Assembly: GCA_001917435.1 (NCBI GenBank)
Contig: MNEA01000151.1
Location: forward strand, 1 to 64,000
Direction: 5' to 3'
Length of the DNA: 64,000 bases
From: Acidobacteria bacterium 13_2_20CM_2_57_6
Lineage (GTDB): Bacteria; Acidobacteriota; Terriglobia; Acidiferrales; UBA7541
The notes below the pieces were generated by a model. That model had not been told where the DNA came from, did no database searches, and saw only the letters and a list, made by a program, of their open reading frames with translations. The translations under genes were made by a program, and so were the position numbers. Shown here one piece after another: positions 1-64,000 of the stretch. Numbering within the stretch: the first letter of the stretch is position 1; each line of letters opens with the position of its first letter.

Positions 1-2422
1 GCGGGTCCACGCTTGCTGCTCGCCGCGCCGGCAGCCAGCAGGCCACGATCCCGGTGATCAACAGCAGTGCGGGCACGCACACCAGCGTCCATGGATCGTA
101 CGCCGACACGCCCCACAACTGCGTCGCGATGACTCGCCCAATCGCCAGGCTTACGATCAATCCAATGGCCACGCCGATTCCCACCAGGCGCAATCCCATT
201 CGAATGACCATTCCCTGAACGTCCGAACCTTCCGCCCCCAGGGCCATTCGTATTCCAATCTCATGGGTTCTTCGCGCCGTGGTGTACGCCAGCACGCTGT
301 AGACGCCGATTGTCACAAGAAGCAGTCCGATCGAGCCAAAAATGGTCATCAGAAAAAATCCAAACCGCGGCCCCGCGTAGGAAAACTGGCTGATATAACC
401 CTCAAGTGTTCCTGTAAACGCCAGCGCCACGTTGCGATCGGTGGCCCAAATTTCATGCTCCACCGCGTTCATCATGGCCATCGGTTCTTTCGCTGTCCGC
501 ACCAGGATTCCTCGGAACGCCGAACCCGTAACCGTAAAAGGCACCCAAATCTCCGGCTCGGGCGGATCCTGCAGTCCCCGGTTCTTTGCGTCGGCCACCA
601 GCCCGATGATTTCAAAAATGGGCTCTTTTACCGCGTCGTCAAAGTCCGCTAGCTGCGCGATTTTCACTTGTCTCCCGATCGGATTCTCGGTTCCCAAGTA
701 CTTCTTCACAAATGTCTGGTTCACCACCGCTAGCTTGCGTGCCCCGGTCACTTCCGCTTCCGTGAAACTTCTTCCGTCCACGAACTGGATTTTCAGCACC
801 GGGAAATATCCCTCGCTGACCAGTTGAAACATCGCATTCCACTTTTCAGCGTGCGTTTTTCCGGGAATCTCGATATCGCTCGGGATTCCGCCATAGGGAG
901 GCAGCGTGCTCGTTTCCGTCGCTTCGAGGACGCCTGGCAGCGCTTTCAGCCTTTGGAGGAGCGGCCGGTAGAATCCCGCTACCTGGTCTGCCGTTTTGTA
1001 ACGGTCCACGGGCAATGGAAGCCTCGCCACGAATATATGATCCGGTTGCAACCCCAGCTTCACATCTCGAAGTGCCACAAAGCTTCTCATCAACAATCCC
1101 GCCGCCACCAGCAGCATCAAGGAAAGCCCTACTTCCAGCACCACCACCGCATCACGCAATCGTCCGTGACGGAATCCGCCACTCACGCCTTTTCCGCTGT
1201 CTCGCAGAGGATCGTTAATGTCCTTTCGCGCCGCTTTCAGCGCTGGAACCAGCCCAAACACCAGCGCGGTCAGCATCGCTACGCCCAACGTGAACGCCAG
1301 CACCGGAGTGTTTAGCTGAATTACCGACTCGGCTGGGATAATCTCCTGAGGCATCAGCGCCACCAGAGACTTCAGCCCACCCCACGCCAGCAAAGTGCCC
1401 ACGGCTGCTCCACCTGTCGCGAGAAGCAGGCTCTCGACTAATAGCTGCCGCACCAGTCTCCACCGGTTCGCTCCGAGAGCCGAGCGGATCGCAAACTCTT
1501 TTTCCCGCGTGGTCGCTCTCGCCAACAGAAGGTTCGCCACATTTCCGCAACCGATCAGTAGCAGCAACCCCACCGCGGCCAGCACAATGAAAAGCGTCGT
1601 CTTGAACCTCCCGACCACCATATTCGTCAATGAATCCAACTGCACCGTAAAATGCTTCGGGTATTCTGTCGGGTAAATCGTGGCCAGCCGCTTTGCGATC
1701 ACCGTAAAGTCGGCTTCCGCCTCTTTCACGGTGACTCCCTGCTTCAAGTGTCCCAACATCCACCAGTGCTGCTGAAACGCCCCCGCAATCACTTTTCCTG
1801 TCGGCGCCCGGCTTGGCTTCGCCGGAATCCACAAGTCCGCATTCCCCCACCCAAATCGCGGCGGCATAATCCCAATCAGCGTTCTCTGTACGCCGTTAAG
1901 AACAAACGTCTTGTTCACGATTCCCGGATCGGCGCCAAAGCTCTTCACCCATGTCTTGTACCGCAGCACAAACACCGGCGGGGCTCCCGGTTCGTACTCC
2001 GCCGGCTGCATCACCCGCCCATACAGCGCCGGCATGCCCAAAAACTCAAACGTCCCTGGCGTCACGAAGTTCCCGTCGAACCGCTGCGTTCCCTCTCCAG
2101 ACCGGTACAGCACGTCCGTCTGGTCATTCGCTATCGCCCGGTCGAACACATGATTCTGCTGCATATAATCCAAAAGCTCCGGGCCGATGAACGCGGGCCG
2201 CCCCCCGGGCTCGCTCCGTTCAGTGTCATGGATGAACACGGAATAGAACCGCTGCGCATCCGGGTAGGGAAACGGCTCCATTAAGATGTTGTCAATCACG
2301 CTGAATATCGCCGTCGACGCCCCAATCCCCAGCGCCAGCGTGATCACCGCCACTGCCGCAAATCCCGGCGTTTTCCGAAGGTTCCTTAACGCGTACCGGA
2401 CATCCTGCCCCAGCGTTTCCAT
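1..2422 (-). CDS. ADOP/MacB-like ABC transporter permease, partial at left edge
   Basis: Absent from the ORF track because it runs off the window. I translated the minus strand by hand from the ATG at 2422 (METLGQDVRYALRNLRKTPGF) and the frame stays open to base 1, 807 codons. The order is that of acidobacterial ADOP permeases: N-terminal membrane segment (AVAVITLALGIG), a MacB-type extracytoplasmic domain, an FtsX membrane segment followed by the cytoplasmic stretch EKEFAIRSALGANRWRL, a middle membrane segment (VVVLEVGLSLMLLVAAGLL), a second extracytoplasmic domain, and a C-terminal FtsX block (THEIGIRMALGAEGSD). The visible end (PARRAASVDP) suggests only about ten residues lie outside. No ATPase is next to it, which is common for this family. 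Substrate unknown. ORF 1215-1850 minus is a shadow of this gene. Confidence 0.9.
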   Translation of the reverse strand, partial: METLGQDVRYALRNLRKTPGFAAVAVITLALGIGASTAIFSVIDNILMEPFPYPDAQRFYSVFIHDTERSEPGGRPAFIGPELLDYMQQNHVFDRAIANDQTDVLYRSGEGTQRFDGNFVTPGTFEFLGMPALYGRVMQPAEYEPGAPPVFVLRYKTWVKSFGADPGIVNKTFVLNGVQRTLIGIMPPRFGWGNADLWIPAKPSRAPTGKVIAGAFQQHWWMLGHLKQGVTVKEAEADFTVIAKRLATIYPTEYPKHFTVQLDSLTNMVVGRFKTTLFIVLAAVGLLLLIGCGNVANLLLARATTREKEFAIRSALGANRWRLVRQLLVESLLLATGGAAVGTLLAWGGLKSLVALMPQEIIPAESVIQLNTPVLAFTLGVAMLTALVFGLVPALKAARKDINDPLRDSGKGVSGGFRHGRLRDAVVVLEVGLSLMLLVAAGLLMRSFVALRDVKLGLQPDHIFVARLPLPVDRYKTADQVAGFYRPLLQRLKALPGVLEATETSTLPPYGGIPSDIEIPGKTHAEKWNAMFQLVSEGYFPVLKIQFVDGRSFTEAEVTGARKLAVVNQTFVKKYLGTENPIGRQVKIAQLADFDDAVKEPIFEIIGLVADAKNRGLQDPPEPEIWVPFTVTGSAFRGILVRTAKEPMAMMNAVEHEIWATDRNVALAFTGTLEGYISQFSYAGPRFGFFLMTIFGSIGLLLVTIGVYSVLAYTTARRTHEIGIRMALGAEGSDVQGMVIRMGLRLVGIGVAIGLIVSLAIGRVIATQLWGVSAYDPWTLVCVPALLLITGIVACWLPARRAASVDP

Positions 2423-2627
2423 GGTCGCCCCCCAGTTCCGTCGGTGTCCCTTCGTCACTTTCAAGTTACGCACTCTCGCGTAGATTAGTTCGACGGCGTT
2501 TCAGCTAAAAAGTTGCCAGACCGTCAGAAATAATATGTTCCTGGCCTATCCGTCCTCGCGGGAACTTGTAACCCTTGCCACAAGCGCAGATTCGGAGCAA
2601 AATTTTTCCGATGGGGAAGTGATGGCG

Positions 2628-3101
2628 ATGCTGACCGAATTGGAAGTCAACGGCAAGCGCTATCCGGTCAACTACCCTCCGGATACTCCGCTGCTGTACG
2701 TTCTGCGTGATGAACTCGGCTTGACCGGCAGCAAGTACGGCTGCGGGGAAGGGCAGTGCGGCGCTTGCGCCGTACTGATTGGCGGAGCGCCGCGACGCTC
2801 TTGCCAGATCCCCGTGAGCGCGGCCGCGGGAAAACCCGTGGTGACCATCGAAGGCCTGGAAAAAGACGGGCGGCTGCATCCTGTTCAGCAGGCGTTTCTC
2901 GATGCCGGTGCTTTTCAGTGTGCCTACTGCACTTCAGGCATGATCGTTTGCAGTGTAGGCTTACTGCAAACGAATCCGAATCCCAGTCAGGCGGACATTG
3001 TTCAATTTTTGCAAGGCAATGTGTGCCGCTGCGGGACGCACCCGCGCATCATCGATGCGGTCCGTCAGGCAGCCAAAATGATGCGGGAGCAAGGGCGATG
3101 A
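2628..3101 (+). CDS. (2Fe-2S)-binding subunit of a xanthine dehydrogenase-family molybdenum hydroxylase
   Basis: Small electron-transfer subunit carrying two [2Fe-2S] clusters, IorA/CoxS type. The N-terminal plant-ferredoxin fold has the motif KYGCGEGQCGACAV followed by a fourth Cys in RRSC. The C-terminal helical domain has CAYCTSGM and NVCRCGTHPRI. Length (157 aa) is normal for the family. The track ORF begins at 2535; I prefer the ATG at 2628 because GGGGAAG lies 8 bases upstream and the protein then starts MLTELEVNGKRYPV, as homologues do. ATG 2622 is also possible. The stop overlaps the start of the large subunit (ATGA), so the two are translationally coupled. It should pass electrons from the molybdenum centre to an acceptor not encoded nearby. 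Confidence 0.9.
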   Translation: MLTELEVNGKRYPVNYPPDTPLLYVLRDELGLTGSKYGCGEGQCGACAVLIGGAPRRSCQIPVSAAAGKPVVTIEGLEKDGRLHPVQQAFLDAGAFQCAYCTSGMIVCSVGLLQTNPNPSQADIVQFLQGNVCRCGTHPRIIDAVRQAAKMMREQGR

Positions 3102-5257
3102 ATAACGTCGAAGGAAAACTCTTCATCGAGCCGGAGCGCTACGAATTTACCGCGGCCTCATTCCATCAATTCGAACTGGCGCGCCGCGATTTTTTCAGAA
3201 TTCTTGGCGCGGGAATCGCCGTCTTCGCAATTGCGAAAGATGCGATGGTGGCGCAGGAGACAGCGCCGGGGCACCGGAGCTTTCACAACGAAGAGCTGCC
3301 AAAGGACATTAGCGCATGGCTGCACGTCGGCGAAGACGGCAGCGTAACCGGATTCACCGGCAAAGCTGAAATTGGGCAGAACATTCGCACGGAACTTGCG
3401 CAGACCATTGCGGACGAATTGCGCGTGCCGTTTGAGAGCGTTCGCATGGTGATGGCAGACACGGCTCTGACCCCTTTTGACGCGGGAACTTTTGGCAGCA
3501 GGACGACTCCTACCATGACGCCGCAGTTGCGGCGCGTGGCGGCTGCGGCCAGGGATATTCTGGTAGAGGCCGCAGCGAAGGAGTGGAGCATCCAGGCGGC
3601 CGGATTGGTTGCCGTCGACGCGAGAGTCACTGACCCCGCATCGGGCCGCTCGCTTAAGTATGCGGAGCTTGCGCGCGGCAAGGCGCTCGCGCAGAACCTC
3701 CCTGCGGAAGATCCCATCACGCCTGCGACCGAATGGACAGTTGCGGGGAAAGCGATTCCGAAAGTAGACGGCCGCGCGTTCGTTACCGGCCGCCACCAGT
3801 ACACGACGGATTTGCGGCCCGCAAGCACGCTTTATGGGAAAGTACTGCGGCCGCCTTCCTTTGGTGCAACACTTACTTCCTTCCGGCAGGAAGAAACCAA
3901 GACGATGCCTGGAGTTTTCGTGGTGCGAGACGGGGACTTCGTCGGCACGGCAGCACCCACGGAGCGCGAGGCCCAGGCAGCACTGGACGCCGTGAAAGCG
4001 GAATGGAAAGAGGTTCCGCAGATTTCCAGTAAAGAACTCTTCGCCTACCTTAAGCAAAACGCCGCAGCGAAAACCGAGGATCGTTTTCACAAGCAGAAAG
4101 GTTCGATTGAAGAGGGGCTGGCGAACGCCGCGCATCGGCTCGACGCCACGTACACCATCGCGTACATCGCGCACGCTCCGCTGGAGCCGCGCGCGGCCGT
4201 GGCTCAGTGGGCCGACGACAAACTTACGGTCTGGACTGGCACGCAGCGGCCGTTCGCAAACCGCGACGAACTTGCTGCGGTATTTCACCTGCCAGAGAGC
4301 AGTGTGCGCGTGATTGTGCCCGACACCGGCTCGGCATATGGAGGGAAGCACACTAGCGATGCGGCAATTGAAGCCGCTCGACTGGCGCGCGCGGCGGGGC
4401 GTCCGGTTAAAGTTGTTTGGACGCGCGAGGAAGAGTTCACTTGGGCGTATTTCCGCCCGGCGGGCGTTATCGAGATCAAGAGCGGCATCGCTGGTGATGG
4501 CGCGCTAACGGCATGGGAATTTCACAACTATCATTCCGGGGCGTCCGGGATCGAGACTCCTTACGTCGTTGCGAACCAGCGAACGGAATATCATCAAGCG
4601 CCGCTGATTTTGCGCAGCGGCTCCTATCGCGGGCTTGCGGCCACTGCGAATCACTTCGCACGCGAAACGCACATGGATTCGCTGGCGAGCGCGGCCAAGA
4701 TGGATTCTCTCGATTTCCGTATGAAAAATCTTGCCGACACGCGAATGCGCGCGGTGCTGGAGGCGGCAGCTAAATCTTTTGGCTGGCCGCGCAAGAAAAC
4801 GCAAGAAGGACAAGGATTTGGAATCGCGTGCGGCGCAGAAAAGGGCAGTTACGTCGCAACCTGCGCCGAAGTTTCTGTGGATCGCGGCTCTGGCGCTGTT
4901 CGTGTGATGCGGCTTGTCGAGGCGTTCGAATGTGGCGCCATCGTCAACCCCGATGGTCTGCAAAATCAAGTCGTCGGGGCGATGATTCAGGGCTTGGGCG
5001 GCGCGCTCTTCGAAGCCATCGAGTTTGAAAACGGGCGCATCAAGAATCCCCGTTTCTCGAGCTATCGCGTGCCGCGCTTCCGCGACGTGCCGGAAATCGA
5101 AGCCGTATTGCTCGATCGGAAAGACATTCTTTCGGCGGGCGCGGGCGAGACACCGATCATGGCGGTCGCGCCTGCGATCGGTAACGCCATTTTTGACGCC
5201 ACCGGCGTTCGCCTCAACAACTTGCCAATGGTTCCCAATGGCCTTCGGCTCGCGTAA
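3098..5257 (+). CDS. Molybdopterin-binding subunit of aldehyde/xanthine/isoquinoline oxidoreductase family, Tat-exported
   Basis: Large catalytic subunit (719 aa) that would bind molybdopterin cytosine dinucleotide and hydroxylate an aldehyde or N-heterocycle with water as oxygen source. The ORF-track start at 2756 reads through the small-subunit gene; the ATG at 3098 overlaps the small-subunit stop and places a twin-arginine signal near residues 27-40 (ARRDFFRILGAG followed by a hydrophobic run). Family landmarks include AYGGKHTSDAA, the QNQVVGAMIQGLGGALFEA region and GAGETPIMAVAPAIGNAIFDATG, whose Glu is the expected active-site base. The layout resembles isoquinoline 1-oxidoreductase IorB: no FAD subunit is present, and no XdhC-type maturation factor is seen within the window. 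The substrate cannot be read from sequence. Confidence 0.88.
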   Translation: MNNVEGKLFIEPERYEFTAASFHQFELARRDFFRILGAGIAVFAIAKDAMVAQETAPGHRSFHNEELPKDISAWLHVGEDGSVTGFTGKAEIGQNIRTELAQTIADELRVPFESVRMVMADTALTPFDAGTFGSRTTPTMTPQLRRVAAAARDILVEAAAKEWSIQAAGLVAVDARVTDPASGRSLKYAELARGKALAQNLPAEDPITPATEWTVAGKAIPKVDGRAFVTGRHQYTTDLRPASTLYGKVLRPPSFGATLTSFRQEETKTMPGVFVVRDGDFVGTAAPTEREAQAALDAVKAEWKEVPQISSKELFAYLKQNAAAKTEDRFHKQKGSIEEGLANAAHRLDATYTIAYIAHAPLEPRAAVAQWADDKLTVWTGTQRPFANRDELAAVFHLPESSVRVIVPDTGSAYGGKHTSDAAIEAARLARAAGRPVKVVWTREEEFTWAYFRPAGVIEIKSGIAGDGALTAWEFHNYHSGASGIETPYVVANQRTEYHQAPLILRSGSYRGLAATANHFARETHMDSLASAAKMDSLDFRMKNLADTRMRAVLEAAAKSFGWPRKKTQEGQGFGIACGAEKGSYVATCAEVSVDRGSGAVRVMRLVEAFECGAIVNPDGLQNQVVGAMIQGLGGALFEAIEFENGRIKNPRFSSYRVPRFRDVPEIEAVLLDRKDILSAGAGETPIMAVAPAIGNAIFDATGVRLNNLPMVPNGLRLA

Positions 5258-5305
5258 AATCCAGTCTTGGTTGGAGTAGTCTAATTGAGACTACTACTAG
5301 TCCAT

Positions 5306-5329
5306 CTAGTCGTGTTGCGACTAGTTTTT
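5306..5329 (+). terminator. Rho-independent terminator after the molybdenum hydroxylase genes
   Basis: Perfect 7-bp stem CTAGTCG/CGACTAG with loop TGTTG followed by TTTTT. A second hairpin lies just before it at 5275-5295 (AGTAGTCT/AGACTACT, loop AATTG). Both sit between convergent genes, the hydroxylase on plus and nth on minus. Confidence 0.75.
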
Positions 5330-6069
5330 CAGACCGTTTTGTCCTTGGCGAAGCACAGCGATTCCATGTTGCACTCGATGCATTTCGGTTTGCGAGCGTA
5401 GCAAACCCGGCGTCCATGCCAGATCAGTTGGTGGGAAAACTGGATCCATTTCTCTTGCGGGATAATCTTCATCAAGTCTTGCTCGACCTTCTTGGGGTCT
5501 TCGTTCCGCGACAGGTCCAGCCGCTTTGAGAGACGTAGCACGTGCGTATCCACGACTACGCCGCTGGGAATTCCATACGCGGTGCCGAGCACGACGTTGC
5601 CGGTTTTCCGCGCCACGCCGGGAAGCGTGAGTATTTCCTCCATCGTTCGCGGCACTTGTCCGCCGAATTGTTCTAGGATCGCTTTACTCGCGCCCATCAC
5701 GGACTTCGTTTTGTTGCGAAAAAATCCTGTTGGACGAATGTCTTGTTCCAGTTCGCTAGGCGTGGCGTAGGCGAACGCCTTCGCATCCGGATATTTCTTA
5801 TAGAGCGTTTGGGCAACCTGGTTCACGCGTACATCGGTGCACTGAGCGGAAAGAATCGTAGAGATCAACAATTGAAATGCGTTCTCGTGCTTCAGTTCGC
5901 AGCTCGCATTCGGATACGCCTCATCCAGTTTCGCGAGAATTGCCGTCACGCGCTTGGAATCAGTTCCCGCCGCGCGCGCCATCTTGGCAGCCTTGGCTGG
6001 CTTCGGTGCTTTCGACTTTGCCGAGGCGGGTTTCTTCTTTGACGGTTTTTTCTTCGCTCTTGTGGCCAT
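5329..6069 (-). CDS. nth: Endonuclease III, DNA glycosylase/AP lyase
   Basis: Base-excision repair enzyme removing oxidised pyrimidines. The core shows LISTILSAQCTDVRVNQVA, the helix-hairpin-helix LPGVARKTGNVVLG with the catalytic Lys, the catalytic Asp in VVDTHVLRLSKRL, and a C-terminal [4Fe-4S] site spaced C-x6-C-x2-C-x5-C (CYARKPKCIECNMESLC). An unusual feature is the N-terminal tail of about 35 residues rich in Lys and Ala, probably disordered and DNA-binding; bacterial Nth is usually about 210 aa and this one is 246. The track start at 6078 is a TTG; I prefer the ATG at 6069. The preceding rdgB ends only 11 bases before that ATG, so nth is probably the last gene of the operon. Confidence 0.93.
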   Translation of the reverse strand: MATRAKKKPSKKKPASAKSKAPKPAKAAKMARAAGTDSKRVTAILAKLDEAYPNASCELKHENAFQLLISTILSAQCTDVRVNQVAQTLYKKYPDAKAFAYATPSELEQDIRPTGFFRNKTKSVMGASKAILEQFGGQVPRTMEEILTLPGVARKTGNVVLGTAYGIPSGVVVDTHVLRLSKRLDLSRNEDPKKVEQDLMKIIPQEKWIQFSHQLIWHGRRVCYARKPKCIECNMESLCFAKDKTV

Positions 6070-6080
6070 AGGAGCCAAAA

Positions 6081-6695
6081 CTATAGCATGGAGGAAAGTG
6101 ACGAGAGCAATCTGCGGAACGCCTTCCCCCGGTGACTGCGCTGATTTTTTTCTTCCGCGGGAATCTCCGCAAAAGTTTTCCCGAGGGCAGGGAAGTAAAA
6201 CACCGGATCATAGCCAAAACCACCCGATCCCCGCGGCGCTTCCAAGATTTCTCCTTCAACGCGATCCGTAACGATGGCCTTGGCTCGTCCGTGTTCCGTC
6301 AGCGCAATCGCGCATACGAAATACGCCGCGCGCTCGGCTCCAGTTTTGCCTCGCATCTCTCCGAGCAGCTTTTCAATCCTTTGCGAATTCGTGGCCCGCG
6401 GCCCCGCGTATCTCGCGGAATGAACTCCTGGCGCACCGCCGAGTGCAGGCACAACCAGTCCCGAATCATCGGCGAAGACCAATCCGTCCCACAGCCGCGA
6501 GTAGTGGAGCGCCTTGCCTGCCGCGTTTTCGGCGAATGTTGGAGCGTTTTCTTCAAACTCGGGAAGTTTATCGAGTCCCAGCAGCAGTGCTAACTCAACT
6601 GCTAGGGAAACTCCGGACGCCATTGCAAGCATGCGATATTCGGAGAGCTTCCCTCGGTTGGACGAAGCGAGAAAAAGCTTAGCGGGCGCGGGCAC
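6081..6695 (-). CDS. rdgB: XTP/dITP diphosphatase (Ham1/RdgB), nucleotide-pool sanitiser
   Basis: 204-aa Ham1-fold pyrophosphatase that hydrolyses dITP, XTP and ITP to the monophosphates, keeping deaminated purines out of DNA and RNA. The diagnostic N-terminus [15 protein letters not shown] is present, followed by [12 protein letters not shown], the metal-site region [25 protein letters not shown], and [22 protein letters not shown]. It starts with GTG at 6695, inside the last codons of rph (17-base overlap), indicating coupled translation. Pairing of rph and rdgB is widespread in bacteria and supports both calls. Confidence 0.95.
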
Positions 6696-7416
6696 TGAAT
6701 TTCAGGGGCAGGAGAGCGCGTTGTTCTTCTGTCAGTCGGCGAATCCCTGCGGCAGCAAGCGCCAACAAGTCTTGCATCTCGCTTCCGGAAAACGCGCGTC
6801 CCTCCGCGGTCGCCTGGATTTCCACAAAATGGCCGTCGCCGGTCATAACCACGTTCATATCCACTTCCGCACGCGAATCTTCTTCGTAAGCGAGATCCAG
6901 CAGCGCGCGGTCGTCCACAATGCCCACGCTCGTGGCTGCGACGGTATCAATCAGCGGCGAACTCTTCAAGATTCCCGCCGCGGTCAATCGTTCGAACGCC
7001 AGCGCCAGCGCCACGAACGCTCCCGTGATAGATGCCGTGCGGGTTCCGCCATCCGCTTGAATTACGTCGCAATCGAGCCACACGGTACGCTCGCCCAGCG
7101 CCTCCTGGTCCGTCACCGCGCGCAACGAGCGGCCAATCAGTCGTTGAATTTCCAGCGTCCGCCCGGACTGCTTTCCACGCGCTGCTTCACGCGGCGTGCG
7201 TTCCTCGGTAGCGCGCGGCAGCATTCCATATTCACTGGTGACCCAGCCTTTGCCGCTGCCCTTCAGAAAACTGGGCACGCCATCATCGACCGTCGCCGTG
7301 CAGATTACGCGCGTGTTTCCCAACTCAATCAGGACGCTGCCTTCCGCCGTGGAAATAAAATCCGGCGTGATTTTCAAGGGACGCATCTGGTCCGCGGTCC
7401 GGCCGTCGGCTCTCAC
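6679..7416 (-). CDS. rph: Ribonuclease PH, 3' tRNA processing exoribonuclease
   Basis: Phosphorolytic 3'-5' exoribonuclease trimming tRNA precursors, normally hexameric. Signature segments are [61 protein letters not shown] and [21 protein letters not shown]. The track ORF begins at a GTG at 7437. I prefer the GTG at 7416 because AGGAGG lies just upstream (4 bases spacing) and the protein then begins [13 protein letters not shown], where RNase PH proteins normally start (MRxDGR). It overlaps rdgB at its 3' end. Confidence 0.95.
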
Positions 7417-7455
7417 TCTTCCTCCTGCGGTCGTCACTCCGGGGCTTAAAGATTT

Positions 7456-8202
7456 CTATGGTCTACTCTCGGTTTGACCCAGTTTGCCGGGGGCCTTATC
7501 CGCTGTCAACGTGGCAAGAACTGACGCGGGTGCCTTCGCGGCCCGTGCTGGCGATGCCGGTTTGTCTGTGCCGGCTGGCGTCGGTGCCGGATTCGGCGGC
7601 TCTTGAGCTACGTTCGTGTTCACCACAAATGTTCCGGTCAAGTCCAAATGCCCAGCGAGCGTTTCTACTTCTTGCCCATGAATCAGGATTTTCAGCCGTT
7701 GCACCTGCGGCACATTGGCTTCCAGAGTCCGTGTGATGGAATTCACAGCCAGCTGCTCGCTCACAATCCCGGACGGAATGGAAGTCGCCAGCGCCTCCGA
7801 AAAATCCGCGATCGCCGTGCCATCTGGCAGTAAATAAAACGCCAGCAGCAAAGCGTCCGGCGGCAACGTGCGCAACTCCGTGTCTACGGGCCCCGCGAGC
7901 AGCGTGTTCAGAATCTGTTTCGATCGCAGTACCGGGTCATTCGACAGGGGCAGTTCCGCCGTAACCGGTACCAGCGTGGAATCGATCGCGTCGGCGGCCC
8001 AGAAGAGTTTGGCTTTCACGCGGGGTTCGCCCGGATTGATGGCAATCGGCTGTGTCAATTCGCGCCGCGCCTGTTCTTCGCTCTGCTGCTGGAGCCTTGC
8101 AGCGCGCTTCACTCGCCTGCGGAGTATTGGGAAATAAATCGCGGCCGCAAGCACGGCGACAACTAGCCCGCCAATCAGCCAGAATCTCCAGCTTGGCGTC
8201 AT
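7456..8202 (-). CDS. GerMN-domain membrane-anchored protein
   Basis: 248 aa. An N-terminal membrane anchor (residues about 5-25, FWLIGGLVVAVLAAAIYFPIL) is followed by basic residues and a short coiled stretch. The central domain has GerMN features seen in sporulation and cell-envelope proteins: KQILNTLLAGP, LPPDALLLAFYLLPDGTAIADFSEAL, EQLAVNSITRTL and VQRLKILIHGQEVETLAGHLDLTG. The C-terminal 50 residues are Pro/Ala-rich and low in complexity. The track ORF starts at 8493 but overlaps the amidase; the ATG at 8202 overlaps the amidase stop (ATGA) and puts the anchor at the N-terminus. Linkage to the amidase suggests a peptidoglycan-related envelope role; the biochemical function is unknown. Confidence 0.8.
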   Translation of the reverse strand: MTPSWRFWLIGGLVVAVLAAAIYFPILRRRVKRAARLQQQSEEQARRELTQPIAINPGEPRVKAKLFWAADAIDSTLVPVTAELPLSNDPVLRSKQILNTLLAGPVDTELRTLPPDALLLAFYLLPDGTAIADFSEALATSIPSGIVSEQLAVNSITRTLEANVPQVQRLKILIHGQEVETLAGHLDLTGTFVVNTNVAQEPPNPAPTPAGTDKPASPARAAKAPASVLATLTADKAPGKLGQTESRP

Positions 8203-9044
8203 GGTAGTGCTCCAGGCGCACTCGGAACAACATAGGATGGCCTGAACGCCGCAGCTCCACGCGCGATGGCGTCCGCCACACCTGGGGCCATGCGGTCCAG
8301 GTCGGCGCGGTCCTCCACCGTCACGCTGGAGACTTCCACGGCGATGGCCGGCGCTGCCGTGGTTCGAAGCTGGCGCACGCTGGCGGACTGTGCAGTATCC
8401 GGCGAACCCTTGAAACGCTGGGCGAGAAATCCCTGCACCAGATCGCCAAATGACTTGCTCAATCCAAGAAACGGTGCCTGCGCGCGGTCCCAAGGAATCA
8501 GGCCGCTGGCATTCGCAACCGCCGGCAAATCCGAGTTCACGTATACGCGCGCCGTGCCCGGCAGTCCCGTCGATGAGATGTGTAGCGTGACGAATACCGC
8601 TCCACGTTGCGCGTTGGCGGTTGTGGAGCGATCGTCAAACGAAGGATTCTCATTTCCTTGCCGCGTCTGCACTACTTGAAAGCCTTGCAACTCCAGCGCG
8701 CGTCGAACCTGAACCGCAAAATCCAGAACAATCTCGCTTTCGCGGATGCCCCCTGTGCCGCGCGCGCCTGGATCCGTACCGCCATGAGCCGGATCGAGCA
8801 CAACGATGTTGAGGCCGGATTGTTGCGTTTGCGCGCCAAACGCGGAGGCTGCTGTTCCTACCGCACCCCCGAGGCCAGGAGAGGCCGTGGGGCTTGTCGC
8901 CGCCGGCACGCCAGGCGAAGGTTGTTGCGCTTGCGAAAGAGTTGGCGACGCAGAGACCAACACAGCAGCCAGAACCGACACGGACAGCAGCCCAATCAAA
9001 GAGAGAAACTTCATTCGGAAGATATTGCTCACCCGTAACAGCAT
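8199..9044 (-). CDS. Exported N-acetylmuramoyl-L-alanine amidase (Amidase_3 family)
   Basis: 281 aa. A hydrophobic signal segment (FLSLIGLLSVSVLAAVLVSA) is followed by a Pro/Ser/Ala linker and a zinc amidase domain from about residue 85. The domain begins NIVVLDPAHGGTDPGARG (first Zn His), then ESEIVLDFAVQVRRALE (Zn Glu), VVQTRQG, DDRSTTANAQRG, and FVTLHIS, which holds the third Zn ligand. It would cleave the bond between N-acetylmuramic acid and the stem peptide in the periplasm. An internal ATG at 9014 (MKFLSLIG) is an alternative start with a more ordinary signal peptide. First gene of the probable amidase-GerMN-rph-rdgB-nth operon. Confidence 0.85.
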   Translation of the reverse strand: MLLRVSNIFRMKFLSLIGLLSVSVLAAVLVSASPTLSQAQQPSPGVPAATSPTASPGLGGAVGTAASAFGAQTQQSGLNIVVLDPAHGGTDPGARGTGGIRESEIVLDFAVQVRRALELQGFQVVQTRQGNENPSFDDRSTTANAQRGAVFVTLHISSTGLPGTARVYVNSDLPAVANASGLIPWDRAQAPFLGLSKSFGDLVQGFLAQRFKGSPDTAQSASVRQLRTTAAPAIAVEVSSVTVEDRADLDRMAPGVADAIARGAAAFRPSYVVPSAPGALP

Positions 9045-9082
9045 ACCAAATCCGTCCCTCGGTTCGCGCCGCCGGCTGCATC

Positions 9083-12000
9083 TCAGGGATTCATCGGGGC
9101 AAGGAACAGCGGCTTCAGTTTGACTTTCTCGAGCAAGGCATTAACACTTGCCAGATCTTCCTTTTGGAAAGCGGCCCAATGTGCCAGCGTCTCTTGCGCA
9201 GCCTCTTCCCACCTTGCGCTGGCCGTTGCGGCATCCGTCGTTGGACCCAGTTCGGAGCTGTCCACAATGACCAAGAGCCGAGTGAGCGCTCCCTCAACTT
9301 GAGGGAGAGTTTCGTGCTCCTTGTTTGGCAAAGCTTGCCCAAACAATCCAAAATCCGCATCGCTATCGGGCTCGACCGCTTCCTCAACCTTCTTCTCCAG
9401 CTCCTGCAAAGCCGTCAGAAGTTCACTGTTGCCGCTGGCATCCTTCTTGCGTGCGTCGATTTGCTTTCGTAAATCGCCGATCTGTTGCACCCCCATGGAA
9501 ACTTCGCCCAATCGCGCTGCAAGTTTCGACGCCAGGCCGAACTGCCTCGTCAGGGCGTCCTGTGGCGTTTTCACGCGCGGATCCAGCCTGATCGTCAGTG
9601 GTTGCGTACTGCTCTTGCCCTTCGTAGTAAGCTTCACGGTGTAGTTGCCGGGTGCCGCCAGTGGTCCAGCCGGGCCCCAGAACGATCTGCGCACGCCCTT
9701 CGGCATCGCATAGCGAAGGTCCCAGACGAATCGGTGCATGCCCGCCTCCGCCAGAAGAGGTTTCGGATCGCGCACCCACTCCATTTGAATTGGCACGTCG
9801 TTGGGATTTGTCTTGTGCAAGACGTCATCGCTCGCGAATCGCCGCACCAGGTTTCCTTCGGAGTCGAAGATTTCCAGCTGAATCGGCGCTGACGCTCTTT
9901 CCTTCAAGTAATAATCGAGCACCGCGCCTTCGGGCGGGTTGGCGGCCAAGAATTCATCCATGGGCACTGGCGTGCCTTGGTCCGATCCTGTCCGCATGCG
10001 AATCGCGGCTTCAGGCCTAAAGAGCCATGCATCGGCTGCAGCGACATGCGCGTCCATCTGCCGCAGCGGTGTCACATTGTCCAAAATCCAAAATGAACGG
10101 CCAAAGGTCGCAATCACCAAGTCGCTTTCGTGTACGACCAGGTCGCGCACCGACGTCACCGGCAGATTGAGCTGCAAGGACTCCCAATCGTCTCCGTCAT
10201 TCAACGAAACGTAGGCGCCCTTTTCCGTGCAAGCGTACAGCAAACCTTTCCGGGCAGGATCTTCCCGCACGCAATTCAAGAAGCTGCCTTCGGGAATCCC
10301 ATCCGAGATGCGTTGCCAGCTCTTTCCGAAATCGCGCGTGCGATAGAGATACGCCTGATAATCGTCAAGACGATGCCTGTCCACCGCGGCATACGCTGTC
10401 CCCGCATCCGAATGCGACGCTTCGATGTGCGTCACTTTGCTCCAGGGCGTCAATTCCGGCGGCGTAACGTTCTCCCAGGTTTTTCCTTCGTCTTGCGTCA
10501 GTTGGATTTGCCCGTCGTCCGTTCCTGCCCATATTTCTCCGGCTTGCACATACGATGGTCCAATTGTATAAATAACGCCGCGGCGTTTGCCCCTCGGCGT
10601 ATCCGCAGCCGTCGTGGCGTCCAGATTTGGCGGCACACCCGCATCTTCGCGCGTGAGGTCGGGACTGATCACCTGCCACGAGTTTCCTCCGTCCGCCGTC
10701 CGAAATAGAACTTGCGAGCCGAAGTACAGTACGTGCCGATCGATTGGCGAAAACACAAGCGGCAGCGTCCACGTGCGCCGGTACTTGCCCGGTTGCCCAA
10801 ACGTCGGCGGCATCTGCTGGACCTGTTCGTCGCTGAAATCCTGGCGCGCGACAAACCCGCCGAACACGACGCCGGGATTCAGCGGATCCGGCGCGATGTA
10901 GCCACTTTCATCGCCGGCGTCGATCGGGCGCCAATCGTGAAAATTCAAGGAGCGATACCTGCTGCGGCTGGGCGTGGCTATCGCATTGCTATCCTGTTGG
11001 GCGCCATATACCCAGTACGGAAACTGGTTGTCCGTCACCACATGGTAGAACTGCCCTGTTGGCTGGTTGAACCAGGAACTCCATGTTTCTCCGCCGTTGC
11101 GCGTCACGATCGCGCCTTGATCGCAGCTGAGAATCATCCGGCGCGGCTCGTCCGGATCGATCCAAAGTTCGTGGTAGTCATCGCCTCCAGGAGCGCCCTT
11201 GAATGCCGCGAACGTTTTCCCTCCGTCATGCGATTGGTAAGCCGTAGTGTTCGGAACATACACTGTGTCGGGGTCTTTGGGATCCACGCTGGCTTCCCCG
11301 AAATACCAACCGCGTTGCCAGATTCGCCGATCGTGCGAAACACGTAGCCAGCTCTGTCCAGAATTATCCGAACGAAACAGCCCGCCTTCCTTCGCGTCCA
11401 CGATCAAATAAATCCGCCGCGGATTGCTTGGTGCGAACGCTATGCCAATTCGTCCAAGCCCTTCCGTTGGCAATCCTTGCCCGCTCACGCGTTCCCAATG
11501 ATCGCCTCCATCAATCGACCGATAAAGCCCGCTTCCCGGTCCGTTCGAGGGAGGGTAGACGCTCCATGGCGGCCTTCGCGTTTGCCAGAGCGATGCGTAA
11601 ATCGTTTTTGGATTTCCTGGTTCGAACGCTACATCAATCGCGCCGGTGTTTTCGTCATGAAACAGAATCTTTTGCCAGCTCTTTCCGCCATCCCTTGACC
11701 GAAATACGCCGCGCTCCTGGTTCGGCCCGTAAGCATGCCCCAGGGCGGCGACGAAAACCTTGTTTGCGTCCCGCGGGTCCACGAGAATCCGCCCAATCTG
11801 CCGCGAATCCTCCAGTCCAATGTGCGCCCACGTTTTGCCGCCATCCGCCGACTTGTACATCCCATTTCCGTACGAAATGGACGACCGCATGTCGGCTTCG
11901 CCCGACCCGACATAAATCACCTTCGAATCTGACGGCGCTACTGCAATCGCCCCAATCGATGCAATGGACTGCGAATCGAAGACGGGCTTCCACGTTCGCC

Positions 12001-12247
12001 CCGCGTCATTCGTTTTCCAAACGCCTCCGCCCACGCTTCCGAAATAGAAAATTTCCGGTTGCCCACGCACGCCCGTCACTGCCAGCACGCGCCCTCCGCG
12101 CGATGGCCCGATCAGTCGCCACCGCAGCTCCTGAAATAATTTTGGATCGTATTGCTTAGGCGCGTCACGTCCGGCCAACAGCCGAACCGAACCAGCGAGC
12201 GCGAATAGGGCAACTAGCAATGCAAAAGCGAAGCGGCGCAGTTTCAC
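9083..12247 (-). CDS. Exported BNR/VPS10-type beta-propeller protein (copy 1)
   Basis: 1054 aa with a Sec signal (LRRFAFALLVALFALAGSVRLLAG). Asp-box/BNR repeats recur through the first 700 residues (KTNDAGRTW, KSADGGKTW, RSRDGGKSW, RSIDGGDHW, RSDNSGQSW, RTADGGNSW, RTRDFGKSW), as in sortilin/VPS10 ten-bladed propellers. Database names of glycosyl hydrolase type for this family rest only on the propeller; I see no proven catalytic residues. A beta-sandwich-like region and a helical C-terminus of about 150 residues follow. GTG start at 12247 with AGGAGA 8 bases upstream. Three paralogues lie at 31310, 35450 and 42648; shared strings include GAPGGDDYH and WFNQPTGQFYHVVTDN. Confidence 0.85.
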   Translation of the reverse strand: MKLRRFAFALLVALFALAGSVRLLAGRDAPKQYDPKLFQELRWRLIGPSRGGRVLAVTGVRGQPEIFYFGSVGGGVWKTNDAGRTWKPVFDSQSIASIGAIAVAPSDSKVIYVGSGEADMRSSISYGNGMYKSADGGKTWAHIGLEDSRQIGRILVDPRDANKVFVAALGHAYGPNQERGVFRSRDGGKSWQKILFHDENTGAIDVAFEPGNPKTIYASLWQTRRPPWSVYPPSNGPGSGLYRSIDGGDHWERVSGQGLPTEGLGRIGIAFAPSNPRRIYLIVDAKEGGLFRSDNSGQSWLRVSHDRRIWQRGWYFGEASVDPKDPDTVYVPNTTAYQSHDGGKTFAAFKGAPGGDDYHELWIDPDEPRRMILSCDQGAIVTRNGGETWSSWFNQPTGQFYHVVTDNQFPYWVYGAQQDSNAIATPSRSRYRSLNFHDWRPIDAGDESGYIAPDPLNPGVVFGGFVARQDFSDEQVQQMPPTFGQPGKYRRTWTLPLVFSPIDRHVLYFGSQVLFRTADGGNSWQVISPDLTREDAGVPPNLDATTAADTPRGKRRGVIYTIGPSYVQAGEIWAGTDDGQIQLTQDEGKTWENVTPPELTPWSKVTHIEASHSDAGTAYAAVDRHRLDDYQAYLYRTRDFGKSWQRISDGIPEGSFLNCVREDPARKGLLYACTEKGAYVSLNDGDDWESLQLNLPVTSVRDLVVHESDLVIATFGRSFWILDNVTPLRQMDAHVAAADAWLFRPEAAIRMRTGSDQGTPVPMDEFLAANPPEGAVLDYYLKERASAPIQLEIFDSEGNLVRRFASDDVLHKTNPNDVPIQMEWVRDPKPLLAEAGMHRFVWDLRYAMPKGVRRSFWGPAGPLAAPGNYTVKLTTKGKSSTQPLTIRLDPRVKTPQDALTRQFGLASKLAARLGEVSMGVQQIGDLRKQIDARKKDASGNSELLTALQELEKKVEEAVEPDSDADFGLFGQALPNKEHETLPQVEGALTRLLVIVDSSELGPTTDAATASARWEEAAQETLAHWAAFQKEDLASVNALLEKVKLKPLFLAPMNP

Positions 12248-12306
12248 GTCAGCAGTCTCCTGGCAAAAGGAAGCTTTCCCAAAGATTGCTGAGTATATCC
12301 TAGGCG

Positions 12307-12346
12307 CCTGACAAAACCGCCCGGCTCTTTCGAACCGGGCGTCAGG
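12307..12346 (-). terminator. Hairpin terminator downstream of APC permease
   Basis: Inner stem CGCCCGG/CCGGGCG at 12318-12341 with a 10-base loop, enclosed by a second pairing CCTGAC/GTCAGG at 12307-12346. Read on the minus strand the inner stem is followed by GTTTTG. It lies between the permease gene end and the promoter region of the BNR gene. Confidence 0.65.
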
Positions 12347-12369
12347 GAATAGTTCAGATGAAGAATCTC

Positions 12370-13794
12370 CTAGGCTGTTTCCAACTCCTCGACGCTTTTC
12401 ACCAACACCGGTTTCGACCTGCGAATCTTCAATTTGCCGGTGACAAAATACATCAAAACCCCGGCCACGATAATGAGCATTCCGAACAAGAGGCCGTTCA
12501 TGCCCAGCACGGTCTCATGGTTACTCTCCACCATTGCCAGGCTCAACAGCGCCAGCGGAAACACGCCGGCGAGAACCGCACCGAACATCCCGCCCGGGAC
12601 GCGGAATCTGCGCTTCAATTCCGGCTCGCGAATGCGCAGCGCCACCAGCGTCACGAATTCCAGCATAAGGCTGATCCCGTACAACACAATGTCCAGCGTC
12701 ACGAGCCGCTTGAATCCCAGCCCCAGGCACAGCGCCCAGCAGGCCGCGCAAAAAAGAATAGCCACCCACGGCGATTGAGTCCGCACGCTCACCTTGTCAA
12801 AAAATCTTGGCAGCATCTCGTCATGCGCCATCGCCAGCGGCAGCCGCGAATAGCTCATCACCAGCGCATTGAACATCCCGAACGCGCTCATCATCCCGCC
12901 AAGGATGACCAGGAATCTTAGCCATGCGAATCCCAGGAACTTCCCGCCAATCGCTCCCGCCACCGCAGCCCACGAGCCGTCGCCTCCGAACATCGAAGAC
13001 GGAACGCCCGTCAAATACACCCCTGCAAAGGGCAGCACGTAGGACAGCGCCACCAGGATCACCGCCGCAATCATGGCCTTCGGATACGTCCTTTGTGGCC
13101 GCTCGACTTCTCCTGCAATCGTCGACGCGTTATCCCAGCCCATGTAATTCCACATCGCCACTAGCACGCCGCCGAGCAAGCTCAACCCGCTAGCCGCCGG
13201 CACGCCATGGGCATCTGCCAGTGCGCCCACTTTCAGCGGCGACAGCACTACAATCAGCGCGAACGGCGCCGACAGCAGGAAGAAAAGCCACAGGGAAGTG
13301 ATTCCCACCACGCGAATTCCCGCAAGATTCAGAACCGCGCAAGTAGCCACTACAAAGAGCCCGGCGTAGATTCCGTGATTCCCAAGTCCAAACCATGGCG
13401 ACATCTGCTTCAAATAAAAAACAAACAGCGTTGGGTAAATCGCCATGTCAAAAATGCTAGCGGCCAGCGAAAGCCACGCTTCCTGAAAGCCCCAGAAGTT
13501 CCCCAAACCGCGCCGCACCCACGCGTAGTACCCTCCCTCTTGCGGCAGCGCGCTTGACAGCTCCCCGATCATGAACGCCGTCGGCAGGCACCACAGCACC
13601 GGCAGAAACAACAGGATCAAGATCCCGCCGCCGTACCCCGCGCCGTGAATAATTTCTTCCGTGCCGTAGGTGCCGCCGGACACCATGAAAAAAGTGGCGG
13701 CCACGAGCGGCCAGAGCGTGAGCTTAGCGATTCTTTTTCTTGCAATTGGAATTGCCTGGGGAGGTAGCCGAGCGGGAAGCTTTAAAGAACTCAA
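12370..13794 (-). CDS. APC-superfamily amino acid permease
   Basis: 474 aa polytopic membrane protein with about 12 hydrophobic segments. It starts KLTLWPLVAATFFMVSGGTYGTEEIIHGAG, matching the first helix of APC transporters with its unwound substrate-binding Gly motif, and includes ALPQEGGYYAWVRRGLGNFWGF and AMWNYMGWDNASTIAGEVERPQRTYPKAM. It should import or exchange amino acids across the inner membrane; specificity is not readable. Start is a TTG at 13794, preceded by GGAGGACGAG; no upstream ATG exists and the only nearby ATG falls inside the first helix. Divergent from the M28 peptidase, with 300 bases between. Confidence 0.88.
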   Translation of the reverse strand: MSSLKLPARLPPQAIPIARKRIAKLTLWPLVAATFFMVSGGTYGTEEIIHGAGYGGGILILLFLPVLWCLPTAFMIGELSSALPQEGGYYAWVRRGLGNFWGFQEAWLSLAASIFDMAIYPTLFVFYLKQMSPWFGLGNHGIYAGLFVVATCAVLNLAGIRVVGITSLWLFFLLSAPFALIVVLSPLKVGALADAHGVPAASGLSLLGGVLVAMWNYMGWDNASTIAGEVERPQRTYPKAMIAAVILVALSYVLPFAGVYLTGVPSSMFGGDGSWAAVAGAIGGKFLGFAWLRFLVILGGMMSAFGMFNALVMSYSRLPLAMAHDEMLPRFFDKVSVRTQSPWVAILFCAACWALCLGLGFKRLVTLDIVLYGISLMLEFVTLVALRIREPELKRRFRVPGGMFGAVLAGVFPLALLSLAMVESNHETVLGMNGLLFGMLIIVAGVLMYFVTGKLKIRRSKPVLVKSVEELETA

Positions 13795-14094
13795 TTTTTA
13801 CTCTCGTCCTCCTATGGGAAACTCGCTCCTGCTGCTGCGATAAAGCGAGTTCGCATTCGCAGCATACAAGAGTTGCCCTTGCATGCAAGGAAAAAATGCG
13901 CCTCAGCAAAAATATTTTTTGTCTCTCCAGCCGTAACTTCTTACTACTGTAGCGCAGGGTTTGCGCTGCTCTGTCGTGTTTAACGTCATCGCAAATGAAA
14001 CCGAATGGCGGTCAACGGCGTCACATGCAAAGCGGCTGCTTCCCCAGGGTGATTTCCTGACAAACGAGAATGAAAATACAGCGACCGGAGGACG
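13795..14094. other. Intergenic region between divergent APC permease and M28 peptidase genes
   Basis: 300 bases, more AT-rich than the neighbours (runs such as AAAAATATTTTTTG near 13910). It must hold the divergent promoters. I found no convincing coding frame or RNA gene. Confidence 0.5.
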
Positions 14095-15660
14095 ATGGTG
14101 CGAAAGTATGCGAGTGCGTTAGCGGTATTCGTAGTCTCCTTGATGGTTTTGCCTTTGGCGGCGCAAGCTCCCGGCCAGTCAGAGTTGTCTGCCATCCATC
14201 AAATCAAGGACGAAGGCTTCAACGATTCCAAAGTAATGGAAATCATGAGCTACCTGACCGACGTTTACGGCCCGCGTCTTACGAATTCTCCGGACATCAA
14301 GGAAGCCGCCAATTGGACTACCGGCAAGATGAAAGAGTGGCAGCTTGCCAACGTCCATCTCGAGCCTTGGGGACCGTTCGGCCGCGGTTGGTCCAACGAA
14401 CGCTTTTCCGCCCAGGTGATATCCCCGCGCCCGTTTCCGCTGATTGCCTATCCGAAGGCCTGGACACCGGGGACGAATGGTCCGGTAACCGCAGCTGCCG
14501 TCCTCGCGCCAATCCTGAAAGAGGAAGACATCGCCAAGTACCGAGGCCAGCTGAAAGGAAAGTTTGTCCTGACCGCTGCCTTCCCCGAAAATCCCGAGCG
14601 CTTCGAGCCGCAAGCGCACCGCTACACGGACAGCGAGTTGGCGGAGCTTGCCACCCAGCCGGTGCCCGTGGCGAACGCCGAAGACCGTGCCGCGCAATTC
14701 CGCGCCCAACGCGAATTAAGTCTCAAGATACAGAAGTTTCTCGTTGACGAAGGCGTCGCCGCCTGGATCGAGCCTTCCCGCAGCGACGACGGAACCGTGT
14801 TCGTCCAGCAGGGGGGCGGCCGCGATAAGGAGAAAGACCCGCCGGCGCCTCCGCGCGTCGCTGTTGCCAGCGAAAACTACGGCCGCATTTATCGCATGCT
14901 CGATAAGAAAGTGCCTGTCACCTTGCAGCTCGATATCGAAAACAAGTTCTACGACGACGATCTCAATTCCTTCAACATCATCGGCGAAATCACTGGCACG
15001 GACAAAGCCAAAGCCGACGAAGTCGTCATGCTCGGAGCGCACTTTGATTCCTGGCACGGCGGCACCGGTGCCACGGACAACGGCGCAGGCTCTGCCGTGA
15101 TGCTCGAAGCCATCCGCATTCTCAAGACCACCGGTCTTAAGATGCGTCGCACGGTTCGCATCGGCCTGTGGACCGGAGAGGAGCAGGGTTTGCTCGGTTC
15201 CCGTGCCTACGTCAAGCAGCACTTCGCCGATCCCGAAGTGATGAAGCCCTCTCCCGAACACGCCAAACTCGACGGCTACTACAACGTGGACAACGGCACG
15301 GGCAAGATTCGCGGCGTTTATCTCCAGGGAAACGAAATGGTGGCCCCCATCTTCTCTGCATGGATGGAACCGTTCCACGATCTCGGCATGAACACGCTCA
15401 CCATCCGCAACACTGGCGGCACCGACCACCTGGCCTTCAACGCCGTCGGCCTCCCCGGCTTTCAATTCATCCAGGACCCTCTGGACTACGACTCGCGCAC
15501 CCACCATTCCAACATGGACGTCTACGAGCGCATCCAGGAGCCGGACATGAAGCAAATGGCCGTGATCGTCGCTTCCTTCGTCTACCTGACCGCCAATCGC
15601 GACGAAATGATTCCGCGCAAGCCCCTGCCCAAGCCGCAGCCTGCGCGCCCTCAACCCTGA
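14095..15660 (+). CDS. Exported M28-family zinc aminopeptidase/carboxypeptidase Q-like
   Basis: 521 aa. Signal peptide MVRKYASALAVFVVSLMVLPLAAQA. Between about 120 and 290 lies an insert like the protease-associated domain. The catalytic core has VMLGAHFDSWHGGTGATDNGAGSAVMLEA (Zn His and bridging Asp), GLWTGEEQGLLGSRAYV (catalytic Glu pair), YYNVDNGTG and GGTDHLAFN (last Zn His). It would release amino acids from peptides in the periplasm or outside. Start ATG 14095 is preceded by GGAGG. A terminator hairpin follows. Lies next to an amino acid permease on the opposite strand, fitting peptide use. Confidence 0.9.
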   Translation: MVRKYASALAVFVVSLMVLPLAAQAPGQSELSAIHQIKDEGFNDSKVMEIMSYLTDVYGPRLTNSPDIKEAANWTTGKMKEWQLANVHLEPWGPFGRGWSNERFSAQVISPRPFPLIAYPKAWTPGTNGPVTAAAVLAPILKEEDIAKYRGQLKGKFVLTAAFPENPERFEPQAHRYTDSELAELATQPVPVANAEDRAAQFRAQRELSLKIQKFLVDEGVAAWIEPSRSDDGTVFVQQGGGRDKEKDPPAPPRVAVASENYGRIYRMLDKKVPVTLQLDIENKFYDDDLNSFNIIGEITGTDKAKADEVVMLGAHFDSWHGGTGATDNGAGSAVMLEAIRILKTTGLKMRRTVRIGLWTGEEQGLLGSRAYVKQHFADPEVMKPSPEHAKLDGYYNVDNGTGKIRGVYLQGNEMVAPIFSAWMEPFHDLGMNTLTIRNTGGTDHLAFNAVGLPGFQFIQDPLDYDSRTHHSNMDVYERIQEPDMKQMAVIVASFVYLTANRDEMIPRKPLPKPQPARPQP

Positions 15661-15673
15661 TAGACCGGTGTAG

Positions 15674-15699
15674 GGGCGGGTTTCAGCCCGCCCTTTTTT
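15674..15699 (+). terminator. Terminator hairpin / dispersed GC palindrome
   Basis: Perfect stem GGGCGGG/CCCGCCC with loop TTTCAG followed by six T. It ends the M28 gene transcript. Its core resembles other dispersed palindromes in this window that carry a TTCAG-type loop. Confidence 0.8.
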
Positions 15700-15759
15700 C
15701 CTAACGCCGCAACGTGACATTCTTGCTCCCCTGTCGTCTTATACTCCCAGGGGGTTGAG

Positions 15760-18168
15760 ATGGCCTCATTCTGGCAAAGCCTTCGCCACGCCTTTCGGCT
15801 TCTTCGCCTCAGTCCCGGTTTCACCATCATCTCCGTCCTCACCCTCGCGCTCGGCATTGGCGCCAACACCGCCATCTTCCAGCTTATCGACTCCGTTCGC
15901 CTCCGCGCCATTCCGGTCAAGAATCCCCAGCAGCTGGGGACGATCCGCATTGCCGACCGTCATTGGGGTTCCGGACAGTTTTCGAGCCAGTATTCCCAGC
16001 TCACCTTTCCCATGTGGGAGCAGATCCGCAAGCGCCAGGAGGGATTCGCCGAAATTGCCGTGTGGTCCGACCAGCGATTCAACTTGGCCACCGGCGGGGA
16101 AGTCCGCAAAGCAAAAGGCATCCGCGTTAGCGGCGATTTCTTTCACGTCCTTGGCGTCGAGCCGATCCTAGGGAGGCTGCTTGGTCCCGAGGATGACCAG
16201 CCCGGTTGCGGCGTGGCGGGAGCAAACATCAGCTACTCGTTCTGGCAGCGGAATTTTGCCGGTGATCCTTCCGTGGTTGGCAAGCGTTTGACGCTCGATG
16301 GCAATTCGTTCGAAGTTCTCGGTGTCACCCCTCCAGGATTCAATGGCATCTCCGTGGGCGATACCTTTGACGTGGCCGCGCCCATTTGCGTCGAACCCAT
16401 ACTTAGCCCGCGCAACAATCGGCTAACGCTTCGCCATGCCTGGTGGCTTGCCTCCATCGGCCGCTTGAAACCAGGGTGGACGATTGCACGCACCAACGCG
16501 CAGATGAATGCTGTGACGCCCGCGATTTTGCAAGAGACGATTCCGCCCGTGTACGATGCCGCCGGAGTAAAGAAGTATCTCGAATACAAACTTGGAGCGT
16601 TTTCCGCCAGCACGGGATTTTCCGAGTTGCGCCAGGATTCGGAGACGTCCCTGTGGTTGCTTCTCGGAATTTCCGGACTCGTCTTGCTCATCGCGTGCGC
16701 GAATCTGGCGAACTTGATGCTGGCCCGCGCCGGTGCACGGGAACGCCAGATCACCATCCGGCGAGCGCTCGGAGCCTCGCGTTGGCGAATGATTCGCGAT
16801 CTGCTTTCCGAGAGCCTTCTGCTCGCAGTGGCCGGTACGATCTGTGGATTGTTTCTGGCCTTCGCCATTAGCCGCCTGCTTGTGGCCTTCATCAGCACGC
16901 CGCAGAGTCAAATCTTCCTGGATCTCGGGATGGACTGGCGCCTGCTGGCTTTCACGACTGCGCTCGCCGTGCTGACAACGGTCTCCTTCGGGCTGGCACC
17001 GGCCGTGCGCGCCACGCGGGCGGAGCCCGCCACCTTGTTGCAATCCGGAAGCCGGGGAATGTCCGGAGGCCGGGAGCGCTTTAGCAACTTGACGACACTG
17101 AATGTCGGGTTCCTGCAGAGCGGAATCTTAGTCACTGACGTTGATTTCAAGCGTTTGCAGATCCCCGAAGAGCGCTTTACAGAATACAAACGCGACATCC
17201 TGAAGCATGTGCAGGCCATGCCCGGCGTGAAATCCGCCGCCAGCGCCATGCTCGTGCCCTTTGGCGGCAGCACCTGGAATGATAACGTCCTTCTCGAAGG
17301 TTCCGACCAAGACGCAGGTGTCGTGTGGCTCAACTATCTAGGCGCTGGCTATTTTCAGACCATCGGAACTCCTCTTCTCGCTGGACGCGACTTCGATGAC
17401 CGCGACACCGCCACTTCCGTCAAGGTGGCCATCGTCAATCAGGCGTTTGTGCGCAAAATTCTGAAAGGCGTCGATCCCCTTGGGAAGAGGTTTCGCATAC
17501 ACGAACCGCCAGGAAAGCCGCGGCCTCTCTATGAGATTGTGGGAGTAACGGGTGATAACAAGTTCCAAGACATGCACGAGGAATTTTTGCCGTTCATGTA
17601 TTTCCCCGGCACGCAGCAGGAAAAGCCCGGCCCGGACGATCAAATCCTCATTCGCTCGTCGCTGCCCCTGACCAGTCTCATGGCCTCTCTGAGAGAAACC
17701 ATTGCCGGCGTGAATCCCGGCATCGACCTGGAATTTAGGGTCTTGAAGACGCGAATCCACGACTCGCTGCTGCAGGACGAGCTGATGGCCACGCTTTCCG
17801 GTTTTTTCGGTTTCCTTGCGGCGCTTCTCGCGGCCATTGGACTCTACGGCGTTATTTCCTACATGGTGGTACAGCGCACCAGGGAAATTGGAATCCGCAT
17901 GGCCATCGGTGCGAAGCGTGCCGACGTCGTGAGAATGATTCTTGGCGAAGCGGGGGTCCTCACCGTCGCCGGCCTGGTGATTGGCATCGGCCTCGCCCTT
18001 GGCGCAGCTCAAGCTGCCAAATCCTTGCTTTACGGTCTGAAGCCCCGCGATCCCTTGACGCTTGTAATGGCTGTTATCCTGTTGAGCGCGGTAGCATCGC
18101 TGGCAAGTTTTTTGCCTGCCCATCGCGCCTCAAAACTCGATCCTTTGACCGCCCTGCGTTATGAATAA
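15760..18168 (+). CDS. ADOP/MacB-like permease with a missing middle membrane segment
   Basis: 802 aa, complete N- and C-termini (MASFWQSLRHAFRLLRLSPGF to LDPLTALRYE). It has the N-terminal membrane segment, MacB domain, first FtsX block (LLLGISGLVLLIACANLANLMLAR, ERQITIRRALGASRWRM) and a C-terminal FtsX block (TREIGIRMAIGAKRADV). After residue about 435 the sequence jumps from SGGRERF to SNLTTLNVGF. Family members, including the copy at 1-2422, carry about 30 more residues there forming a membrane helix (VVVLEVGLSLMLLVAAGLLMRSF in that copy). The frame is preserved, so this is either an in-frame deletion or an assembly collapse. Loss of one helix would invert the topology of the second extracytoplasmic domain. 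Confidence 0.88.
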   Translation: MASFWQSLRHAFRLLRLSPGFTIISVLTLALGIGANTAIFQLIDSVRLRAIPVKNPQQLGTIRIADRHWGSGQFSSQYSQLTFPMWEQIRKRQEGFAEIAVWSDQRFNLATGGEVRKAKGIRVSGDFFHVLGVEPILGRLLGPEDDQPGCGVAGANISYSFWQRNFAGDPSVVGKRLTLDGNSFEVLGVTPPGFNGISVGDTFDVAAPICVEPILSPRNNRLTLRHAWWLASIGRLKPGWTIARTNAQMNAVTPAILQETIPPVYDAAGVKKYLEYKLGAFSASTGFSELRQDSETSLWLLLGISGLVLLIACANLANLMLARAGARERQITIRRALGASRWRMIRDLLSESLLLAVAGTICGLFLAFAISRLLVAFISTPQSQIFLDLGMDWRLLAFTTALAVLTTVSFGLAPAVRATRAEPATLLQSGSRGMSGGRERFSNLTTLNVGFLQSGILVTDVDFKRLQIPEERFTEYKRDILKHVQAMPGVKSAASAMLVPFGGSTWNDNVLLEGSDQDAGVVWLNYLGAGYFQTIGTPLLAGRDFDDRDTATSVKVAIVNQAFVRKILKGVDPLGKRFRIHEPPGKPRPLYEIVGVTGDNKFQDMHEEFLPFMYFPGTQQEKPGPDDQILIRSSLPLTSLMASLRETIAGVNPGIDLEFRVLKTRIHDSLLQDELMATLSGFFGFLAALLAAIGLYGVISYMVVQRTREIGIRMAIGAKRADVVRMILGEAGVLTVAGLVIGIGLALGAAQAAKSLLYGLKPRDPLTLVMAVILLSAVASLASFLPAHRASKLDPLTALRYE

Positions 18169-18343
18169 ATCATGGTTCTACGAACCACAAGCGAACCATG
18201 AAAATGTGTTCGAGAAGGAAGTGAAGAGGTATCTTGAGCATCGCCAAGTGGATGAAGGCCGAACTATTCTGGCGCCATTCGAGCCCGAGTATGAATATGA
18301 CCTGGACGTCGATGGGCACAACGAACTGTTGCCTCTGCCGTGA
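18161..18343 (+). other. Doubtful 60-codon ORF between ADOP permease and IS110 transposase
   Basis: The ATG overlaps the permease stop (ATGAATAA), which is a coupling-like arrangement, and the product (MNKSWFYEPQANHENVF...) is acidic. I do not recognise it, it has no clear ribosome site, and its end forms a hairpin arm (CTCTGCC/GGCAGAG). It may be just the leader region of the insertion sequence. Confidence 0.2.
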
Positions 18344-18405
18344 GGCAGAGAGCACGCTAAGGAATTTCGCTAATTTGCTGACGTCCTCCGCTAGGCGGAA
18401 GGAGG
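18333..18405 (+). promoter_or_regulatory. Two hairpins in the transposase leader, one pairing with the ribosome site
   Basis: Hairpin one is CTCTGCC/GGCAGAG with loop GTGA (18333-18350). Hairpin two is TCCTCCGC-TAG-GCGGA-A-GGA (18384-18403) and pairs part of the Shine-Dalgarno sequence GGAAGGAGG (18397-18405) that serves the transposase ATG at 18412. Structured noncoding ends are characteristic of IS110 elements, whose bridge RNA comes from such a region. Whether this is a bridge RNA or simple translational control cannot be decided here. Confidence 0.4.
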
Positions 18406-19660
18406 TTGGCGATGCAGGTTGTGCATGAAGTGTGTTGCGGTTTGGATGTCCATAAGAAAAGCGTGACGGCGTGTGTGCTGTGGGCGGCAGGGCGACGGCG
18501 ACAGACCCGGGAGTTCGGAACGTTTACGCAAGAGCTATTGGAGTTAGCCGATTGGCTGCGCGACTGCGGAGTGACGCATGTGGCGCTGGAGTCAACAGGC
18601 GTGTATTGGAAGCCAGTTTGGAATCTTCTGGAGGGGCAGTTTGAGGTGCTGCTGGTGAATGCACAGCACATCAAAGCGGTGCCGGGGCGGAAGACCGATC
18701 AAAAGGACAGCGAATGGATCGCTGACCTGCTGCAACACGGTTTGTTGCGGGCTAGTTTCGTGCCGCCGACTCCGACGCGGGAACTGCGGGACCTGACCCG
18801 CTATCGAGCGAGTCTGGCACAGGAGATCAACCGCATTGCCAACCGCATACAGAAAGTGCTGGAAGACGCCAATATCAAGCTGGCCTCAGTGGCTACGGAC
18901 ACGTTGGGCGCTTCGGGCCGGGCCATGCTGGAAGCGATCGTGAAGGGCGAACAGGACAGCCAGCGGCTTGCCGAGATGTCGCGGGGGCTGTTGCGCAACA
19001 AGATTCCAGAGTTGCAGCAAGCCCTCGAAGGACGCGTTACCGGGCATCATCGATTCCTGTTGCGCGAACTGCTCGACCATCTCTACTTCGTCGAGTCGAA
19101 GATGCGACGGATCGAGCAGGAGGTCGAAGAGCGCCTGGGCCCTTTCCAGAGTGAGGTCGCGCGGTTGTGCACCATTCCCGGAGTGGACCGCGTGACCGCC
19201 TGGGGATTACTAGCCGAGATCGGATTGGACATGAGCCAGTTCCCGGATGCACAGCACTTGGCGAGTTGGGCGGGACTTTGTCCGGGCAGTCACGAGAGCG
19301 CAGGCAAGCGCAAGAGCGGAAAGATCCGTAAAGGAAGCCTGTGGTTGCGTCGCTGCCTGTGCCAAGGGGCCTGGGCCGTCTCCACGAAGAAGAACAACTA
19401 TTTGTCGGCTCTGTATCGTCGGCTGGCAGCGCGAAGAGGAACGAAACGCGCGACCATTGCGGTCGCCCACAATCTCCTGGTGATTGCCTATTACATCTTG
19501 CGAGACGGAACTTGTTACCGCGACCTGGGGCCAGACTACTTTGATCGCCTGAACCCCGAAGGCCTGCGCCGACGCTTAACCAAACGACTCGAAGGCCTCG
19601 GTTTCAAAGTGAGCTTGGAACCTTTAGCCCAAGTCGTCTAGAAGCGATTTTCTAAGGAAT
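18357..19660 (+). mobile_element. IS110-family insertion sequence, boundaries uncertain
   Basis: One intact transposase gene defines the element. IS110 members lack terminal inverted repeats, so borders cannot be called by symmetry. The 9-mer CTAAGGAAT occurs on both sides (18357-18365 and 19652-19660) and is used here as a provisional limit; a true left end farther upstream, towards 18169, would leave more room for a bridge RNA. The insertion interrupts no recognisable gene: the ADOP permease before it is complete at its C-terminus and the S9 gene after it has its own ribosome site. Confidence 0.4.
18412..19641 (+). CDS. IS110-family transposase (DEDD recombinase)
   Basis: 409 aa, intact. 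The N-terminal RuvC-like DEDD domain has GLDVHKKSVTACVL (first Asp), VALESTGVYWKP (Glu) and GRKTDQKDSEWIADLLQHGLL (last acidic residues). A helical middle is followed by the Tnp_20 domain with CTIPGVDRVTAWGLLAEIG, and SWAGLCPGSHESAGKRKSGKIRKG holding the conserved Ser region. C-terminus RDLGPDYFDRLNPEGLRRRL is typical. The track uses a TTG at 18406; ATG 18412 is better, with GGAAGGAGG 6 bases upstream. Enzymes of this family catalyse seamless, RNA-guided recombination. Confidence 0.95.
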   Translation: MQVVHEVCCGLDVHKKSVTACVLWAAGRRRQTREFGTFTQELLELADWLRDCGVTHVALESTGVYWKPVWNLLEGQFEVLLVNAQHIKAVPGRKTDQKDSEWIADLLQHGLLRASFVPPTPTRELRDLTRYRASLAQEINRIANRIQKVLEDANIKLASVATDTLGASGRAMLEAIVKGEQDSQRLAEMSRGLLRNKIPELQQALEGRVTGHHRFLLRELLDHLYFVESKMRRIEQEVEERLGPFQSEVARLCTIPGVDRVTAWGLLAEIGLDMSQFPDAQHLASWAGLCPGSHESAGKRKSGKIRKGSLWLRRCLCQGAWAVSTKKNNYLSALYRRLAARRGTKRATIAVAHNLLVIAYYILRDGTCYRDLGPDYFDRLNPEGLRRRLTKRLEGLGFKVSLEPLAQVV

Positions 19661-19790
19661 AGCTGATCGCCTCGTCGTCGCGATGAGCGCTCTCGCAGGT
19701 GCATGCATTTTTTCAAACCTACTCCGTCTCTCCCTCTGCTACACTACGCCCCCGGATTGCGTTCCATTTTTCTTCTGAGGAGTTTTGTGC

Positions 19791-21908
19791 ATGAAGACGA
19801 TTCGCTGCCTCGCCCTCGCATCTCTTGTTTTGATTCCGTGGCTGTCCCTCCACGCTCAGGAATCCGCGCCGAAGCCCGCTTCCTCCACTCCCCGCAACAT
19901 CACCATCGACGATTACTTTCAGATTCGCGATGTCTCACAGCCCGAACTGAGTCCCGATGGTCAATGGGTCGCCTATGCCGTGCGCACCCGCATGCTCAAG
20001 GAAGATAAGAACGAGCAGCGCCTCTGGATGGTTTCGACCCACGGCGGCGATCCCATTTCCATGACCGCCGAAGGCGTCTCCTCCTCGCATCCTCGCTGGA
20101 GCCCCGATGGCAAATATCTCGCCTTCCTCTCCTCTCGAAACAATGGCAAAACCCAAGTCTGGCTTCTCAACCGTCTTGGCGGCGAAGCCACTCACCTCAC
20201 CGACACCCCCCAGGGTGTTGACGACTTCGAATGGTCTCCGGACAGCACTCGTCTCGTTCTCATTCTCCGCGATCCCAAGCCCGAGGACTTGGAGGCCGCC
20301 AAAGACAAGGACAAAGATAAGCCCGCTGCCGCTCCAAAGCCCAAAACGCCGCCTCCCTTCGTCATCGATCGTCTCCAATTCAAGCGCGACACCGTCGGCT
20401 ACCTCGACCGTCGTCGCACCCATCTCTACGTCTTCGATGTCGCCTCGAAGAAAACCACGCAAGTGACCTCGGGCGACTTCGACGATTCCGAGCCCGCCTG
20501 GTCTCCCGACGGGCTTTCTCTTGCCTTCTCCAGCAATCGCAGCACGCCCGATCCTGATCGCACCTACAACTCGGACATCTGGGTCGTCGCCGCAAGCAAT
20601 ACCGACAAAGGAGCGCACCTCACACAGATCACTAGCAATCCCGGCCCCGATCGTTCGCCCGCCTGGTCTCCCGACGGCAAATGGATCGCCTTCATCAGCC
20701 AAACGGACTTGAAGGCCATGATTTATGCCACACATCATCTCGCCGTCGCCCCGTCCTCCGGCGGCGAGGCCAAGGTCCTGACTCTTGCATTCGACCGCAG
20801 TATCCGCCGCCCGCGCTTCTCCGCCGACGGCCGCTCCATCTATTTCATCGCTGACGATGACGGCATGCAAAGTCTCTGCCGCATTTCCGTCACCGGCGGT
20901 GAGGTCGCGCGCCCCATTGGCGGACGCCTCTCCGTGGACAGCTATGCACTCGGCAAAGACGGCGCGATCGCTGCGGAGATCGGCATGCTCGATCGTCCCA
21001 ACGAAATCTATCTTTCGAATGAAAAGGATCTCACGCGCCTCACGAAAACGAACGACGCCCTCTTTTCGCAGCTCCGTCTCGCCCAAGCCGACTACGTTCA
21101 TTTCAAAAGCAAAGACGGCACTTCCGTCGCCGGTTATCTCTACAAACCTGTCGACTACACTCCCGGCAAAAAAGTCCCCACGCTCCTCAATCCCCATGGC
21201 GGGCCTGTCGGCCAATATTCCGCTTCCTTTTACCATCTTGCGCAGCTCTATGCTGCCAACGGCTATGCCGCGCTTCTTCCCAATCCCCGCGGATCTTCCG
21301 GCTACGGCCAGAAATTCTGCGAAGCCATTTTTGCCGACTGGGGCAACAAGGATTTTCAGGACGATATGGCCATGGTCGATTACGCGATAGCCCAGGGCAT
21401 CGCCGATCCCGACAAGTTAGGTGTCGGTGGCTGGTCCTATGGAGGCATGTCCACTGACTTCATCATCGCGCAGACCACGCGCTTCAAAGCCGCCATCTCC
21501 GGCGCCGGCATTGCGCTGATGACCAGCGGCTACGGTCACGACCAATACATAAAAGACTATGACTCCGAGTTGGGCCGCCCCTGGGAAAACAAAGCTGTGT
21601 GGGAAAAAATCTCGCCCTACTACCGCGTAAACAGCATCACCACGCCGACGCTTTTCATGGGCGGCGATGTTGACTGGAACGTTCCGATCATCGGCGGTGA
21701 GCAGATGTACCAGGCGCTAAAGAGCCTCGGCCGCACCACGGAGCTCGTCGTCTATCCGGGTGAATTTCACGGCTTCACCACACCCTCTCACCTCAAGGAC
21801 CGCCTGGAGCGCTACCTCGCCTGGTATGCTCACTACGTCAAAGGCGATGGCACGCCGCCGCGCCCCGCCGAACCACAAGCGCAGCCGGCAAAAGCGGGTG
21901 GCGAATGA
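19791..21908 (+). CDS. Exported S9-family prolyl oligopeptidase-like serine peptidase
   Basis: 705 aa. Signal peptide MKTIRCLALASLVLIPWLSLHAQ. Residues about 40-400 form a TolB/WD40-like propeller with repeated SPDGQWVAYAV, SPDGKYLAFLSS, SPDSTRLVL and SPDGKWIAFIS blades. The alpha/beta-hydrolase domain has LLNPHGGPVG (oxyanion region), NPRGSSGYGQKF, the nucleophile elbow GGWSYGGMS, the Asp in GGDVDWNVP and the His in GEFHGF, so the triad is intact. Acts on short peptides outside the cytoplasm. The ATG at 19791 has GAGGAG 8 bases upstream; the track start at 19785 is a TTG. Its stop overlaps the next gene's start. Confidence 0.92.
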   Translation: MKTIRCLALASLVLIPWLSLHAQESAPKPASSTPRNITIDDYFQIRDVSQPELSPDGQWVAYAVRTRMLKEDKNEQRLWMVSTHGGDPISMTAEGVSSSHPRWSPDGKYLAFLSSRNNGKTQVWLLNRLGGEATHLTDTPQGVDDFEWSPDSTRLVLILRDPKPEDLEAAKDKDKDKPAAAPKPKTPPPFVIDRLQFKRDTVGYLDRRRTHLYVFDVASKKTTQVTSGDFDDSEPAWSPDGLSLAFSSNRSTPDPDRTYNSDIWVVAASNTDKGAHLTQITSNPGPDRSPAWSPDGKWIAFISQTDLKAMIYATHHLAVAPSSGGEAKVLTLAFDRSIRRPRFSADGRSIYFIADDDGMQSLCRISVTGGEVARPIGGRLSVDSYALGKDGAIAAEIGMLDRPNEIYLSNEKDLTRLTKTNDALFSQLRLAQADYVHFKSKDGTSVAGYLYKPVDYTPGKKVPTLLNPHGGPVGQYSASFYHLAQLYAANGYAALLPNPRGSSGYGQKFCEAIFADWGNKDFQDDMAMVDYAIAQGIADPDKLGVGGWSYGGMSTDFIIAQTTRFKAAISGAGIALMTSGYGHDQYIKDYDSELGRPWENKAVWEKISPYYRVNSITTPTLFMGGDVDWNVPIIGGEQMYQALKSLGRTTELVVYPGEFHGFTTPSHLKDRLERYLAWYAHYVKGDGTPPRPAEPQAQPAKAGGE

Positions 21909-22972
21909 TGCGCAGCCTCCGTGATTCGACTTTTGGGGCCGTGTTTCTGGCTTCCCTTTGTTGCATGTCCGTTTCGGCGCAATCCAAATTCACCGTCGGC
22001 ACGGCCTCCGCCGGCCCCGGCGAAAAATCCAACGGCACTCTCGAAGTTCCCGCAGGCGTTGACCCCGCCACCAGCATCCCCGTCGTCATCGTCAACGGCG
22101 CCAAGCCCGGCAAAGTCCTGGCGCTTGTCTCCGGTGCCCACGGTACCGAATACGTCTCCATCATTGCCATTGAAAAGCTCATTGCTGCTCTCGATCCCGC
22201 GCAAGTTACCGGTACCGTAATCCTCGTCCCGCTTATCAACATTCAGTCATTCGAACAAAAGGTCCCACACGTCAATCCCGTCGACAACAAAAGCATGAAC
22301 CGCTTTTATCCCGGCAAACCAGACGGCACGCAGACCGAGCGCGCCTCCTACCTCATTACCAGGGAAATCGTCGACCGCTGCGACTATCTCATCGACTATC
22401 ACGGCGGCGACCTGGACGAGAGCCTTCGCCCCTATGCTTACTGGGGTCCCACCGGCCGCGAAGCCCAGGATCGCACCTCAAAAGAAATGGTTCTCGCCTT
22501 CGGCCTCGATCACATCATTATCTGGCGGGAACGCCCCACCGATCCCGCCGCCACTCGCTATCTCGACAACACCGCTTCTGTCCGCGGCAAGCCTTCCATC
22601 GTCGTCGAAGCCGGCTACGCCGGCAGCGTCGAGTCCGACGACGTCGCCCTCCTCGTCAACGGCACTCTCAGCACCATGCGCTCCCTAAAGATGCTTCCCG
22701 GCGACCCCCATCCTATCGAAAATCCCGTCTGGATTGAGAAACTCGTCGATGTCCTTGCCGACGGCTCCGGCATCTGGTATCCGCTCGTCAAGCGCGGCAC
22801 TTACGTCTCCGCCGGAATGAAGCTCGGCACCATCACGGACTACGTCGGCAAAGTCATCGCCGAGCCTCGCGCTCCGGTGTCCGCCGTCGTCCTCCACGTC
22901 AACGCCGTTCCTTCGCTGAAAAAAGGTGACAACATCGCCGACCTCGGCGTCCCCGCCGCTAAAGCTCCTTAA
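21905..22972 (+). CDS. Exported succinylglutamate desuccinylase/aspartoacylase-like (M14 family) protein
   Basis: 355 aa with signal peptide (LRDSTFGAVFLASLCCMSVSAQ). AstE/ASPA-type zinc carboxypeptidase fold: ALVSGAHGTEYVSI carries the HxxE zinc pair, VPLINIQSFEQK and MNRFYPGKPDGTQTERASYLI follow, and DYHGGD supplies the third zinc His. The later segment KPSIVVEAGYAG and a C-terminal beta domain (VLADGSGIWYPLVKRGTYVSAGMKLGTITD) match family members. It would hydrolyse an N-acyl amino acid or similar amide. ATGATG overlaps the S9 stop, so the two are coupled and probably act in the same peptide-scavenging route. Confidence 0.85.
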   Translation: MMRSLRDSTFGAVFLASLCCMSVSAQSKFTVGTASAGPGEKSNGTLEVPAGVDPATSIPVVIVNGAKPGKVLALVSGAHGTEYVSIIAIEKLIAALDPAQVTGTVILVPLINIQSFEQKVPHVNPVDNKSMNRFYPGKPDGTQTERASYLITREIVDRCDYLIDYHGGDLDESLRPYAYWGPTGREAQDRTSKEMVLAFGLDHIIIWRERPTDPAATRYLDNTASVRGKPSIVVEAGYAGSVESDDVALLVNGTLSTMRSLKMLPGDPHPIENPVWIEKLVDVLADGSGIWYPLVKRGTYVSAGMKLGTITDYVGKVIAEPRAPVSAVVLHVNAVPSLKKGDNIADLGVPAAKAP

Positions 22973-22977
22973 TTCTT

Positions 22978-23907
22978 CTACTGCGCGGGCCGCGTCAGCA
23001 ATCCTCGGCTTCGCATCCAATTCGCTAGCAGCTTTGGCCATTCTCCCAGGAAGGGATCGCCCAGATCCAGCCCCACGCCGTGCGGCCCTTTCTCGAAAAT
23101 ATGCAGTTCCGCCGGAACGCCTGCCTTGTGCAGCGCCGCGTAAAACAGCAAGCTGTTTTCCGACGGCACGCTCTTATCTTCGCTCGTCGAGAAAAGAAAC
23201 GTCGGTGGCGTTTGCGCCGTCACGTGTTTCTCATTCGAAAGTTCCTCCAGTTGCCGCGGATCAGCATTCTCACCTAGTAGCGCCTTCGCCGAGCTTCCGC
23301 GCAGTTCCGGCGCCGTGAACGAAATCACGCCGTAACCAAGAATCGCGAAATCTGGCCGGCAGCTCACCCGCTCCATCGGGTCTTCCGCTCCGGAGTTTCC
23401 GCTGTCGAAATGTGTCTCCGCTGTCGAAGCCAGATGCCCTCCCGCCGAAAATCCCATGATTCCGATGCGGTCCGGCAAGACGTCGAACTCATTCGCCCGC
23501 GCTCGCACCATTCGAATCGCTCGCTGCGCATCCCGCAGCTCAATCGGATGGTGATACTGGGGTCCCAATCGGTAAATCAGCACAAACGCCGCCACTCCCA
23601 TCGAATTCAGCCAGTTCGCCACTTGCCGCCCTTCGTGATTCGCCGCCAAGTGCGTGTATCCTCCCCCCGGCGCGATAATCACCGCGGTTCCCGAAGGGTT
23701 TCCATGCGTGGGCGGATAATACGTCAGCGTGGGTTTGTCGCTTTCATCAGAACCCAGCGCTCCAGGCGCGCCGTGTTCCCACAGCAGCATCTTTTGCGGT
23801 TCGCCCGCATCCATCGTCGGCCGCGTCTGCGCGCCAGTCGCGCTTGCAAACGCGCTCAGACACGACAAAACCACGCCTGGTATTACCGCCATGCGTCTTG
23901 TGATCAT
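22978..23907 (-). CDS. Exported alpha/beta hydrolase, esterase/acetylxylan-esterase-like
   Basis: 309 aa, signal peptide RRMAVIPGVVLSCLSAFASATGAQ. The fold shows AVIIAPGGGYTHLA (oxyanion HGG-like turn), VLIYRLGPQYHHPIELRDAQRAIRMVR, nucleophile elbow GIMGFSAGGHLAS, Asp in FSTSEDKSVPSENS, and His in GPHGVGLDLG. This is the BD-FAE/endo-xylanase-associated esterase group, usually acting on acylated sugars or plant polymers. Ends 5 bases from the convergent M14-like gene. Confidence 0.87.
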   Translation of the reverse strand: MITRRMAVIPGVVLSCLSAFASATGAQTRPTMDAGEPQKMLLWEHGAPGALGSDESDKPTLTYYPPTHGNPSGTAVIIAPGGGYTHLAANHEGRQVANWLNSMGVAAFVLIYRLGPQYHHPIELRDAQRAIRMVRARANEFDVLPDRIGIMGFSAGGHLASTAETHFDSGNSGAEDPMERVSCRPDFAILGYGVISFTAPELRGSSAKALLGENADPRQLEELSNEKHVTAQTPPTFLFSTSEDKSVPSENSLLFYAALHKAGVPAELHIFEKGPHGVGLDLGDPFLGEWPKLLANWMRSRGLLTRPAQ

Positions 23908-24036
23908 CAGTTGTGAACCTCTCGCGAAGCCTTATGATCCGGCTGTTTCAGAAATTCTTTCTAACGCTCACTTCAGCGTCATGGCCGGAGCATATCATTT
24001 CGGCCGCAGATCGCCATTTGCGGACCCAAAGAAAAC

Positions 24037-24070
24037 AAAACGGCGCCCCGACCGAGTCGGAGCGCCGTTT
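24037..24070 (-). terminator. Strong bidirectional terminator hairpin
   Basis: AAACGGCGC/GCGCCGTTT arms plus an inner CCGA/TCGG pairing give a long stem. On the minus strand it is followed by TTTTGTTTTC. It ends the small exported-protein gene at 24098. Confidence 0.8.
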
Positions 24071-24097
24071 CTTCTACTCACTTCGAAAAATGCAAAC

Positions 24098-24526
24098 TCA
24101 GTTCTTGCTTGCCGCCTGCTGCGGGGCGTCTTGCCGCGGCGTCATGGACACCACGATATACTCGCGTTCTTTATCGTCGCCGCCTTCCGCCACTCGCAAA
24201 ATCAATTTGTCTTTGTGAATGCGGAATTGCGCCATCTCCCCGATCGGAAGCAGCACCGGGTGCTTGTCATCTTTCGGCCGGATCCGGTAGACCACCCTTT
24301 CGGTCTGCAATACATATTCCTGGCAAAGCACTTCCTGGGTCTTCTTGCTTTGCGCATCCGTGCCCAGCAGTTCACCTGCTACGGACTTTGATCCTTTTTC
24401 CTGCATCCCGCAGGACGTCGAGTCCATTCGCAGCAAAGTCCCTTTTTGATAGTCGGTGTGGTCTTTGGCGGCGCAAACGCCCGCAAAAACCAGGCATGCC
24501 GCGAGCGCATACATCTTGTTCGACAT
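24098..24526 (-). CDS. Small exported protein of unknown function
   Basis: 142 aa. Start chosen at ATG 24526, which gives a clean signal peptide (MSNKMYALAACLVFAGVCAA) and has AAAGGGGA upstream; the track start at 24604 adds an unlikely tail. The mature part is beta-rich and charged (DYQKGTLLRMDSTSCGMQ, CQEYVLQTERVVYRIRPKDDKHPVLLPIGEMAQFRIHKDKLIL) with two Cys that could form a disulphide. I do not recognise a named domain; similar short exported proteins are common in soil Acidobacteriota. A monocistronic unit with its own terminator. Confidence 0.72.
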   Translation of the reverse strand: MSNKMYALAACLVFAGVCAAKDHTDYQKGTLLRMDSTSCGMQEKGSKSVAGELLGTDAQSKKTQEVLCQEYVLQTERVVYRIRPKDDKHPVLLPIGEMAQFRIHKDKLILRVAEGGDDKEREYIVVSMTPRQDAPQQAASKN

Positions 24527-24640
24527 ATGGGTGATCCCCTTTCCCCTCGAACATAAGGGAACCCCAGGGCCTAGAAAATAGAACCAATGTCGCTTTGTGC
24601 TCAATTTCTAAAGGCTGCCGCCCTTCTCCGCGCTCGCCCT

Positions 24641-25219
24641 TTAAAACGCGCCCCGCTTAATCCACGACGAAACTTCCCCCTCCACGGAAAAGTGCGCCCC
24701 GCGGCCATCCTCGAACCGCGTGCCCAGCGAGTAAGCATTCACTTCTAGCGGGATTCCGTCGTATCCGCCGCCGGAAAGGAATCCGCGAACGTAAAGCTCC
24801 GCGAAACGGCCCAAGCCGAGCTGGCGATACTGCTCCGCATGCACCAGTTCGTGGAATAGCACGCCCTCAGAGCACGGTTCGTTCGAGACGATTACATCTT
24901 GGAAGGTTACCGCCGCCATCAGCGCGAAATCGGGCAAGTTGTCAAAGCCCATCGCCCGCAGCATGGGATAGAACGGTGGATTAGGAACCCGCTCGTCTTC
25001 CAGCACGAATAACCGGATCGAGTTCAGCAGGTCGGCCCGGAAAAATGCGCTCAGACTGGATAATTGGTCGCGCGACAAATCAATTCCACGCCCCCAAAAC
25101 CGGCTTCGTTGCTCCGCAATGTACACCTCCGCCGCTTCGCAGATCTCCTTGATTTGCCCGGGTGAGAGATATGGGAGCGGCTTGTGGAACGATGATGTAG
25201 CGTGCTGCGACTGCGCCAT
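24641..25219 (-). CDS. Putative cytoplasmic HExxH metallopeptidase-like protein
   Basis: 192 aa, no signal peptide. The central motif VLFHELVHAEQYRQLG is a zinc-binding HExxH helix, and about 25 residues later GIPLEVNAYSLG provides a candidate Glu third ligand, as in gluzincins. The N-terminal half is helical (LSPGQIKEICEAAEVYIAEQ). I assign no substrate. Start ATG 25219 follows AAGGGGGAAGGG; the track start at 25297 has no such support. Transcribed alone. Confidence 0.7.
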   Translation of the reverse strand: MAQSQHATSSFHKPLPYLSPGQIKEICEAAEVYIAEQRSRFWGRGIDLSRDQLSSLSAFFRADLLNSIRLFVLEDERVPNPPFYPMLRAMGFDNLPDFALMAAVTFQDVIVSNEPCSEGVLFHELVHAEQYRQLGLGRFAELYVRGFLSGGGYDGIPLEVNAYSLGTRFEDGRGAHFSVEGEVSSWIKRGAF

Positions 25220-25478
25220 CGGCCCTTCCCCCTTGTGCGTTGAGATGTTTGAACGTGGGATTCCCCGGGAAGTGCGCACGCTGGGCACGACGCCCACCCA
25301 CCGAAATCTTAAGAGAAACTGAAATTTGCGTCCACAAAATGTTTGTCGATTTGCTACAAGTAAAACCCCCCCGGGCGCAGCGCCGATCCGATTCCATACC
25401 TCACTTGCTGTAACCTTTGCTTCTTTCCCCCCGTAAACTCCTGAGAGCGTTCATTCTGTTCCCAGGGAGGTCAACCCG

Positions 25479-25976
25479 ATGGCTTCATCCGCAATCAAAG
25501 GTCTTGCGTTTGGCGCCGCCCTTTTCGGTGGGCTGCAAGCGGGCGCGACCGCCAATCGAGCCTTCGTCCTGCTGGCCGCGTGGGAACGCCTCGGCGTCAT
25601 TCCGTGGGTGAACTTCACGCGCGCGGAAAACGTCGGCGTTGGGGCACTTTTCTATCCCGTGCTTGGCCTCGCCGCGCTTCTTTTCACGGTTTCCGCCGCG
25701 ATCGCCTTTCGCCTGGACCGCACCGAGCGCGGCTCGCGCCGCTTTCCTGTATACGCAGCGGCTCTGCTGGCGATTGTTTGGGCGACCGTCACTCGCGCGC
25801 TCATTCTCCCGGCCATGTTCGTTCTGCGGGACGCGAGTACCGACACCGCACAACTCCAGCAAATATTCCTAACCGTTTCCCGGTGGTCCGGAGTCAACGA
25901 CGTCCTTCATATCCTCACGTTCGCTCTCAATCTGTGGGCGCTCGCTGTGGTTTTCTCCGGCCCCAACATGAATTGA
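25479..25976 (+). CDS. Four-helix membrane protein, DUF1772-like
   Basis: 165 aa with four hydrophobic segments (IKGLAFGAALFGGLQAGAT, ALFYPVLGLAALLFTVSAAIAF, YAAALLAIVWATVTRALILP, VLHILTFALNLWALAVVF). The arrangement, with an ANRAF pair after helix 1 and a charged loop RLDRTERGSRR, resembles DUF1772/anthrone-oxygenase-like membrane proteins. GGGAGG precedes the ATG. No functional partner is evident nearby. Confidence 0.72.
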   Translation: MASSAIKGLAFGAALFGGLQAGATANRAFVLLAAWERLGVIPWVNFTRAENVGVGALFYPVLGLAALLFTVSAAIAFRLDRTERGSRRFPVYAAALLAIVWATVTRALILPAMFVLRDASTDTAQLQQIFLTVSRWSGVNDVLHILTFALNLWALAVVFSGPNMN

Positions 25977-26039
25977 AACCAACTCGTCCCGTGCCTTCCT
26001 CTCTTCACACCGGAGTTACAACGAGGATAGAGTAAAGCG

Positions 26040-26633
26040 ATGCCGAACGAACCCGTGCGCCTCGAACTCCTTGTCATGCGCGCGGAAGACCAGCGCGTTC
26101 GCCAGGAACTCCTCGACGCCAATGAACTCGGCGGCCATTACGTTCCCCGTATGGAAGCCGTCCACGTCAAGAACGCCGCTCGGCTCCGCGAACTCATCGC
26201 CCAGCACGGCTGGCCGGCCGAAGACCTCGTCGGCAAAGACGGAGCCGAAGCCGCCTGGCTCATTGCGCAGCATGCCATCGGTGAACCGGAGTTCCAGCGT
26301 GACGTCTTGCGGCTTCTGCAATCGTGTGCTGCCGAAAATCGCGTTCCGAAGTGGCACGCCGCCTACCTCGAAGACCGCATCGCTCTTTACGAGCACCGGC
26401 CGCAGCGTTTCGGTACACAATGGCTTGATGACCACCGCGACGGCCGCATTCGTCCCTGGACTCTTGCCGACCCCACCCACGTCAATGACCTCCGCGCCAG
26501 CGTCGGACTTGACCCGCTCCATCCCATCCCTGAACCTGGCCCCGATCTGCCCTCCAGCCAGCGCGCTGATCTCGAAGAGAGCCATCGCTGGTGGCAAGAG
26601 TGGCTCGCCTCTAAAGGTTGGCCTCGGCCCTAG
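26040..26633 (+). CDS. DUF6624-like protein
   Basis: 197 aa, soluble. It contains the pattern typical of this family: LVMRAEDQRVRQEL, then LRELIAQHGWPAEDLVGKDGAEAAWLIAQHA, then YLEDRIALYEHRPQRFGTQW. These charged helical segments with HGWP and WLIAQHA are strongly conserved, but no activity is known to me. Starts 63 bases after the membrane-protein gene on the same strand, so the two may be co-transcribed. Confidence 0.75.
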   Translation: MPNEPVRLELLVMRAEDQRVRQELLDANELGGHYVPRMEAVHVKNAARLRELIAQHGWPAEDLVGKDGAEAAWLIAQHAIGEPEFQRDVLRLLQSCAAENRVPKWHAAYLEDRIALYEHRPQRFGTQWLDDHRDGRIRPWTLADPTHVNDLRASVGLDPLHPIPEPGPDLPSSQRADLEESHRWWQEWLASKGWPRP

Positions 26634-26740
26634 TAACGGCGCGTCTTACTCTTTCGCCTCCGTCACTCCTAGGGATGTGCGTTGACATTGCCGCCCTTCT
26701 CGTTGCAAATGGACACGCAAGAAAATGCCGTGCCTGCTCT

Positions 26741-28630
26741 ATGAACATTCTCGATCTCCTCGTCGGCAAGCCCTTGGCGACCAGCGAAGAGCGCGCCGAG
26801 GAAGTTGGGCCGCTCCAGGGCATTCCTATCTTCGGACTGGACGCGCTCAGCTCCGCGGCCTACGGCCCGGAAGCTGCGCTCACCTTGCTTATTCCGCTCG
26901 GTCTTCTGGGGCTGAACTACATTATCCCCGTCAGCGCAGCCATCATCGCCCTGCTCGTCATTGTTTATTTTTCCTATCTTCAGACGATCGCCGCCTATCC
27001 CGGAGGTGGCGGCTCGTACACCGTGGCGCGCTTCAATTTAGGAGCGCGTCCCAGCCTGCTGGCGGCCGCGGCCTTGCTTACCGACTATATTCTCACCGCG
27101 GCCGTGGGAATTTCTGCCGGCGTCGGTGCGCTTATCTCTGCAGTTCCTTCCTTGCAGCCCCACACGTTGTCGTTTTGTCTTGGCATTCTTCTTATGGTCA
27201 CTATCGTCAATCTTCGCGGCCTCCGCGAAGCGGGCGTCGCCTTCATGGTGCCGACGTATCTTTTTGTTGGAACCATCTTGATCGTCATTGGCGCCGGCCT
27301 GATTGCCGTATGGCGCAGCGGCGGACATCCCGTGCCTTTGACGCCTCTTCCGCCTCCCTCCCCCGCGAGCGAAGCCGTCAGCTACTGGCTGCTCCTGAAG
27401 GTTTTCGCCACCGGTTGCACGGCGCTCACTGGAGTGGAGGCGGTCAGCAACGGCGTGAAGGCTTTTCGCGAGCCGGCCGTCAAAAACGCCCAGCGCACTC
27501 TTACCGTGATCATTTTCATTCTCGCCGTGCTTCTTGCCGGAATTTCCCACCTCGTCAAAGCCTACGGAATCGTCGCCACAGTGCCCGGCAGGCCCGGATA
27601 CCAGAGCATCCTCTCGATGCTCACCGTCGCTGTTTTCGGCAAAGGCATTTTCTATTACCTGACTATCACTTCCATCCTGCTGGTCCTCTCGCTTTCCGCA
27701 AACACCGCCTTTGCGGACTTCCCGCGCCTGTGCCGCGCCATCGCGCAGAACAACTATCTTCCCCATGTGTTCCGCTTTCGCGGACGCCGCCTGGTGTATT
27801 CCTACGGCATCGTGACGCTCGCCTTGCTCACGGCGTTGCTGCTGATTTTTTTCGACGGAGTCACGGACAAATTGATTCCGCTGTACGCCGTCGGCGCGTT
27901 TTTGGCTTTTACGCTGTCGCAGGCCGGGATGGTCGTGCATTGGTACAGGAAGCGCGGCCGGCATTGGCAAAAAAGCGCGTTGGTGAACGGCATCGGTGCT
28001 TTTGTAACCGGCATCACCGTTTGCGTCGTGCTCGTCGCAAAATTCGCGGAGGGCGCCTGGATCACGCTCCTTTTTATTCCGCTGTTGATCGTGTTCTTTG
28101 GCTTCGTGCGGCGGCACTATCACGCCGTTCGCATGCGCACGGCGTGCGTCGTGCCGGTGCAGGCCCGGCACGCCGAGCCTCCCATCGCCGTTGTCGCCAT
28201 CGATCGCTGGAGCAGCATTACCAAACAAGGGCTCGAATTTGCCGCCAAAATCAGCAACGAAATCATCGGCATCCACGTGGAGCCCGACAAACATTCCGAG
28301 CTACTGAAGCTGGAGTGGCAGCGCTACGTCGAGACGCCGTTCCGCGCAGCCGGCCATCCGCCTCCCAAGCTCTTGATCCTGCCTTCGCCGTACCGGTTCG
28401 TCATCGTACCGATTCTTCAGTACATCCTCGAACTGTCCGCGTTGCATCCACAGCGCCGCATCGTTGTGGTGATTCCGGAACTCGTCGAAGGCCACTGGTA
28501 CGAATATTTTCTTCACAACCAGCGCGGCCGCTTGCTCGAATGGATGCTCCTGGTCCGCGGCAATGAGCGTATCTTCACCGTCAGCGCTCCCTACTACCTC
28601 GGAGAACCCCCGCGTCCGCCGTCGAAGTAA
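26741..28630 (+). CDS. APC-superfamily permease with large C-terminal cytoplasmic domain
   Basis: 629 aa. About 12 hydrophobic segments up to residue 465, beginning IFGLDALSSAAYGPEAALTLLIPLG, with PGGGGSYTVARFNLG and TGCTALTGVEAVSNGVKAFREP as APC landmarks. From about 490 a soluble tail follows (PPIAVVAIDRWSSITKQGLEFAAKISNEIIGIHVEPDKH, FVIVPILQYILELS), reminiscent of a USP-like nucleotide-binding regulatory domain. Start ATG 26741 (MNILDLLVGKPL) is chosen because the track start at 26618 overlaps the DUF6624 gene and its extra N-terminus looks non-coding. Substrate not assignable; amino acids or potassium-type transport are both possible. Confidence 0.85.
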   Translation: MNILDLLVGKPLATSEERAEEVGPLQGIPIFGLDALSSAAYGPEAALTLLIPLGLLGLNYIIPVSAAIIALLVIVYFSYLQTIAAYPGGGGSYTVARFNLGARPSLLAAAALLTDYILTAAVGISAGVGALISAVPSLQPHTLSFCLGILLMVTIVNLRGLREAGVAFMVPTYLFVGTILIVIGAGLIAVWRSGGHPVPLTPLPPPSPASEAVSYWLLLKVFATGCTALTGVEAVSNGVKAFREPAVKNAQRTLTVIIFILAVLLAGISHLVKAYGIVATVPGRPGYQSILSMLTVAVFGKGIFYYLTITSILLVLSLSANTAFADFPRLCRAIAQNNYLPHVFRFRGRRLVYSYGIVTLALLTALLLIFFDGVTDKLIPLYAVGAFLAFTLSQAGMVVHWYRKRGRHWQKSALVNGIGAFVTGITVCVVLVAKFAEGAWITLLFIPLLIVFFGFVRRHYHAVRMRTACVVPVQARHAEPPIAVVAIDRWSSITKQGLEFAAKISNEIIGIHVEPDKHSELLKLEWQRYVETPFRAAGHPPPKLLILPSPYRFVIVPILQYILELSALHPQRRIVVVIPELVEGHWYEYFLHNQRGRLLEWMLLVRGNERIFTVSAPYYLGEPPRPPSK

Positions 28631-28963
28631 ATATCCCCGCTGCTCCTTTTTCACAGAAGAATTTCTCGATTCTCCTTGACATGCTCATCCCCGGGGAAGA
28701 CCATCATGTGGAGGTTTCGCCATTTGCTGCGAGACTCCCGCTCCCTAGTCCGAGCGCAGTTCCTTGACATCTAAGCTCCGCATCGAGCGCCAAGAGGGCA
28801 GTACGTCCTCGGCTCGGTTTCTCCGCTCTCGCGGGGCCTAACCTTTTGTCCGCCGTATAGGACTGCACGCCCCAGACCCCGGCGGTTCCAAGCCACTGCG
28901 CTTGAGCCCGACTCGCTTCTCGCGAGGCCCGTTTTTGTATTTCTTATAAAAGGAGAACACCCC
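28631..28963. other. Intergenic region before ester cyclase gene
   Basis: 333 bases without a convincing gene. Two perfect -35-like TTGACA hexamers occur at 28676-28681 and 28764-28769, but neither has a good -10 at 16-18 bases. A weak CTCGC/GCGAG hairpin followed by TTTTT lies near 28915-28940, just before the ribosome site AAAGGAG of the next gene. The minus-strand ORF 28771-29058 is a shadow. Confidence 0.4.
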
Positions 28964-29410
28964 ATGTCAGAAAATAACAAAACCGTCGTCCGTCGTCTTA
29001 TCGAAGAAGTTTGGAACAGAGGCAATCTGTCGGTGGTAGACGAGCTCTTTACCCCCAACTACGAACACCACGACGCTTCGTCACCCGATTTCGGACGCGG
29101 CCCCGAGAGTGAAAGGAAGAGAGTAAATCTCTACCGCCATGCTTTCCCCGACCTTCGTTTGACGGTCGAGGACATTATTGCCGAAGGCGATATAGTCACG
29201 ACCCGTTGGTCCTGCCGCGGTACTCACAAAGGGGAACTTAACGGGATTGCGCCAACCGGCAAGCAGATTGCCGTTTCCGGAATCACTGTCGGCCGCCTCG
29301 CGAACGGCAAGCTGGCGGAAGGCTATGTCAACTGGGACGCTTTGGGTCTTATGCAGCAGCTCGGCGTCGTCCCTCAGCTTGCTGTCAAAACCAAAGCCGC
29401 CGTAAGGTAA
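28964..29410 (+). CDS. SnoaL-like ester cyclase family protein
   Basis: 148 aa cystatin-like alpha+beta barrel of the SnoaL/polyketide-cyclase group. Typical segments are NKTVVRRLIEEVWNRGNLSVVDELFTPNYEHHD, GPESERKRVNLYRHAFPDLRLTVEDIIAEGDIVTTRWSCRGTHKGEL and GIAPTGKQIAVSGITVGRLANGKLAEGYVNWD. Most bacterial members are of unknown physiological role; real polyketide cyclisation is not implied because no biosynthetic genes are near. AAAAGGAG lies upstream of the ATG. Confidence 0.88.
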   Translation: MSENNKTVVRRLIEEVWNRGNLSVVDELFTPNYEHHDASSPDFGRGPESERKRVNLYRHAFPDLRLTVEDIIAEGDIVTTRWSCRGTHKGELNGIAPTGKQIAVSGITVGRLANGKLAEGYVNWDALGLMQQLGVVPQLAVKTKAAVR

Positions 29411-29434
29411 CCATCCTCACGTTCCCAAACAGCC

Positions 29435-29463
29435 GGGAGGCCCGACTGCACGTCGGGCCTCCC
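29435..29463 (+). terminator. Perfect 12-bp terminator stem
   Basis: GGGAGGCCCGAC/GTCGGGCCTCCC with loop TGCAC followed by TTT. It separates the convergent ester cyclase (+) and PIN toxin (-) genes. Confidence 0.8.
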
Positions 29464-29464
29464 T

Positions 29465-29872
29465 TTACAGCGCCCAATTCTGCATCTTCAACCCCGGCAC
29501 GTGCCGGAACTCCCGCTCCTTATTCGTAACCAGTGTCAACCCTGCTGCCTTCGCATGCGCGGCAATCCACAGATCGGTATTCCCGATCATCTGCCCCTTG
29601 CGCTCCAGCTCCGCCCGCATCGTTCCATAAGCTTCCGCCGCCGTCTCCGGCAGGCCCATCACCGAGAGCGCTTGCGCCAACTCTCGTAAGAGCTCCAGCG
29701 CTGCCGCCAGCTGCGCGCTCTTCTCCGCCCCGTACAGCAATTCGCCAAGGATAATCACGGAGAGCGCCGCCTCTCCCTGCTTCAGCGCGCGGAATCGCTG
29801 CAGCACCGGGTCCGGCTTTTTTCGACGGATGTAGATGCAAATATTCGTGTCCAGCAGGAAGCGCGCCTCCAT
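29465..29872 (-). CDS. VapC/FitB-like PIN-domain toxin ribonuclease
   Basis: 135 aa PIN domain. Acidic site residues are seen in FLLDTNICIYIRRKKP (first Asp), SVIILGELLYGAEKS (Glu), and NTDLWIAAHAKAAGLTLVTNKEREFRHVPGL (two further Asp/Glu). Such toxins are Mg2+-dependent RNases acting on tRNA or rRNA. Upstream, where an antitoxin is expected, only a C-terminal remnant of a VapB-like protein remains, so this toxin may be orphaned or controlled from elsewhere. The coding frame of the toxin itself looks intact. Confidence 0.85.
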   Translation of the reverse strand: MEARFLLDTNICIYIRRKKPDPVLQRFRALKQGEAALSVIILGELLYGAEKSAQLAAALELLRELAQALSVMGLPETAAEAYGTMRAELERKGQMIGNTDLWIAAHAKAAGLTLVTNKEREFRHVPGLKMQNWAL

Positions 29873-29985
29873 AACAGTCCCTTGCGCTTTTGCGGCTTAT
29901 CTTTCTTCCGTCCTGGAAGCGTCAAGTCCGCCGGCAACGCCGCCAGCAAATCAAACGCCCGCGCCTGGGGCGGGTGGCAGGCCTT
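29872..29985 (-). pseudogene. Decayed VapB-type antitoxin remnant
   Basis: On the minus strand the frame reads RAFDLLAALPADLTLPGRKKDKPQKRKGLL directly into the toxin start, which resembles the C-terminus of AbrB-type VapB antitoxins. The frame is closed upstream by TAA at 29986-29988, no DNA-binding AbrB segment is found before it, and the usual stop overlapping the toxin ATG appears changed (CTGTTATGG, where TGATGG would be expected). It is too broken for the ORF track. Confidence 0.5.
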
Positions 29986-30148
29986 TTACGGAACGGCACT
30001 GCATCTCCCAGGGAATCCTTGGATAGGGGCGGATGAGTTGCCTCTCCGCGCCACGGGACAGAACTAATTCTTCCAGCAGTTTCTCTCGCCCACCCTCCCG
30101 CTTAAAATCTCTACAATATCTGCGTCCGCCGTTCGTCTACAGAGGTGG

Positions 30149-30730
30149 ATGAATGAACCGGTGAGCGTCACCTCGATGATCGAGCAAGACCGTCAAATCT
30201 CCGAAATCGTCGCGGGAGAACGCTCCCGGTTGCGCAATTTCATCCGCCGGCGTGTGCCCGATCCCTCCGATGCCGAGGACATTTTGCAGGAGGTCTTCTA
30301 CGAACTGGTAGAAGCCAATCGCTTGCTGATGCCCATTGGCCACGTGACCGGCTGGCTTTTTCGCGTGGCGCGAAATCGCATCACGGACCTTTTCCGCAAG
30401 AAGAAGCCCGTGGCCTCCAGTGACGTAGCGGTCGAGGACGAAGACGGCGAGCTGCTACGGATCGAAGATTTGTTGCCATCTCCCGATGCCGGGCCGGAAG
30501 CGCTCTACTTCCGCAACGTGCTTCTGGATGAGCTGGAGTTTGCGCTTGGCGAACTCCCCGCCGAGCAGCGTGAAGTATTCGTCGCTCACGAACTGGATGG
30601 CCACAGCTTCAAGGAGATGGCCGCGGAGACTGGCGTGAGCGTGAATACGCTGCTCTCGCGCAAGCGCTACGCGATGCTTCATCTCCGCGAACGATTGCAA
30701 AGTGTTTACGACGAATATAGGAAAGCATGA
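30149..30730 (+). CDS. ECF-type RNA polymerase sigma factor
   Basis: 193 aa. Region 2 covers about 20-85: RSRLRNFIRRRVPDPSDAEDILQEVFYELVEANR followed by VTGWLFRVARNRITDLFRKKK, the -10 recognition helix. An acidic linker (EDEDGELLRIEDLLPSPDAG) leads to region 4 at about 125-185: ALGELPAEQREVFVAHELDGHSFKEMAAETGVSVNTLLSRKRYAMLHLRERL, the -35-binding helix-turn-helix. The next gene, 10 bases downstream, is a small membrane protein and not a recognisable zinc anti-sigma factor. Confidence 0.92.
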   Translation: MNEPVSVTSMIEQDRQISEIVAGERSRLRNFIRRRVPDPSDAEDILQEVFYELVEANRLLMPIGHVTGWLFRVARNRITDLFRKKKPVASSDVAVEDEDGELLRIEDLLPSPDAGPEALYFRNVLLDELEFALGELPAEQREVFVAHELDGHSFKEMAAETGVSVNTLLSRKRYAMLHLRERLQSVYDEYRKA

Positions 30731-30740
30731 GGAACTGAAC

Positions 30741-31103
30741 ATGAGAAAGAAATGGATTTTCATTGCCCCGCTGGCGATTCTGGCGATCCCTGTATTTATT
30801 GCCATTGGCGGCGAAATAGTGTTGCACCTTTGGAATTGGCTGTTGCCGCCGCTGTTCGGCTGGCGCCAGATCACCTTCTGGCAAGCCCTTGGACTTCTGG
30901 CGCTGTGCCGCATCCTCTTCGGCGGATGGGGTGGTCATGGCTCTCCTCGCTCCAATATGCGGCGACGAATAGACGAGCGTGTTCGGCAACGCATGGACGA
31001 GCGCTGGGAGAAAATGACACCCGAGGAGCGCGAGAAGTTCCGCCAGGGCTTGCGGGGACGCTGCAGCCCATTCGAGCCGCCGGAGGCCAAGCCGACGTCG
31101 TGA
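30741..31103 (+). CDS. Small membrane protein co-transcribed with the sigma factor
   Basis: 120 aa. One or two hydrophobic segments in the first 65 residues (WIFIAPLAILAIPVFIAIGGEIVLHLW, ITFWQALGLLALCRILFGGWGG) are followed by a charged helical tail (RRRIDERVRQRMDERWEKMTPEEREKFRQGLRG). The MTPEEREKFRQ stretch resembles Spy/CpxP-like or heavy-metal-sensor tails, but I do not assign a family. Start ATG 30741 sits 10 bases after the sigma gene stop with TGAGGAAC upstream. A role as a membrane anti-sigma factor or target is possible on position alone. Confidence 0.75.
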   Translation: MRKKWIFIAPLAILAIPVFIAIGGEIVLHLWNWLLPPLFGWRQITFWQALGLLALCRILFGGWGGHGSPRSNMRRRIDERVRQRMDERWEKMTPEEREKFRQGLRGRCSPFEPPEAKPTS

Positions 31104-31309
31104 ATCCGGCGCAATGAGGCCTTCGGAGTCGGCGCCCATCGCCGGGCATTTTTCAACTGTCGACACTCGTTTCATCTCGACGGAGGGTGTGTACCCTCCC
31201 TATCGCCGGAAAGGAACTACCTAGTGACTCGTGCTGGTCACTTCGGGCCTCCGCGCATTGCTCTGATTTCGCAGCCAGAGTATCCTCTCCCTTCTTACGG
31301 AGGACTCGA

Positions 31310-34300
31310 ATGCGAATCGGTCGGGCAGGCAAGTGGTGCAGCAGTGGAATGGTCGGCGCAACTATTCTTTGTATTTCCTTCTGTACTTTTTTCTGCACTG
31401 TGGCGGATGCGCAGCAACTGGACCAGAATGTCCGCCAGCCATTTGACCAGAAACTCTTTTCCGAAATGCGCTGGCGCTGCATCGGACCATTCCGCGGAGG
31501 CCGCGCCGTTGCCGTCTCCGGCGTGCCGCACCAGCCGAACATCTTCTACATGGCGGCCGTCAATGGCGGCGTCTGGAAAACCACTGACTTCGGCAACACC
31601 TGGAATCCGATTTTCGACGACCAGCCCACGGGCTCCGTCGGCGCGCTGGCCGTTGCACCTTCCGACCCGAACATTATTTATGTGGGCAGCGGCGAAGGAT
31701 TGCAGCGCCCCGATCTGGCGACCGGCGATGGCGTTTACAAATCCACCGACGGGGGAAAGACCTGGACGCATCTTGGTCTACGCGACGCGCAGCAAATCAC
31801 CGCGATTCTTGTCGACCCGAAAAATCCCAACCGTGTTTTCGTCGCCGCCGAAGGGCACCCCTACGGTCCCAACGCCGAGCGCGGCGTCTTCCGCTCCACC
31901 GATGGCGGGCAGATTTTCCAGAACGTCCTCTACAAGGACGAAAACACCGGCGCTGCCGATCTTGCTTTCGATCCCACGAATTCGCAGACGATTTACGCGG
32001 CACTGTGGGCCGCGCGTGTTGCGCCGTGGGAGGTTCGCAGCGGCGCCTCCATCTATATCGCCGGGAGCGGGCTGTATAAATCGACGGATGGCGGCGAGAC
32101 CTGGAAGCCGTTGACCAAAGGATTGCCGGGAGCGACGGAAGGGCTCGGGCGAATCGGGATTGCCGTTGCGCCAGGCGATGCGAAGCGAATCTATGTTTCG
32201 GCGGAAGCCACGAAAGGCGCGGGAGTCTATCGCTCGGACGATGCGGGCGAGACCTGGAAGCAGGTAAACGGCGACCGCCGCATCGGGGGCCGCGGCCCGG
32301 GCGCGATGGGCATCGCTGTTGCGCCGGACAATCCGGACGTGATTTACGTGGCGAACACCACCACGTGGAAATCCACGGACGGCGGAAAAACATTTGTGGG
32401 ATTCAAAGGCGCGCCCGGCGGCGACGATTACCAGCGCATCTGGATCAGCGGGGAAAATCCGCAGATTATCGCGCTCAGCTCCGATCAGGGCACGGTCATT
32501 AGCGTGAACGGCGGTGCGACCTGGAGCACTTGGTACAACCAGCCGACGGCGCAGTTCTATCACCTGACCACGGACAATCGTTTTCCGTATTGGGTTTACG
32601 GCGCGCAACAGGAAAGCGGTTCGGTCGCGACGCAAAGCCGCAGCGATTACGGCGAAATTACCTTTCGCGATTGGCGGTTGCCGGGAATTTTCGAGTACGG
32701 CTACATCGCCGTGGATCCGCTGGACTCGAACATTTTGTATGGCGATTGGCTCACGCGCACCAGGCAGGATATCGGCGAGCACGCGAAAGTTACGCCCGAG
32801 CCAATTCGCCGCGGCGAATATCGCTATACGCGCACGCTGCCGGTGGTTTTTTCGCCGCTCGAACCGCACACCCTTTATTTTGCGGCCAACAAGCTTTTCA
32901 AAACGACCGACGCGGGGAATAGTTGGCAGGTCATCAGCGACGACCTCACGCGCGAGTCGTATGAAATTCCCGCGAATCTCGGAGTCTTCGCCGCGAGTGA
33001 TCCGGAAAAAGGAAAACATCGCGGCGTCATTTATGCCGTTGCGCCTTCGTTCAAGGAAGCGAACACCATCTGGGCGGGCACCGACGATGGACTGATTTAC
33101 GTCACACGCGACGGCGGGAAACCTTGGCAGAACGTCACGCCGCCGCAGCTGAAGCCGTGGAGCAAAGTTTCCATTATCGAAGCGTCGCACTTCGATGCGG
33201 GAACGGCGTACGCGGCGATCAATTCATTCCGGCTCGACGATTTGAGCGCGCACATTTACCGCACGCGCGACTTCGGCAAAACGTGGACGGAAATTACAAA
33301 AGGGATTCCCGATGGCGGCGCCAGCAACGTGGTGCGTGAAGATGCAGTTCGCAAAGGCTTGCTGTTCGCAGGGACGGAAGGCTCCGTCTACGTTTCCTTC
33401 AACGATGGAGACGACTGGCAGCCGTTGCAGTTGAATTTGCCGCACACGTCGATGCGCGATCTGGCGATTCACGGCGACGATTTAATCGTGGCCACACACG
33501 GCCGTTCGTTCTGGATTCTTGACGACATCACGCCGCTGCGGCAACTAAATGCGGACGTAGCAAAAGCGAGTGTGCATCTCTTCACCCCGCAAGAAGCGTT
33601 TCGTGTCCGCTGGAATCGGAATCCCGATACGCCGTTGCCGCCGGAATTTCCCGCGGGGAAAAACCCTCCTGATGGGGCGATTATCGATTACTACCTCGCG
33701 TCCAGCGCGGGCAAGCCGGTTACCCTGGAAATTCTCGACGAACAAAATCATTTGGTGCGTCGATACTCTAGCTCAGACCAGGCCGAGCCGCTGGAAAAAA
33801 CAGCGGGCGAGCATCCCATCCCGATGTACTGGGTGCGCCCGGCGCAAACTCTCTCTGCGGCTGCGGGAATGCATCGATTTGTATGGGACTTGCATTACGC
33901 GCCGCCGGATTCGCTCGGTCATGAATTTCCGATTTCCGCGATCGTGCACGACACTCCGAAATATCCGCTTGGAGCATGGGCATTGCCGGGGAACTACACA
34001 GCAAAGCTGACGGTCGATGGAAAGAGCCATTCTCAGTCGTTTGCGGTAAAGATGGATCCGCGCATCCAGTCTTCGCTTGCGGATCTTCGCAAACAATTTG
34101 AAATGCAGAGCGGCTCGGTCGAGGGAATGAACGAAAGTTTCGAGGCGCTTGCCCAAGTTCGGTCGGTGCGCGCGCAATTGAAGGATCGTGCCGCGAAAGC
34201 AGGGAAGGGTGCCGTTGCCGATGCCATCGCCGCTGTCGACAAGCAATCCGCCGAAATGGAAGGCGCTGCGCAGAGCAATTTCTTCGGCTTGCCTCCGGGA

Positions 34301-34582
34301 GGGAAGCAGCCGGAGAGTTTTTCCACCTTGAATCAACATTTTGGTGGACCCCTGGCGGTTGCCGATAGCGCCGATGCCGCGCCCACGACGCAAGCCACTG
34401 CGGTCTACAAGGAACTCGAAGACGATCTAGAAAAGCTCACCGCGCAGTGGACCAGGATCCGACAGCAAAATATCGCGGCGCTTAACTCCCAACTCAAGAA
34501 GGCCGGACTCGCCGCAGTCGATCCGAACAAATCACCGGATGCCGCTACCTCTTCCGATGCGGATGGAAACGACCAACCCTAG
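31310..34582 (+). CDS. Exported BNR/VPS10-type beta-propeller protein (copy 2)
   Basis: 1090 aa. Start ATG 31310 has GGAGG 7 bases upstream and gives signal peptide MVGATILCISFCTFFCTVADAQ after a short basic segment; the track start at 31187 has neither. Asp-box repeats include KTTDFGNTW, KSTDGGKTW, RSDDAGETW, KTTDAGNSW, RTRDFGKTW. It shares with copy 1 the opening EMRWRCIGPFRGGRAVAVSGV, and internally FKGAPGGDDYQ, TWYNQPTAQFYHLTTDNRFPYWVYGAQQ, and the post-propeller segment YYLASSAGKPVTLEILDEQ. The C-terminus is helical and ends in a Ser/Asp-rich tail. Binding or sensing of an extracellular polymer is more certain than hydrolysis. Confidence 0.85.
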   Translation: MRIGRAGKWCSSGMVGATILCISFCTFFCTVADAQQLDQNVRQPFDQKLFSEMRWRCIGPFRGGRAVAVSGVPHQPNIFYMAAVNGGVWKTTDFGNTWNPIFDDQPTGSVGALAVAPSDPNIIYVGSGEGLQRPDLATGDGVYKSTDGGKTWTHLGLRDAQQITAILVDPKNPNRVFVAAEGHPYGPNAERGVFRSTDGGQIFQNVLYKDENTGAADLAFDPTNSQTIYAALWAARVAPWEVRSGASIYIAGSGLYKSTDGGETWKPLTKGLPGATEGLGRIGIAVAPGDAKRIYVSAEATKGAGVYRSDDAGETWKQVNGDRRIGGRGPGAMGIAVAPDNPDVIYVANTTTWKSTDGGKTFVGFKGAPGGDDYQRIWISGENPQIIALSSDQGTVISVNGGATWSTWYNQPTAQFYHLTTDNRFPYWVYGAQQESGSVATQSRSDYGEITFRDWRLPGIFEYGYIAVDPLDSNILYGDWLTRTRQDIGEHAKVTPEPIRRGEYRYTRTLPVVFSPLEPHTLYFAANKLFKTTDAGNSWQVISDDLTRESYEIPANLGVFAASDPEKGKHRGVIYAVAPSFKEANTIWAGTDDGLIYVTRDGGKPWQNVTPPQLKPWSKVSIIEASHFDAGTAYAAINSFRLDDLSAHIYRTRDFGKTWTEITKGIPDGGASNVVREDAVRKGLLFAGTEGSVYVSFNDGDDWQPLQLNLPHTSMRDLAIHGDDLIVATHGRSFWILDDITPLRQLNADVAKASVHLFTPQEAFRVRWNRNPDTPLPPEFPAGKNPPDGAIIDYYLASSAGKPVTLEILDEQNHLVRRYSSSDQAEPLEKTAGEHPIPMYWVRPAQTLSAAAGMHRFVWDLHYAPPDSLGHEFPISAIVHDTPKYPLGAWALPGNYTAKLTVDGKSHSQSFAVKMDPRIQSSLADLRKQFEMQSGSVEGMNESFEALAQVRSVRAQLKDRAAKAGKGAVADAIAAVDKQSAEMEGAAQSNFFGLPPGGKQPESFSTLNQHFGGPLAVADSADAAPTTQATAVYKELEDDLEKLTAQWTRIRQQNIAALNSQLKKAGLAAVDPNKSPDAATSSDADGNDQP

Positions 34583-34630
34583 ACAGTAAAAAGAAAGGCT
34601 GGTGGTGACCTAGGCAGTGCGCCCAGAAGC

Positions 34631-34662
34631 GACCATGGTCGGACTATAGTTGGACCATGGTC
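34631..34662 (+). promoter_or_regulatory. Twin palindromes, candidate operator of the vapBC module
   Basis: GACCATGGTC occurs twice, at 34631-34640 and 34653-34662, 22 bases centre to centre (two helical turns), with the smaller palindrome ACTATAGT between. A -35-like TTGGAC (34650-34655) overlaps the second copy, with TATTGT about 18 bases on. Toxin-antitoxin operons are autoregulated through paired palindromes bound by the antitoxin, and the antitoxin ATG lies 36 bases downstream. Confidence 0.6.
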
Positions 34663-34697
34663 TAATGATATGCTATTGTAAGTGTGGGAGTTGCACC

Positions 34698-34964
34698 ATG
34701 GAAGAAATCGCTATCTCCAAGTTCAAAGCTACGTGTTTGGCAGTGCTGGAGCGCGTCCGCAAGACCGGCAAGCCGGTGGTCGTGACACGCTTCGGGCAGC
34801 CCATCGCCCAAATCAGTCCCCCGGGAGTCGCTAAGAACATCAAGCTGGGTGGCGGCGCGGGCACGATGGTCATTCTGGGAGACATCGTTGGCCCCATCGG
34901 CGAGGAGTCGGATTGGGAAGCCGCTCAGGACCCAGAGACCGAGGAAGCTAAGAAGACCGAATGA
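34698..34964 (+). CDS. Phd/YefM-family antitoxin
   Basis: 88 aa. The Phd/YefM N-terminal DNA-binding domain is seen as EIAISKFKATCLAVLERVRKTGKPVVVTRFGQPIAQISP, followed by an acidic, flexible C-terminus (GEESDWEAAQDPETEEAKKTE) that would wrap the toxin. Start ATG 34698 has GGGAG 8 bases upstream; the track start at 34650 lies inside the palindrome region. The gene overlaps the downstream PIN toxin gene by ATGA, typical of coupled antitoxin-toxin pairs. Regulation is probably through the two GACCATGGTC palindromes upstream. Confidence 0.88.
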   Translation: MEEIAISKFKATCLAVLERVRKTGKPVVVTRFGQPIAQISPPGVAKNIKLGGGAGTMVILGDIVGPIGEESDWEAAQDPETEEAKKTE

Positions 34965-35356
34965 GGCTCCTGCTGGACACGCATATCTGGATCTGGAGCC
35001 ATGCCGAAGCGCACAAGCTTTCTTCCGAAGTGGCGCGCGAACTGACAAATCCTCAAAACGAAAGATATCTCTCTGCCGTTAGCGTTTGGGAAACAATCCT
35101 TTTGCTGGAGAAGAAGCGAATTCGATCGAAAGGGGATTTCCTAGATTGGTTCAAGAGATCGAAGCTCGCGCTGGGTTTGATTGAAGTTCCATTGAACTGG
35201 GAGATTGCCCGCGAGATACGATACACAACTCTGGGATATCGTGATCCGGCAGACCGTTTTTTGGTGGCGACGGCGAAAGTCTACGACCTGACACTAGTGA
35301 CCGCCGACGAACGGCTGATGCACATTCCGGGCTTGAAGGTGCTCGCGAACCGGTAG
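34961..35356 (+). CDS. VapC-type PIN-domain toxin
   Basis: 131 aa PIN-domain RNase. RLLLDTHIWIWSHAE holds the first Asp, SAVSVWETILLLEKKRI the Glu, and YRDPADRFLVATAKVYDLTLVTADERL the remaining acidic residues; the W-I-W/SVWE pattern is that of VapC proteins paired with Phd-type antitoxins. The start overlaps the antitoxin stop. The system lies between two large propeller genes, a typical accessory position. Confidence 0.9.
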   Translation: MRLLLDTHIWIWSHAEAHKLSSEVARELTNPQNERYLSAVSVWETILLLEKKRIRSKGDFLDWFKRSKLALGLIEVPLNWEIAREIRYTTLGYRDPADRFLVATAKVYDLTLVTADERLMHIPGLKVLANR

Positions 35357-35449
35357 AACACTGCACTTCATTCGAATCAATTGCAATTGAATATGTTTTG
35401 CGGGGATGCCATAGACAAGCTATCCTCTCGGCCACTGGGAGATCCCTTG

Positions 35450-36946
35450 ATGAGCACGGCCATTGGTTTGCGATTCGCAAAGTGTGTAGCGCGTCTAACT
35501 GCTTGGACGATTTTTGCCGGCACTTTAGCTTGGGGGCAGCAAGTACCGGAGCAGCTCTATTCGGAGATGAAATGGCGGATGATCGGGCCGTTTCGCGCCG
35601 GGAAAGTGAATGCGGTTGCGGGCGTGCCGGGGAGTCCCGGCATTTATTATTTCGGGGCGAACGGCGGCGGCGTGTGGAAAACGACGGACGGCGGCACGGT
35701 GTGGAAGCCGATTTTCGACGGAGAACCGGTGGCGTCGATCGGCGCGTTGGCGCTTGCGCCGTCGAATTCAAACATCATTTATGTGGGTAGCGGAGAGAAC
35801 AATCTCTATGCCGACATCACGTACGGAAATGGAATTTACAAATCCACGGATGCCGGCGCGACCTGGCAGCATCTCGGACTTGTGGACACGCGGCACATCG
35901 CGCGAATCCTGATTGATCCGCGGAATCCAGAGGTCGTGCTGGTGGCGGCGATGGGCCACAGCTTTGGGCCGAACGAGGAGCGTGGCGTTTTCCGTTCCAC
36001 GGATGGCGGACGAAGCTGGAAGAGAGTTTTGTACCAGGACCATCTGACGGGCGCAGTGGACCTGTGTTTTGAGCCGGGAAATCCACGAGTGGTGTACGCG
36101 ACGCTGTGGCATGGGATTCGAAAGCCGGGACAGAAGGGAACTTCATTTGGTCCCGGAAGCGGACTCTACAAATCCTCCGATGAAGGAATCACCTGGACAC
36201 AAATTACCGGGAACGGGCTTCCCGCGGGAGATTGGGGACGGTCCGGAGTTGCGGTAGCCCCCGGAACTCGCGGGCAACGCGTTTACTTGATTTTGGAAGC
36301 CAAGGAAAAAGACGGCGGCCTCTATCGTTCCGACGATGGAGGAACGAGTTGGAAAAAAGCCACGGAAGACAAGCGAATCCAAGGCTATTGGTATATGAGC
36401 GAAATTTTTGCGGACCCGAAAAACCCCGACGTGGTTTATGTGCCATCGCAAAATCTGTACCGTTCGAATGACGCCGGGCACACGTTCACGGCGATCAAAG
36501 GCGCTCCGGGCGGCGATGATTACCATACCGTGTGGATCGATCCGACAAATCCGAACCGCATCATGCTGGGCGTAGACCAGGGCGCGACGATCAGCCTCAA
36601 CGGGGGCGAATCGTGGAGCACTTGGTACAACCAGCCCACGGGACAATTTTATCGGGTGGCGACCGATCACCGGTTTCCTTATTGGGTGTACGGACCGCAA
36701 CAAGACAGCGGCACGGCGGGGATTACGAGCCGCGGAAACAACGGGCAGATCACCGAGCGCGATTGGTTCCCGGTCGGGCCGGGAGAGAGCGGATACACCA
36801 TTCCCGATCCGCTGGACGCCGATGTGGTGTACAACGCGGGGCCGGGGGAGCAAATACCGGTTCAACTGGACGATTCCTCTGGTTTTTTCGCCGCAGGACC
36901 CGTACTTGCTTTATCTCGGAACGCAGTTCTTGCTGAAGACGGTTAA
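35450..36946 (+). CDS. BNR/VPS10-type propeller protein copy 3, N-terminal part (frameshifted gene)
   Basis: From ATG 35450 (MSTAIGLRFAKCVARLTAWTIFAGTLAWGQ, a signal peptide) the frame matches copies 1 and 2 closely: EMKWRMIGPFRAGKVNAVAGV, KTTDGGTVW, KSTDAGATW, RSTDGGRSW, FTAIKGAPGGDDYH, TWYNQPTGQFYRVATDHRFPYWVYGPQQ. Similarity stops after DPLDADVVYNAGPG at about 36850; the rest to the stop at 36946 is out of frame. The matching continuation is in the +1 frame, in the next entry. Relative to the paralogues about 20 residues are also missing at the junction. Probably a pseudogene unless the frameshift is a sequencing error in the GGGGG run. Confidence 0.75.
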   Translation: MSTAIGLRFAKCVARLTAWTIFAGTLAWGQQVPEQLYSEMKWRMIGPFRAGKVNAVAGVPGSPGIYYFGANGGGVWKTTDGGTVWKPIFDGEPVASIGALALAPSNSNIIYVGSGENNLYADITYGNGIYKSTDAGATWQHLGLVDTRHIARILIDPRNPEVVLVAAMGHSFGPNEERGVFRSTDGGRSWKRVLYQDHLTGAVDLCFEPGNPRVVYATLWHGIRKPGQKGTSFGPGSGLYKSSDEGITWTQITGNGLPAGDWGRSGVAVAPGTRGQRVYLILEAKEKDGGLYRSDDGGTSWKKATEDKRIQGYWYMSEIFADPKNPDVVYVPSQNLYRSNDAGHTFTAIKGAPGGDDYHTVWIDPTNPNRIMLGVDQGATISLNGGESWSTWYNQPTGQFYRVATDHRFPYWVYGPQQDSGTAGITSRGNNGQITERDWFPVGPGESGYTIPDPLDADVVYNAGPGEQIPVQLDDSSGFFAAGPVLALSRNAVLAEDG

Positions 36947-38555
36947 CGGGGGCACCAGCTGGGAAGCAGTGAGCGGGGATTTGACGCGCGTCCGGCCGGA
37001 TGAAAAGGATGAGAAACAAGTGCGAGGGACGATCCTGACCATCGCGCCTTCGGAAGTGAAAGAGGGGGAGATCTGGATTGGCACGGACGACGGAAACATT
37101 CAGTTAACGAAAGATGCGGGGACGAGCTGGCAAAACGCTACGCCCGTGGGCGTGCCCGAGTGGAGCACGGTTAGCATCATCGAAGCGTCGCACTTCGATG
37201 CCGGGACTGCCTATGCGGCGGTCAATCGAAACGGTCTGGATGATTTGCGGCCGCACATTCTTCAAACGCGTGATTTTGGGAAAACCTGGCAGGAAAAGAT
37301 CGCTGGGATTCGGGACGGCGATTTTGTCCGGACGGTGCGAGAAGATCCGGTGCGCAAAGGGTTGCTGTACGCGGGGACGGAACGGGGAGTTTATGTTTCG
37401 TTTGATAGCGGCGAACATTGGCAATCGCTGCGGCTGAACATGCCGGTGGTGGCCATCCATGATTTGGCCGTCGAGCAGAATGACCTGGTTGCCGCGACGT
37501 ATGGCCGCTCGTTCTGGATCCTGGATGATGTTACGCCGCTGCGCCAGGCGGAGGCGCGCATGGCAGCTTCAGGCGCACATTTGTTTGCGCCGCGAACCGC
37601 CGTCCGCGTGCGGCGCGACGAAAATCAAGACACGCCGCTGCCGCCGGAAGTTCCCGCGGGAAAAAATCCTCCTGATGGCGCGATCCTGAATTACGTCTTG
37701 CCGGCGAATTCCAGCGGGGACATTCAGCTGGAAATTTACGACCAGGATGAAAAACTGGTGCGGAGTTTTTCAAGCGCGGCTGCGCCGGCCCAACCAGAGG
37801 AAGCTCCCTTCGTGGCGGAATATTGGATCGCACCTCCACAGGCTCTTTCGAAAGCGCCGGGAATGCATCGTTTTGTCTGGAATCTGCGGTACGCCGATCC
37901 ACGCGCCATGCATCCGCAGTCCCAGTACAATTATCCGATCGCCGCGATCGTGGGTTCGACGCCGCTGGCGCCGCAGGGACCGCTGGTACTGCCGGGCAGG
38001 TATGAGGTGCGGCTGAAGGCGGGCGGACAAGTTTCTCGCCAACCGCTGGAAGTCAAGATGGATCCTCGGGTGCCGGCGGCGCGCAACGAATTGCAAAGTT
38101 CGCTTGAGCTGCAACTGAAAATTTCCGCGCTGCTTGGGAAAAACTTTGACGGCTACCAGCAGGCGAAGGAACTGCGCGCACGATTGGCCGACTTGACGAA
38201 ACGCCCCAAGGAAGATCCCATAGCCGTTGCGGCCAGCACGCTGGATGCGAAAGCCGCGGCGCTTGCAGGCGAACCCACTCCGATTTTGGAGACTCCGAAG
38301 ACAACGAGCTTCATGGCCCTGAATGACGCGTTGACAGCGCTGATGGCGCTGGTCGATGGCGCGGACTTCGCGCCATCGGAAGAATCGTTCGCAGCATACC
38401 GGCGGATTTGCAAGGGAGAGAATGAAGCTCTTGCCGGTTGGCAGGAACTGAAGAACAAAGACGTGGCTACGCTGAACAAGTTGCTCGAGAAGGGCAATCT
38501 CGCTGCCTGGCCCGAGTTTTCGAATCTGACTGCTGAGACTGGCTGCGGGAACTAA
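36822..38555 (+). CDS. BNR/VPS10-type propeller protein copy 3, C-terminal part (frameshifted gene)
   Basis: The frame is family-like from about 36850 (SKYRFNWTIPLVFSPQDPYLLYLGTQFLLKTVNGGTSW) to the end, aligning with copies 1 and 2 through GEIWIGTDDGNIQLTKDAGTSWQNATP, TVSIIEASHFDAGTAYAAVNR, RTVREDPVRKGLLYAGTERGVYVSF, GRSFWILDDVTPLRQ and the helical C-terminus. The ATG at 36822 listed by the track is not a natural start; removing one G from CCGGGGGAGC would fuse the halves as NAGPGSKYRFNW. Without that the C-terminal half is untranslated or a separate fragment. Confidence 0.75.
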   Translation: MWCTTRGRGSKYRFNWTIPLVFSPQDPYLLYLGTQFLLKTVNGGTSWEAVSGDLTRVRPDEKDEKQVRGTILTIAPSEVKEGEIWIGTDDGNIQLTKDAGTSWQNATPVGVPEWSTVSIIEASHFDAGTAYAAVNRNGLDDLRPHILQTRDFGKTWQEKIAGIRDGDFVRTVREDPVRKGLLYAGTERGVYVSFDSGEHWQSLRLNMPVVAIHDLAVEQNDLVAATYGRSFWILDDVTPLRQAEARMAASGAHLFAPRTAVRVRRDENQDTPLPPEVPAGKNPPDGAILNYVLPANSSGDIQLEIYDQDEKLVRSFSSAAAPAQPEEAPFVAEYWIAPPQALSKAPGMHRFVWNLRYADPRAMHPQSQYNYPIAAIVGSTPLAPQGPLVLPGRYEVRLKAGGQVSRQPLEVKMDPRVPAARNELQSSLELQLKISALLGKNFDGYQQAKELRARLADLTKRPKEDPIAVAASTLDAKAAALAGEPTPILETPKTTSFMALNDALTALMALVDGADFAPSEESFAAYRRICKGENEALAGWQELKNKDVATLNKLLEKGNLAAWPEFSNLTAETGCGN

Positions 38556-38715
38556 GCGGAGGTGGCAACTGAATCGTTTGCGCTGATGGTCGGATGAGAT
38601 CCTTCGCCCCGCAAACTCTTCCGGAGCGCAGAAGCCGCGCTTCGCTCAGGATGACATCGATTACACGAAGGGCCTAAGTTGCTGGCTGCCGAGGCGGAAT
38701 GTGGGAACTAAAGGC

Positions 38716-39264
38716 TTAACCAGGAGAGTTCTGAAGTTGAGTGAGATCGGCGAGGACTTCGGCGCTGTGTTTTTCGGCGTTTACATTGAGATAGGTTTTG
38801 CGGACAACGCCGGAAGGATCGATGAGAAAGGTATGGCGAGCAGAAAGTTTGGCGACGCCCAAATTTACTAGGGAATCGTAAGAGGAAGAGACTTCGTACT
38901 TTGTATCGGCAAGCAGCTTGAAACTGAGCCCTTCTTTGGCACAGAACTTTTGGTGAGTAGCTTCGTCCTGGACGCTCACACCGAGGATGATCGCGTTTTT
39001 CTGCTCGTACTGGGTGAGGTCGCGCTGGAAATTATGCGCCTCCCTGGTGCAGCCGCTGGTGAAATCCTTGGGATAAAAATAGAGCACGACCCACTTTCCG
39101 CGGAGATCATGCAGGCTGAGCGGTTTGCCGTCTTGCGAATTCAGCGTGAAGTCCGGCGCGGGGGCACCGGAGACCGGAGCTTTTTTCCCCGTGCTCATCG
39201 CGCGGACAACAGCGAATCCAAGAAGCAGAACAAATACCGCTACGAAGATTCCAATCATTTTCAT
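38716..39264 (-). CDS. Membrane-anchored peroxiredoxin, BCP/PrxQ type
   Basis: 182 aa. N-terminal hydrophobic anchor (MIGIFVAVFVLLLGFAVV), then a thioredoxin-fold AhpC/TSA domain: APAPDFTLNSQDGKPLSLHDLRGKWVVLYFYPKDFTSGCTREA with the peroxidatic Cys in SGCT. The second Cys five residues on, usual in E. coli BCP, is absent; a Cys in HQKFCAKEGLSF lies where alpha-3 resolving Cys residues occur in some PrxQ proteins. It would reduce hydrogen peroxide or lipid peroxides at the outer face of the membrane. Start among clustered codons is uncertain (GTG 39273, ATG 39264, ATG 39258). Confidence 0.87.
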   Translation of the reverse strand: MKMIGIFVAVFVLLLGFAVVRAMSTGKKAPVSGAPAPDFTLNSQDGKPLSLHDLRGKWVVLYFYPKDFTSGCTREAHNFQRDLTQYEQKNAIILGVSVQDEATHQKFCAKEGLSFKLLADTKYEVSSSYDSLVNLGVAKLSARHTFLIDPSGVVRKTYLNVNAEKHSAEVLADLTQLQNSPG

Positions 39265-39310
39265 CTCGCACACTCAATGATGCTTCGGAAGCGAAGGCCT
39301 TGCATGGTTG

Positions 39311-39895
39311 CTATTCCTTTTGGCTGAACAGACCAAAGCCCAAACGAAATTGAATGGTGTTGATGCCGGGATTTGGAGTGGCAAGCCCGGCGTTCGAAAT
39401 ATGCATATAACGGACCTCGGTGCTGATGTTGTATTTGCTGCGCAGGAAGTGCAGGCCGAATGCGCCGCCACTGGTGAAATTGATACGGGATGTTGCTTCG
39501 GGAACCTTGGTATTGGTAAAGACCGTGCCGCCGCCGATTTCGATATAAGGAACGAGGCTGCTTCGCGTGGCGAACGCCCACTTGAAGGCGAACGGATTTA
39601 CCCCCACGCCGTAAGCGGTGTTCGTTTTCTGAACCACGAGAAAGACTGGGACGGCGTCCAACACGTACTCCAAGCGGCCGCGCAGGAAGCCGGGGCCGTG
39701 CGGAGCAGTAAGGATCAAGCCGTAGCGAAAACCCGCGTTCCATATGCCGTCGCCGGATTGGCTGCCACTGATTCCGTGGCCCCCGCCGGTCCACACCTGC
39801 AATTCATGGCCGCCCTCGACAGGGCCGGCTTGCCCGCGAGCGGCCGGCGCATTCAGGAATACGGCAGACACGAGAGCCACGAAAATTTTGTTCAC
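39311..39895 (-). CDS. PagL-like lipid A 3-O-deacylase / acyloxyacyl hydrolase
   Basis: 194 aa outer-membrane beta-barrel precursor with signal MNKIFVALVSAVFLNAPAARGQA. The C-terminal signature STEVRYMHISNAGLATPNPGIN carries the His and Ser of the PagL catalytic dyad (HxSNAG) and the NPGIN motif. Alternating hydrophobic strands such as RSSLVPYIEIGGGTVFTNT and a terminal aromatic strand (FRLGFGLF) fit an eight-strand barrel. It would remove the 3-O acyl chain from lipid A. GTG start with GGGGA upstream. The peroxiredoxin gene begins about 45 bases after it on the same strand. Confidence 0.83.
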   Translation of the reverse strand: MNKIFVALVSAVFLNAPAARGQAGPVEGGHELQVWTGGGHGISGSQSGDGIWNAGFRYGLILTAPHGPGFLRGRLEYVLDAVPVFLVVQKTNTAYGVGVNPFAFKWAFATRSSLVPYIEIGGGTVFTNTKVPEATSRINFTSGGAFGLHFLRSKYNISTEVRYMHISNAGLATPNPGINTIQFRLGFGLFSQKE

Positions 39896-40007
39896 TACCG
39901 CGTCCCCTTCGGATTCTTTGATTCCCGGTACGCAGGCCTAGGTGCAAAGAAGATATAGAAAATTTGTTCGAAAGGCGAATAACTTGTAAATCGGGCCCGG
40001 ATTCCCG

Positions 40008-40050
40008 TTGACACCCGGATGTATTAAGCATAGTTTACTAATATAGTTTA
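40008..40050 (+). promoter_or_regulatory. Candidate promoter for the OprB-like porin gene
   Basis: A consensus -35 TTGACA lies at 40008-40013. Seventeen bases on is TAGTTT, a weak -10, at 40031-40036. The octamer ATAGTTTA is repeated at 40030-40037 and 40043-40050 in an AT-rich stretch that stands out from the GC-rich surroundings. Confidence 0.35.
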
Positions 40051-40193
40051 GTGCGATTAACCACGGTTAGGTTTGGGAGGATGTGAATTCCAGAGCGGTT
40101 CATCGTTTGGTGACCGACGGTGTTCTACAAGGTTAGCAAATGGCCGCCAGTCCGGCATCGCAGGTTAGCCGCGTGGACCAAGGAAGCAGGGGA

Positions 40194-41621
40194 ATGCAAG
40201 AGCACAAGCTGCCGTCTCGTCTCGAAATCGGGGTAATCCTTGCGACTTTGTTTTTGTGCGGTGTGCCGCGGCTGTGCGCTCAAGATACGGCTGTAACCCC
40301 GGGACAACAAGTGCACCGGGCGCCTGAGCAGAGCGCCGAAGCTGATCCGCCAACCCTATTTCCACATCCGGAGACGGACCGTTGGTGGATCTCCGGCCAG
40401 GCGAATTTTATATCGCAGTGGCATCCGGCGTTTCATTCGCCCTACCAAGGGCCACGAAGCTTGCCTCCACAGGCCCAAGATGCCACCTCGCGCGTCCTTA
40501 CGCTTTTTACCGGGGTTCGATTGACGGACACAACGGAATTCCTCTGCCACGTCCAGGAGACCGGCGGCCACGGAATCGGCGAGGCAGTTGGACTGGCGGG
40601 CGTCACCAATCTGGACATCGTGCGAAATCCTAACCTCAGCAAAGCGCCGTACATCGCTCGACTCATGTGGCACCAGGTCATTCCTCTTGGCGGCAGCAAA
40701 ATTAGCAACGCCCGGTCGCCACTCTCGCTTTTTCCCTCGCTTCCCGAACGCCGGCTCGAAATCCGGTTCGGAAAGTTCAGCCTGGCGGACCTTTTCGACA
40801 ACAATACATACGGCACAGACACCAGCTTCCAGTTCATGAACTGGACCGTAGATAACAACGGCGCGTATGACTATGCGGCAGACACGCGAGGGTTCACGTT
40901 CGCCGCGATGCTTGAATACCACGAGCGGCGCTGGGCGGTGCGATTTGCGGAAGCGTTGATGCCGAAAGTCGCCAACGGAATTCATTTGGACGCGAACATG
41001 AGCCGGGCCCACGCTGAAAATCTTGAATTCGAGTTACATGGCACCGTCTTCGGACACCAGGAAGGCATGGTGCGTTTTGTTAGTTACGTCAATCACGCCA
41101 ACATGGGGAGTTACCGCGTGGCGATCGACAATGTCCTCGCCGGGATCACACCCCAACCGGACATCACCGCCCATCCTTTACAAACCACTATCAAATACGG
41201 GTTTGGCCTCAATTTCGAACAGCCACTCAAAGACTGGATGGGAGTGTTCGGCAGGTGGGGATGGAACGAAGGACGGCATGAATCGTTCGTCTACACCGAA
41301 GTGGATGAGACGGCAGAAATAGGCGTTGCCGGCAGCGGTAGACGGTGGAACAGGAAATTCGACCGTGCCGGACTGGTTTTCGTTACGAACGGCATCTCGC
41401 GGGACCACCAGGAATATCTCGCACTCGGTGGCGCGGGATTTCTTCTGGGCGATGGCCGTCTGAACTACGGGCGCGAGAACATTGTTGAGAGCTACTATAC
41501 CGTTCACGTATGGCGCGGGATTTATCCTTCGTTTGGCGTGCAGCACATCAAGAATCCTGGGTACAACCGGGACCGCGGACCGGTAGTGGTGCCGACCTTG
41601 CGGATCCATCTGGAATTGTAG
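40194..41621 (+). CDS. OprB-like carbohydrate-selective outer-membrane porin
   Basis: 475 aa from ATG 40194, which gives signal peptide RLEIGVILATLFLCGVPRLCAQ; ATG 40140 (track start) would add 18 residues. The mature protein begins with a disordered stretch, then WWISGQANFISQWHPAFHSPYQGPRSLPP, RVLTLFTGVRLTDTTEFLCHVQETGG and long alternating strands, with FGKFSLADLFDNNTYGTDTSFQFMNW as in OprB. It ends PTLRIHLEL, a short C-terminal strand with terminal hydrophobic residue. It would form a channel for sugars or other small solutes. No sugar operon adjoins it, so specificity is unknown. Confidence 0.8.
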   Translation: MQEHKLPSRLEIGVILATLFLCGVPRLCAQDTAVTPGQQVHRAPEQSAEADPPTLFPHPETDRWWISGQANFISQWHPAFHSPYQGPRSLPPQAQDATSRVLTLFTGVRLTDTTEFLCHVQETGGHGIGEAVGLAGVTNLDIVRNPNLSKAPYIARLMWHQVIPLGGSKISNARSPLSLFPSLPERRLEIRFGKFSLADLFDNNTYGTDTSFQFMNWTVDNNGAYDYAADTRGFTFAAMLEYHERRWAVRFAEALMPKVANGIHLDANMSRAHAENLEFELHGTVFGHQEGMVRFVSYVNHANMGSYRVAIDNVLAGITPQPDITAHPLQTTIKYGFGLNFEQPLKDWMGVFGRWGWNEGRHESFVYTEVDETAEIGVAGSGRRWNRKFDRAGLVFVTNGISRDHQEYLALGGAGFLLGDGRLNYGRENIVESYYTVHVWRGIYPSFGVQHIKNPGYNRDRGPVVVPTLRIHLEL

Positions 41622-41765
41622 TTCCCCGTGTTGCGAAATTGCTTGGCAGCCGGGCGAAAGTCTGCTAACTAAGTGCTGCTGATTTCGTCCCAGTAATTAA
41701 GATTGGCCGTTTTGGTTCCTTCCGTTTAGAGTAGTGTCGCAAACCGTTGGGGTGGGGGAGAGTTC

Positions 41766-42566
41766 ATGAAAGCAGAGTTGCGGCGGACTCCGTTTAGGGG
41801 GTTCGCAAGCGTCTTCCGTTTTTTTCTTCTTGTGTCGGCCGCCATCGGATTTTTTTCGTCGGCCGCCCGTGCACAAACCGTTGATGAGGTCATCGCGAAA
41901 AATATTCAGGCGAAAGGCGGAGCCGACAAGCTGAAATCCGTGCGCACCATCCGCACGACGGCAAAGTTCAGCCAGGGCCCGTTTCGCGCCGAATTTCGTC
42001 AAGAAAACAAGCGCGCCGACAAGGTTCGAGAAGAACTGATCATCCAAGGTCTGGCCCAGGTGCAAGCCTACGATGGCAAGACCGGATGGCAGATTTCCCC
42101 GTTCGGCGGCCGCAAAGATCCGGAGTTGCTCTCGCAGGACGACGCTAAAAGCCTGGTCGTGGACGCAGATATCGATGGGCCGCTCGTGGATTACAAGGAG
42201 AAGGGACATAAGGCCGAGCTTGTGGGGCACGATTCGATGGAAGGAACGGATTGTTTCAAGATCAAACTGAGCATGAAAAACGGGGACGTGCGCTACTACT
42301 ATCTCGACGCGGACTCGTATCTCGAGCTGAAAGTGGAAGTTCAGACCACCATTCGCGGCGCGCTGCAGGAATCCGAGCTGTATTACGGCGACTACGAGCA
42401 GGTGAACGGCATCTATTATCCCTTTGCCGTCGAGCAAGCGCAAAAAGGCAGCGCTTCGCGGGCACAGTTCTCCGTCGAAAAAATTGAACAAAATATTCCG
42501 CTGGAAGACGCACACTTCGCGATGCCGGTGTCCAAGCCGGAGACAAAGGCGCCAGCCGGAAAGTGA
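41766..42566 (+). CDS. Exported LolA-like outer-membrane lipoprotein-sorting family protein
   Basis: 266 aa, signal segment FRFFLLVSAAIGFFSSAARAQ. The mature part begins VDEVIAKNIQAKGGADKLKSVRTIRTTAKF, which is the usual start of LolA/LolB-fold exported proteins, followed by beta strands (VQAYDGKTGWQISPFGG, HDSMEGTDCFKIKLSMKNGDVRYYYLDADSYLELKVE, SELYYGDYEQVNGIYYPF). The fold binds lipid acyl chains in LolA; the role of this branch is unknown. Ends 82 bases before propeller copy 4 and is probably in one transcript with it. Confidence 0.8.
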   Translation: MKAELRRTPFRGFASVFRFFLLVSAAIGFFSSAARAQTVDEVIAKNIQAKGGADKLKSVRTIRTTAKFSQGPFRAEFRQENKRADKVREELIIQGLAQVQAYDGKTGWQISPFGGRKDPELLSQDDAKSLVVDADIDGPLVDYKEKGHKAELVGHDSMEGTDCFKIKLSMKNGDVRYYYLDADSYLELKVEVQTTIRGALQESELYYGDYEQVNGIYYPFAVEQAQKGSASRAQFSVEKIEQNIPLEDAHFAMPVSKPETKAPAGK

Positions 42567-42647
42567 TTTTCCATCACGCGAATATCCATGGATCGACCAA
42601 GACCCCATAAACCTAGCTTCTACTTTATCGCCGAGGAATCCGCCGAT

Positions 42648-45600
42648 ATGCGCAAGTCAATCCGTTGCTTTGCTGTTGTGACGATTGTGTTTCTCGTGAC
42701 GATGATTTTCGCCGGGCCCGTGCTGGCGCAAGACGTCAAATTCGACTCGGACACCATCTCCGGCCTCGGGGCGCGGAACATCGGCTCCGCCGCCATGAGC
42801 GGGCGCGTGGCGGCGATTGCCGCGGTGAAAGAAGACGGCCGCCTGACTGTGTACCTTGGGGCAGCCAGCGGCGGCGTCTGGAAATCCTCGAACGGCGGCA
42901 CAACGTTCAAGCCGGTTTTCGACAAGGAGTCCGCGCAGTCGATTGGCGCGGTGGCGATTGATCCGCAAGCGCCGAAAACGATCTGGGCCGGCACCGGCGA
43001 GGCATGGACGCGAAACAGCGTGTCGATCGGCACAGGCATCTACAAGTCGACGGACGGCGGCGACAGTTGGACCAACATGGGGCTCCAGAACTCCGAGCGC
43101 ATCGCGAAAATCATCATCGATCCGAAAAACAGCGACACGGTTTACGCATGCGTGCCGGGAAGATTGTGGAGCGACAGCGAGGATCGCGGCGTTTACAAAA
43201 CGCCTGACGGCGGGAAGAGCTGGAACAAGATTCTGAAGGGCGCGAACCTCTCGACCGGATGTTCGATGATTTCCATGAATCCCCAAGAGCCGAAGACGCT
43301 TTTCGCAGGCATGTGGGACTTCCGGCGGAAAGGCTGGACTTTCCGATCGGGCGGCGAGAATGCCACCGCACCGAGCGGCAGCGGATTTTTCCAGACCATG
43401 GATGGCGGCGCCACGTGGAAAGAGCTGGACGACAAGAGCGCCAAAGGGTTGCCGGCGAAACCGTGGGGGCGCATTGCCGTTACGATCGCTCCGTCAAAAC
43501 CAAACGTTGTTTACGCCATGATCGAGTCGACGCGCAGCGCGCTTTTCCGCTCCGATGATGGGGGCAAAACGTGGGAAGAGCGCGACCGCAGCAATTGGAT
43601 GGTATGGCGGCCATTTTATTTCGCGAACCTGATCGTAGATCCGAAAAACGAGAACAAAGTTTACAAGCCGGACCTTACCTTGATCATGAGCGAGGACGGC
43701 GGCAGAAGTTTCAGCGGAATCGGAAACGGAGCGCACGGGGATTTCCACGATGTTTGGGTGAATCCCGACAATACCGATCACCTCATCGTCGGTGATGACG
43801 GCGGCGTTTGGTATTCCTACGATGGCGGCAATACCTGGTGGAAGGGCAATAATCTGCCGATTTCGCAGTTCTATCACGTGAGCGTGGACAACGCCGACCC
43901 CTATCACGTTTTTGGCGGGCTGCAGGACAACAGCGTGTGGGTAGGCGATTCGCAATACCCTGGCGGAATCACCAATGGCCGCTGGGAAAATATTTTTGGA
44001 GGAGACGGATTCTGGGTGTTTCCCGATCCGGCCGATGCAAACTATGTTTACGCTGAATCGCAAGGCGGCTTTATTGGGCGAGTCAATCGGGTCACGCTCG
44101 AAGGCCGTCTGATCAAGCCGGAACAGAACTACGGAGAGGGCAAGCTGCGATTCAACTGGAACACGCCAATCCATATGAGTCCGAATGAGAAGGGAACGAT
44201 TTATATTGGTGCGCAATTCCTGTTCCGCTCGCGCGACCACGGGCAATCGTGGGAGCGCATCTCTCCCGATCTCACCACCAATGATCCAGAGAAACAGAAG
44301 CAGGAAGAGTCCGGCGGTGTGACCGTGGACAATTCTTATGCCGAGATGCACACGACGATCTATTCGATCAGCGAATCGCCGCGCGATGGTCAAACGATCT
44401 GGGTTGGAACCGACGATGGAAATCTTCAGCTGACGCGCGACGGCGCGAAGTCCTGGACGAACGTCGTCGGCAATGTTCCGAATCTGCCAAAGGCCTCGTG
44501 GGTTTCGTGGGTGGAAGCCAGCTTGTATGACGCGGGCACGGCCTACGCAACGTTCGATCGCCACACGTTTGGAGACATGGAGCCGCACGTCTTCAAAACC
44601 ACCGACTACGGGAAGACTTGGACGTCCATCGTCACGGCGGACAGCGGAGTGCGCGGTTACGCGCACGTCATCAAGGAAGACACGGTGAAGCCCAATTTGC
44701 TTTTCCTCGGCACTGAGTTTGGCCTCTGGATTTCGCTGGATGGCGGCAAGCACTGGGCGCAATACAAAGGCCATGAGTTCCCGATGGTGGCCGTGCGGGA
44801 CATCGTGGTGCACCCGCGCGAATCGGATCTGGTGATCGCCACGCATGGGCGCGGCATCTGGATTGTGGATGACATCACGCCGCTGCGGAAGCTGACTCCC
44901 GAAGTCATGGCGCAAGAGGCGGTCTTCCTCCAGGCCAAGCCCGCGCAGCAGCGGTTGCCCGCGAATGGCGGCTGGGTGGAAGGAAGCGCGGTGTACACGG
45001 GGCCCAATCCTCCGGACGCGGCACTGATTACCTACTACCAGAGCAAGCGCCACATTTTTGGAAAGATGAAGCTGGAAATTTTCGACTCGCAAGGCAAGCT
45101 TGTGGACACGCTTCCTCCGAACAGCCGCCGCGGCATTAGCCGCGTGGAATGGCCCATGCGGCTGAAGGCGCCGCACGTTCCGCCCGCGGCCACGGCTGCG
45201 TTTGAAGCAGCGCAGGGTCCCAGAGTTTTGCCGGGCACGTACACGGTGAAGATGACGCGCGGCAAAGAGACTTATAGCACGCCCCTTGTGCTGGAGCTCG
45301 ATCCCCGCGCGAAGTTCACTCTGGAAGACCGCAAACTGGAATTCGACGCGGCGATGCGCCTCCACCGGCTGCTCGGAGAGATGAGCTTCGATGTCGACCG
45401 CATCAACGGCGTGCATAACGCGCTCGTGGAGCGTGGCGCAAAACTGAAGGGCGACGCCACTTTCGGCAAACGGCTGCAGGAACTCGCCGGCAAAGTGGAA
45501 GCCATGCGCAAGAAAATCGTGGCCACCACGGAGGGAGGCGCCATCACCGGCGAGGAGCGCATCCGCGAAAAAACGACGCAACTCTATGGCGCCGTTTTGA

Positions 45601-45845
45601 ATTACGAAGGACGGCCGGGGGACTATCAAATCGCGCGCATCGACTCACTGAAGAAAGAGCTGGATGACGTGGCCGGCGAGTTCGACACCTTCGTTACCAA
45701 GGAACTGCCCGCCGTGAACAAGACGCTTTCACAGAAAAAGCTGGAGCCCGTCCAGCCCCTCGATCGCAAAGCTTGGGACGCCGCCGAGGGCGAGTTTGGC
45801 GCCAGCGGTTCCGGAGCAGCCATGCTCTTCCACGAACGCGACTAA
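42648..45845 (+). CDS. Exported BNR/VPS10-type beta-propeller protein (copy 4, divergent)
   Basis: 1065 aa. Start ATG 42648 has GAGGAA upstream and gives signal MRKSIRCFAVVTIVFLVTMIFAGPVLAQ. Asp-box motifs KSSNGGTTF, KSTDGGDSW, KTPDGGKSW, RSDDGGKTW, RSRDHGQSW, KTTDYGKTW recur. It keeps the family frame (LGARNIGSAAMSGRVAAIAAV, GGVWKS, IWVGTDDGNLQLTRDGAKSW, GRGIWIVDDITPLR) but not the GAPGGDDYH and NQPTGQFYH strings exactly; there it has GNGAHGDFHDVWVNPDN and LPISQFYHVSVDNADPYHVFGG. It therefore belongs to a different subgroup from copies 1 to 3. It ends with a helical region KTLSQKKLEPVQPLDRKAW. Confidence 0.86.
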   Translation: MRKSIRCFAVVTIVFLVTMIFAGPVLAQDVKFDSDTISGLGARNIGSAAMSGRVAAIAAVKEDGRLTVYLGAASGGVWKSSNGGTTFKPVFDKESAQSIGAVAIDPQAPKTIWAGTGEAWTRNSVSIGTGIYKSTDGGDSWTNMGLQNSERIAKIIIDPKNSDTVYACVPGRLWSDSEDRGVYKTPDGGKSWNKILKGANLSTGCSMISMNPQEPKTLFAGMWDFRRKGWTFRSGGENATAPSGSGFFQTMDGGATWKELDDKSAKGLPAKPWGRIAVTIAPSKPNVVYAMIESTRSALFRSDDGGKTWEERDRSNWMVWRPFYFANLIVDPKNENKVYKPDLTLIMSEDGGRSFSGIGNGAHGDFHDVWVNPDNTDHLIVGDDGGVWYSYDGGNTWWKGNNLPISQFYHVSVDNADPYHVFGGLQDNSVWVGDSQYPGGITNGRWENIFGGDGFWVFPDPADANYVYAESQGGFIGRVNRVTLEGRLIKPEQNYGEGKLRFNWNTPIHMSPNEKGTIYIGAQFLFRSRDHGQSWERISPDLTTNDPEKQKQEESGGVTVDNSYAEMHTTIYSISESPRDGQTIWVGTDDGNLQLTRDGAKSWTNVVGNVPNLPKASWVSWVEASLYDAGTAYATFDRHTFGDMEPHVFKTTDYGKTWTSIVTADSGVRGYAHVIKEDTVKPNLLFLGTEFGLWISLDGGKHWAQYKGHEFPMVAVRDIVVHPRESDLVIATHGRGIWIVDDITPLRKLTPEVMAQEAVFLQAKPAQQRLPANGGWVEGSAVYTGPNPPDAALITYYQSKRHIFGKMKLEIFDSQGKLVDTLPPNSRRGISRVEWPMRLKAPHVPPAATAAFEAAQGPRVLPGTYTVKMTRGKETYSTPLVLELDPRAKFTLEDRKLEFDAAMRLHRLLGEMSFDVDRINGVHNALVERGAKLKGDATFGKRLQELAGKVEAMRKKIVATTEGGAITGEERIREKTTQLYGAVLNYEGRPGDYQIARIDSLKKELDDVAGEFDTFVTKELPAVNKTLSQKKLEPVQPLDRKAWDAAEGEFGASGSGAAMLFHERD

Positions 45846-45876
45846 CTACTGCGCCGCTTGCTGAGGGGGAGAGAGG

Positions 45877-46572
45877 TCAGATTGTTTTTCCGAGAAGCTG
45901 GCGAGCATACGCTGGCGCCTTGCCGGCGTCTTCATGCTTGAAATACGTGTACACGTCCACTCCCTGGCTGAGCCAGGCGTCGAAGCGTTTCCTCCAGGCC
46001 GTGATTTGCTTCGGTGTGTAATCTTCGAGGCGCAGACGGGCGTAGGTGAAGCCGGCAGTGAGCACTTCTGGAGGCGTTTGTTTGTCAGTTTCGGACAGGC
46101 AAAGAGCTGTTTTGTGCTGGCGGAGAACGGCGTAGGTTTCGTCGGTGTACCAGGACGGATGCCGGACCTCAAAGGCGAAAGCAAAAGCGTCAGGGCGAAG
46201 AGCAAGAAAGTCCTCGAGCAGCGGCCGGTCGAATTTGAAATTGGGCGGCAGTTGAACGAGGATTGGCCCGAGATGATCGCCCTCGTTTAGGACGCTGGCG
46301 ACTTCCAGGAAACGCTTCAGAGTGCTCTCGCAATTACGGAGCCTTTGGATGTGCGTGATCTGTTGGTTGGCCTTCAACGCAAAGCGGAAGCCTTCGGGAA
46401 CGGTTTTCGCCCATTGCAGGAGCACGTTCTCCGTCGGCATGCGATAGAAACTGTGATTGATCTCCACCGTCGAGAATTGCTTAGCGTAAAAGGAGAGCAT
46501 TTCGCGGTCCGGAAGCTTCTCCGGGTAGAAACTCCCCTTCCACTGTTTATACGAGTATCCAGAAGTCCCCAC
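45877..46572 (-). CDS. DUF72 (YecE-type) TIM-barrel protein
   Basis: 231 aa. Family start GTSGYSYKQWKGSFYPEKLPDREMLSFYAKQFSTVEINHSFYRMPTENVLLQWAKTVPEGFRFALKANQQITH is nearly canonical, followed by LGPILVQLPPNFKFD, FAFEVRHPSWYTDE and TYARLR. GTG start at 46572; the two residues usually seen before VGTSGY are present upstream in frame but with no start codon. Its biochemical activity is not established; DUF72 genes are often found near DNA-repair genes, and the next genes here encode LigD. Confidence 0.88.
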   Translation of the reverse strand: MGTSGYSYKQWKGSFYPEKLPDREMLSFYAKQFSTVEINHSFYRMPTENVLLQWAKTVPEGFRFALKANQQITHIQRLRNCESTLKRFLEVASVLNEGDHLGPILVQLPPNFKFDRPLLEDFLALRPDAFAFAFEVRHPSWYTDETYAVLRQHKTALCLSETDKQTPPEVLTAGFTYARLRLEDYTPKQITAWRKRFDAWLSQGVDVYTYFKHEDAGKAPAYARQLLGKTI

Positions 46573-46667
46573 AAGAAGCTGGCCCGCGCGAGGAATGGCG
46601 CACCTCCGTGCCCTGGCATTTAATCACAGACACCAGGCCCGTAAAAGGCGGGACGCGCTCATTGCAT

Positions 46668-47585
46668 TCAAGGTGCCTTCTTGGTTCGGGACGGCATGCG
46701 GTTGCTAAGAAGTTCGATAGCTTGTTCCAGTCGTTGACGCCGCTTCCAGAAATCGCCCCAGAGGTCACCCTTGTCCTTTAGGCGCGCAAACACTGTTTCT
46801 ATGTTCAACGTTTCGGGGCGCAAACTAGGCCGCAATTCGCGGGGCAAAAGGGGAGCGGAAACCGGCGCTTGAGGGAAAGCGCGCACGGAATACGCCGCAG
46901 CCAGTGGCCGGCCGTGGGCATTTTGCTGAACGTCGATCAGCACGCGGCCCGCGGGCCGTTTCGCAACGATGCGTTCGCTGGTCACGAGATTAGCGTGCTC
47001 GGCGGTCACCGTTCGCGCGATAATCTCACCGAAGGTACGCAACTGCTCGTAGGTGTAAATCGGCTCGACCGGCAGGTAGATGTGAATTCCCGTTGCGCCT
47101 GAAGTTTTCAGGAAGCTCGCCAAACGCAATTCTTCCAACTTTTCGTAAAGAGCTCGAGCGATGGTCACGACCGCCGAGAATTCCGTGCCATCCGAGGGAT
47201 CCAAATCAAAAAAGAAGTAGTCGGGATGATCGAGATCGTCATAACGATTGGACCATGGGTTGTGATCGATACAACCGAGGCCCGTCAAGAACAGCAGGGA
47301 AGCGCGGTCATTGGCCGTGGCGTATTGAATAACCTCACCGCGATGTTCGGAATCCACCGGAACCGTCTTGAACCATTCCGGCAAACCTTCGCGCACGTCC
47401 TTCTGAAAAAAAGCTTGCCCTTTGATTCCGTCGGGGTAGCGTCGCAAAACCAAAGCTCGATCGCGTAGAAAAGGCAAGATGAAATCCGCCATGCGGTAGT
47501 AGTAGGCCAGCAGATTCCGTTTCGTGTAGCCGGACTCCGGAAAATACACTTTGTTCAGGTTGCTGAGGCGCAGCCGTTTGCGCAA
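46668..47585 (-). CDS. ligD: LigD polymerase/primase domain (C-terminal part of frameshifted ligD)
   Basis: AEP-type polymerase domain of bacterial NHEJ ligase D, about 305 aa. Landmarks are RLRLSNLNKVYFPESGYTKRNLLAYYYRMADFILPFLRDRALVLRRYPDG, FFFDLDPSDG (catalytic Asp pair), FLKTSGATGIHIYLPV, and RVLIDVQQNAHGRPLAAAYSVRAFPQAPVSAPL (third Asp). It ends with the usual helical tail. The track ORF opens at 47738, but residues before about 47600 are out-of-frame ligase sequence. The in-frame TTG at 47585 is the likely restart if the domain is made separately. Fills in gaps at broken DNA ends, including with ribonucleotides. Confidence 0.85.
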   Translation of the reverse strand: MRKRLRLSNLNKVYFPESGYTKRNLLAYYYRMADFILPFLRDRALVLRRYPDGIKGQAFFQKDVREGLPEWFKTVPVDSEHRGEVIQYATANDRASLLFLTGLGCIDHNPWSNRYDDLDHPDYFFFDLDPSDGTEFSAVVTIARALYEKLEELRLASFLKTSGATGIHIYLPVEPIYTYEQLRTFGEIIARTVTAEHANLVTSERIVAKRPAGRVLIDVQQNAHGRPLAAAYSVRAFPQAPVSAPLLPRELRPSLRPETLNIETVFARLKDKGDLWGDFWKRRQRLEQAIELLSNRMPSRTKKAP

Positions 47586-49228
47586 TCCGTAGAACGCGCA
47601 TCCTCGCGGAGCGCGAGGAAGACGGGATGGCGCAGGGAATGCTCCTCCGTCCACCCGCTGAACTTGACCCGCGCAACCAGAGTCGGAGAAACCCACCATG
47701 GCTTTTCGTTGGTTTCGGGCACGGCATCGAAAGGACAAGTGGACGCTGAAAGTTCTTTCAACCTACTGCTCAATTCCTTCAGCTTTTTCGCGTCAAATCC
47801 ACTGCCGACGTGCCCTATGAATCGAAGTGTTTTGCCGTGATACAAGCCCAGCAGCATGGAACCAAAGGGAAGAGCGGACGTGCGAGCCTCTGTCCAGCCA
47901 CCGACCACGGCGTCCACCGTCATGGTAATCTTCAGCTTCACCCAATGCGGGCTGCGATCGGAAACGTACGGGCTGTCGGCTCGCTTTGCGACAATCCCTT
48001 CCAGGCCATTTTGTTCTGCCAGCGCGAACAACTCTTTTCCCTGCTCCAACTGATGGTCCGCATATCGAAATCGTTCGGTCGTGAAAAGCAAGCGTTCGAG
48101 GAGCTGCTTGCGCTCGAGGAGCGGAGCTTCGCGAAGGTCGTATCCGTCGCAGTAAAGAAGATCGAAGGCAAAGTAAACGACGGGAATCTGCGCGACCAGG
48201 TTCTCACTGGGGGCCCGCACGTGCATGCGTTCCTGCAAACGCTCGAAGTTGCTGTGGCCTTGGGCGTCCAGAGCCACGATCTCTCCGTCAAGAATGGCCT
48301 CGCGGGCGGCCAAAGTCTCCGGAAGAGAGGCTAGTTCCGGATAGCGCTGCGCGATGTCAACTCCGTTGCGAGAGCGCAGGGTCAAAGCGCCATTTTCGAT
48401 TCGTGCCAGCGCGCGCACGCCGTCCCATTTGATCTCAAAGAGCCAGTGCGGATCGGAAAAAGGTCGGTCGGCGAGCGTCGCCAGCATGGGTTCCACGCGA
48501 GAGGGCATTGGTCCCTTCCGTGCGCTTTGCACCTCAGCCGCTTGAATTGGGATTGGCTGGCGTTTGGGCGGCAGCTCCTCCTTAATCTCTTCTATCGTGC
48601 GTCCCGTGAGCGCGGAACGGTCGTGCTCGTCGATGTTCCAGGAGGAATCTTCGGCGGCGTCCTTGTGTTTGATCATCAACCATTCGTTGCCTTTTTCGCT
48701 CTGTTTCAGTTTCACCAAAACAAAGCTACCCCACAATTTCTCCCCGTTTAAGCTGAACTTGATTTCTCCCTTTTCCAGTTGCTTCAGTGCGTCGAGATTG
48801 CCCTCCAAGTGAAAAGTCCCGCGGTCCCAGACCATCACCGTTCCCGCGCCGTAATTGCCTTCAGGAATTTTGCCTTCGAAGTTGCCGTAGTCCAGGGGAT
48901 GATCCTCGGTCATCACCGCCAGCCGCTTGTCGGCGTGGCTCTGGGAAGGCCCCTTGGGCACGGCCCACGACTTCAGCGTCCCATCGATGGCCAGCCGGAA
49001 ATCGTAGTGCAGCCGCGTGGCCCGGTGCTTCTGAACCACAAACGTGTCGCCATGCTCGGCCCCAGGGCGCACTTCCAACTGCGGCAGTTTTGGCTTTGGC
49101 AGGCGCGTGCGTTTGGCGGACGGGGAGGGCTTGTCCTGGACCTTGCCGGCGACAGGTTCGGGCGCGCCGGACGGCTCCGGCGTCCGGTCGAACCGTCGTT
49201 TTCGCTTGTATTCTTCCAGCTTCCCCAT
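47555..49228 (-). CDS. ligD: LigD phosphoesterase plus ATP-dependent ligase domains (N-terminal part of frameshifted ligD)
   Basis: 557 aa. The basic N-terminus is followed by the 3'-phosphoesterase domain (about 50-200: FVVQKHRATRLHYDFRLAIDG, MTEDHPLDYGNFEGKIPEGNYGAGTVMVWDRG). The ATP-dependent ligase domain follows from about 240, with nucleotidyl-lysine motif LFEIKWDGVRALARI, then AFDLLYCDGYDLREAPL, LEGIVAKRADSPY and WVKLKI, and the OB fold with GHVGSGFDAKKLKELSS. Family similarity ends near HSLRHPVFLALRED; the last 12 residues are out of frame. In PE-LIG-POL proteins the polymerase follows directly, and it is found here in another frame. Divergent from Ku, beyond an exported hydrolase gene. 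Confidence 0.9.
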   Translation of the reverse strand: MGKLEEYKRKRRFDRTPEPSGAPEPVAGKVQDKPSPSAKRTRLPKPKLPQLEVRPGAEHGDTFVVQKHRATRLHYDFRLAIDGTLKSWAVPKGPSQSHADKRLAVMTEDHPLDYGNFEGKIPEGNYGAGTVMVWDRGTFHLEGNLDALKQLEKGEIKFSLNGEKLWGSFVLVKLKQSEKGNEWLMIKHKDAAEDSSWNIDEHDRSALTGRTIEEIKEELPPKRQPIPIQAAEVQSARKGPMPSRVEPMLATLADRPFSDPHWLFEIKWDGVRALARIENGALTLRSRNGVDIAQRYPELASLPETLAAREAILDGEIVALDAQGHSNFERLQERMHVRAPSENLVAQIPVVYFAFDLLYCDGYDLREAPLLERKQLLERLLFTTERFRYADHQLEQGKELFALAEQNGLEGIVAKRADSPYVSDRSPHWVKLKITMTVDAVVGGWTEARTSALPFGSMLLGLYHGKTLRFIGHVGSGFDAKKLKELSSRLKELSASTCPFDAVPETNEKPWWVSPTLVARVKFSGWTEEHSLRHPVFLALREDARSTDCANGCASAT

Positions 49229-49251
49229 TCGCGCATTCTATCCTACGCCCC

Positions 49252-49274
49252 GGTGGCACAGGCTTCAGCCTGTG
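49252..49274. repeat. Dispersed palindrome, type GGTGGCACAGGCTTCAGCCTGTG
   Basis: Stem CACAGGC/GCCTGTG with loop TTCA, in the 60-base gap between the divergent-looking ends of ligD start and the hydrolase gene. A near copy (GGTGGCACAGGCTTTAGCCCTGTGC) is at 50479-50503, 1.2 kb away. These resemble REP-like elements scattered in acidobacterial genomes. Confidence 0.6.
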
Positions 49275-49288
49275 GTCCTCGGCACCAA

Positions 49289-50359
49289 TTATCTCGGGAA
49301 CGCGATGACCTGATACGCCTTAGCGACGTTGCCGATGACGCTGTTGGGGAAGCCCGGATCAAATTTGGCTGCGTATTTTTTCACCAGAAAATCGGACACG
49401 CTCTTCTTCGCCTCGTCGAGCGAAGCTCCTTCCGCGTAGACTGCGGCCGTCCGCTCCATCAAGTCCTGAAAATACTGTTTCCACAGCTCGAACTTTTCTT
49501 TGCCGTGCATCACGTCGCCATGCCCGCCGATGACGGCGTCGAAATCCAGCTTCTCGGCGGCGTCGAGCGTCTTGATCCAGTCATAGGGATAGCTGTCGCC
49601 CATGAAGGGCGTCCAGCCATGCAGCGAGTCGCCGGTGCACAGCACTCTTTCCTTGGGAAGAAATACGAAGATGTCACCGTTGGTGTGGGCTAGCCCGAGC
49701 CAAAGAATCTCCACCGTGCGCGATTTGCGGTGCAGAATCAGGCTGTGATCGAACGTCATCGTCGGCAGAGTCACCTCGATGAGCTTTAGTTCGGCGAAAT
49801 ACGCTTCCGCCTGGCGAAGGTTTTCTTGAATGGCGGTCTTCTGTTCAGCGTTGGAAGCCTTTTCCAGATCGCTTTTCAATCTGGCGATTTCCTGCGGCAT
49901 GCTCACGATTTCGTTTTTGATACGGGGAATCCCAAGCCGCTGAATGTTGGCGCGCGTGGCTTCCGAGGAGATGATCTCGACGCCGGCGGGCCACGAACTG
50001 GGATAGGCTTCATTGCCCTGGTAGTGGTCCCAGTGGAAATGCGTGTTGACGACGTACTTCACTGGCTTGGGCGTGAGCTTCTTGATTTGCTCGATTAGCG
50101 CGCGCGCCGCGGAAGGCTTGGAGTGCGTGTCGACCACGAGCACCCCGTCGTCCAGCAGGATGATCACCGCGTTGCAATTCACTTTGTAGGCGGGCTTCGC
50201 AATGGCCGCATAGATACCGTCCGCCACCGGCTTAATGTCGAACAAATCGTCGACAGCGAGGCACGCCGGGGGAACGAGCAAGAAGCAGATGAAATTAAGG
50301 AGCAAAAAGCACGTGACGGGAAGTAGCAAGAACAAATTGGCTCGCAAGCGCGTCTTCAT
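49289..50359 (-). CDS. Exported metallo-beta-lactamase-fold hydrolase
   Basis: 356 aa. Signal MKTRLRANLFLLLPVTCFLLLNFICFLL. The MBL domain carries VLVVDTHSKPSAARALIEQI, the zinc motif VVNTHFHWDHYQGNEA (HxHxDH), WLGLAHTNGDIFVFLPKERVLCTGD (further His and bridging Asp), and VIGGHGDVMHGKE (last His). An insert of about 60 residues with a coiled stretch (EIARLKSDLEKASNAEQKTAIQENL) separates the motifs. The C-terminal helical part ends KAYQVIAFPR. Similar exported MBL enzymes are broad-substrate hydrolases; a link to the repair genes around it is not implied. Start ATG 50359 is used in place of the track's 50386. Confidence 0.85.
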   Translation of the reverse strand: MKTRLRANLFLLLPVTCFLLLNFICFLLVPPACLAVDDLFDIKPVADGIYAAIAKPAYKVNCNAVIILLDDGVLVVDTHSKPSAARALIEQIKKLTPKPVKYVVNTHFHWDHYQGNEAYPSSWPAGVEIISSEATRANIQRLGIPRIKNEIVSMPQEIARLKSDLEKASNAEQKTAIQENLRQAEAYFAELKLIEVTLPTMTFDHSLILHRKSRTVEILWLGLAHTNGDIFVFLPKERVLCTGDSLHGWTPFMGDSYPYDWIKTLDAAEKLDFDAVIGGHGDVMHGKEKFELWKQYFQDLMERTAAVYAEGASLDEAKKSVSDFLVKKYAAKFDPGFPNSVIGNVAKAYQVIAFPR

Positions 50360-50728
50360 GAGCGCGTCCCCCTGTCCGCAAGGCAATGAGCGACGAATGC
50401 GCCGCGAGCCTACTACAACGGACGAGTCAATGCCAAGTGGCCCCTTGATCGCGTGGCCCCTTGATCGCGCTTTTGTTTGGTGGCACAGGCTTTAGCCCTG
50501 TGCTCTTGCTTTGGGCAGGCAGTTGTAGTGGCAGTCTGCAGAACCGTTCTCGCCTTGGCATACTGCCCCCTATCCCTCGCAACGCCTAACAGGAGGTCAT
50601 CGTTCCTTCACGGCTATACCATTCCTCTTTCGCCGCTTTTTCGATGGCGCCCTTGCTTCTTGATTGGCGCGCGGCTAATCTAAAACCTCATGCGCTATCC
50701 CTAGCCTGTGTACCAAAGGAGTGTCGAC
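50360..50728. other. Intergenic region between MBL hydrolase and Ku genes
   Basis: 369 bases holding the divergent promoters. Direct repetition of GTGGCCCCTTGATCGCG near 50439-50470 (GTGGCCCCTTGATCGCGTGGCCCCTTGATCGCG) and the palindrome at 50479-50503 are the visible structure. The 68-codon ORF at 50477-50683 has no ribosome site or recognisable product and is not called. Confidence 0.5.
50479..50503. repeat. Dispersed palindrome, second copy
   Basis: GGTGGCACAGGCTTTAGCCCTGTGC: stem GCACAGG/CCTGTGC, nearly identical to the element at 49252-49274 with a T for C change in the loop. Confidence 0.6.
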
Positions 50729-51601
50729 ATGGCCACGACCGTTTGGAAAGGCCACCTCACGTTTGGCTTAATTTCGATGCCCGTCCGCATGACTACGGCG
50801 GCCCGCGGTGAACGAATCAGCTTCAACCAGCTCCACAAAGAGTGCCATTCGCGCCTCAAGCAGCCCTTGTTTTGTCCCGTTTGCAACCGCAACGTGGAAC
50901 GGTCCGAAATTGTAAAGGGCTACGAATACGAAAAGGATCAGTACGTGCTCTTCAGCGAAGAAGAGCTCGACAAAATCGAGCCTCCCTCGGCGCGCGTTAT
51001 GGAAATCCTGGAGTTCGTGAAGCTGGATGAAATGGATCCGCTGTATTTCGATGCCTCTTATTACGTCGCCCCCGAGGACGCCGGCGTCAAGGCTTATCAA
51101 CTGCTCATGACAGCCATGCAAGAGTCAGGCTACGGGGCCATCGCAAAGCTCACCATGCATCAGCGTGAACACATCGTGATTGTCCGGCCGGGGACCAAGG
51201 GCATGACACTGCACACGATGTTCTATTCCAATGAGATACGCGCTGCCGAATCCGTTCCGACCGATAAGATTGAAGTGAAAGAGCAAGAGAGAAAGCTCGC
51301 GCGACAACTCATTGAGAGTCTTGCCGCTCCTTTCGAGCCGCAAAAATACCGCGACGAGTATCAGGAAAATGTGCGCGCGATGATCGCTGCAAAACTCAAG
51401 GGCCAGGAAGTAACCGAAGTGGCCCAGCCGCACATGGCTCCCGTGATCGATCTGATGGAAGCCCTCAAGAAGAGCCTCGCGGAAAAACAGGCTCCGCCTG
51501 CTGCGGCGGCGGGACCGGTGCCGGTGGGAAAAAAGCCGCCCGCGCGAGCGGTGGAAGCCATTGCAACAGTGCAAAAGAAGGGAAAGAAGGTCGCCGGTTA
51601 A
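50729..51601 (+). CDS. ku: Ku protein, DNA end-binding factor of bacterial NHEJ
   Basis: 290 aa. Begins MATTVWKGHLTFGLISMPVRMTTAARGERISFNQLHKECHSRLKQPLFCPVCNRNV, the invariant opening of bacterial Ku, then EIVKGYEYEKDQYVLFSEEELDKIEPPSARVMEILEFVKLDEMDPLYFDASYYVAPE. The C-terminal tail is Pro/Ala-rich and ends with basic residues (VQKKGKKVAG), typical of the extended tails that contact DNA and LigD. AAAGGAG is 7 bases before the ATG at 50729. It should form a homodimeric ring on DNA ends and recruit LigD, which is encoded just upstream on the other strand. Confidence 0.95.
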   Translation: MATTVWKGHLTFGLISMPVRMTTAARGERISFNQLHKECHSRLKQPLFCPVCNRNVERSEIVKGYEYEKDQYVLFSEEELDKIEPPSARVMEILEFVKLDEMDPLYFDASYYVAPEDAGVKAYQLLMTAMQESGYGAIAKLTMHQREHIVIVRPGTKGMTLHTMFYSNEIRAAESVPTDKIEVKEQERKLARQLIESLAAPFEPQKYRDEYQENVRAMIAAKLKGQEVTEVAQPHMAPVIDLMEALKKSLAEKQAPPAAAAGPVPVGKKPPARAVEAIATVQKKGKKVAG

Positions 51602-51622
51602 ATTTTCCGGCCATACCATTTG

Positions 51623-52501
51623 ATGGGCCCGACGGACAGATTCAGCCCCGACGAAGTCCAGCGCATTTTGGGCCTCACGGAAAAGCAGCTGGATTATTGG
51701 GAACGGTTGCGCCTCGTTTCTCCGCAAAAAGAGCAGGGAATTCGCTCCTACGACTTCCGCGACTTAATCGGTTTGCGCACAGTGAAGCAGCTCGTTGAAA
51801 ACGGCGTGCCGGCAAACCGGCTGCGGCGCGCACTCGCCGCGCTGCGCGAAAAGCTTGCCCACGCGGAGGCTCCGCTTTCGGAGTTGCGAGTCCTCTCGGA
51901 CGGAGGAACGGTGATCGTCGAACGCGGCGGCACCAGGCTGGAGCCACTGTCCGGGCAGTTCGTGCTGAACTTCGAGACCCGCGAATTGAACGAAACCGTG
52001 CGTGTCATGACGGGACGCAGCGCCGACGAATGGCTTGCTGTTGCGCTCGAATACGAAGCCGAAGGGAAAAACAGGGCGCAAGCCATCGATGCTTATGAGC
52101 GGGCGTTTTGCGTTGATCCGGCACGGCCAGACGCGCTGATCAATTGCGGCACGCTTTACTACGAAGACGGAAACCTGGAGAAAGCTTCGGAATATTTCCG
52201 CCAGGCGCTGGTGCTCGACCCGGAAAACGCATTGGCGCATTTCAATCTGGGCAGCGTGCTGGATGAAACCGGACATGTAGATGCTGCGCGCCAGCACCTG
52301 CGGCAAGCCGTCCGGCTGAATCCCATCTATCCGGACGCGCATTACAACCTGGCGTTCGTGTGCGAAAAACTAAAGGCGTATACCGAAGCGAAGCAACACT
52401 GGCAGGCGTATGTGAGGTTGGACCCCACGGGTCCCTGGGCGAGTTATGCGCGCCAGCGATGCGCTTCCTCCAAGGCCACAAAGTCGGCTGGAACATCATA
52501 A
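51623..52501 (+). CDS. MerR-type DNA-binding protein fused to TPR repeats
   Basis: 292 aa. A MerR helix-turn-helix occupies about 8-75 (FSPDEVQRILGLTEKQLDYWERLRLVSPQKEQGIRSYDFRDLIGLRTVKQLVENGVPANRLRRALAALREKL). A beta-rich linker leads to a TPR array from about 130 (DEWLAVALEYEAEGKNRAQAIDAYERAFCVDPARPDALINCGTLYYEDGNLEKASEYFRQALVLDPENALAHFNLGSVLDETG). It lies 21 bases after ku on the same strand and is likely co-transcribed. No effector-binding domain of usual MerR regulators is present; the TPRs probably mediate protein contacts. ATG 51623 is preferred to the TTG at 51620. Confidence 0.85.
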   Translation: MGPTDRFSPDEVQRILGLTEKQLDYWERLRLVSPQKEQGIRSYDFRDLIGLRTVKQLVENGVPANRLRRALAALREKLAHAEAPLSELRVLSDGGTVIVERGGTRLEPLSGQFVLNFETRELNETVRVMTGRSADEWLAVALEYEAEGKNRAQAIDAYERAFCVDPARPDALINCGTLYYEDGNLEKASEYFRQALVLDPENALAHFNLGSVLDETGHVDAARQHLRQAVRLNPIYPDAHYNLAFVCEKLKAYTEAKQHWQAYVRLDPTGPWASYARQRCASSKATKSAGTS

Positions 52502-52598
52502 GATCGAATTCCAGTCACAACGAACGAAACAAAGCCGAGTCTCCCTCGTCAAAAAAGAAGTGCAAAGGATTTAGCTAAATCTCGCCGAGGTCACGCGA

Positions 52599-52868
52599 AT
52601 GTGCAGGAACATCAAAACGCTTTTCAACTTTGATCCGCCCGTCACGCCCGAAGAGGTTCACGCCGCGTCGCTGCAGTTCGTCAGAAAAATCAGCGGCTTC
52701 CACAAGCCGTCGAAGGCAAACGAGGCCGCGTTCCTAGCCGCCGTCGATGAAATAGCCGCAGCTTCGGGCCGCTTTCTCCAATCGCTCGAAACGACCGCGC
52801 TTCCGAGAAATCGCGAAGAAGAGGCCGCAAAAGCAAAAGCTCGCGCGGCAGCGAGGTTCGGCGACTGA
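52599..52868 (+). CDS. DUF2277 protein
   Basis: 89 aa, near the family's usual length. MCRNIKTLFNFDPPVTPEEVHAASLQFVRKISGFHKPSKANEAAFLAAVDEIAAASGRFLQSLET matches DUF2277 from start to end; the CRNIK(T/P)L(F/Y)NF opening is diagnostic. Function unknown. Short helical soluble protein with a basic C-terminus. Confidence 0.9.
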   Translation: MCRNIKTLFNFDPPVTPEEVHAASLQFVRKISGFHKPSKANEAAFLAAVDEIAAASGRFLQSLETTALPRNREEEAAKAKARAAARFGD

Positions 52869-53090
52869 GTCTGCTCAACATCCTAGAACTCCTCCGCGGG
52901 CAACGGCGCGACGGAAAAAGCCGGCGAATCTGTTCATGAAATCCTCCTCAAAGTCAGTGTGATGCACCGCCTCAACGAAATATCGTGCCGTTTCATTGGG
53001 AGCAGGGGTTTTTGCAAGGCAAATGATACTTTTAACTATTCAAACTTGATAGGGAGCGCGGCAAAATCGCTTTCTGCCGCCACGAACCAA

Positions 53091-54008
53091 ATGACAGATG
53101 TTCGTTCGCGCATCACGACTTGGAGCAAGGCAGGTTTCATTCTGCTTTCCTCTCGCCATTTTCTTTGCGTGGGAACTGCCTCAGTATTCTTTGCTGCTTG
53201 CGCGTTAGTATTACCGGCCAGCGCGCAGAATACGAAATCTCCGGCCAGAAAAAAACAGACGGGACATTCTGCTGCTGAGGATGGCCGGAAAACGTTTGAA
53301 TCCGTTTGTGCCACATGCCATGGCTTGGATAGGCGCGGTAGCGAACGCGGGCCCAATATTGCCACACGTGCCGAAGTCCAACAGTTGTCCGACGAGGAAA
53401 CGCTGCACGTCCTGCAGACAGGAAAACCGGTGGCGGGGATGCCGGCGTTCGCTGTGCTGGGCGCACCGAAGATCAACGCGCTGATGGCCTACTTGCGAGT
53501 TCTACAGGGTGGGGGCGAAGCTTTTCCTACTCTGGGAGACGCGCAACGCGGCAAATTGCTTTTCTTTGGAAAGGCGCGTTGCGCGGACTGTCATATGATC
53601 AGCGGCTTAGGCGGATTTGTCGGAGCCGATCTGTCTTCCTACGGTTCGAACAGTTCCGCGAAGGAAATTCGAACTGCGATCACCGATCCCAACAAGGATC
53701 TGGAACCGCGGGAAAGAACTATGCTCGTGACCACGCGCGAAGGTCGCCAATTCACGGGTGTCGCGCGCAACGAAGATAATTTTTCACTGCAGTTGCTGTC
53801 GCTGGGAGGAACTTTTTATCTGTTCTCGAAGAAGGACCTCGAGCATTTCGAATATCTGCCAAAATCCATTATGCCATCAGACTATGGCTCCGTGCTGAGC
53901 GCCACAGAACTGGATGACCTGGTGAGCTATCTCGTCCGCGCCGCTCGCGCGGCAAAGAAAGAGCCAGCAGCCAGAACGAAATCGGATATCGAGGAAGAGG
54001 AGAACTGA
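53091..54008 (+). CDS. Exported diheme c-type cytochrome with PVC-type heme-binding C-terminus
   Basis: 305 aa from ATG 53091; the track start at 52959 adds 44 residues with no signal character. A membrane segment (TASVFFAACALVLPASAQ) is followed by a cytochrome c domain with heme site SVCATCHGLD and candidate axial Met in AGMPAFAVL. A second site is ARCADCHMIS, and the remaining part (TDPNKDLEPRERTMLVTTREGRQFTGVARNEDNFSLQLLSLGGTFYLFSKKDLEHFEYLPKSIMPSDYG) resembles the heme-binding region of large planctomycete/verrucomicrobial dehydrogenases (TIGR02603-like). It probably carries electrons for a periplasmic dehydrogenase whose gene is not adjacent. Confidence 0.83.
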   Translation: MTDVRSRITTWSKAGFILLSSRHFLCVGTASVFFAACALVLPASAQNTKSPARKKQTGHSAAEDGRKTFESVCATCHGLDRRGSERGPNIATRAEVQQLSDEETLHVLQTGKPVAGMPAFAVLGAPKINALMAYLRVLQGGGEAFPTLGDAQRGKLLFFGKARCADCHMISGLGGFVGADLSSYGSNSSAKEIRTAITDPNKDLEPRERTMLVTTREGRQFTGVARNEDNFSLQLLSLGGTFYLFSKKDLEHFEYLPKSIMPSDYGSVLSATELDDLVSYLVRAARAAKKEPAARTKSDIEEEEN

Positions 54009-54014
54009 CCACTC

Positions 54015-54035
54015 GCCGGGGAATTGGCGTTTTTC
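54015..54035 (+). terminator. Weak terminator after cytochrome gene
   Basis: Four-base-pair CGCC/GGCG stem with an 8-base loop followed by TTTTTCTTTT. Lies between convergent genes. Confidence 0.4.
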
Positions 54036-54069
54036 TTTTCGCGCCGTCCGAGATTCAAAATGCAAGGGA

Positions 54070-55305
54070 TCAGCGAATAGGCCGGTTGCGCACAGCAATG
54101 AGGGAAACCTGCTCCAGGTCTGGGTAATGGCCTTCTTCATCGGGTTTTCGTTCGGCGGGCTGAATCTGTTGAACCGTCGTCTGTGCCGGCAGGGCCCCCT
54201 TGAAGTATTTCCCGTACACTTTTTCAAATACCGCCGATTCCGATAAATCGTCCAGGTAAACCGTCGTCGAGACAACTTGATCGAACTTCATGTCCGCCTC
54301 CTCCAAATTGTCGAGGAGGTTTCGCATCGTCTGGCGAACCTGATCCGCAGTGGCCGGGGCGTACACGCCGCCATTGGGGCCGGGAATGAATCCACTCTTC
54401 GCGGAACAGTACAGTGTGTCGCCAGCGAAAACACACGGACTCGCGGTTGGACTTGGGGGCATATTCTTCGGGCGTATTGCCCGCCGCTGGCTTAGATCGC
54501 GCACGGCAACTCCCGTGTATGCAATATGCACGCCTTCAGGCAGAGCCGACACTTCTATCGTGGCCCGCCCCGGCGTATTCCCGAATTCGAAGCGCTTGGC
54601 GTAAAGCTGATTCATGGTGCGCATCGGGATTTCGCGGGTGAGATAAGGATTCACGAAGACCATGTTGCTCAATTTGAGTCCCGCTGCCTCCAACACAGCT
54701 TTCATGCCGTCAAGCGCAAGATCCACTTGAGCGGCGGGATCCTGAGGAACTCTTCCGTTGGATGGGTCAGCGCCCGGCATCGTGGAAACGAATAACCGGT
54801 CGTGAGTGAGCATTCCTGGGGAAAAAGCATTGGTTGGTTTAAATGTGGGCGGAGAGACCGGCTGCTTTCCTTTGAGATCGCGCACGGCGACGGCATTGAT
54901 TTGCACGGCATCGTCCTGGGGTAACCGGGCAATGCCGAGCACCGCGCGGGCAGGAGGCTCCTTTGGAAAATAAGCGGCAAAGGCTTTGTTCAACTCAGCG
55001 TATTGATTCGTGTCTTTGAGATAGACCTGCACGTAAACGACATGATCCATGGTGAGTCCCGCGGCTAAGACGACGCCTTTTATATTGTCGAGGGACTGCC
55101 GGACTTGATCGTCAAAGTTTTCTGGGACGCTGCGGTCAGCGCGGAAAGGCCCCTGGCCAGAGATGTAGACGTAGTCGCCCGCGTCGACTCCGGGGGAGCC
55201 GAGCGCTGCCGCGAGTGTATTGTGCGGCTCGACGGCTCGAATCTGCGCTTGCCCGCTCGACGCGAACGACAGCACCGAGGCGGCGGACAGAAATAAAAGC
55301 TTCAT
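54070..55305 (-). CDS. Exported triple-domain Rid (RidA/YjgF) protein
   Basis: 411 aa, signal MKLLFLSAASVLSFASSGQAQ. Three consecutive Rid-like units can be seen: about 25-145 (GDYVYISGQGPFRADRSVPENFDDQVRQSLDNIKGVVLAAGL, PPARAVLGIARLPQDDAVQINAVAV), about 155-275 (RLFVSTMPGADPSNGRVPQDPAAQVDLALDGMKAVLEAAGLKLSNMVFVNPYL, PGRATIEVSALPEGVHIAYTGVAV), and about 285-405 (LYCSAKSGFIPGPNGGVYAPATADQVRQTMRNLLDNLEEA, PAQTTVQQIQPAERKPDEEGHYPDLEQVSLIAV). RidA hydrolyses enamine/imine intermediates released by PLP enzymes; its key Arg is in the ArAt/V strand, and R is present in units 1 and 2 (PARAV, PGRAT) but is Q in unit 3 (PAQTT). Start overlaps the PLP-enzyme stop (ATGA). Confidence 0.88.
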   Translation of the reverse strand: MKLLFLSAASVLSFASSGQAQIRAVEPHNTLAAALGSPGVDAGDYVYISGQGPFRADRSVPENFDDQVRQSLDNIKGVVLAAGLTMDHVVYVQVYLKDTNQYAELNKAFAAYFPKEPPARAVLGIARLPQDDAVQINAVAVRDLKGKQPVSPPTFKPTNAFSPGMLTHDRLFVSTMPGADPSNGRVPQDPAAQVDLALDGMKAVLEAAGLKLSNMVFVNPYLTREIPMRTMNQLYAKRFEFGNTPGRATIEVSALPEGVHIAYTGVAVRDLSQRRAIRPKNMPPSPTASPCVFAGDTLYCSAKSGFIPGPNGGVYAPATADQVRQTMRNLLDNLEEADMKFDQVVSTTVYLDDLSESAVFEKVYGKYFKGALPAQTTVQQIQPAERKPDEEGHYPDLEQVSLIAVRNRPIR

Positions 55306-56600
55306 GCCACATTTCCCTTGCGTGCCGAAGCTAGAATCGCCCGCAGTCGCTGTCCCACAATCATTTCTTCCTCCGGCTGGATGGTCATGGAAACCACCTC
55401 GAGGTGATTCTGCTCTTTGAGTTCCTTCGGATTCGCCTTCGGCTTATCGGCGCCTTCCTGCACTGCGGAAACCATGCTGGGATTATCAATGCTAAGCACT
55501 TCGATAACCGGATCGCCGTCGTGCAGTTTGCGCACGCATTCACTCACAGTAAAGCCCCAGGCCTGTTGGTCCCACGAAACGCGCAAGGTTGGATAGCGAT
55601 TCCCGTCGTCGGGAATGTAGATCTGAGTCTGCACACCTGGGACGGTCTCGACCAACTTGGCGATGCGATCCACCCGCGCGTGCCATTCGTCGTAGAGCTT
55701 TTTGGAATCCATCTTGAGCCAGGTTTCGATGGCCGTCAGGCAGCCGATGACTTCTTCTTTGCCGACTTTCATGGGACGGCAGACCGCACCCTCATAAGGG
55801 CAGGAATTGCGCAGGGCGGCCTCGATCAGATCCTTGCGACCCAGCAGCACGCCGCTGCATTGCGGCCCCCGTAGGCCCTTGCCTCCGGAAAAAGTGTAGA
55901 GATCGAGTTTCATTCTTGCGTAGAGCTTGATGTTGTCAATGGGTGGAATGCCTGCGGCATCGTCCAGAAGGAGTGGTACGTTGTGCTCTTTTGCGATGGC
56001 CGCCTCGCGCGCGAGCTTGTCGCCCAGATCCGTGGTGTAAATCATCGCCGTGTTGCTAGTGATCGCGCCGGCAATTTCTTCCGGCTTCTCGACGAGGATC
56101 AGTTTGGCTCCCGTTAGCCGGATGGCGTTGTCGAACGCGCTGCGGCCTCCGACCATCACGACTTCGTGCTTCAGTCCCGTGGTGTCCGGGAGTTGCCATA
56201 TCTTTTGCGGATCGCTGCCTGCCATGCATGCCGCGGTTGCCGCGGCCATGGCACCCGCAGCACCGGACGTGATTAATCCAGATTCGGCGCCGGTCAATTC
56301 CGCCAAGCGGCGTCCCACGGCGTGGTGCAATTCGACCATGTTCACAAAATGACGGCTCGCTTCGGCCTGAGCGTCTTGCACTTCTGGAAATTGCAGCGAT
56401 CCGCTCAAATAGGTCCATGTTCCGCGGCAATTGATGACCGTCTTCACCCCCAAGCGACTGTACACATTTTCTTTTGTGTCGTACCCAATCGCAGCAGCGG
56501 ATTTTTCGTACAGCTGGTGAGCCGCAACTTGGGCTAACAGCGGCGAAGCGGCCAGCATTTTCATAAATCCGCGGCGATTGGATTCCTGAGTGAAAGGCAT
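55302..56600 (-). CDS. SelA-like PLP-dependent lyase/aminotransferase with twin-arginine signal
   Basis: 432 aa. N-terminal NRRGFMKMLAASPLLAQVAAHQ is a Tat signal. The fold-type I PLP core follows: SRLGVKTVINCRGTWTYLSGSLQFPEVQ, ELTGAESGLITSGAAGAMAAATAACMAG, VPLLLDDAAGIPPIDN (PLP Asp) and LYTFSGGKGLRGPQCSGVLLGRKD with the Schiff-base Lys in SGGKG. These mark the SelA/DgaE group, which includes D-glucosaminate-6-phosphate ammonia lyase. Tat export would allow PLP to be bound before crossing the membrane. ATG 56600 has GGGAGGAA 7 bases upstream. Coupled to the Rid gene downstream. Real selenocysteine synthase is excluded by the signal peptide and context. Confidence 0.85.
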   Translation of the reverse strand: MPFTQESNRRGFMKMLAASPLLAQVAAHQLYEKSAAAIGYDTKENVYSRLGVKTVINCRGTWTYLSGSLQFPEVQDAQAEASRHFVNMVELHHAVGRRLAELTGAESGLITSGAAGAMAAATAACMAGSDPQKIWQLPDTTGLKHEVVMVGGRSAFDNAIRLTGAKLILVEKPEEIAGAITSNTAMIYTTDLGDKLAREAAIAKEHNVPLLLDDAAGIPPIDNIKLYARMKLDLYTFSGGKGLRGPQCSGVLLGRKDLIEAALRNSCPYEGAVCRPMKVGKEEVIGCLTAIETWLKMDSKKLYDEWHARVDRIAKLVETVPGVQTQIYIPDDGNRYPTLRVSWDQQAWGFTVSECVRKLHDGDPVIEVLSIDNPSMVSAVQEGADKPKANPKELKEQNHLEVVSMTIQPEEEMIVGQRLRAILASARKGNVA

Positions 56601-56625
56601 GGATTTCCTCCCGATATTCAAGCGT

Positions 56626-57357
56626 CTACTGAACGAAAATTAAGGTTCCAAAGTGTTCGGGAACGTGGTTGGGGTCCCGGTTGACTACACAAGTCGGCTG
56701 CCAGCACAGGAAGTGGCGCACGGGATCCGCGCCGAGTCCGTCGATGCGGTAAAGGTTGGCCCGCCATTTCGTCGCGGGCTTCACCGGTTTTTCACTAACC
56801 GATTTCAGTGGCACACGGGCCGCTGCGTACCACACGTGGTTATTTTCGTCGATGCGCCCCTGTCGCTGCCAGCCGGAATCCCAATTCGCGTCATAGGAGT
56901 CTTTGTTGAGATCGATGGCCAAATCGACCCAGTCGCCCGTTGGCGCGATCTCAAATTCGCGATAGTGCTTGATGTCGGTCCAATCGTCGCCCAGAAAGAA
57001 CTCGACCACGTCGCGGTCCCATAGTTTGAGGCGATCTTTGCTGTTATCCGCCGGCAGCCAGAGGTTCAGATGGTTGTAGGGAGAAATAAAAAGCAGATAC
57101 AGATCAGAGTCGGTCCAAAACCCGCGCACTTCGGTCTTGAGTTTGGGATAGTCGATCTGTTGCGTGCAATCTTTCTCGATCCAAGTGTACGCCGCGTGCG
57201 ACCATGTTTCCGAGTTCGGATTAGTATTCAGGTCTGGCGCCTTCGCGACATGCGGAATGGAAAAACTGGCCGTTGGGTTTGCAACCTCACACACCTCCCC
57301 GGCAAACGCGAGAGTCAGCGCTAGAAGCATCAATGACAGGCTCTTGGTGAATATCAT
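56626..57357 (-). CDS. Exported CBM9-like carbohydrate-binding protein
   Basis: 243 aa, signal MIFTKSLSLMLLALTLAFAGEV. The mature part matches the family-9 carbohydrate-binding module pattern: WSHAAYTWIEKDC, TEVRGFWTDSDLYLLFISPYNHLN, LKLWDRDVVEFFLGDDWTDIKHYREFEIAPTGDWVDLAIDL, WYAAARVPLKSV, KWRANLYRIDG and FLCWQPTCVVNRDPNHVPEHFGTLIFV. Stand-alone CBM9-like proteins usually bind sugars or related ligands outside the cell. Lies 3 bases from the TPR gene stop and 25 bases before the PLP gene, so it belongs to the same operon. Confidence 0.85.
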   Translation of the reverse strand: MIFTKSLSLMLLALTLAFAGEVCEVANPTASFSIPHVAKAPDLNTNPNSETWSHAAYTWIEKDCTQQIDYPKLKTEVRGFWTDSDLYLLFISPYNHLNLWLPADNSKDRLKLWDRDVVEFFLGDDWTDIKHYREFEIAPTGDWVDLAIDLNKDSYDANWDSGWQRQGRIDENNHVWYAAARVPLKSVSEKPVKPATKWRANLYRIDGLGADPVRHFLCWQPTCVVNRDPNHVPEHFGTLIFVQ

Positions 57358-57360
57358 CGG

Positions 57361-58995
57361 TTATGGGCGAGGCGCGTTTCTTAACTCCGGCGCAATTTCG
57401 TACGCCTTGTCGAATTCTGCCTCCGCCTCCGCCTCCTTTCCTTCCTGATGAAGTGCCAATGCAAGGTTGTAATGTGCTTCCGCATAGCGCGGCTTAAGGC
57501 GCACAGCCTCGATAAACTCCGCCCGCGCCGTACGAAGGTCGCCCGCTTGCAACAGTACCAATCCAAGGTTGTTGTGAGCTTCCGCGAAATTCGGATCGCG
57601 GCGTACCACTTCCCGGAAGACGTTGGCGGCGCCCGCGGTATCGTTCTTCTGGCTGAGGACCAATCCCAGTTGTATCCGGGCGTCAGTGTACTTGGGTTCG
57701 AGGCTGATGGCTTCATTTAATTCGTGAACCGCTTCATCCACATGCGCGGATTGCGCGAGCGCGAGGCCGAGATTGTAATGCGCTTCAGCTAGGTCGGGAT
57801 CGGACATCACCGCCCGCTGGAGCTCCTCGAGAGCGCGTGCGCGATCGTCCTGGCGCCAGTAGAGCAGCCCGAGACTCGAGTGGGCTTGCGCATAGTCCGG
57901 CTTCAGCTCAAGAGATTTCTCATAGGCCGCCAGGGCACGCGGAGCGTCCCCCTTGCGCTCCCAAGTTACTCCCAGATAGTAATGGCCGGTGGGGAGTTCG
58001 GGACTTTGCTCGACAGATTTTTGAAAGAGCGCCAGGGCATCGTCGAGCTTCTGCTGCTTCAGCGCTTCAACGCCTTGGAGGATAAGATATTTCGCTTGAG
58101 CCAGGCGCGCTCGGAACTCTTGCAAAGCGCTCAAATCATTGAGCTCCCTTTGTGCGGCGCCGGTTTCGCCTTGAGCATGCAACGCGATACCCAGGTTATA
58201 GTGCGCCTGTTCGAAATCAGGCTTCAGCTCGATCGCCTGGCGAAACGCCGCAATTGCGCCGGTCGTGTCGCCGCCCGCTTTAAGCTCCTTGCCGAGGTTC
58301 AGTTGCGCCTCCGGATCTTTGGGATCGATTTCGACCGCTCTGCGGAACTCAGCGAGTGCGCCAGCGTGATCGCCCTTCCGGCGCAGCGTCACGCCCAGCA
58401 GTGAGTGTGCTGGCGCCAACTTGGGATTCAGCCGCAGTGCCCGGCGAAATTCGCCCGCCGCGCCTTCCAGATTGCCGAGCTGTCCTTCGGCCAACCCCAG
58501 TTCGAGATGCAGTTCGGCGGAAGGCTTCGACTGCAGGGCCCGCCGTAACTCACCTTCGGCAGCCGATGGATTGCTCTGCTGCAAATAAATGTGCGCCAGC
58601 AGGCGGTGTGCTCCGGCGTTTGCGAAATCAAGATCGACCGCCGTGCGCAGTTCCTTCAAGGCGGCGGCCTGATCGTTTAGGTCGTACCAGGTCGCGCCTA
58701 ACGCGTAGTGCGCATCGGCCCACTTCGGTTTGAGACGCAGCGTGGTTTCGAACTCTTCAACGGCCTGCTTCGCATCGCCTTTATATTTCAGCGTGAGCGC
58801 CAGATTGTAATGCGTATCCGGGTCGTTGGGTTCCAGGTCTAGCGCTTTATGATAACTCGCAATAGCCTGGTCCCAGGATTTGTTGCGCGATAGCTCGATA
58901 GCTCGTTGACGGTAACTCTGAGCCGTTTGCGCAAGTGTTGGCGTTGAAAACGGCAGACTCAGAACTAGCAGAAACACCATTAGCCTGTAGCTCAC
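57361..58995 (-). CDS. Exported TPR-repeat protein
   Basis: 544 aa. Signal MVFLLVLSLPFSTPTLAQ after a short start (GTG 58995; ATG 58980 is an alternative). The rest is an almost uninterrupted array of about 14 tetratricopeptide repeats with the consensus YNLALxLKxKGDxxxAVxEFExxLRLKPxxAxAHYxLG. A non-TPR spacer (LNDLSALQEFRARLAQAKYLILQGVEAL) divides it near residue 280-320. It should act as a periplasmic scaffold, possibly between the TonB receptor upstream and the enzymes downstream. It follows the receptor gene on the same strand, separated by 120 bases with one strong hairpin. Confidence 0.88.
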   Translation of the reverse strand: MSYRLMVFLLVLSLPFSTPTLAQTAQSYRQRAIELSRNKSWDQAIASYHKALDLEPNDPDTHYNLALTLKYKGDAKQAVEEFETTLRLKPKWADAHYALGATWYDLNDQAAALKELRTAVDLDFANAGAHRLLAHIYLQQSNPSAAEGELRRALQSKPSAELHLELGLAEGQLGNLEGAAGEFRRALRLNPKLAPAHSLLGVTLRRKGDHAGALAEFRRAVEIDPKDPEAQLNLGKELKAGGDTTGAIAAFRQAIELKPDFEQAHYNLGIALHAQGETGAAQRELNDLSALQEFRARLAQAKYLILQGVEALKQQKLDDALALFQKSVEQSPELPTGHYYLGVTWERKGDAPRALAAYEKSLELKPDYAQAHSSLGLLYWRQDDRARALEELQRAVMSDPDLAEAHYNLGLALAQSAHVDEAVHELNEAISLEPKYTDARIQLGLVLSQKNDTAGAANVFREVVRRDPNFAEAHNNLGLVLLQAGDLRTARAEFIEAVRLKPRYAEAHYNLALALHQEGKEAEAEAEFDKAYEIAPELRNAPRP

Positions 58996-59071
58996 AAGAA
59001 TGATTCAAGAAAGTGTCCAGCCCGACCGGTCAGCTCAGTCTTGCGAAACCGCCCCAGGTGCGGGCTTGCCA

Positions 59072-59099
59072 CGGGGACAGGCATTCCAGCCTGTCCCCG
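59072..59099. repeat. Strong intergenic palindrome
   Basis: CGGGGACAGGC/GCCTGTCCCCG, an 11-bp perfect stem with loop ATTCCA, between the TonB-receptor gene and the TPR gene. No T-run follows on the minus strand, so it is unlikely to be a terminator; it may stabilise the 3' end of the receptor mRNA or be one of the dispersed REP-like elements. Confidence 0.65.
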
Positions 59100-59114
59100 A
59101 CTGCGCACATTTTA

Positions 59115-62100
59115 CTACCAGGTGAACTTCGCACTGATTTGCCCTTCGCGCGAACCGCTGCCGGTGTCTCCGAATGACCTGGTACTGGTTACCGTGCCGA
59201 ACGTGTTCATGTTGTTGTAATTGCCGTGCGGGTTACTAAAATTCGCGTGGTTGAATATATTGAAGAATTCCGCGCGAATTTCGAACCCCATGGCCTCTCT
59301 GATCATAGTCCTCTTAGAGATCCCGAAGTCTGTGACGTTGATTCCAGGGCCGTGGAAGAACTGGCGGTTTGCGTTGCCAAATCCGCCGTTTGGACCACTG
59401 GCAAACGCGTCCGGTAGGAAGAATGTATTCGGCCCATTAGGACCCGGGTTACGCGGATTTTGGGTCACGACCTTCCCCACAAGGTCGGGTACATCGGTGT
59501 TCCCACCGCCAACCAACGAGTAATCCCCGCCCTGTCTCAGCGACACGGGCAAACCACCCGAATAGCGCGTAACGCCGTTAAGGGCCCAGCCTTGCGTCAA
59601 GCGCTTCGGCAGTTTGCCGATTGCCCGGTCGAAGGGAACCGCCCAGATGTAACTCACCACGAAGTTATGGGTGATATCGAACGCCGAAAGCGAGCGGCTG
59701 AGCCGGGGGTCCAAGAAATTCACCCACTGGCCAAAGCCGGAAGAATTGTCCATCGCCTTAGCGAACGTGTACGCCGCTAGGAAGGTAAAATCCGCGGCCT
59801 TGTGTTCCACGGTTATCTGACCTGCGTTGTAGCTCGAATTGGCGATGTTGACTGTGAAGCTGTTGTTCTGGCTGAAGGCAGGTCCCAAATAGTCACGTGT
59901 ACCAGGTATGCAAGTACTGCCAGCAGGCGTCCCAAGGGGACACGGGGTGGTGAACGCCTTGGCGGGAGCGGCTACGCCAGGAGGCAAAGTGTACGTCTGG
60001 TTCTCGCCATCGCGTCCACATGTAGGCGTGGCGCCCAGTTGGTTAAGTTGCAGGCAAAGCGCGAAGTCACCGGGATTGGCGTCGTATTGCGAGATCAGCT
60101 TATGTCCTTGTGTTCCTACGTACGCCAGGGTCAGAACCGTCGATTTACTCAGCTCCCTCTGAATGGACAAATTGTAATGCTCCGCATAAGGCGGCCGATT
60201 GTGAATGTCGTAGCCCGGTGAAAACGAGATCGGCAAATAGATCGAATAGTCTAGCGTCTTATTAGCCGGGCTTCCCGGCTTCGGGAACACAAATGGGAAT
60301 CGCTGCCCCTCTGACATTCCGTTGGCGACTTCCTGGAACGGCTGGTCGAAGTTGACCGGGTTAGGCGAAACCCAATACAGCCCAAAAGGAGCATCTCCGA
60401 CCTCATAGAACAAGTTCAAGTCCTCGATCGACGTGTAGTAGACGCCGTAGGACGCTCGGATGCTGGATTTGCCAGGGCCACCGAAGATCTTGCCCGCCAT
60501 CCCATCTTTAAAGCCGGGCGAATAAGCGATGCCCAGCCTCGGAGAGAAGTTGTTATACCGGGTGGGAGCGAGTGTGCTCGGAATTCCCGGATCGCCCGGA
60601 ACCACCCATCCCAGCGGCGCAGTCGGGAACTGTGTGGACTGCAAGCCAGGCACGATGGTCTCAATCTTGCCCTGCGTGTCATACCACGGCATGCTTACTT
60701 CCCAACGCACACCAAGATTGAGGGTGAGGTTCGGCCTCACTTTGAAAGTGTCTTCAGCGAAAGCCCCGCCATAACGCGACCGTGAATCCAGGAACTGCTG
60801 GCTGCACTGGTTATAGTTTTGCGCTGCGCCGAGTAGGTAATCGGCGAAATCGTTGCCGGTTATGCTGCCGTCGAACGTGAAGTCTCCGTTCGGTGCGCAC
60901 GTATTGCGCTCATTGATCTGCAGGTAGCGGAACTCACCCCCAAACTTGATCGTGTGTCGGCCTCGCGCTTTCGAGAAAGTATCCGAGACGTGCCAGGTGT
61001 TGTTCGGCTGAAACGTTGACAGCGTATTCACGCCGAGGGAGAAGTTGTTGAAGTATATCGGTGGCACGGTCTGTGGAAATCCCGCCGGTCCCGAGGGTAT
61101 GATGCCGAGAGTTCCTGGGCCAGTAACGAAACCGAGATCCGAGAGTTTTGCGAAGCTGCTACTTGGCTCGTCCGTATGCGTAGCTGTCCGGAAGAAACTC
61201 AAACGAAATTGATTCACAGCGGTTGCACCATAATTTTTGTTGTTATTGAGGACGAACTGCTGTGCACGGCTTACCGTAGCACTGGAAAAACCTGGCACAC
61301 TGGCATCCAGAGCGTTAAAATTGTTGGAGTCGTCGAAGTGATAATAAAACGACCAGTCGCCGGTCATCTTGTTAATGAAGTCTATTCGTTGTCCATACTT
61401 GTTATCCCCAATCCTGTTCCTTTGGTTGGCGTCTGCGAAATTTCCATTTCCATCGCCAATCGGGATGTAGGGCAGAATCTTGGTCGCGGGTAAGGAAAAC
61501 GCGCTCGTCGGGATCGTAGCGTTGCTAAACACGCACTGTGTAGTGCTGGGGCAGGGATCTAGGCGAAAGCCACTCGGCTGACTGGCGTCCGGCACTTTGA
61601 TGGCCCCGTAAGGTTCCCCGTTGAAGACACAGGAAGGATCTCCCGGACATACGTAGCCCAGTCGACTGGAAAGCGTATCCGCCCAATTCAATCCGCAGGA
61701 AGCACCCCCGGGGCATGCCTGGCTGTTCACGAGTAACGGACTGCCGCTCGAATCCGCAAAGTCTGCTGCGGTGAAAGTGCCGCCTCGCTGGAGGGTCGTC
61801 GGCACCGGCACCGCACCCGTACTGGCTCCCCTGACCTCGCGAGTGCCCTGATAGTCCGTGAACCAGAAAAGCTTGTTTTTCCAGAACGGGCCTCCCACGG
61901 CGTAGCCGAACTGGTTACGCCGCAATTCCGCCTTAGTCGGGTCGAAGAAACCTCGCGCGTCGAATTTGTCGTTGCGCAAGAATTCGAACGCAGATCCGTG
62001 AAGGCCGTTGGTGCCGGACTTAGTAATCGTGTTCATCACCGCGCCGCTGAATTTTCCATACTCCGCATCAAAGCTATTGGTGATCAGCCGGAATTCCTCC

Positions 62101-62780
62101 ACGGAATCCAGATTGGGGATCAACCCGGCGCCCAGGTTGCGTCCTTCGCTCACGTCGCCGCCGTTCACCAGAAACGCGTTGGCGGTCTCCCGCTGCCCAT
62201 TTACCGACAGGTTGCCCGCATTTGGCGAGTATCCCCCGGAAACCGACCGGTCCTGCTGTATGGAGCCGGATGTTACCGGCACCACTCCCGCTTGCAGGCC
62301 CAGAAGGTCCAGGTAGCTGCGGCCATTCAACGGCAGAGAAAGCATTTTTTTCGATTCGATCACATCACCTAGCTGCGTGTTTTCTGTCTGTACTTGCACC
62401 GCGTTGGCGGAGATTTCCACCTTTTCGGTCACGCTGCCAACGTCGAGCGTGACGTCAACGTGCAATTGGTCGTTCACTTTCAAGTCGACATCCGTCGTCG
62501 AGAACGTTTGGAATCCCGGGGCAGTGGCGGTGAGTTTGTAAGTCCCTGCCGGCAACGCCAGGATTCGGTAAGTCCCGTCCGCAGCAGACACGGTTTCCCT
62601 AGTAAGATTTGTTTGCACATTGGTGGCGACAATTCGCGCGCCCGCAACCACAGCTTGCGTACGGTCGTGCACCACGCCTAGAATCGATCCGGTCACGTCC
62701 GCCCGCAAAACATTTGGACCGACAAGCATTGTTAGAACGATCAAAACAGCAAAAACTGCACGGTTAAAACGATTTTGCAT
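59115..62780 (-). CDS. TonB-dependent receptor, Oar/acidobacterial carboxypeptidase-regulatory type
   Basis: 1221 aa. Signal NRFNRAVFAVLIVLTMLVGPNVLRA, then an N-terminal CarboxypepD_reg-like beta-sandwich (VTGSILGVVHDRTQAVVAGARIVATNVQTNLTRETVSAADGTYRILALPAGTYKLTATAPGFQTF). The plug follows (ENTQLGDVIESKKMLSLPLNGRSYLDLLGLQAGV, VNGQRETANAFLVNGGDVSEG, IPNLDSVEEFRLITNSFDAEYGKFSGAVMNTITKSGTNGLHGSAFEFLRND), then a long 22-strand-type barrel ending in a C-terminal aromatic strand (SREGQISAKFTW). ATG 62780 is chosen because the track start at 62831 adds a tail before the signal. It would import a large or scarce solute, energised by TonB. Confidence 0.93.
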   Translation of the reverse strand: MQNRFNRAVFAVLIVLTMLVGPNVLRADVTGSILGVVHDRTQAVVAGARIVATNVQTNLTRETVSAADGTYRILALPAGTYKLTATAPGFQTFSTTDVDLKVNDQLHVDVTLDVGSVTEKVEISANAVQVQTENTQLGDVIESKKMLSLPLNGRSYLDLLGLQAGVVPVTSGSIQQDRSVSGGYSPNAGNLSVNGQRETANAFLVNGGDVSEGRNLGAGLIPNLDSVEEFRLITNSFDAEYGKFSGAVMNTITKSGTNGLHGSAFEFLRNDKFDARGFFDPTKAELRRNQFGYAVGGPFWKNKLFWFTDYQGTREVRGASTGAVPVPTTLQRGGTFTAADFADSSGSPLLVNSQACPGGASCGLNWADTLSSRLGYVCPGDPSCVFNGEPYGAIKVPDASQPSGFRLDPCPSTTQCVFSNATIPTSAFSLPATKILPYIPIGDGNGNFADANQRNRIGDNKYGQRIDFINKMTGDWSFYYHFDDSNNFNALDASVPGFSSATVSRAQQFVLNNNKNYGATAVNQFRLSFFRTATHTDEPSSSFAKLSDLGFVTGPGTLGIIPSGPAGFPQTVPPIYFNNFSLGVNTLSTFQPNNTWHVSDTFSKARGRHTIKFGGEFRYLQINERNTCAPNGDFTFDGSITGNDFADYLLGAAQNYNQCSQQFLDSRSRYGGAFAEDTFKVRPNLTLNLGVRWEVSMPWYDTQGKIETIVPGLQSTQFPTAPLGWVVPGDPGIPSTLAPTRYNNFSPRLGIAYSPGFKDGMAGKIFGGPGKSSIRASYGVYYTSIEDLNLFYEVGDAPFGLYWVSPNPVNFDQPFQEVANGMSEGQRFPFVFPKPGSPANKTLDYSIYLPISFSPGYDIHNRPPYAEHYNLSIQRELSKSTVLTLAYVGTQGHKLISQYDANPGDFALCLQLNQLGATPTCGRDGENQTYTLPPGVAAPAKAFTTPCPLGTPAGSTCIPGTRDYLGPAFSQNNSFTVNIANSSYNAGQITVEHKAADFTFLAAYTFAKAMDNSSGFGQWVNFLDPRLSRSLSAFDITHNFVVSYIWAVPFDRAIGKLPKRLTQGWALNGVTRYSGGLPVSLRQGGDYSLVGGGNTDVPDLVGKVVTQNPRNPGPNGPNTFFLPDAFASGPNGGFGNANRQFFHGPGINVTDFGISKRTMIREAMGFEIRAEFFNIFNHANFSNPHGNYNNMNTFGTVTSTRSFGDTGSGSREGQISAKFTW

Positions 62781-63424
62781 CAGGCACCCCCAAATGGGCG
62801 TAGCATGGCACGAAATACCTGAAGCAATCAAGTCTTCAATGAGCCATCCGGAGTCACTCGCGTTGACCGCGAGTGGAAGAGTGGATCGCTGATATTTATA
62901 CAGTAGTTAGAATCTTGGAGGCGGGGGGAGTCGGAATTCTAGCCTCGCTGATAACTCGTAACTTTAACTTAACTTATTGATTTAATTAAACGCGAAAAAC
63001 TATGAAAACAGCGCATTTGCCGAAGTGAGGTACACGGCGGGTACACGGAGATTTTAGCGAGGCGGCCATTGGTGATCATCGATGGCGATGTGATTTCCCC
63101 GAACGGGACTTCCGTGATAGGTCTTTGTTAAGAGAAAGGAGCTCTCCTGACGCGCTTTGGAGGGGCGCGCGAAAAGTTTTTTCAAGTTCTTCCGCTCGCG
63201 GTTTTTGCCTCTCGGCGATTGTTCCTGCTCGATGCAGAACCAGACATCCATTTGCTGTCTCAGACACGAAGGCCTCCACAGAAGATTGAGTTAGTGATCT
63301 CCTGCCAGTCTCGAAACATCTGGAGAGAGGCATCGGGAGCTTGCGCTCCCTCGCCCAGTCCCGTTCCGGCGAGACCTGGCAGACCGCATGCCGAATAAGC
63401 TGGATTGCTTTTGCCGCTGCCGTT
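62781..63424. other. Long intergenic region upstream of the TonB receptor gene
   Basis: 644 bases. It contains an AT-rich stretch (TTAACTTAACTTATTGATTTAATTAAAC, 62960-62990) likely to hold the receptor promoter on the minus strand, and a direct repeat GGTACACGG at 63029-63037 and 63040-63048. No coding frame in either strand resembles a protein I know; short ORFs 63054-63251 and 63076-63333 (minus) overlap and look non-coding. Confidence 0.45.
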
Positions 63425-63760
63425 TTACGCTACGGCGCGGTCCTCCCTCTCCACGACAAGAAAACCCCCCTGGCGACGATCGATGGGCATCAAATACGCC
63501 ACCAGATTCCGTGCCACCGCCAGGGTCGCGCGATTCGCATTTCCTTTCTGCTTGGCCTGGTCATACAGTTGCGCCAGTGCCGGACTCAGTCGCGGAGCCA
63601 TCTTGGCCGCCTCCCAGCGGGTATGGACTGCAATTTCGATGCGGATGATCTGCTTAGTATTCGCAATGTTTTGGAGGCAGGCCTCTACGACACTCAGCAA
63701 ATTCGACCTGCCCACGTATCGCAAATCGCTGAAGTTGATTGTTCCGTTGCGTGCCAGCAC
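63425..63760 (-). pseudogene. C-terminal remnant of an IS110-family transposase
   Basis: 111-codon ORF. The second half (LSPALAQLYDQAKQKGNANRATLAVARNLVAYLMPIDRR) matches the conserved C-terminal end of IS110-family transposases, where a Gly-x-x-x-A-x-x-A-V-A-R-x-L helix follows the Tnp_20 domain. No DEDD domain or Tnp_20 core can be read upstream to the window edge in this frame. It is of a different subgroup from the intact element at 18412. The upstream 240 bases to 64000 show no gene. Confidence 0.5.
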
Positions 63761-64000
63761 GTCTGAAGGGATAAAGGCCGTATTGAACGTAACTTAGCTT
63801 GTTGGAACATCGCTGCTCACGAAGCTTCGGGTGTTACAACTGGAGGCCAAAAAACTGAGCGCGTCTACATTTCTCGACGGAGAACGCAGCTACGTTTGCC
63901 CAAAGTTAAAATTCTGGTCGAGAAGTTCCATTTTGGCCATTGTCCAATTCCATCCCGGCAGGGCGCACAGCAAGCACAGGACCCTTCAGCGTCCCTACAT

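Follow-up and report, generated by a model that had tools for sequence, protein, structure and literature searches.

A predicted exported pair of a PLP-dependent enzyme and a triple-Rid protein in soil Acidobacteria, with a possible role in periplasmic amino-sugar deamination

Work on Rid proteins has so far treated them as protection of the cytoplasm against reactive enamines and imines. Imine hydrolysis by RidA requires the catalytic arginine, and proteins with three tandem Rid domains, the 3x-RidA class (e.g., EF_0115), have been proposed to be covalently linked trimers; neither export nor a signal peptide is mentioned for them in that work (Niehaus et al., 2015; PMC4433059). Among PLP enzymes, DGL/DgaE proteins (TIGR01437, NF047797) are cytoplasmic, act on a phosphorylated substrate and lack an export signal. 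They contain a His162/His163 loop that is described as strictly conserved in DGL. In this enzyme His163 protonates the enamine, which an H163A mutant releases, and a docked model clusters Arg301, Arg332 and Arg346 at the phosphate and places Arg226 near the carboxylate (PMC9529869). Export of PLP enzymes is also on record: PvdN and PtaA are moved by the Tat system folded with their cofactor and are active in the periplasm, where, in the part of the source that we cite, they serve siderophore tailoring and no Rid partner is noted (PMC6206403). Finally, in the chitin-oxidation pathway of Pseudoalteromonas, an amino-sugar acid is deacetylated and deaminated to KDG by a gene set that comprises OngB (deacetylase), OngC (PLP deaminase), OngD (RidA) and KdgK; the steps from deacetylase to kinase are cytoplasmic, and OngD is essential in a role that is unexplained (PMC9537276).

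The locus described here lies in a 64,000-bp stretch of DNA (hereafter the window; contig MNEA01000151.1, positions 1 to 64,000) of Acidobacteria bacterium 13_2_20CM_2_57_6, whose assembly has 169 contigs and is 81.6% complete and whose closest GTDB relatives are soil Acidobacteria MAGs (e.g., isolate gp2 AA87). Five minus-strand genes form an operon and stand in the order that the sequence-only reading had given, and each product has an export-type N-terminal signal: a TonB-dependent receptor with a carboxypeptidase-regulatory domain (59115-62780; PF25183, E 2e-174; PF13620), a TPR-repeat protein of 544 aa with a Sec-like N-terminus (57361-58995; TPR models such as PF13414), a CBM9-like protein of 243 aa (56626-57357), whose PF16011 match (E 2e-4, 21.6 bits) is under the 25-bit cut-off, a SelA/DgaE-like PLP enzyme of 432 aa with a Tat signal (55302-56600), and a triple Rid (3x-RidA) protein of 411 aa with a Sec-type signal at about residues 1-21 (54070-55305; three PF01042 domains, E 5e-58). 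The ATGA coupling claimed for the last two genes is real: PLP stop and Rid start share positions 55302-55305 on the minus strand, with a 4-bp overlap also seen in ten related loci. The PLP start at TTG 56621 chosen by the ORF finder was rejected in favor of ATG 56600, which lies behind GGAGGAA. Convergent with the Rid gene is a plus-strand gene for a cytochrome c with a TIGR02603 heme-binding domain (52959-54008; PF13442), whose true start is likely near 53091.

Several other features of the surrounding DNA were recorded. Just past the TonB receptor, at the window end, lies an ORF for a PQQ_2/BamB-like beta-propeller (L112 1910-2893; G000:C81:63909-64892). Within the window, the region 46668-51601 contains genes of NHEJ type, as judged by eye, with LigD-like polymerase and ligase ORFs (46668-47738 and 47555-49228) that overlap in different frames and a Ku-like gene at 50708-51601; the ORF at 51620-52501 fuses TPR repeats to a MerR-type HTH. 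Two further ORFs, 35381-36946 and 36822-38555, also overlap in different frames; each resembles one half of a BNR/sortilin-like repeat protein of the kind encoded at 42588-45845, and the two are possibly one frameshifted gene.

A scan of GTDB species genomes returned 80 loci, among which the neighborhood of PLP and Rid genes proved to be conserved, and the full five-gene order was limited to about ten close relatives. The five-gene row was thus rejected as a functional unit; this lineage-specific distribution places the TonB, TPR and CBM9 genes outside the conserved core, and the CBM9-like gene occurs only in the loci closest to the window. The conserved core is the PLP enzyme and the Rid protein. 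Above 70% identity, 38/39 PLP homologues have a Rid gene within 500 bp. At 50-70% identity, 28 of 40 have none in the sequence stretch examined, and a triple Rid is encoded elsewhere in 11 of the 12 searched genomes whose homologue lacks an adjacent one. In another lineage the order is reversed, with Rid before PLP, which together with the 4-bp overlaps indicates that the link between the two genes is more than inherited synteny. Among 297 Acidobacteriota, triple-Rid-like matches were found in eight genomes, four of which also have the PLP family, numbers too small to decide on co-occurrence. The two proteins very probably act together.

The AlphaFold2 model of the PLP enzyme (pLDDT 85) resembles two folds about equally, that of Cap15 from capuramycin biosynthesis (PDB 8t7j), which at a TM of 0.86 by target length is its closest solved structure, and that of DGL (7lc0); by sequence profile DGL scores slightly above Cap15 (194 versus 185 bits). 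The enzyme falls short of the DGL/DgaE family cut-offs, with 139 bits against 600 for NF047797 and 161 against 385 for TIGR01437. What it shares with DGL, besides the fold, is the Schiff-base lysine and the carboxylate arginine. Lys241 (codon 55878-55880, minus strand) aligns with the DGL lysine, which is residue 217 in PMC9529869 and 213 by chain index (the numbering of His162, His163, Arg226 and Arg301 agrees between the two), and it is invariant in 120/120 homologues; the equivalent of Arg226 is kept in 79/79 close homologues. The phosphate cluster of DGL, in contrast, is altered: the Arg301 position is Thr in 68/79 close homologues, and the exported enzymes lack the YTR and DPR motifs, which were assumed to contain Arg332 and Arg346, a comparison made by motif only because alignments to 7lc0 stop at residues 327-331.

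The His162/His163 pair was found in 0/120 exported PLP homologues, and in the window group the loop itself is deleted; the pair is present in two annotated DgaE proteins and in a cytoplasmic PLP enzyme of Aminobacter. Since the corresponding His-to-Ala mutant of DGL releases the enamine, such a loss would explain a dedicated Rid protein. A strict link between loss of the loop and an adjacent Rid was not upheld, given the Bryobacteraceae-type loci, Sinorhizobium, and Aminobacter, which has both the His pair and RidA. The association is suggestive only, and that Rid is needed because the histidines are missing is a tentative idea to which we give less than even chances. A signal-less homologue without the His pair was also observed on a conjugative plasmid of Sinorhizobium meliloti, in a cluster with aepX and a phosphocholine cytidylyltransferase gene (L148 3932-5536).

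The sequence-only reading had further claimed a twin-arginine signal on the PLP enzyme and a Sec signal on the Rid protein, and both are borne out in a curated set of homologues by our own motif and hydrophobicity tests, used here rather than SignalP. The PLP signal consists of NRRGFMK (56559-56579, minus strand) and MLAASPLLAQ, and the twin arginines followed by a hydrophobic core recur in 109/120 homologues; this signal is absent from the cytoplasmic DgaE proteins compared. The Rid N-terminus, MKLLFLSAASVLSFASSGQAQ, is Sec-like, and a Sec-type signal was found in 44 of the 47 triple-Rid homologues whose start was usable. As a background, the same scan of the same loci gave Tat-like signals for 78/85 ORFs of the PLP cluster versus 27/299 (9%) unrelated ORFs. 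The window genome encodes TatC, over cut-off, and signal sequences occur on most of the neighboring dehydrogenases, lactonases, cytochromes and RraA-like proteins (on NagB-like proteins, 0/8). From these N-termini, both the PLP enzyme and the Rid protein are predicted with high confidence to be exported. The opposite view, that the signal-like N-termini mislead and that the pair is cytoplasmic like other RidA-PLP clusters, can point to the fact that export was judged by motif and to the existence of cytoplasmic clusters of PLP enzyme, RidA and amidohydrolase, as in Aminobacter; the frequency of the twin-arginine signal over its background and in comparison with DgaE, the presence of TatC and the signals on most neighbors make it highly improbable. 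With the signals, the neighborhood and the lysine all retained, none of the losses named beforehand as grounds for abandoning the sequence-only reading has occurred.

The Rid protein has the features of the 3x-RidA class, with three PF01042 stretches in one chain, of which the first two contain the arginine and the third does not. By alignment to E. coli RidA, the catalytic-arginine position is occupied by Arg247 in domain 2 (codon 54565-54567, minus strand), which is 100% conserved; that of domain 1 is Arg120 (54946-54948, minus strand; 96% conserved), and in domain 3 Gln375 (54181-54183, minus strand) takes the place of an arginine found in 65% of relatives. Each domain of the AlphaFold2 model (pLDDT 88.9, pTM 0.88) is RidA-like, and structural matches to the whole model comprise RidA-type chains, which cover one domain, and chorismatases, which align over 365-415 columns at a TM of about 0.5. 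A chorismatase is one chain laid out like the RidA trimer. This fits the published view of 3x-RidA proteins as covalent trimers (PMC4433059). Could the protein instead be a binding or chaperone-like partner, paired with the enzyme for stability or metabolite binding rather than for imine hydrolysis? Other roles have been reported for RidA-family proteins, and domain 3 is without the catalytic arginine here, as it is in roughly one in three relatives. However, the near-invariance of the arginine in domains 1 and 2, which RidA needs for hydrolysis (PMC4433059), makes such a partner quite improbable.

Genes that recur around the pair suggest what it may act on. In 22 close loci with long flanks, a quinoprotein dehydrogenase is present in 19, a cytochrome c in 13, a cupin in 12, an SMP-30 lactonase and an RraA-like aldolase in 10 each, and MFS carriers in 7; at the window locus itself, dehydrogenase and lactonase genes are absent beside the pair (in an assembly that is incomplete, as given above). 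Other neighbors are related to amino sugars. At locus L008, the genes next to the operon encode AgaR, a LacC-like kinase, a tagatose-bisphosphate aldolase and an enzyme with a SIS domain that is related to aminosugar-phosphate deaminases, and NagB-like genes occur near modules in other lineages. On plasmid pACIX902 of Granulicella tundricola, the row comprises a carboxypeptidase-regulatory-domain protein, RraA, a PLP enzyme, a RidA that bears a Tat-type signal, another PLP enzyme, an amidohydrolase/deacetylase, a lactonase and a BBE-domain protein.

The window genome also contains a second exported Rid + PLP pair, on contig C65 (L111, G000:C65:8000-27999, 5517-13732). This module encodes a cytochrome c, an RraA-like protein, a quinoprotein dehydrogenase, a single-domain Tat-Rid, a second Tat-PLP enzyme, an MFS carrier whose closest family is that of galactonate transporters, and a kinase most similar to 2-keto-3-deoxygluconate/galactonate kinases. 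A KDG-type kinase was rejected as a constant neighbor of the pair, as it adjoins it only in the window genome and lies elsewhere in relatives; in one related lineage it adjoins a KDPG aldolase and NagB. The model nearest to the C65 dehydrogenase (L111 7686-9362) is TIGR04528, "acido-empty-quinoprotein", a name that raises the doubt of a quinoprotein without PQQ; this doubt is reduced by PqqC and PqqE, two proteins of PQQ synthesis that the genome encodes, both over cut-off. RraA-like aldolases with signal sequences and a retained GG-RD motif recur near modules (L111 6608-7390, L011 14495-15277, L145 6209-6949), and these proteins might cleave the keto-deoxy acid in the periplasm.

From these elements, a periplasmic module for the oxidation and deamination of amino sugars can be proposed, and as a whole we favor it modestly. 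An amino sugar would enter through the TonB receptor and be oxidized in the periplasm by the quinoprotein dehydrogenase, feeding cytochrome c; the lactonase would then open the lactone to an amino-aldonate, i.e., a 2-amino-3-hydroxy sugar acid. These oxidation and lactone-opening steps are drawn from the neighbors in relatives and from the second locus of the same genome. The PLP enzyme, which its signal suggests is exported by Tat folded with its cofactor, would eliminate the 3-hydroxyl group, leading to ammonia loss, and is predicted to release a reactive enamine because the histidine that donates a proton in DGL is missing from it. The 3x-Rid that is co-expressed with it and likewise predicted to be exported, a putative single-chain pseudo-trimer, would turn the enamine over to a 2-keto-3-deoxy-aldonate, which an MFS carrier may import and a KDG-type kinase phosphorylate, as the genes beside the second pair suggest. 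The assignment of the PLP enzyme as an ammonia-lyase on an unphosphorylated amino-sugar acid, based on sequence comparison and gene context, has in our view a somewhat better than even chance: it gains support from the quinoprotein dehydrogenase, lactonase, NagB/AgaR-type, KDG-type kinase and deacetylase neighbors, as well as from the loss of the phosphate-binding arginines. Of the substrates guessed earlier, the amino-sugar acid has thereby gained ground, and nothing favors D-amino acids in particular. The periplasmic route in its complete form, from quinoprotein oxidation and lactone opening to a His-less lyase that hands a free enamine to a pseudo-trimeric Rid as its obligate partner, is more speculative and, on balance, doubtful.

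The main competing explanation takes the exported PLP enzyme for an oxidase or oxygenase of the Cap15/PvdN type that depends on O2 and acts on a beta-hydroxy-alpha-amino acid, in which case Rid would hydrolyze the imine from oxidative deamination or have an accessory role. Cap15, the top structural match, does act on a beta-hydroxy-alpha-amino acid, and PvdN, classed with it, is a Tat-exported periplasmic PLP enzyme. Cap15 itself is an O2-dependent decarboxylating enzyme of antibiotic biosynthesis (PMC7497351), in which it differs from the proposed lyase. The sequence profile, however, lies slightly nearer DGL, and the KDG-type kinase, MFS, lactonase and deacetylase neighbors fit a lyase product, so that this explanation appears rather unlikely. 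A further alternative is that the exported enzyme works on other amino acids as a lyase, aldolase or racemase, its substrates being, for instance, D-amino acids or hydroxy-amino acids derived from peptidoglycan or protein, and that Rid serves as a general guard in the periplasm. In its favor, members of the SelA-like superfamily catalyze diverse reactions, and neither TonB receptors nor cupins nor RraA-like proteins are specific to sugars. We consider this alternative unlikely, given that sugar-oxidation and amino-sugar genes recur and that the neighbor family scans that were run named no amino-acid enzyme.

Set against the described systems, the proposed amino-sugar module resembles the Ong pathway by description, with a PLP enzyme, a RidA and a KDG kinase, and differs from it in that deamination is predicted to take place in the periplasm. 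Parts of an Ong-type gene set occur at C65 (Rid, PLP, MFS and KDG-type kinase) and in Granulicella (deacetylase family, PLP and RidA), with no single full cluster. The window Rid protein shares the three tandem domains of published 3x-RidA proteins and adds to them a Sec-type signal and a tie to a PLP enzyme with an export signal of its own. In the open-access literature, neither a Rid protein that is exported nor such a protein paired with an exported PLP enzyme was found described; 3x-RidA proteins and Tat-exported PLP enzymes were each already known.

If true, an exported Rid acting with an exported PLP lyase would mean that such enamine and imine chemistry has moved outside the inner membrane. 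The pair would also offer a natural experiment on whether Rid can act as a genuine partner in catalysis, since the lyase is without the very residue that, when mutated in DGL, leads to release of the enamine; in the more speculative reading, Rid would be an obligate periplasmic catalytic partner instead of cytoplasmic damage control. The pair might further hint at the role of OngD, the RidA of the chitin-oxidation pathway. For the bacteria themselves, it would suggest a way in which soil Acidobacteria may draw on the amino sugars of chitin, peptidoglycan or glycans while the amino group is kept outside the cell.
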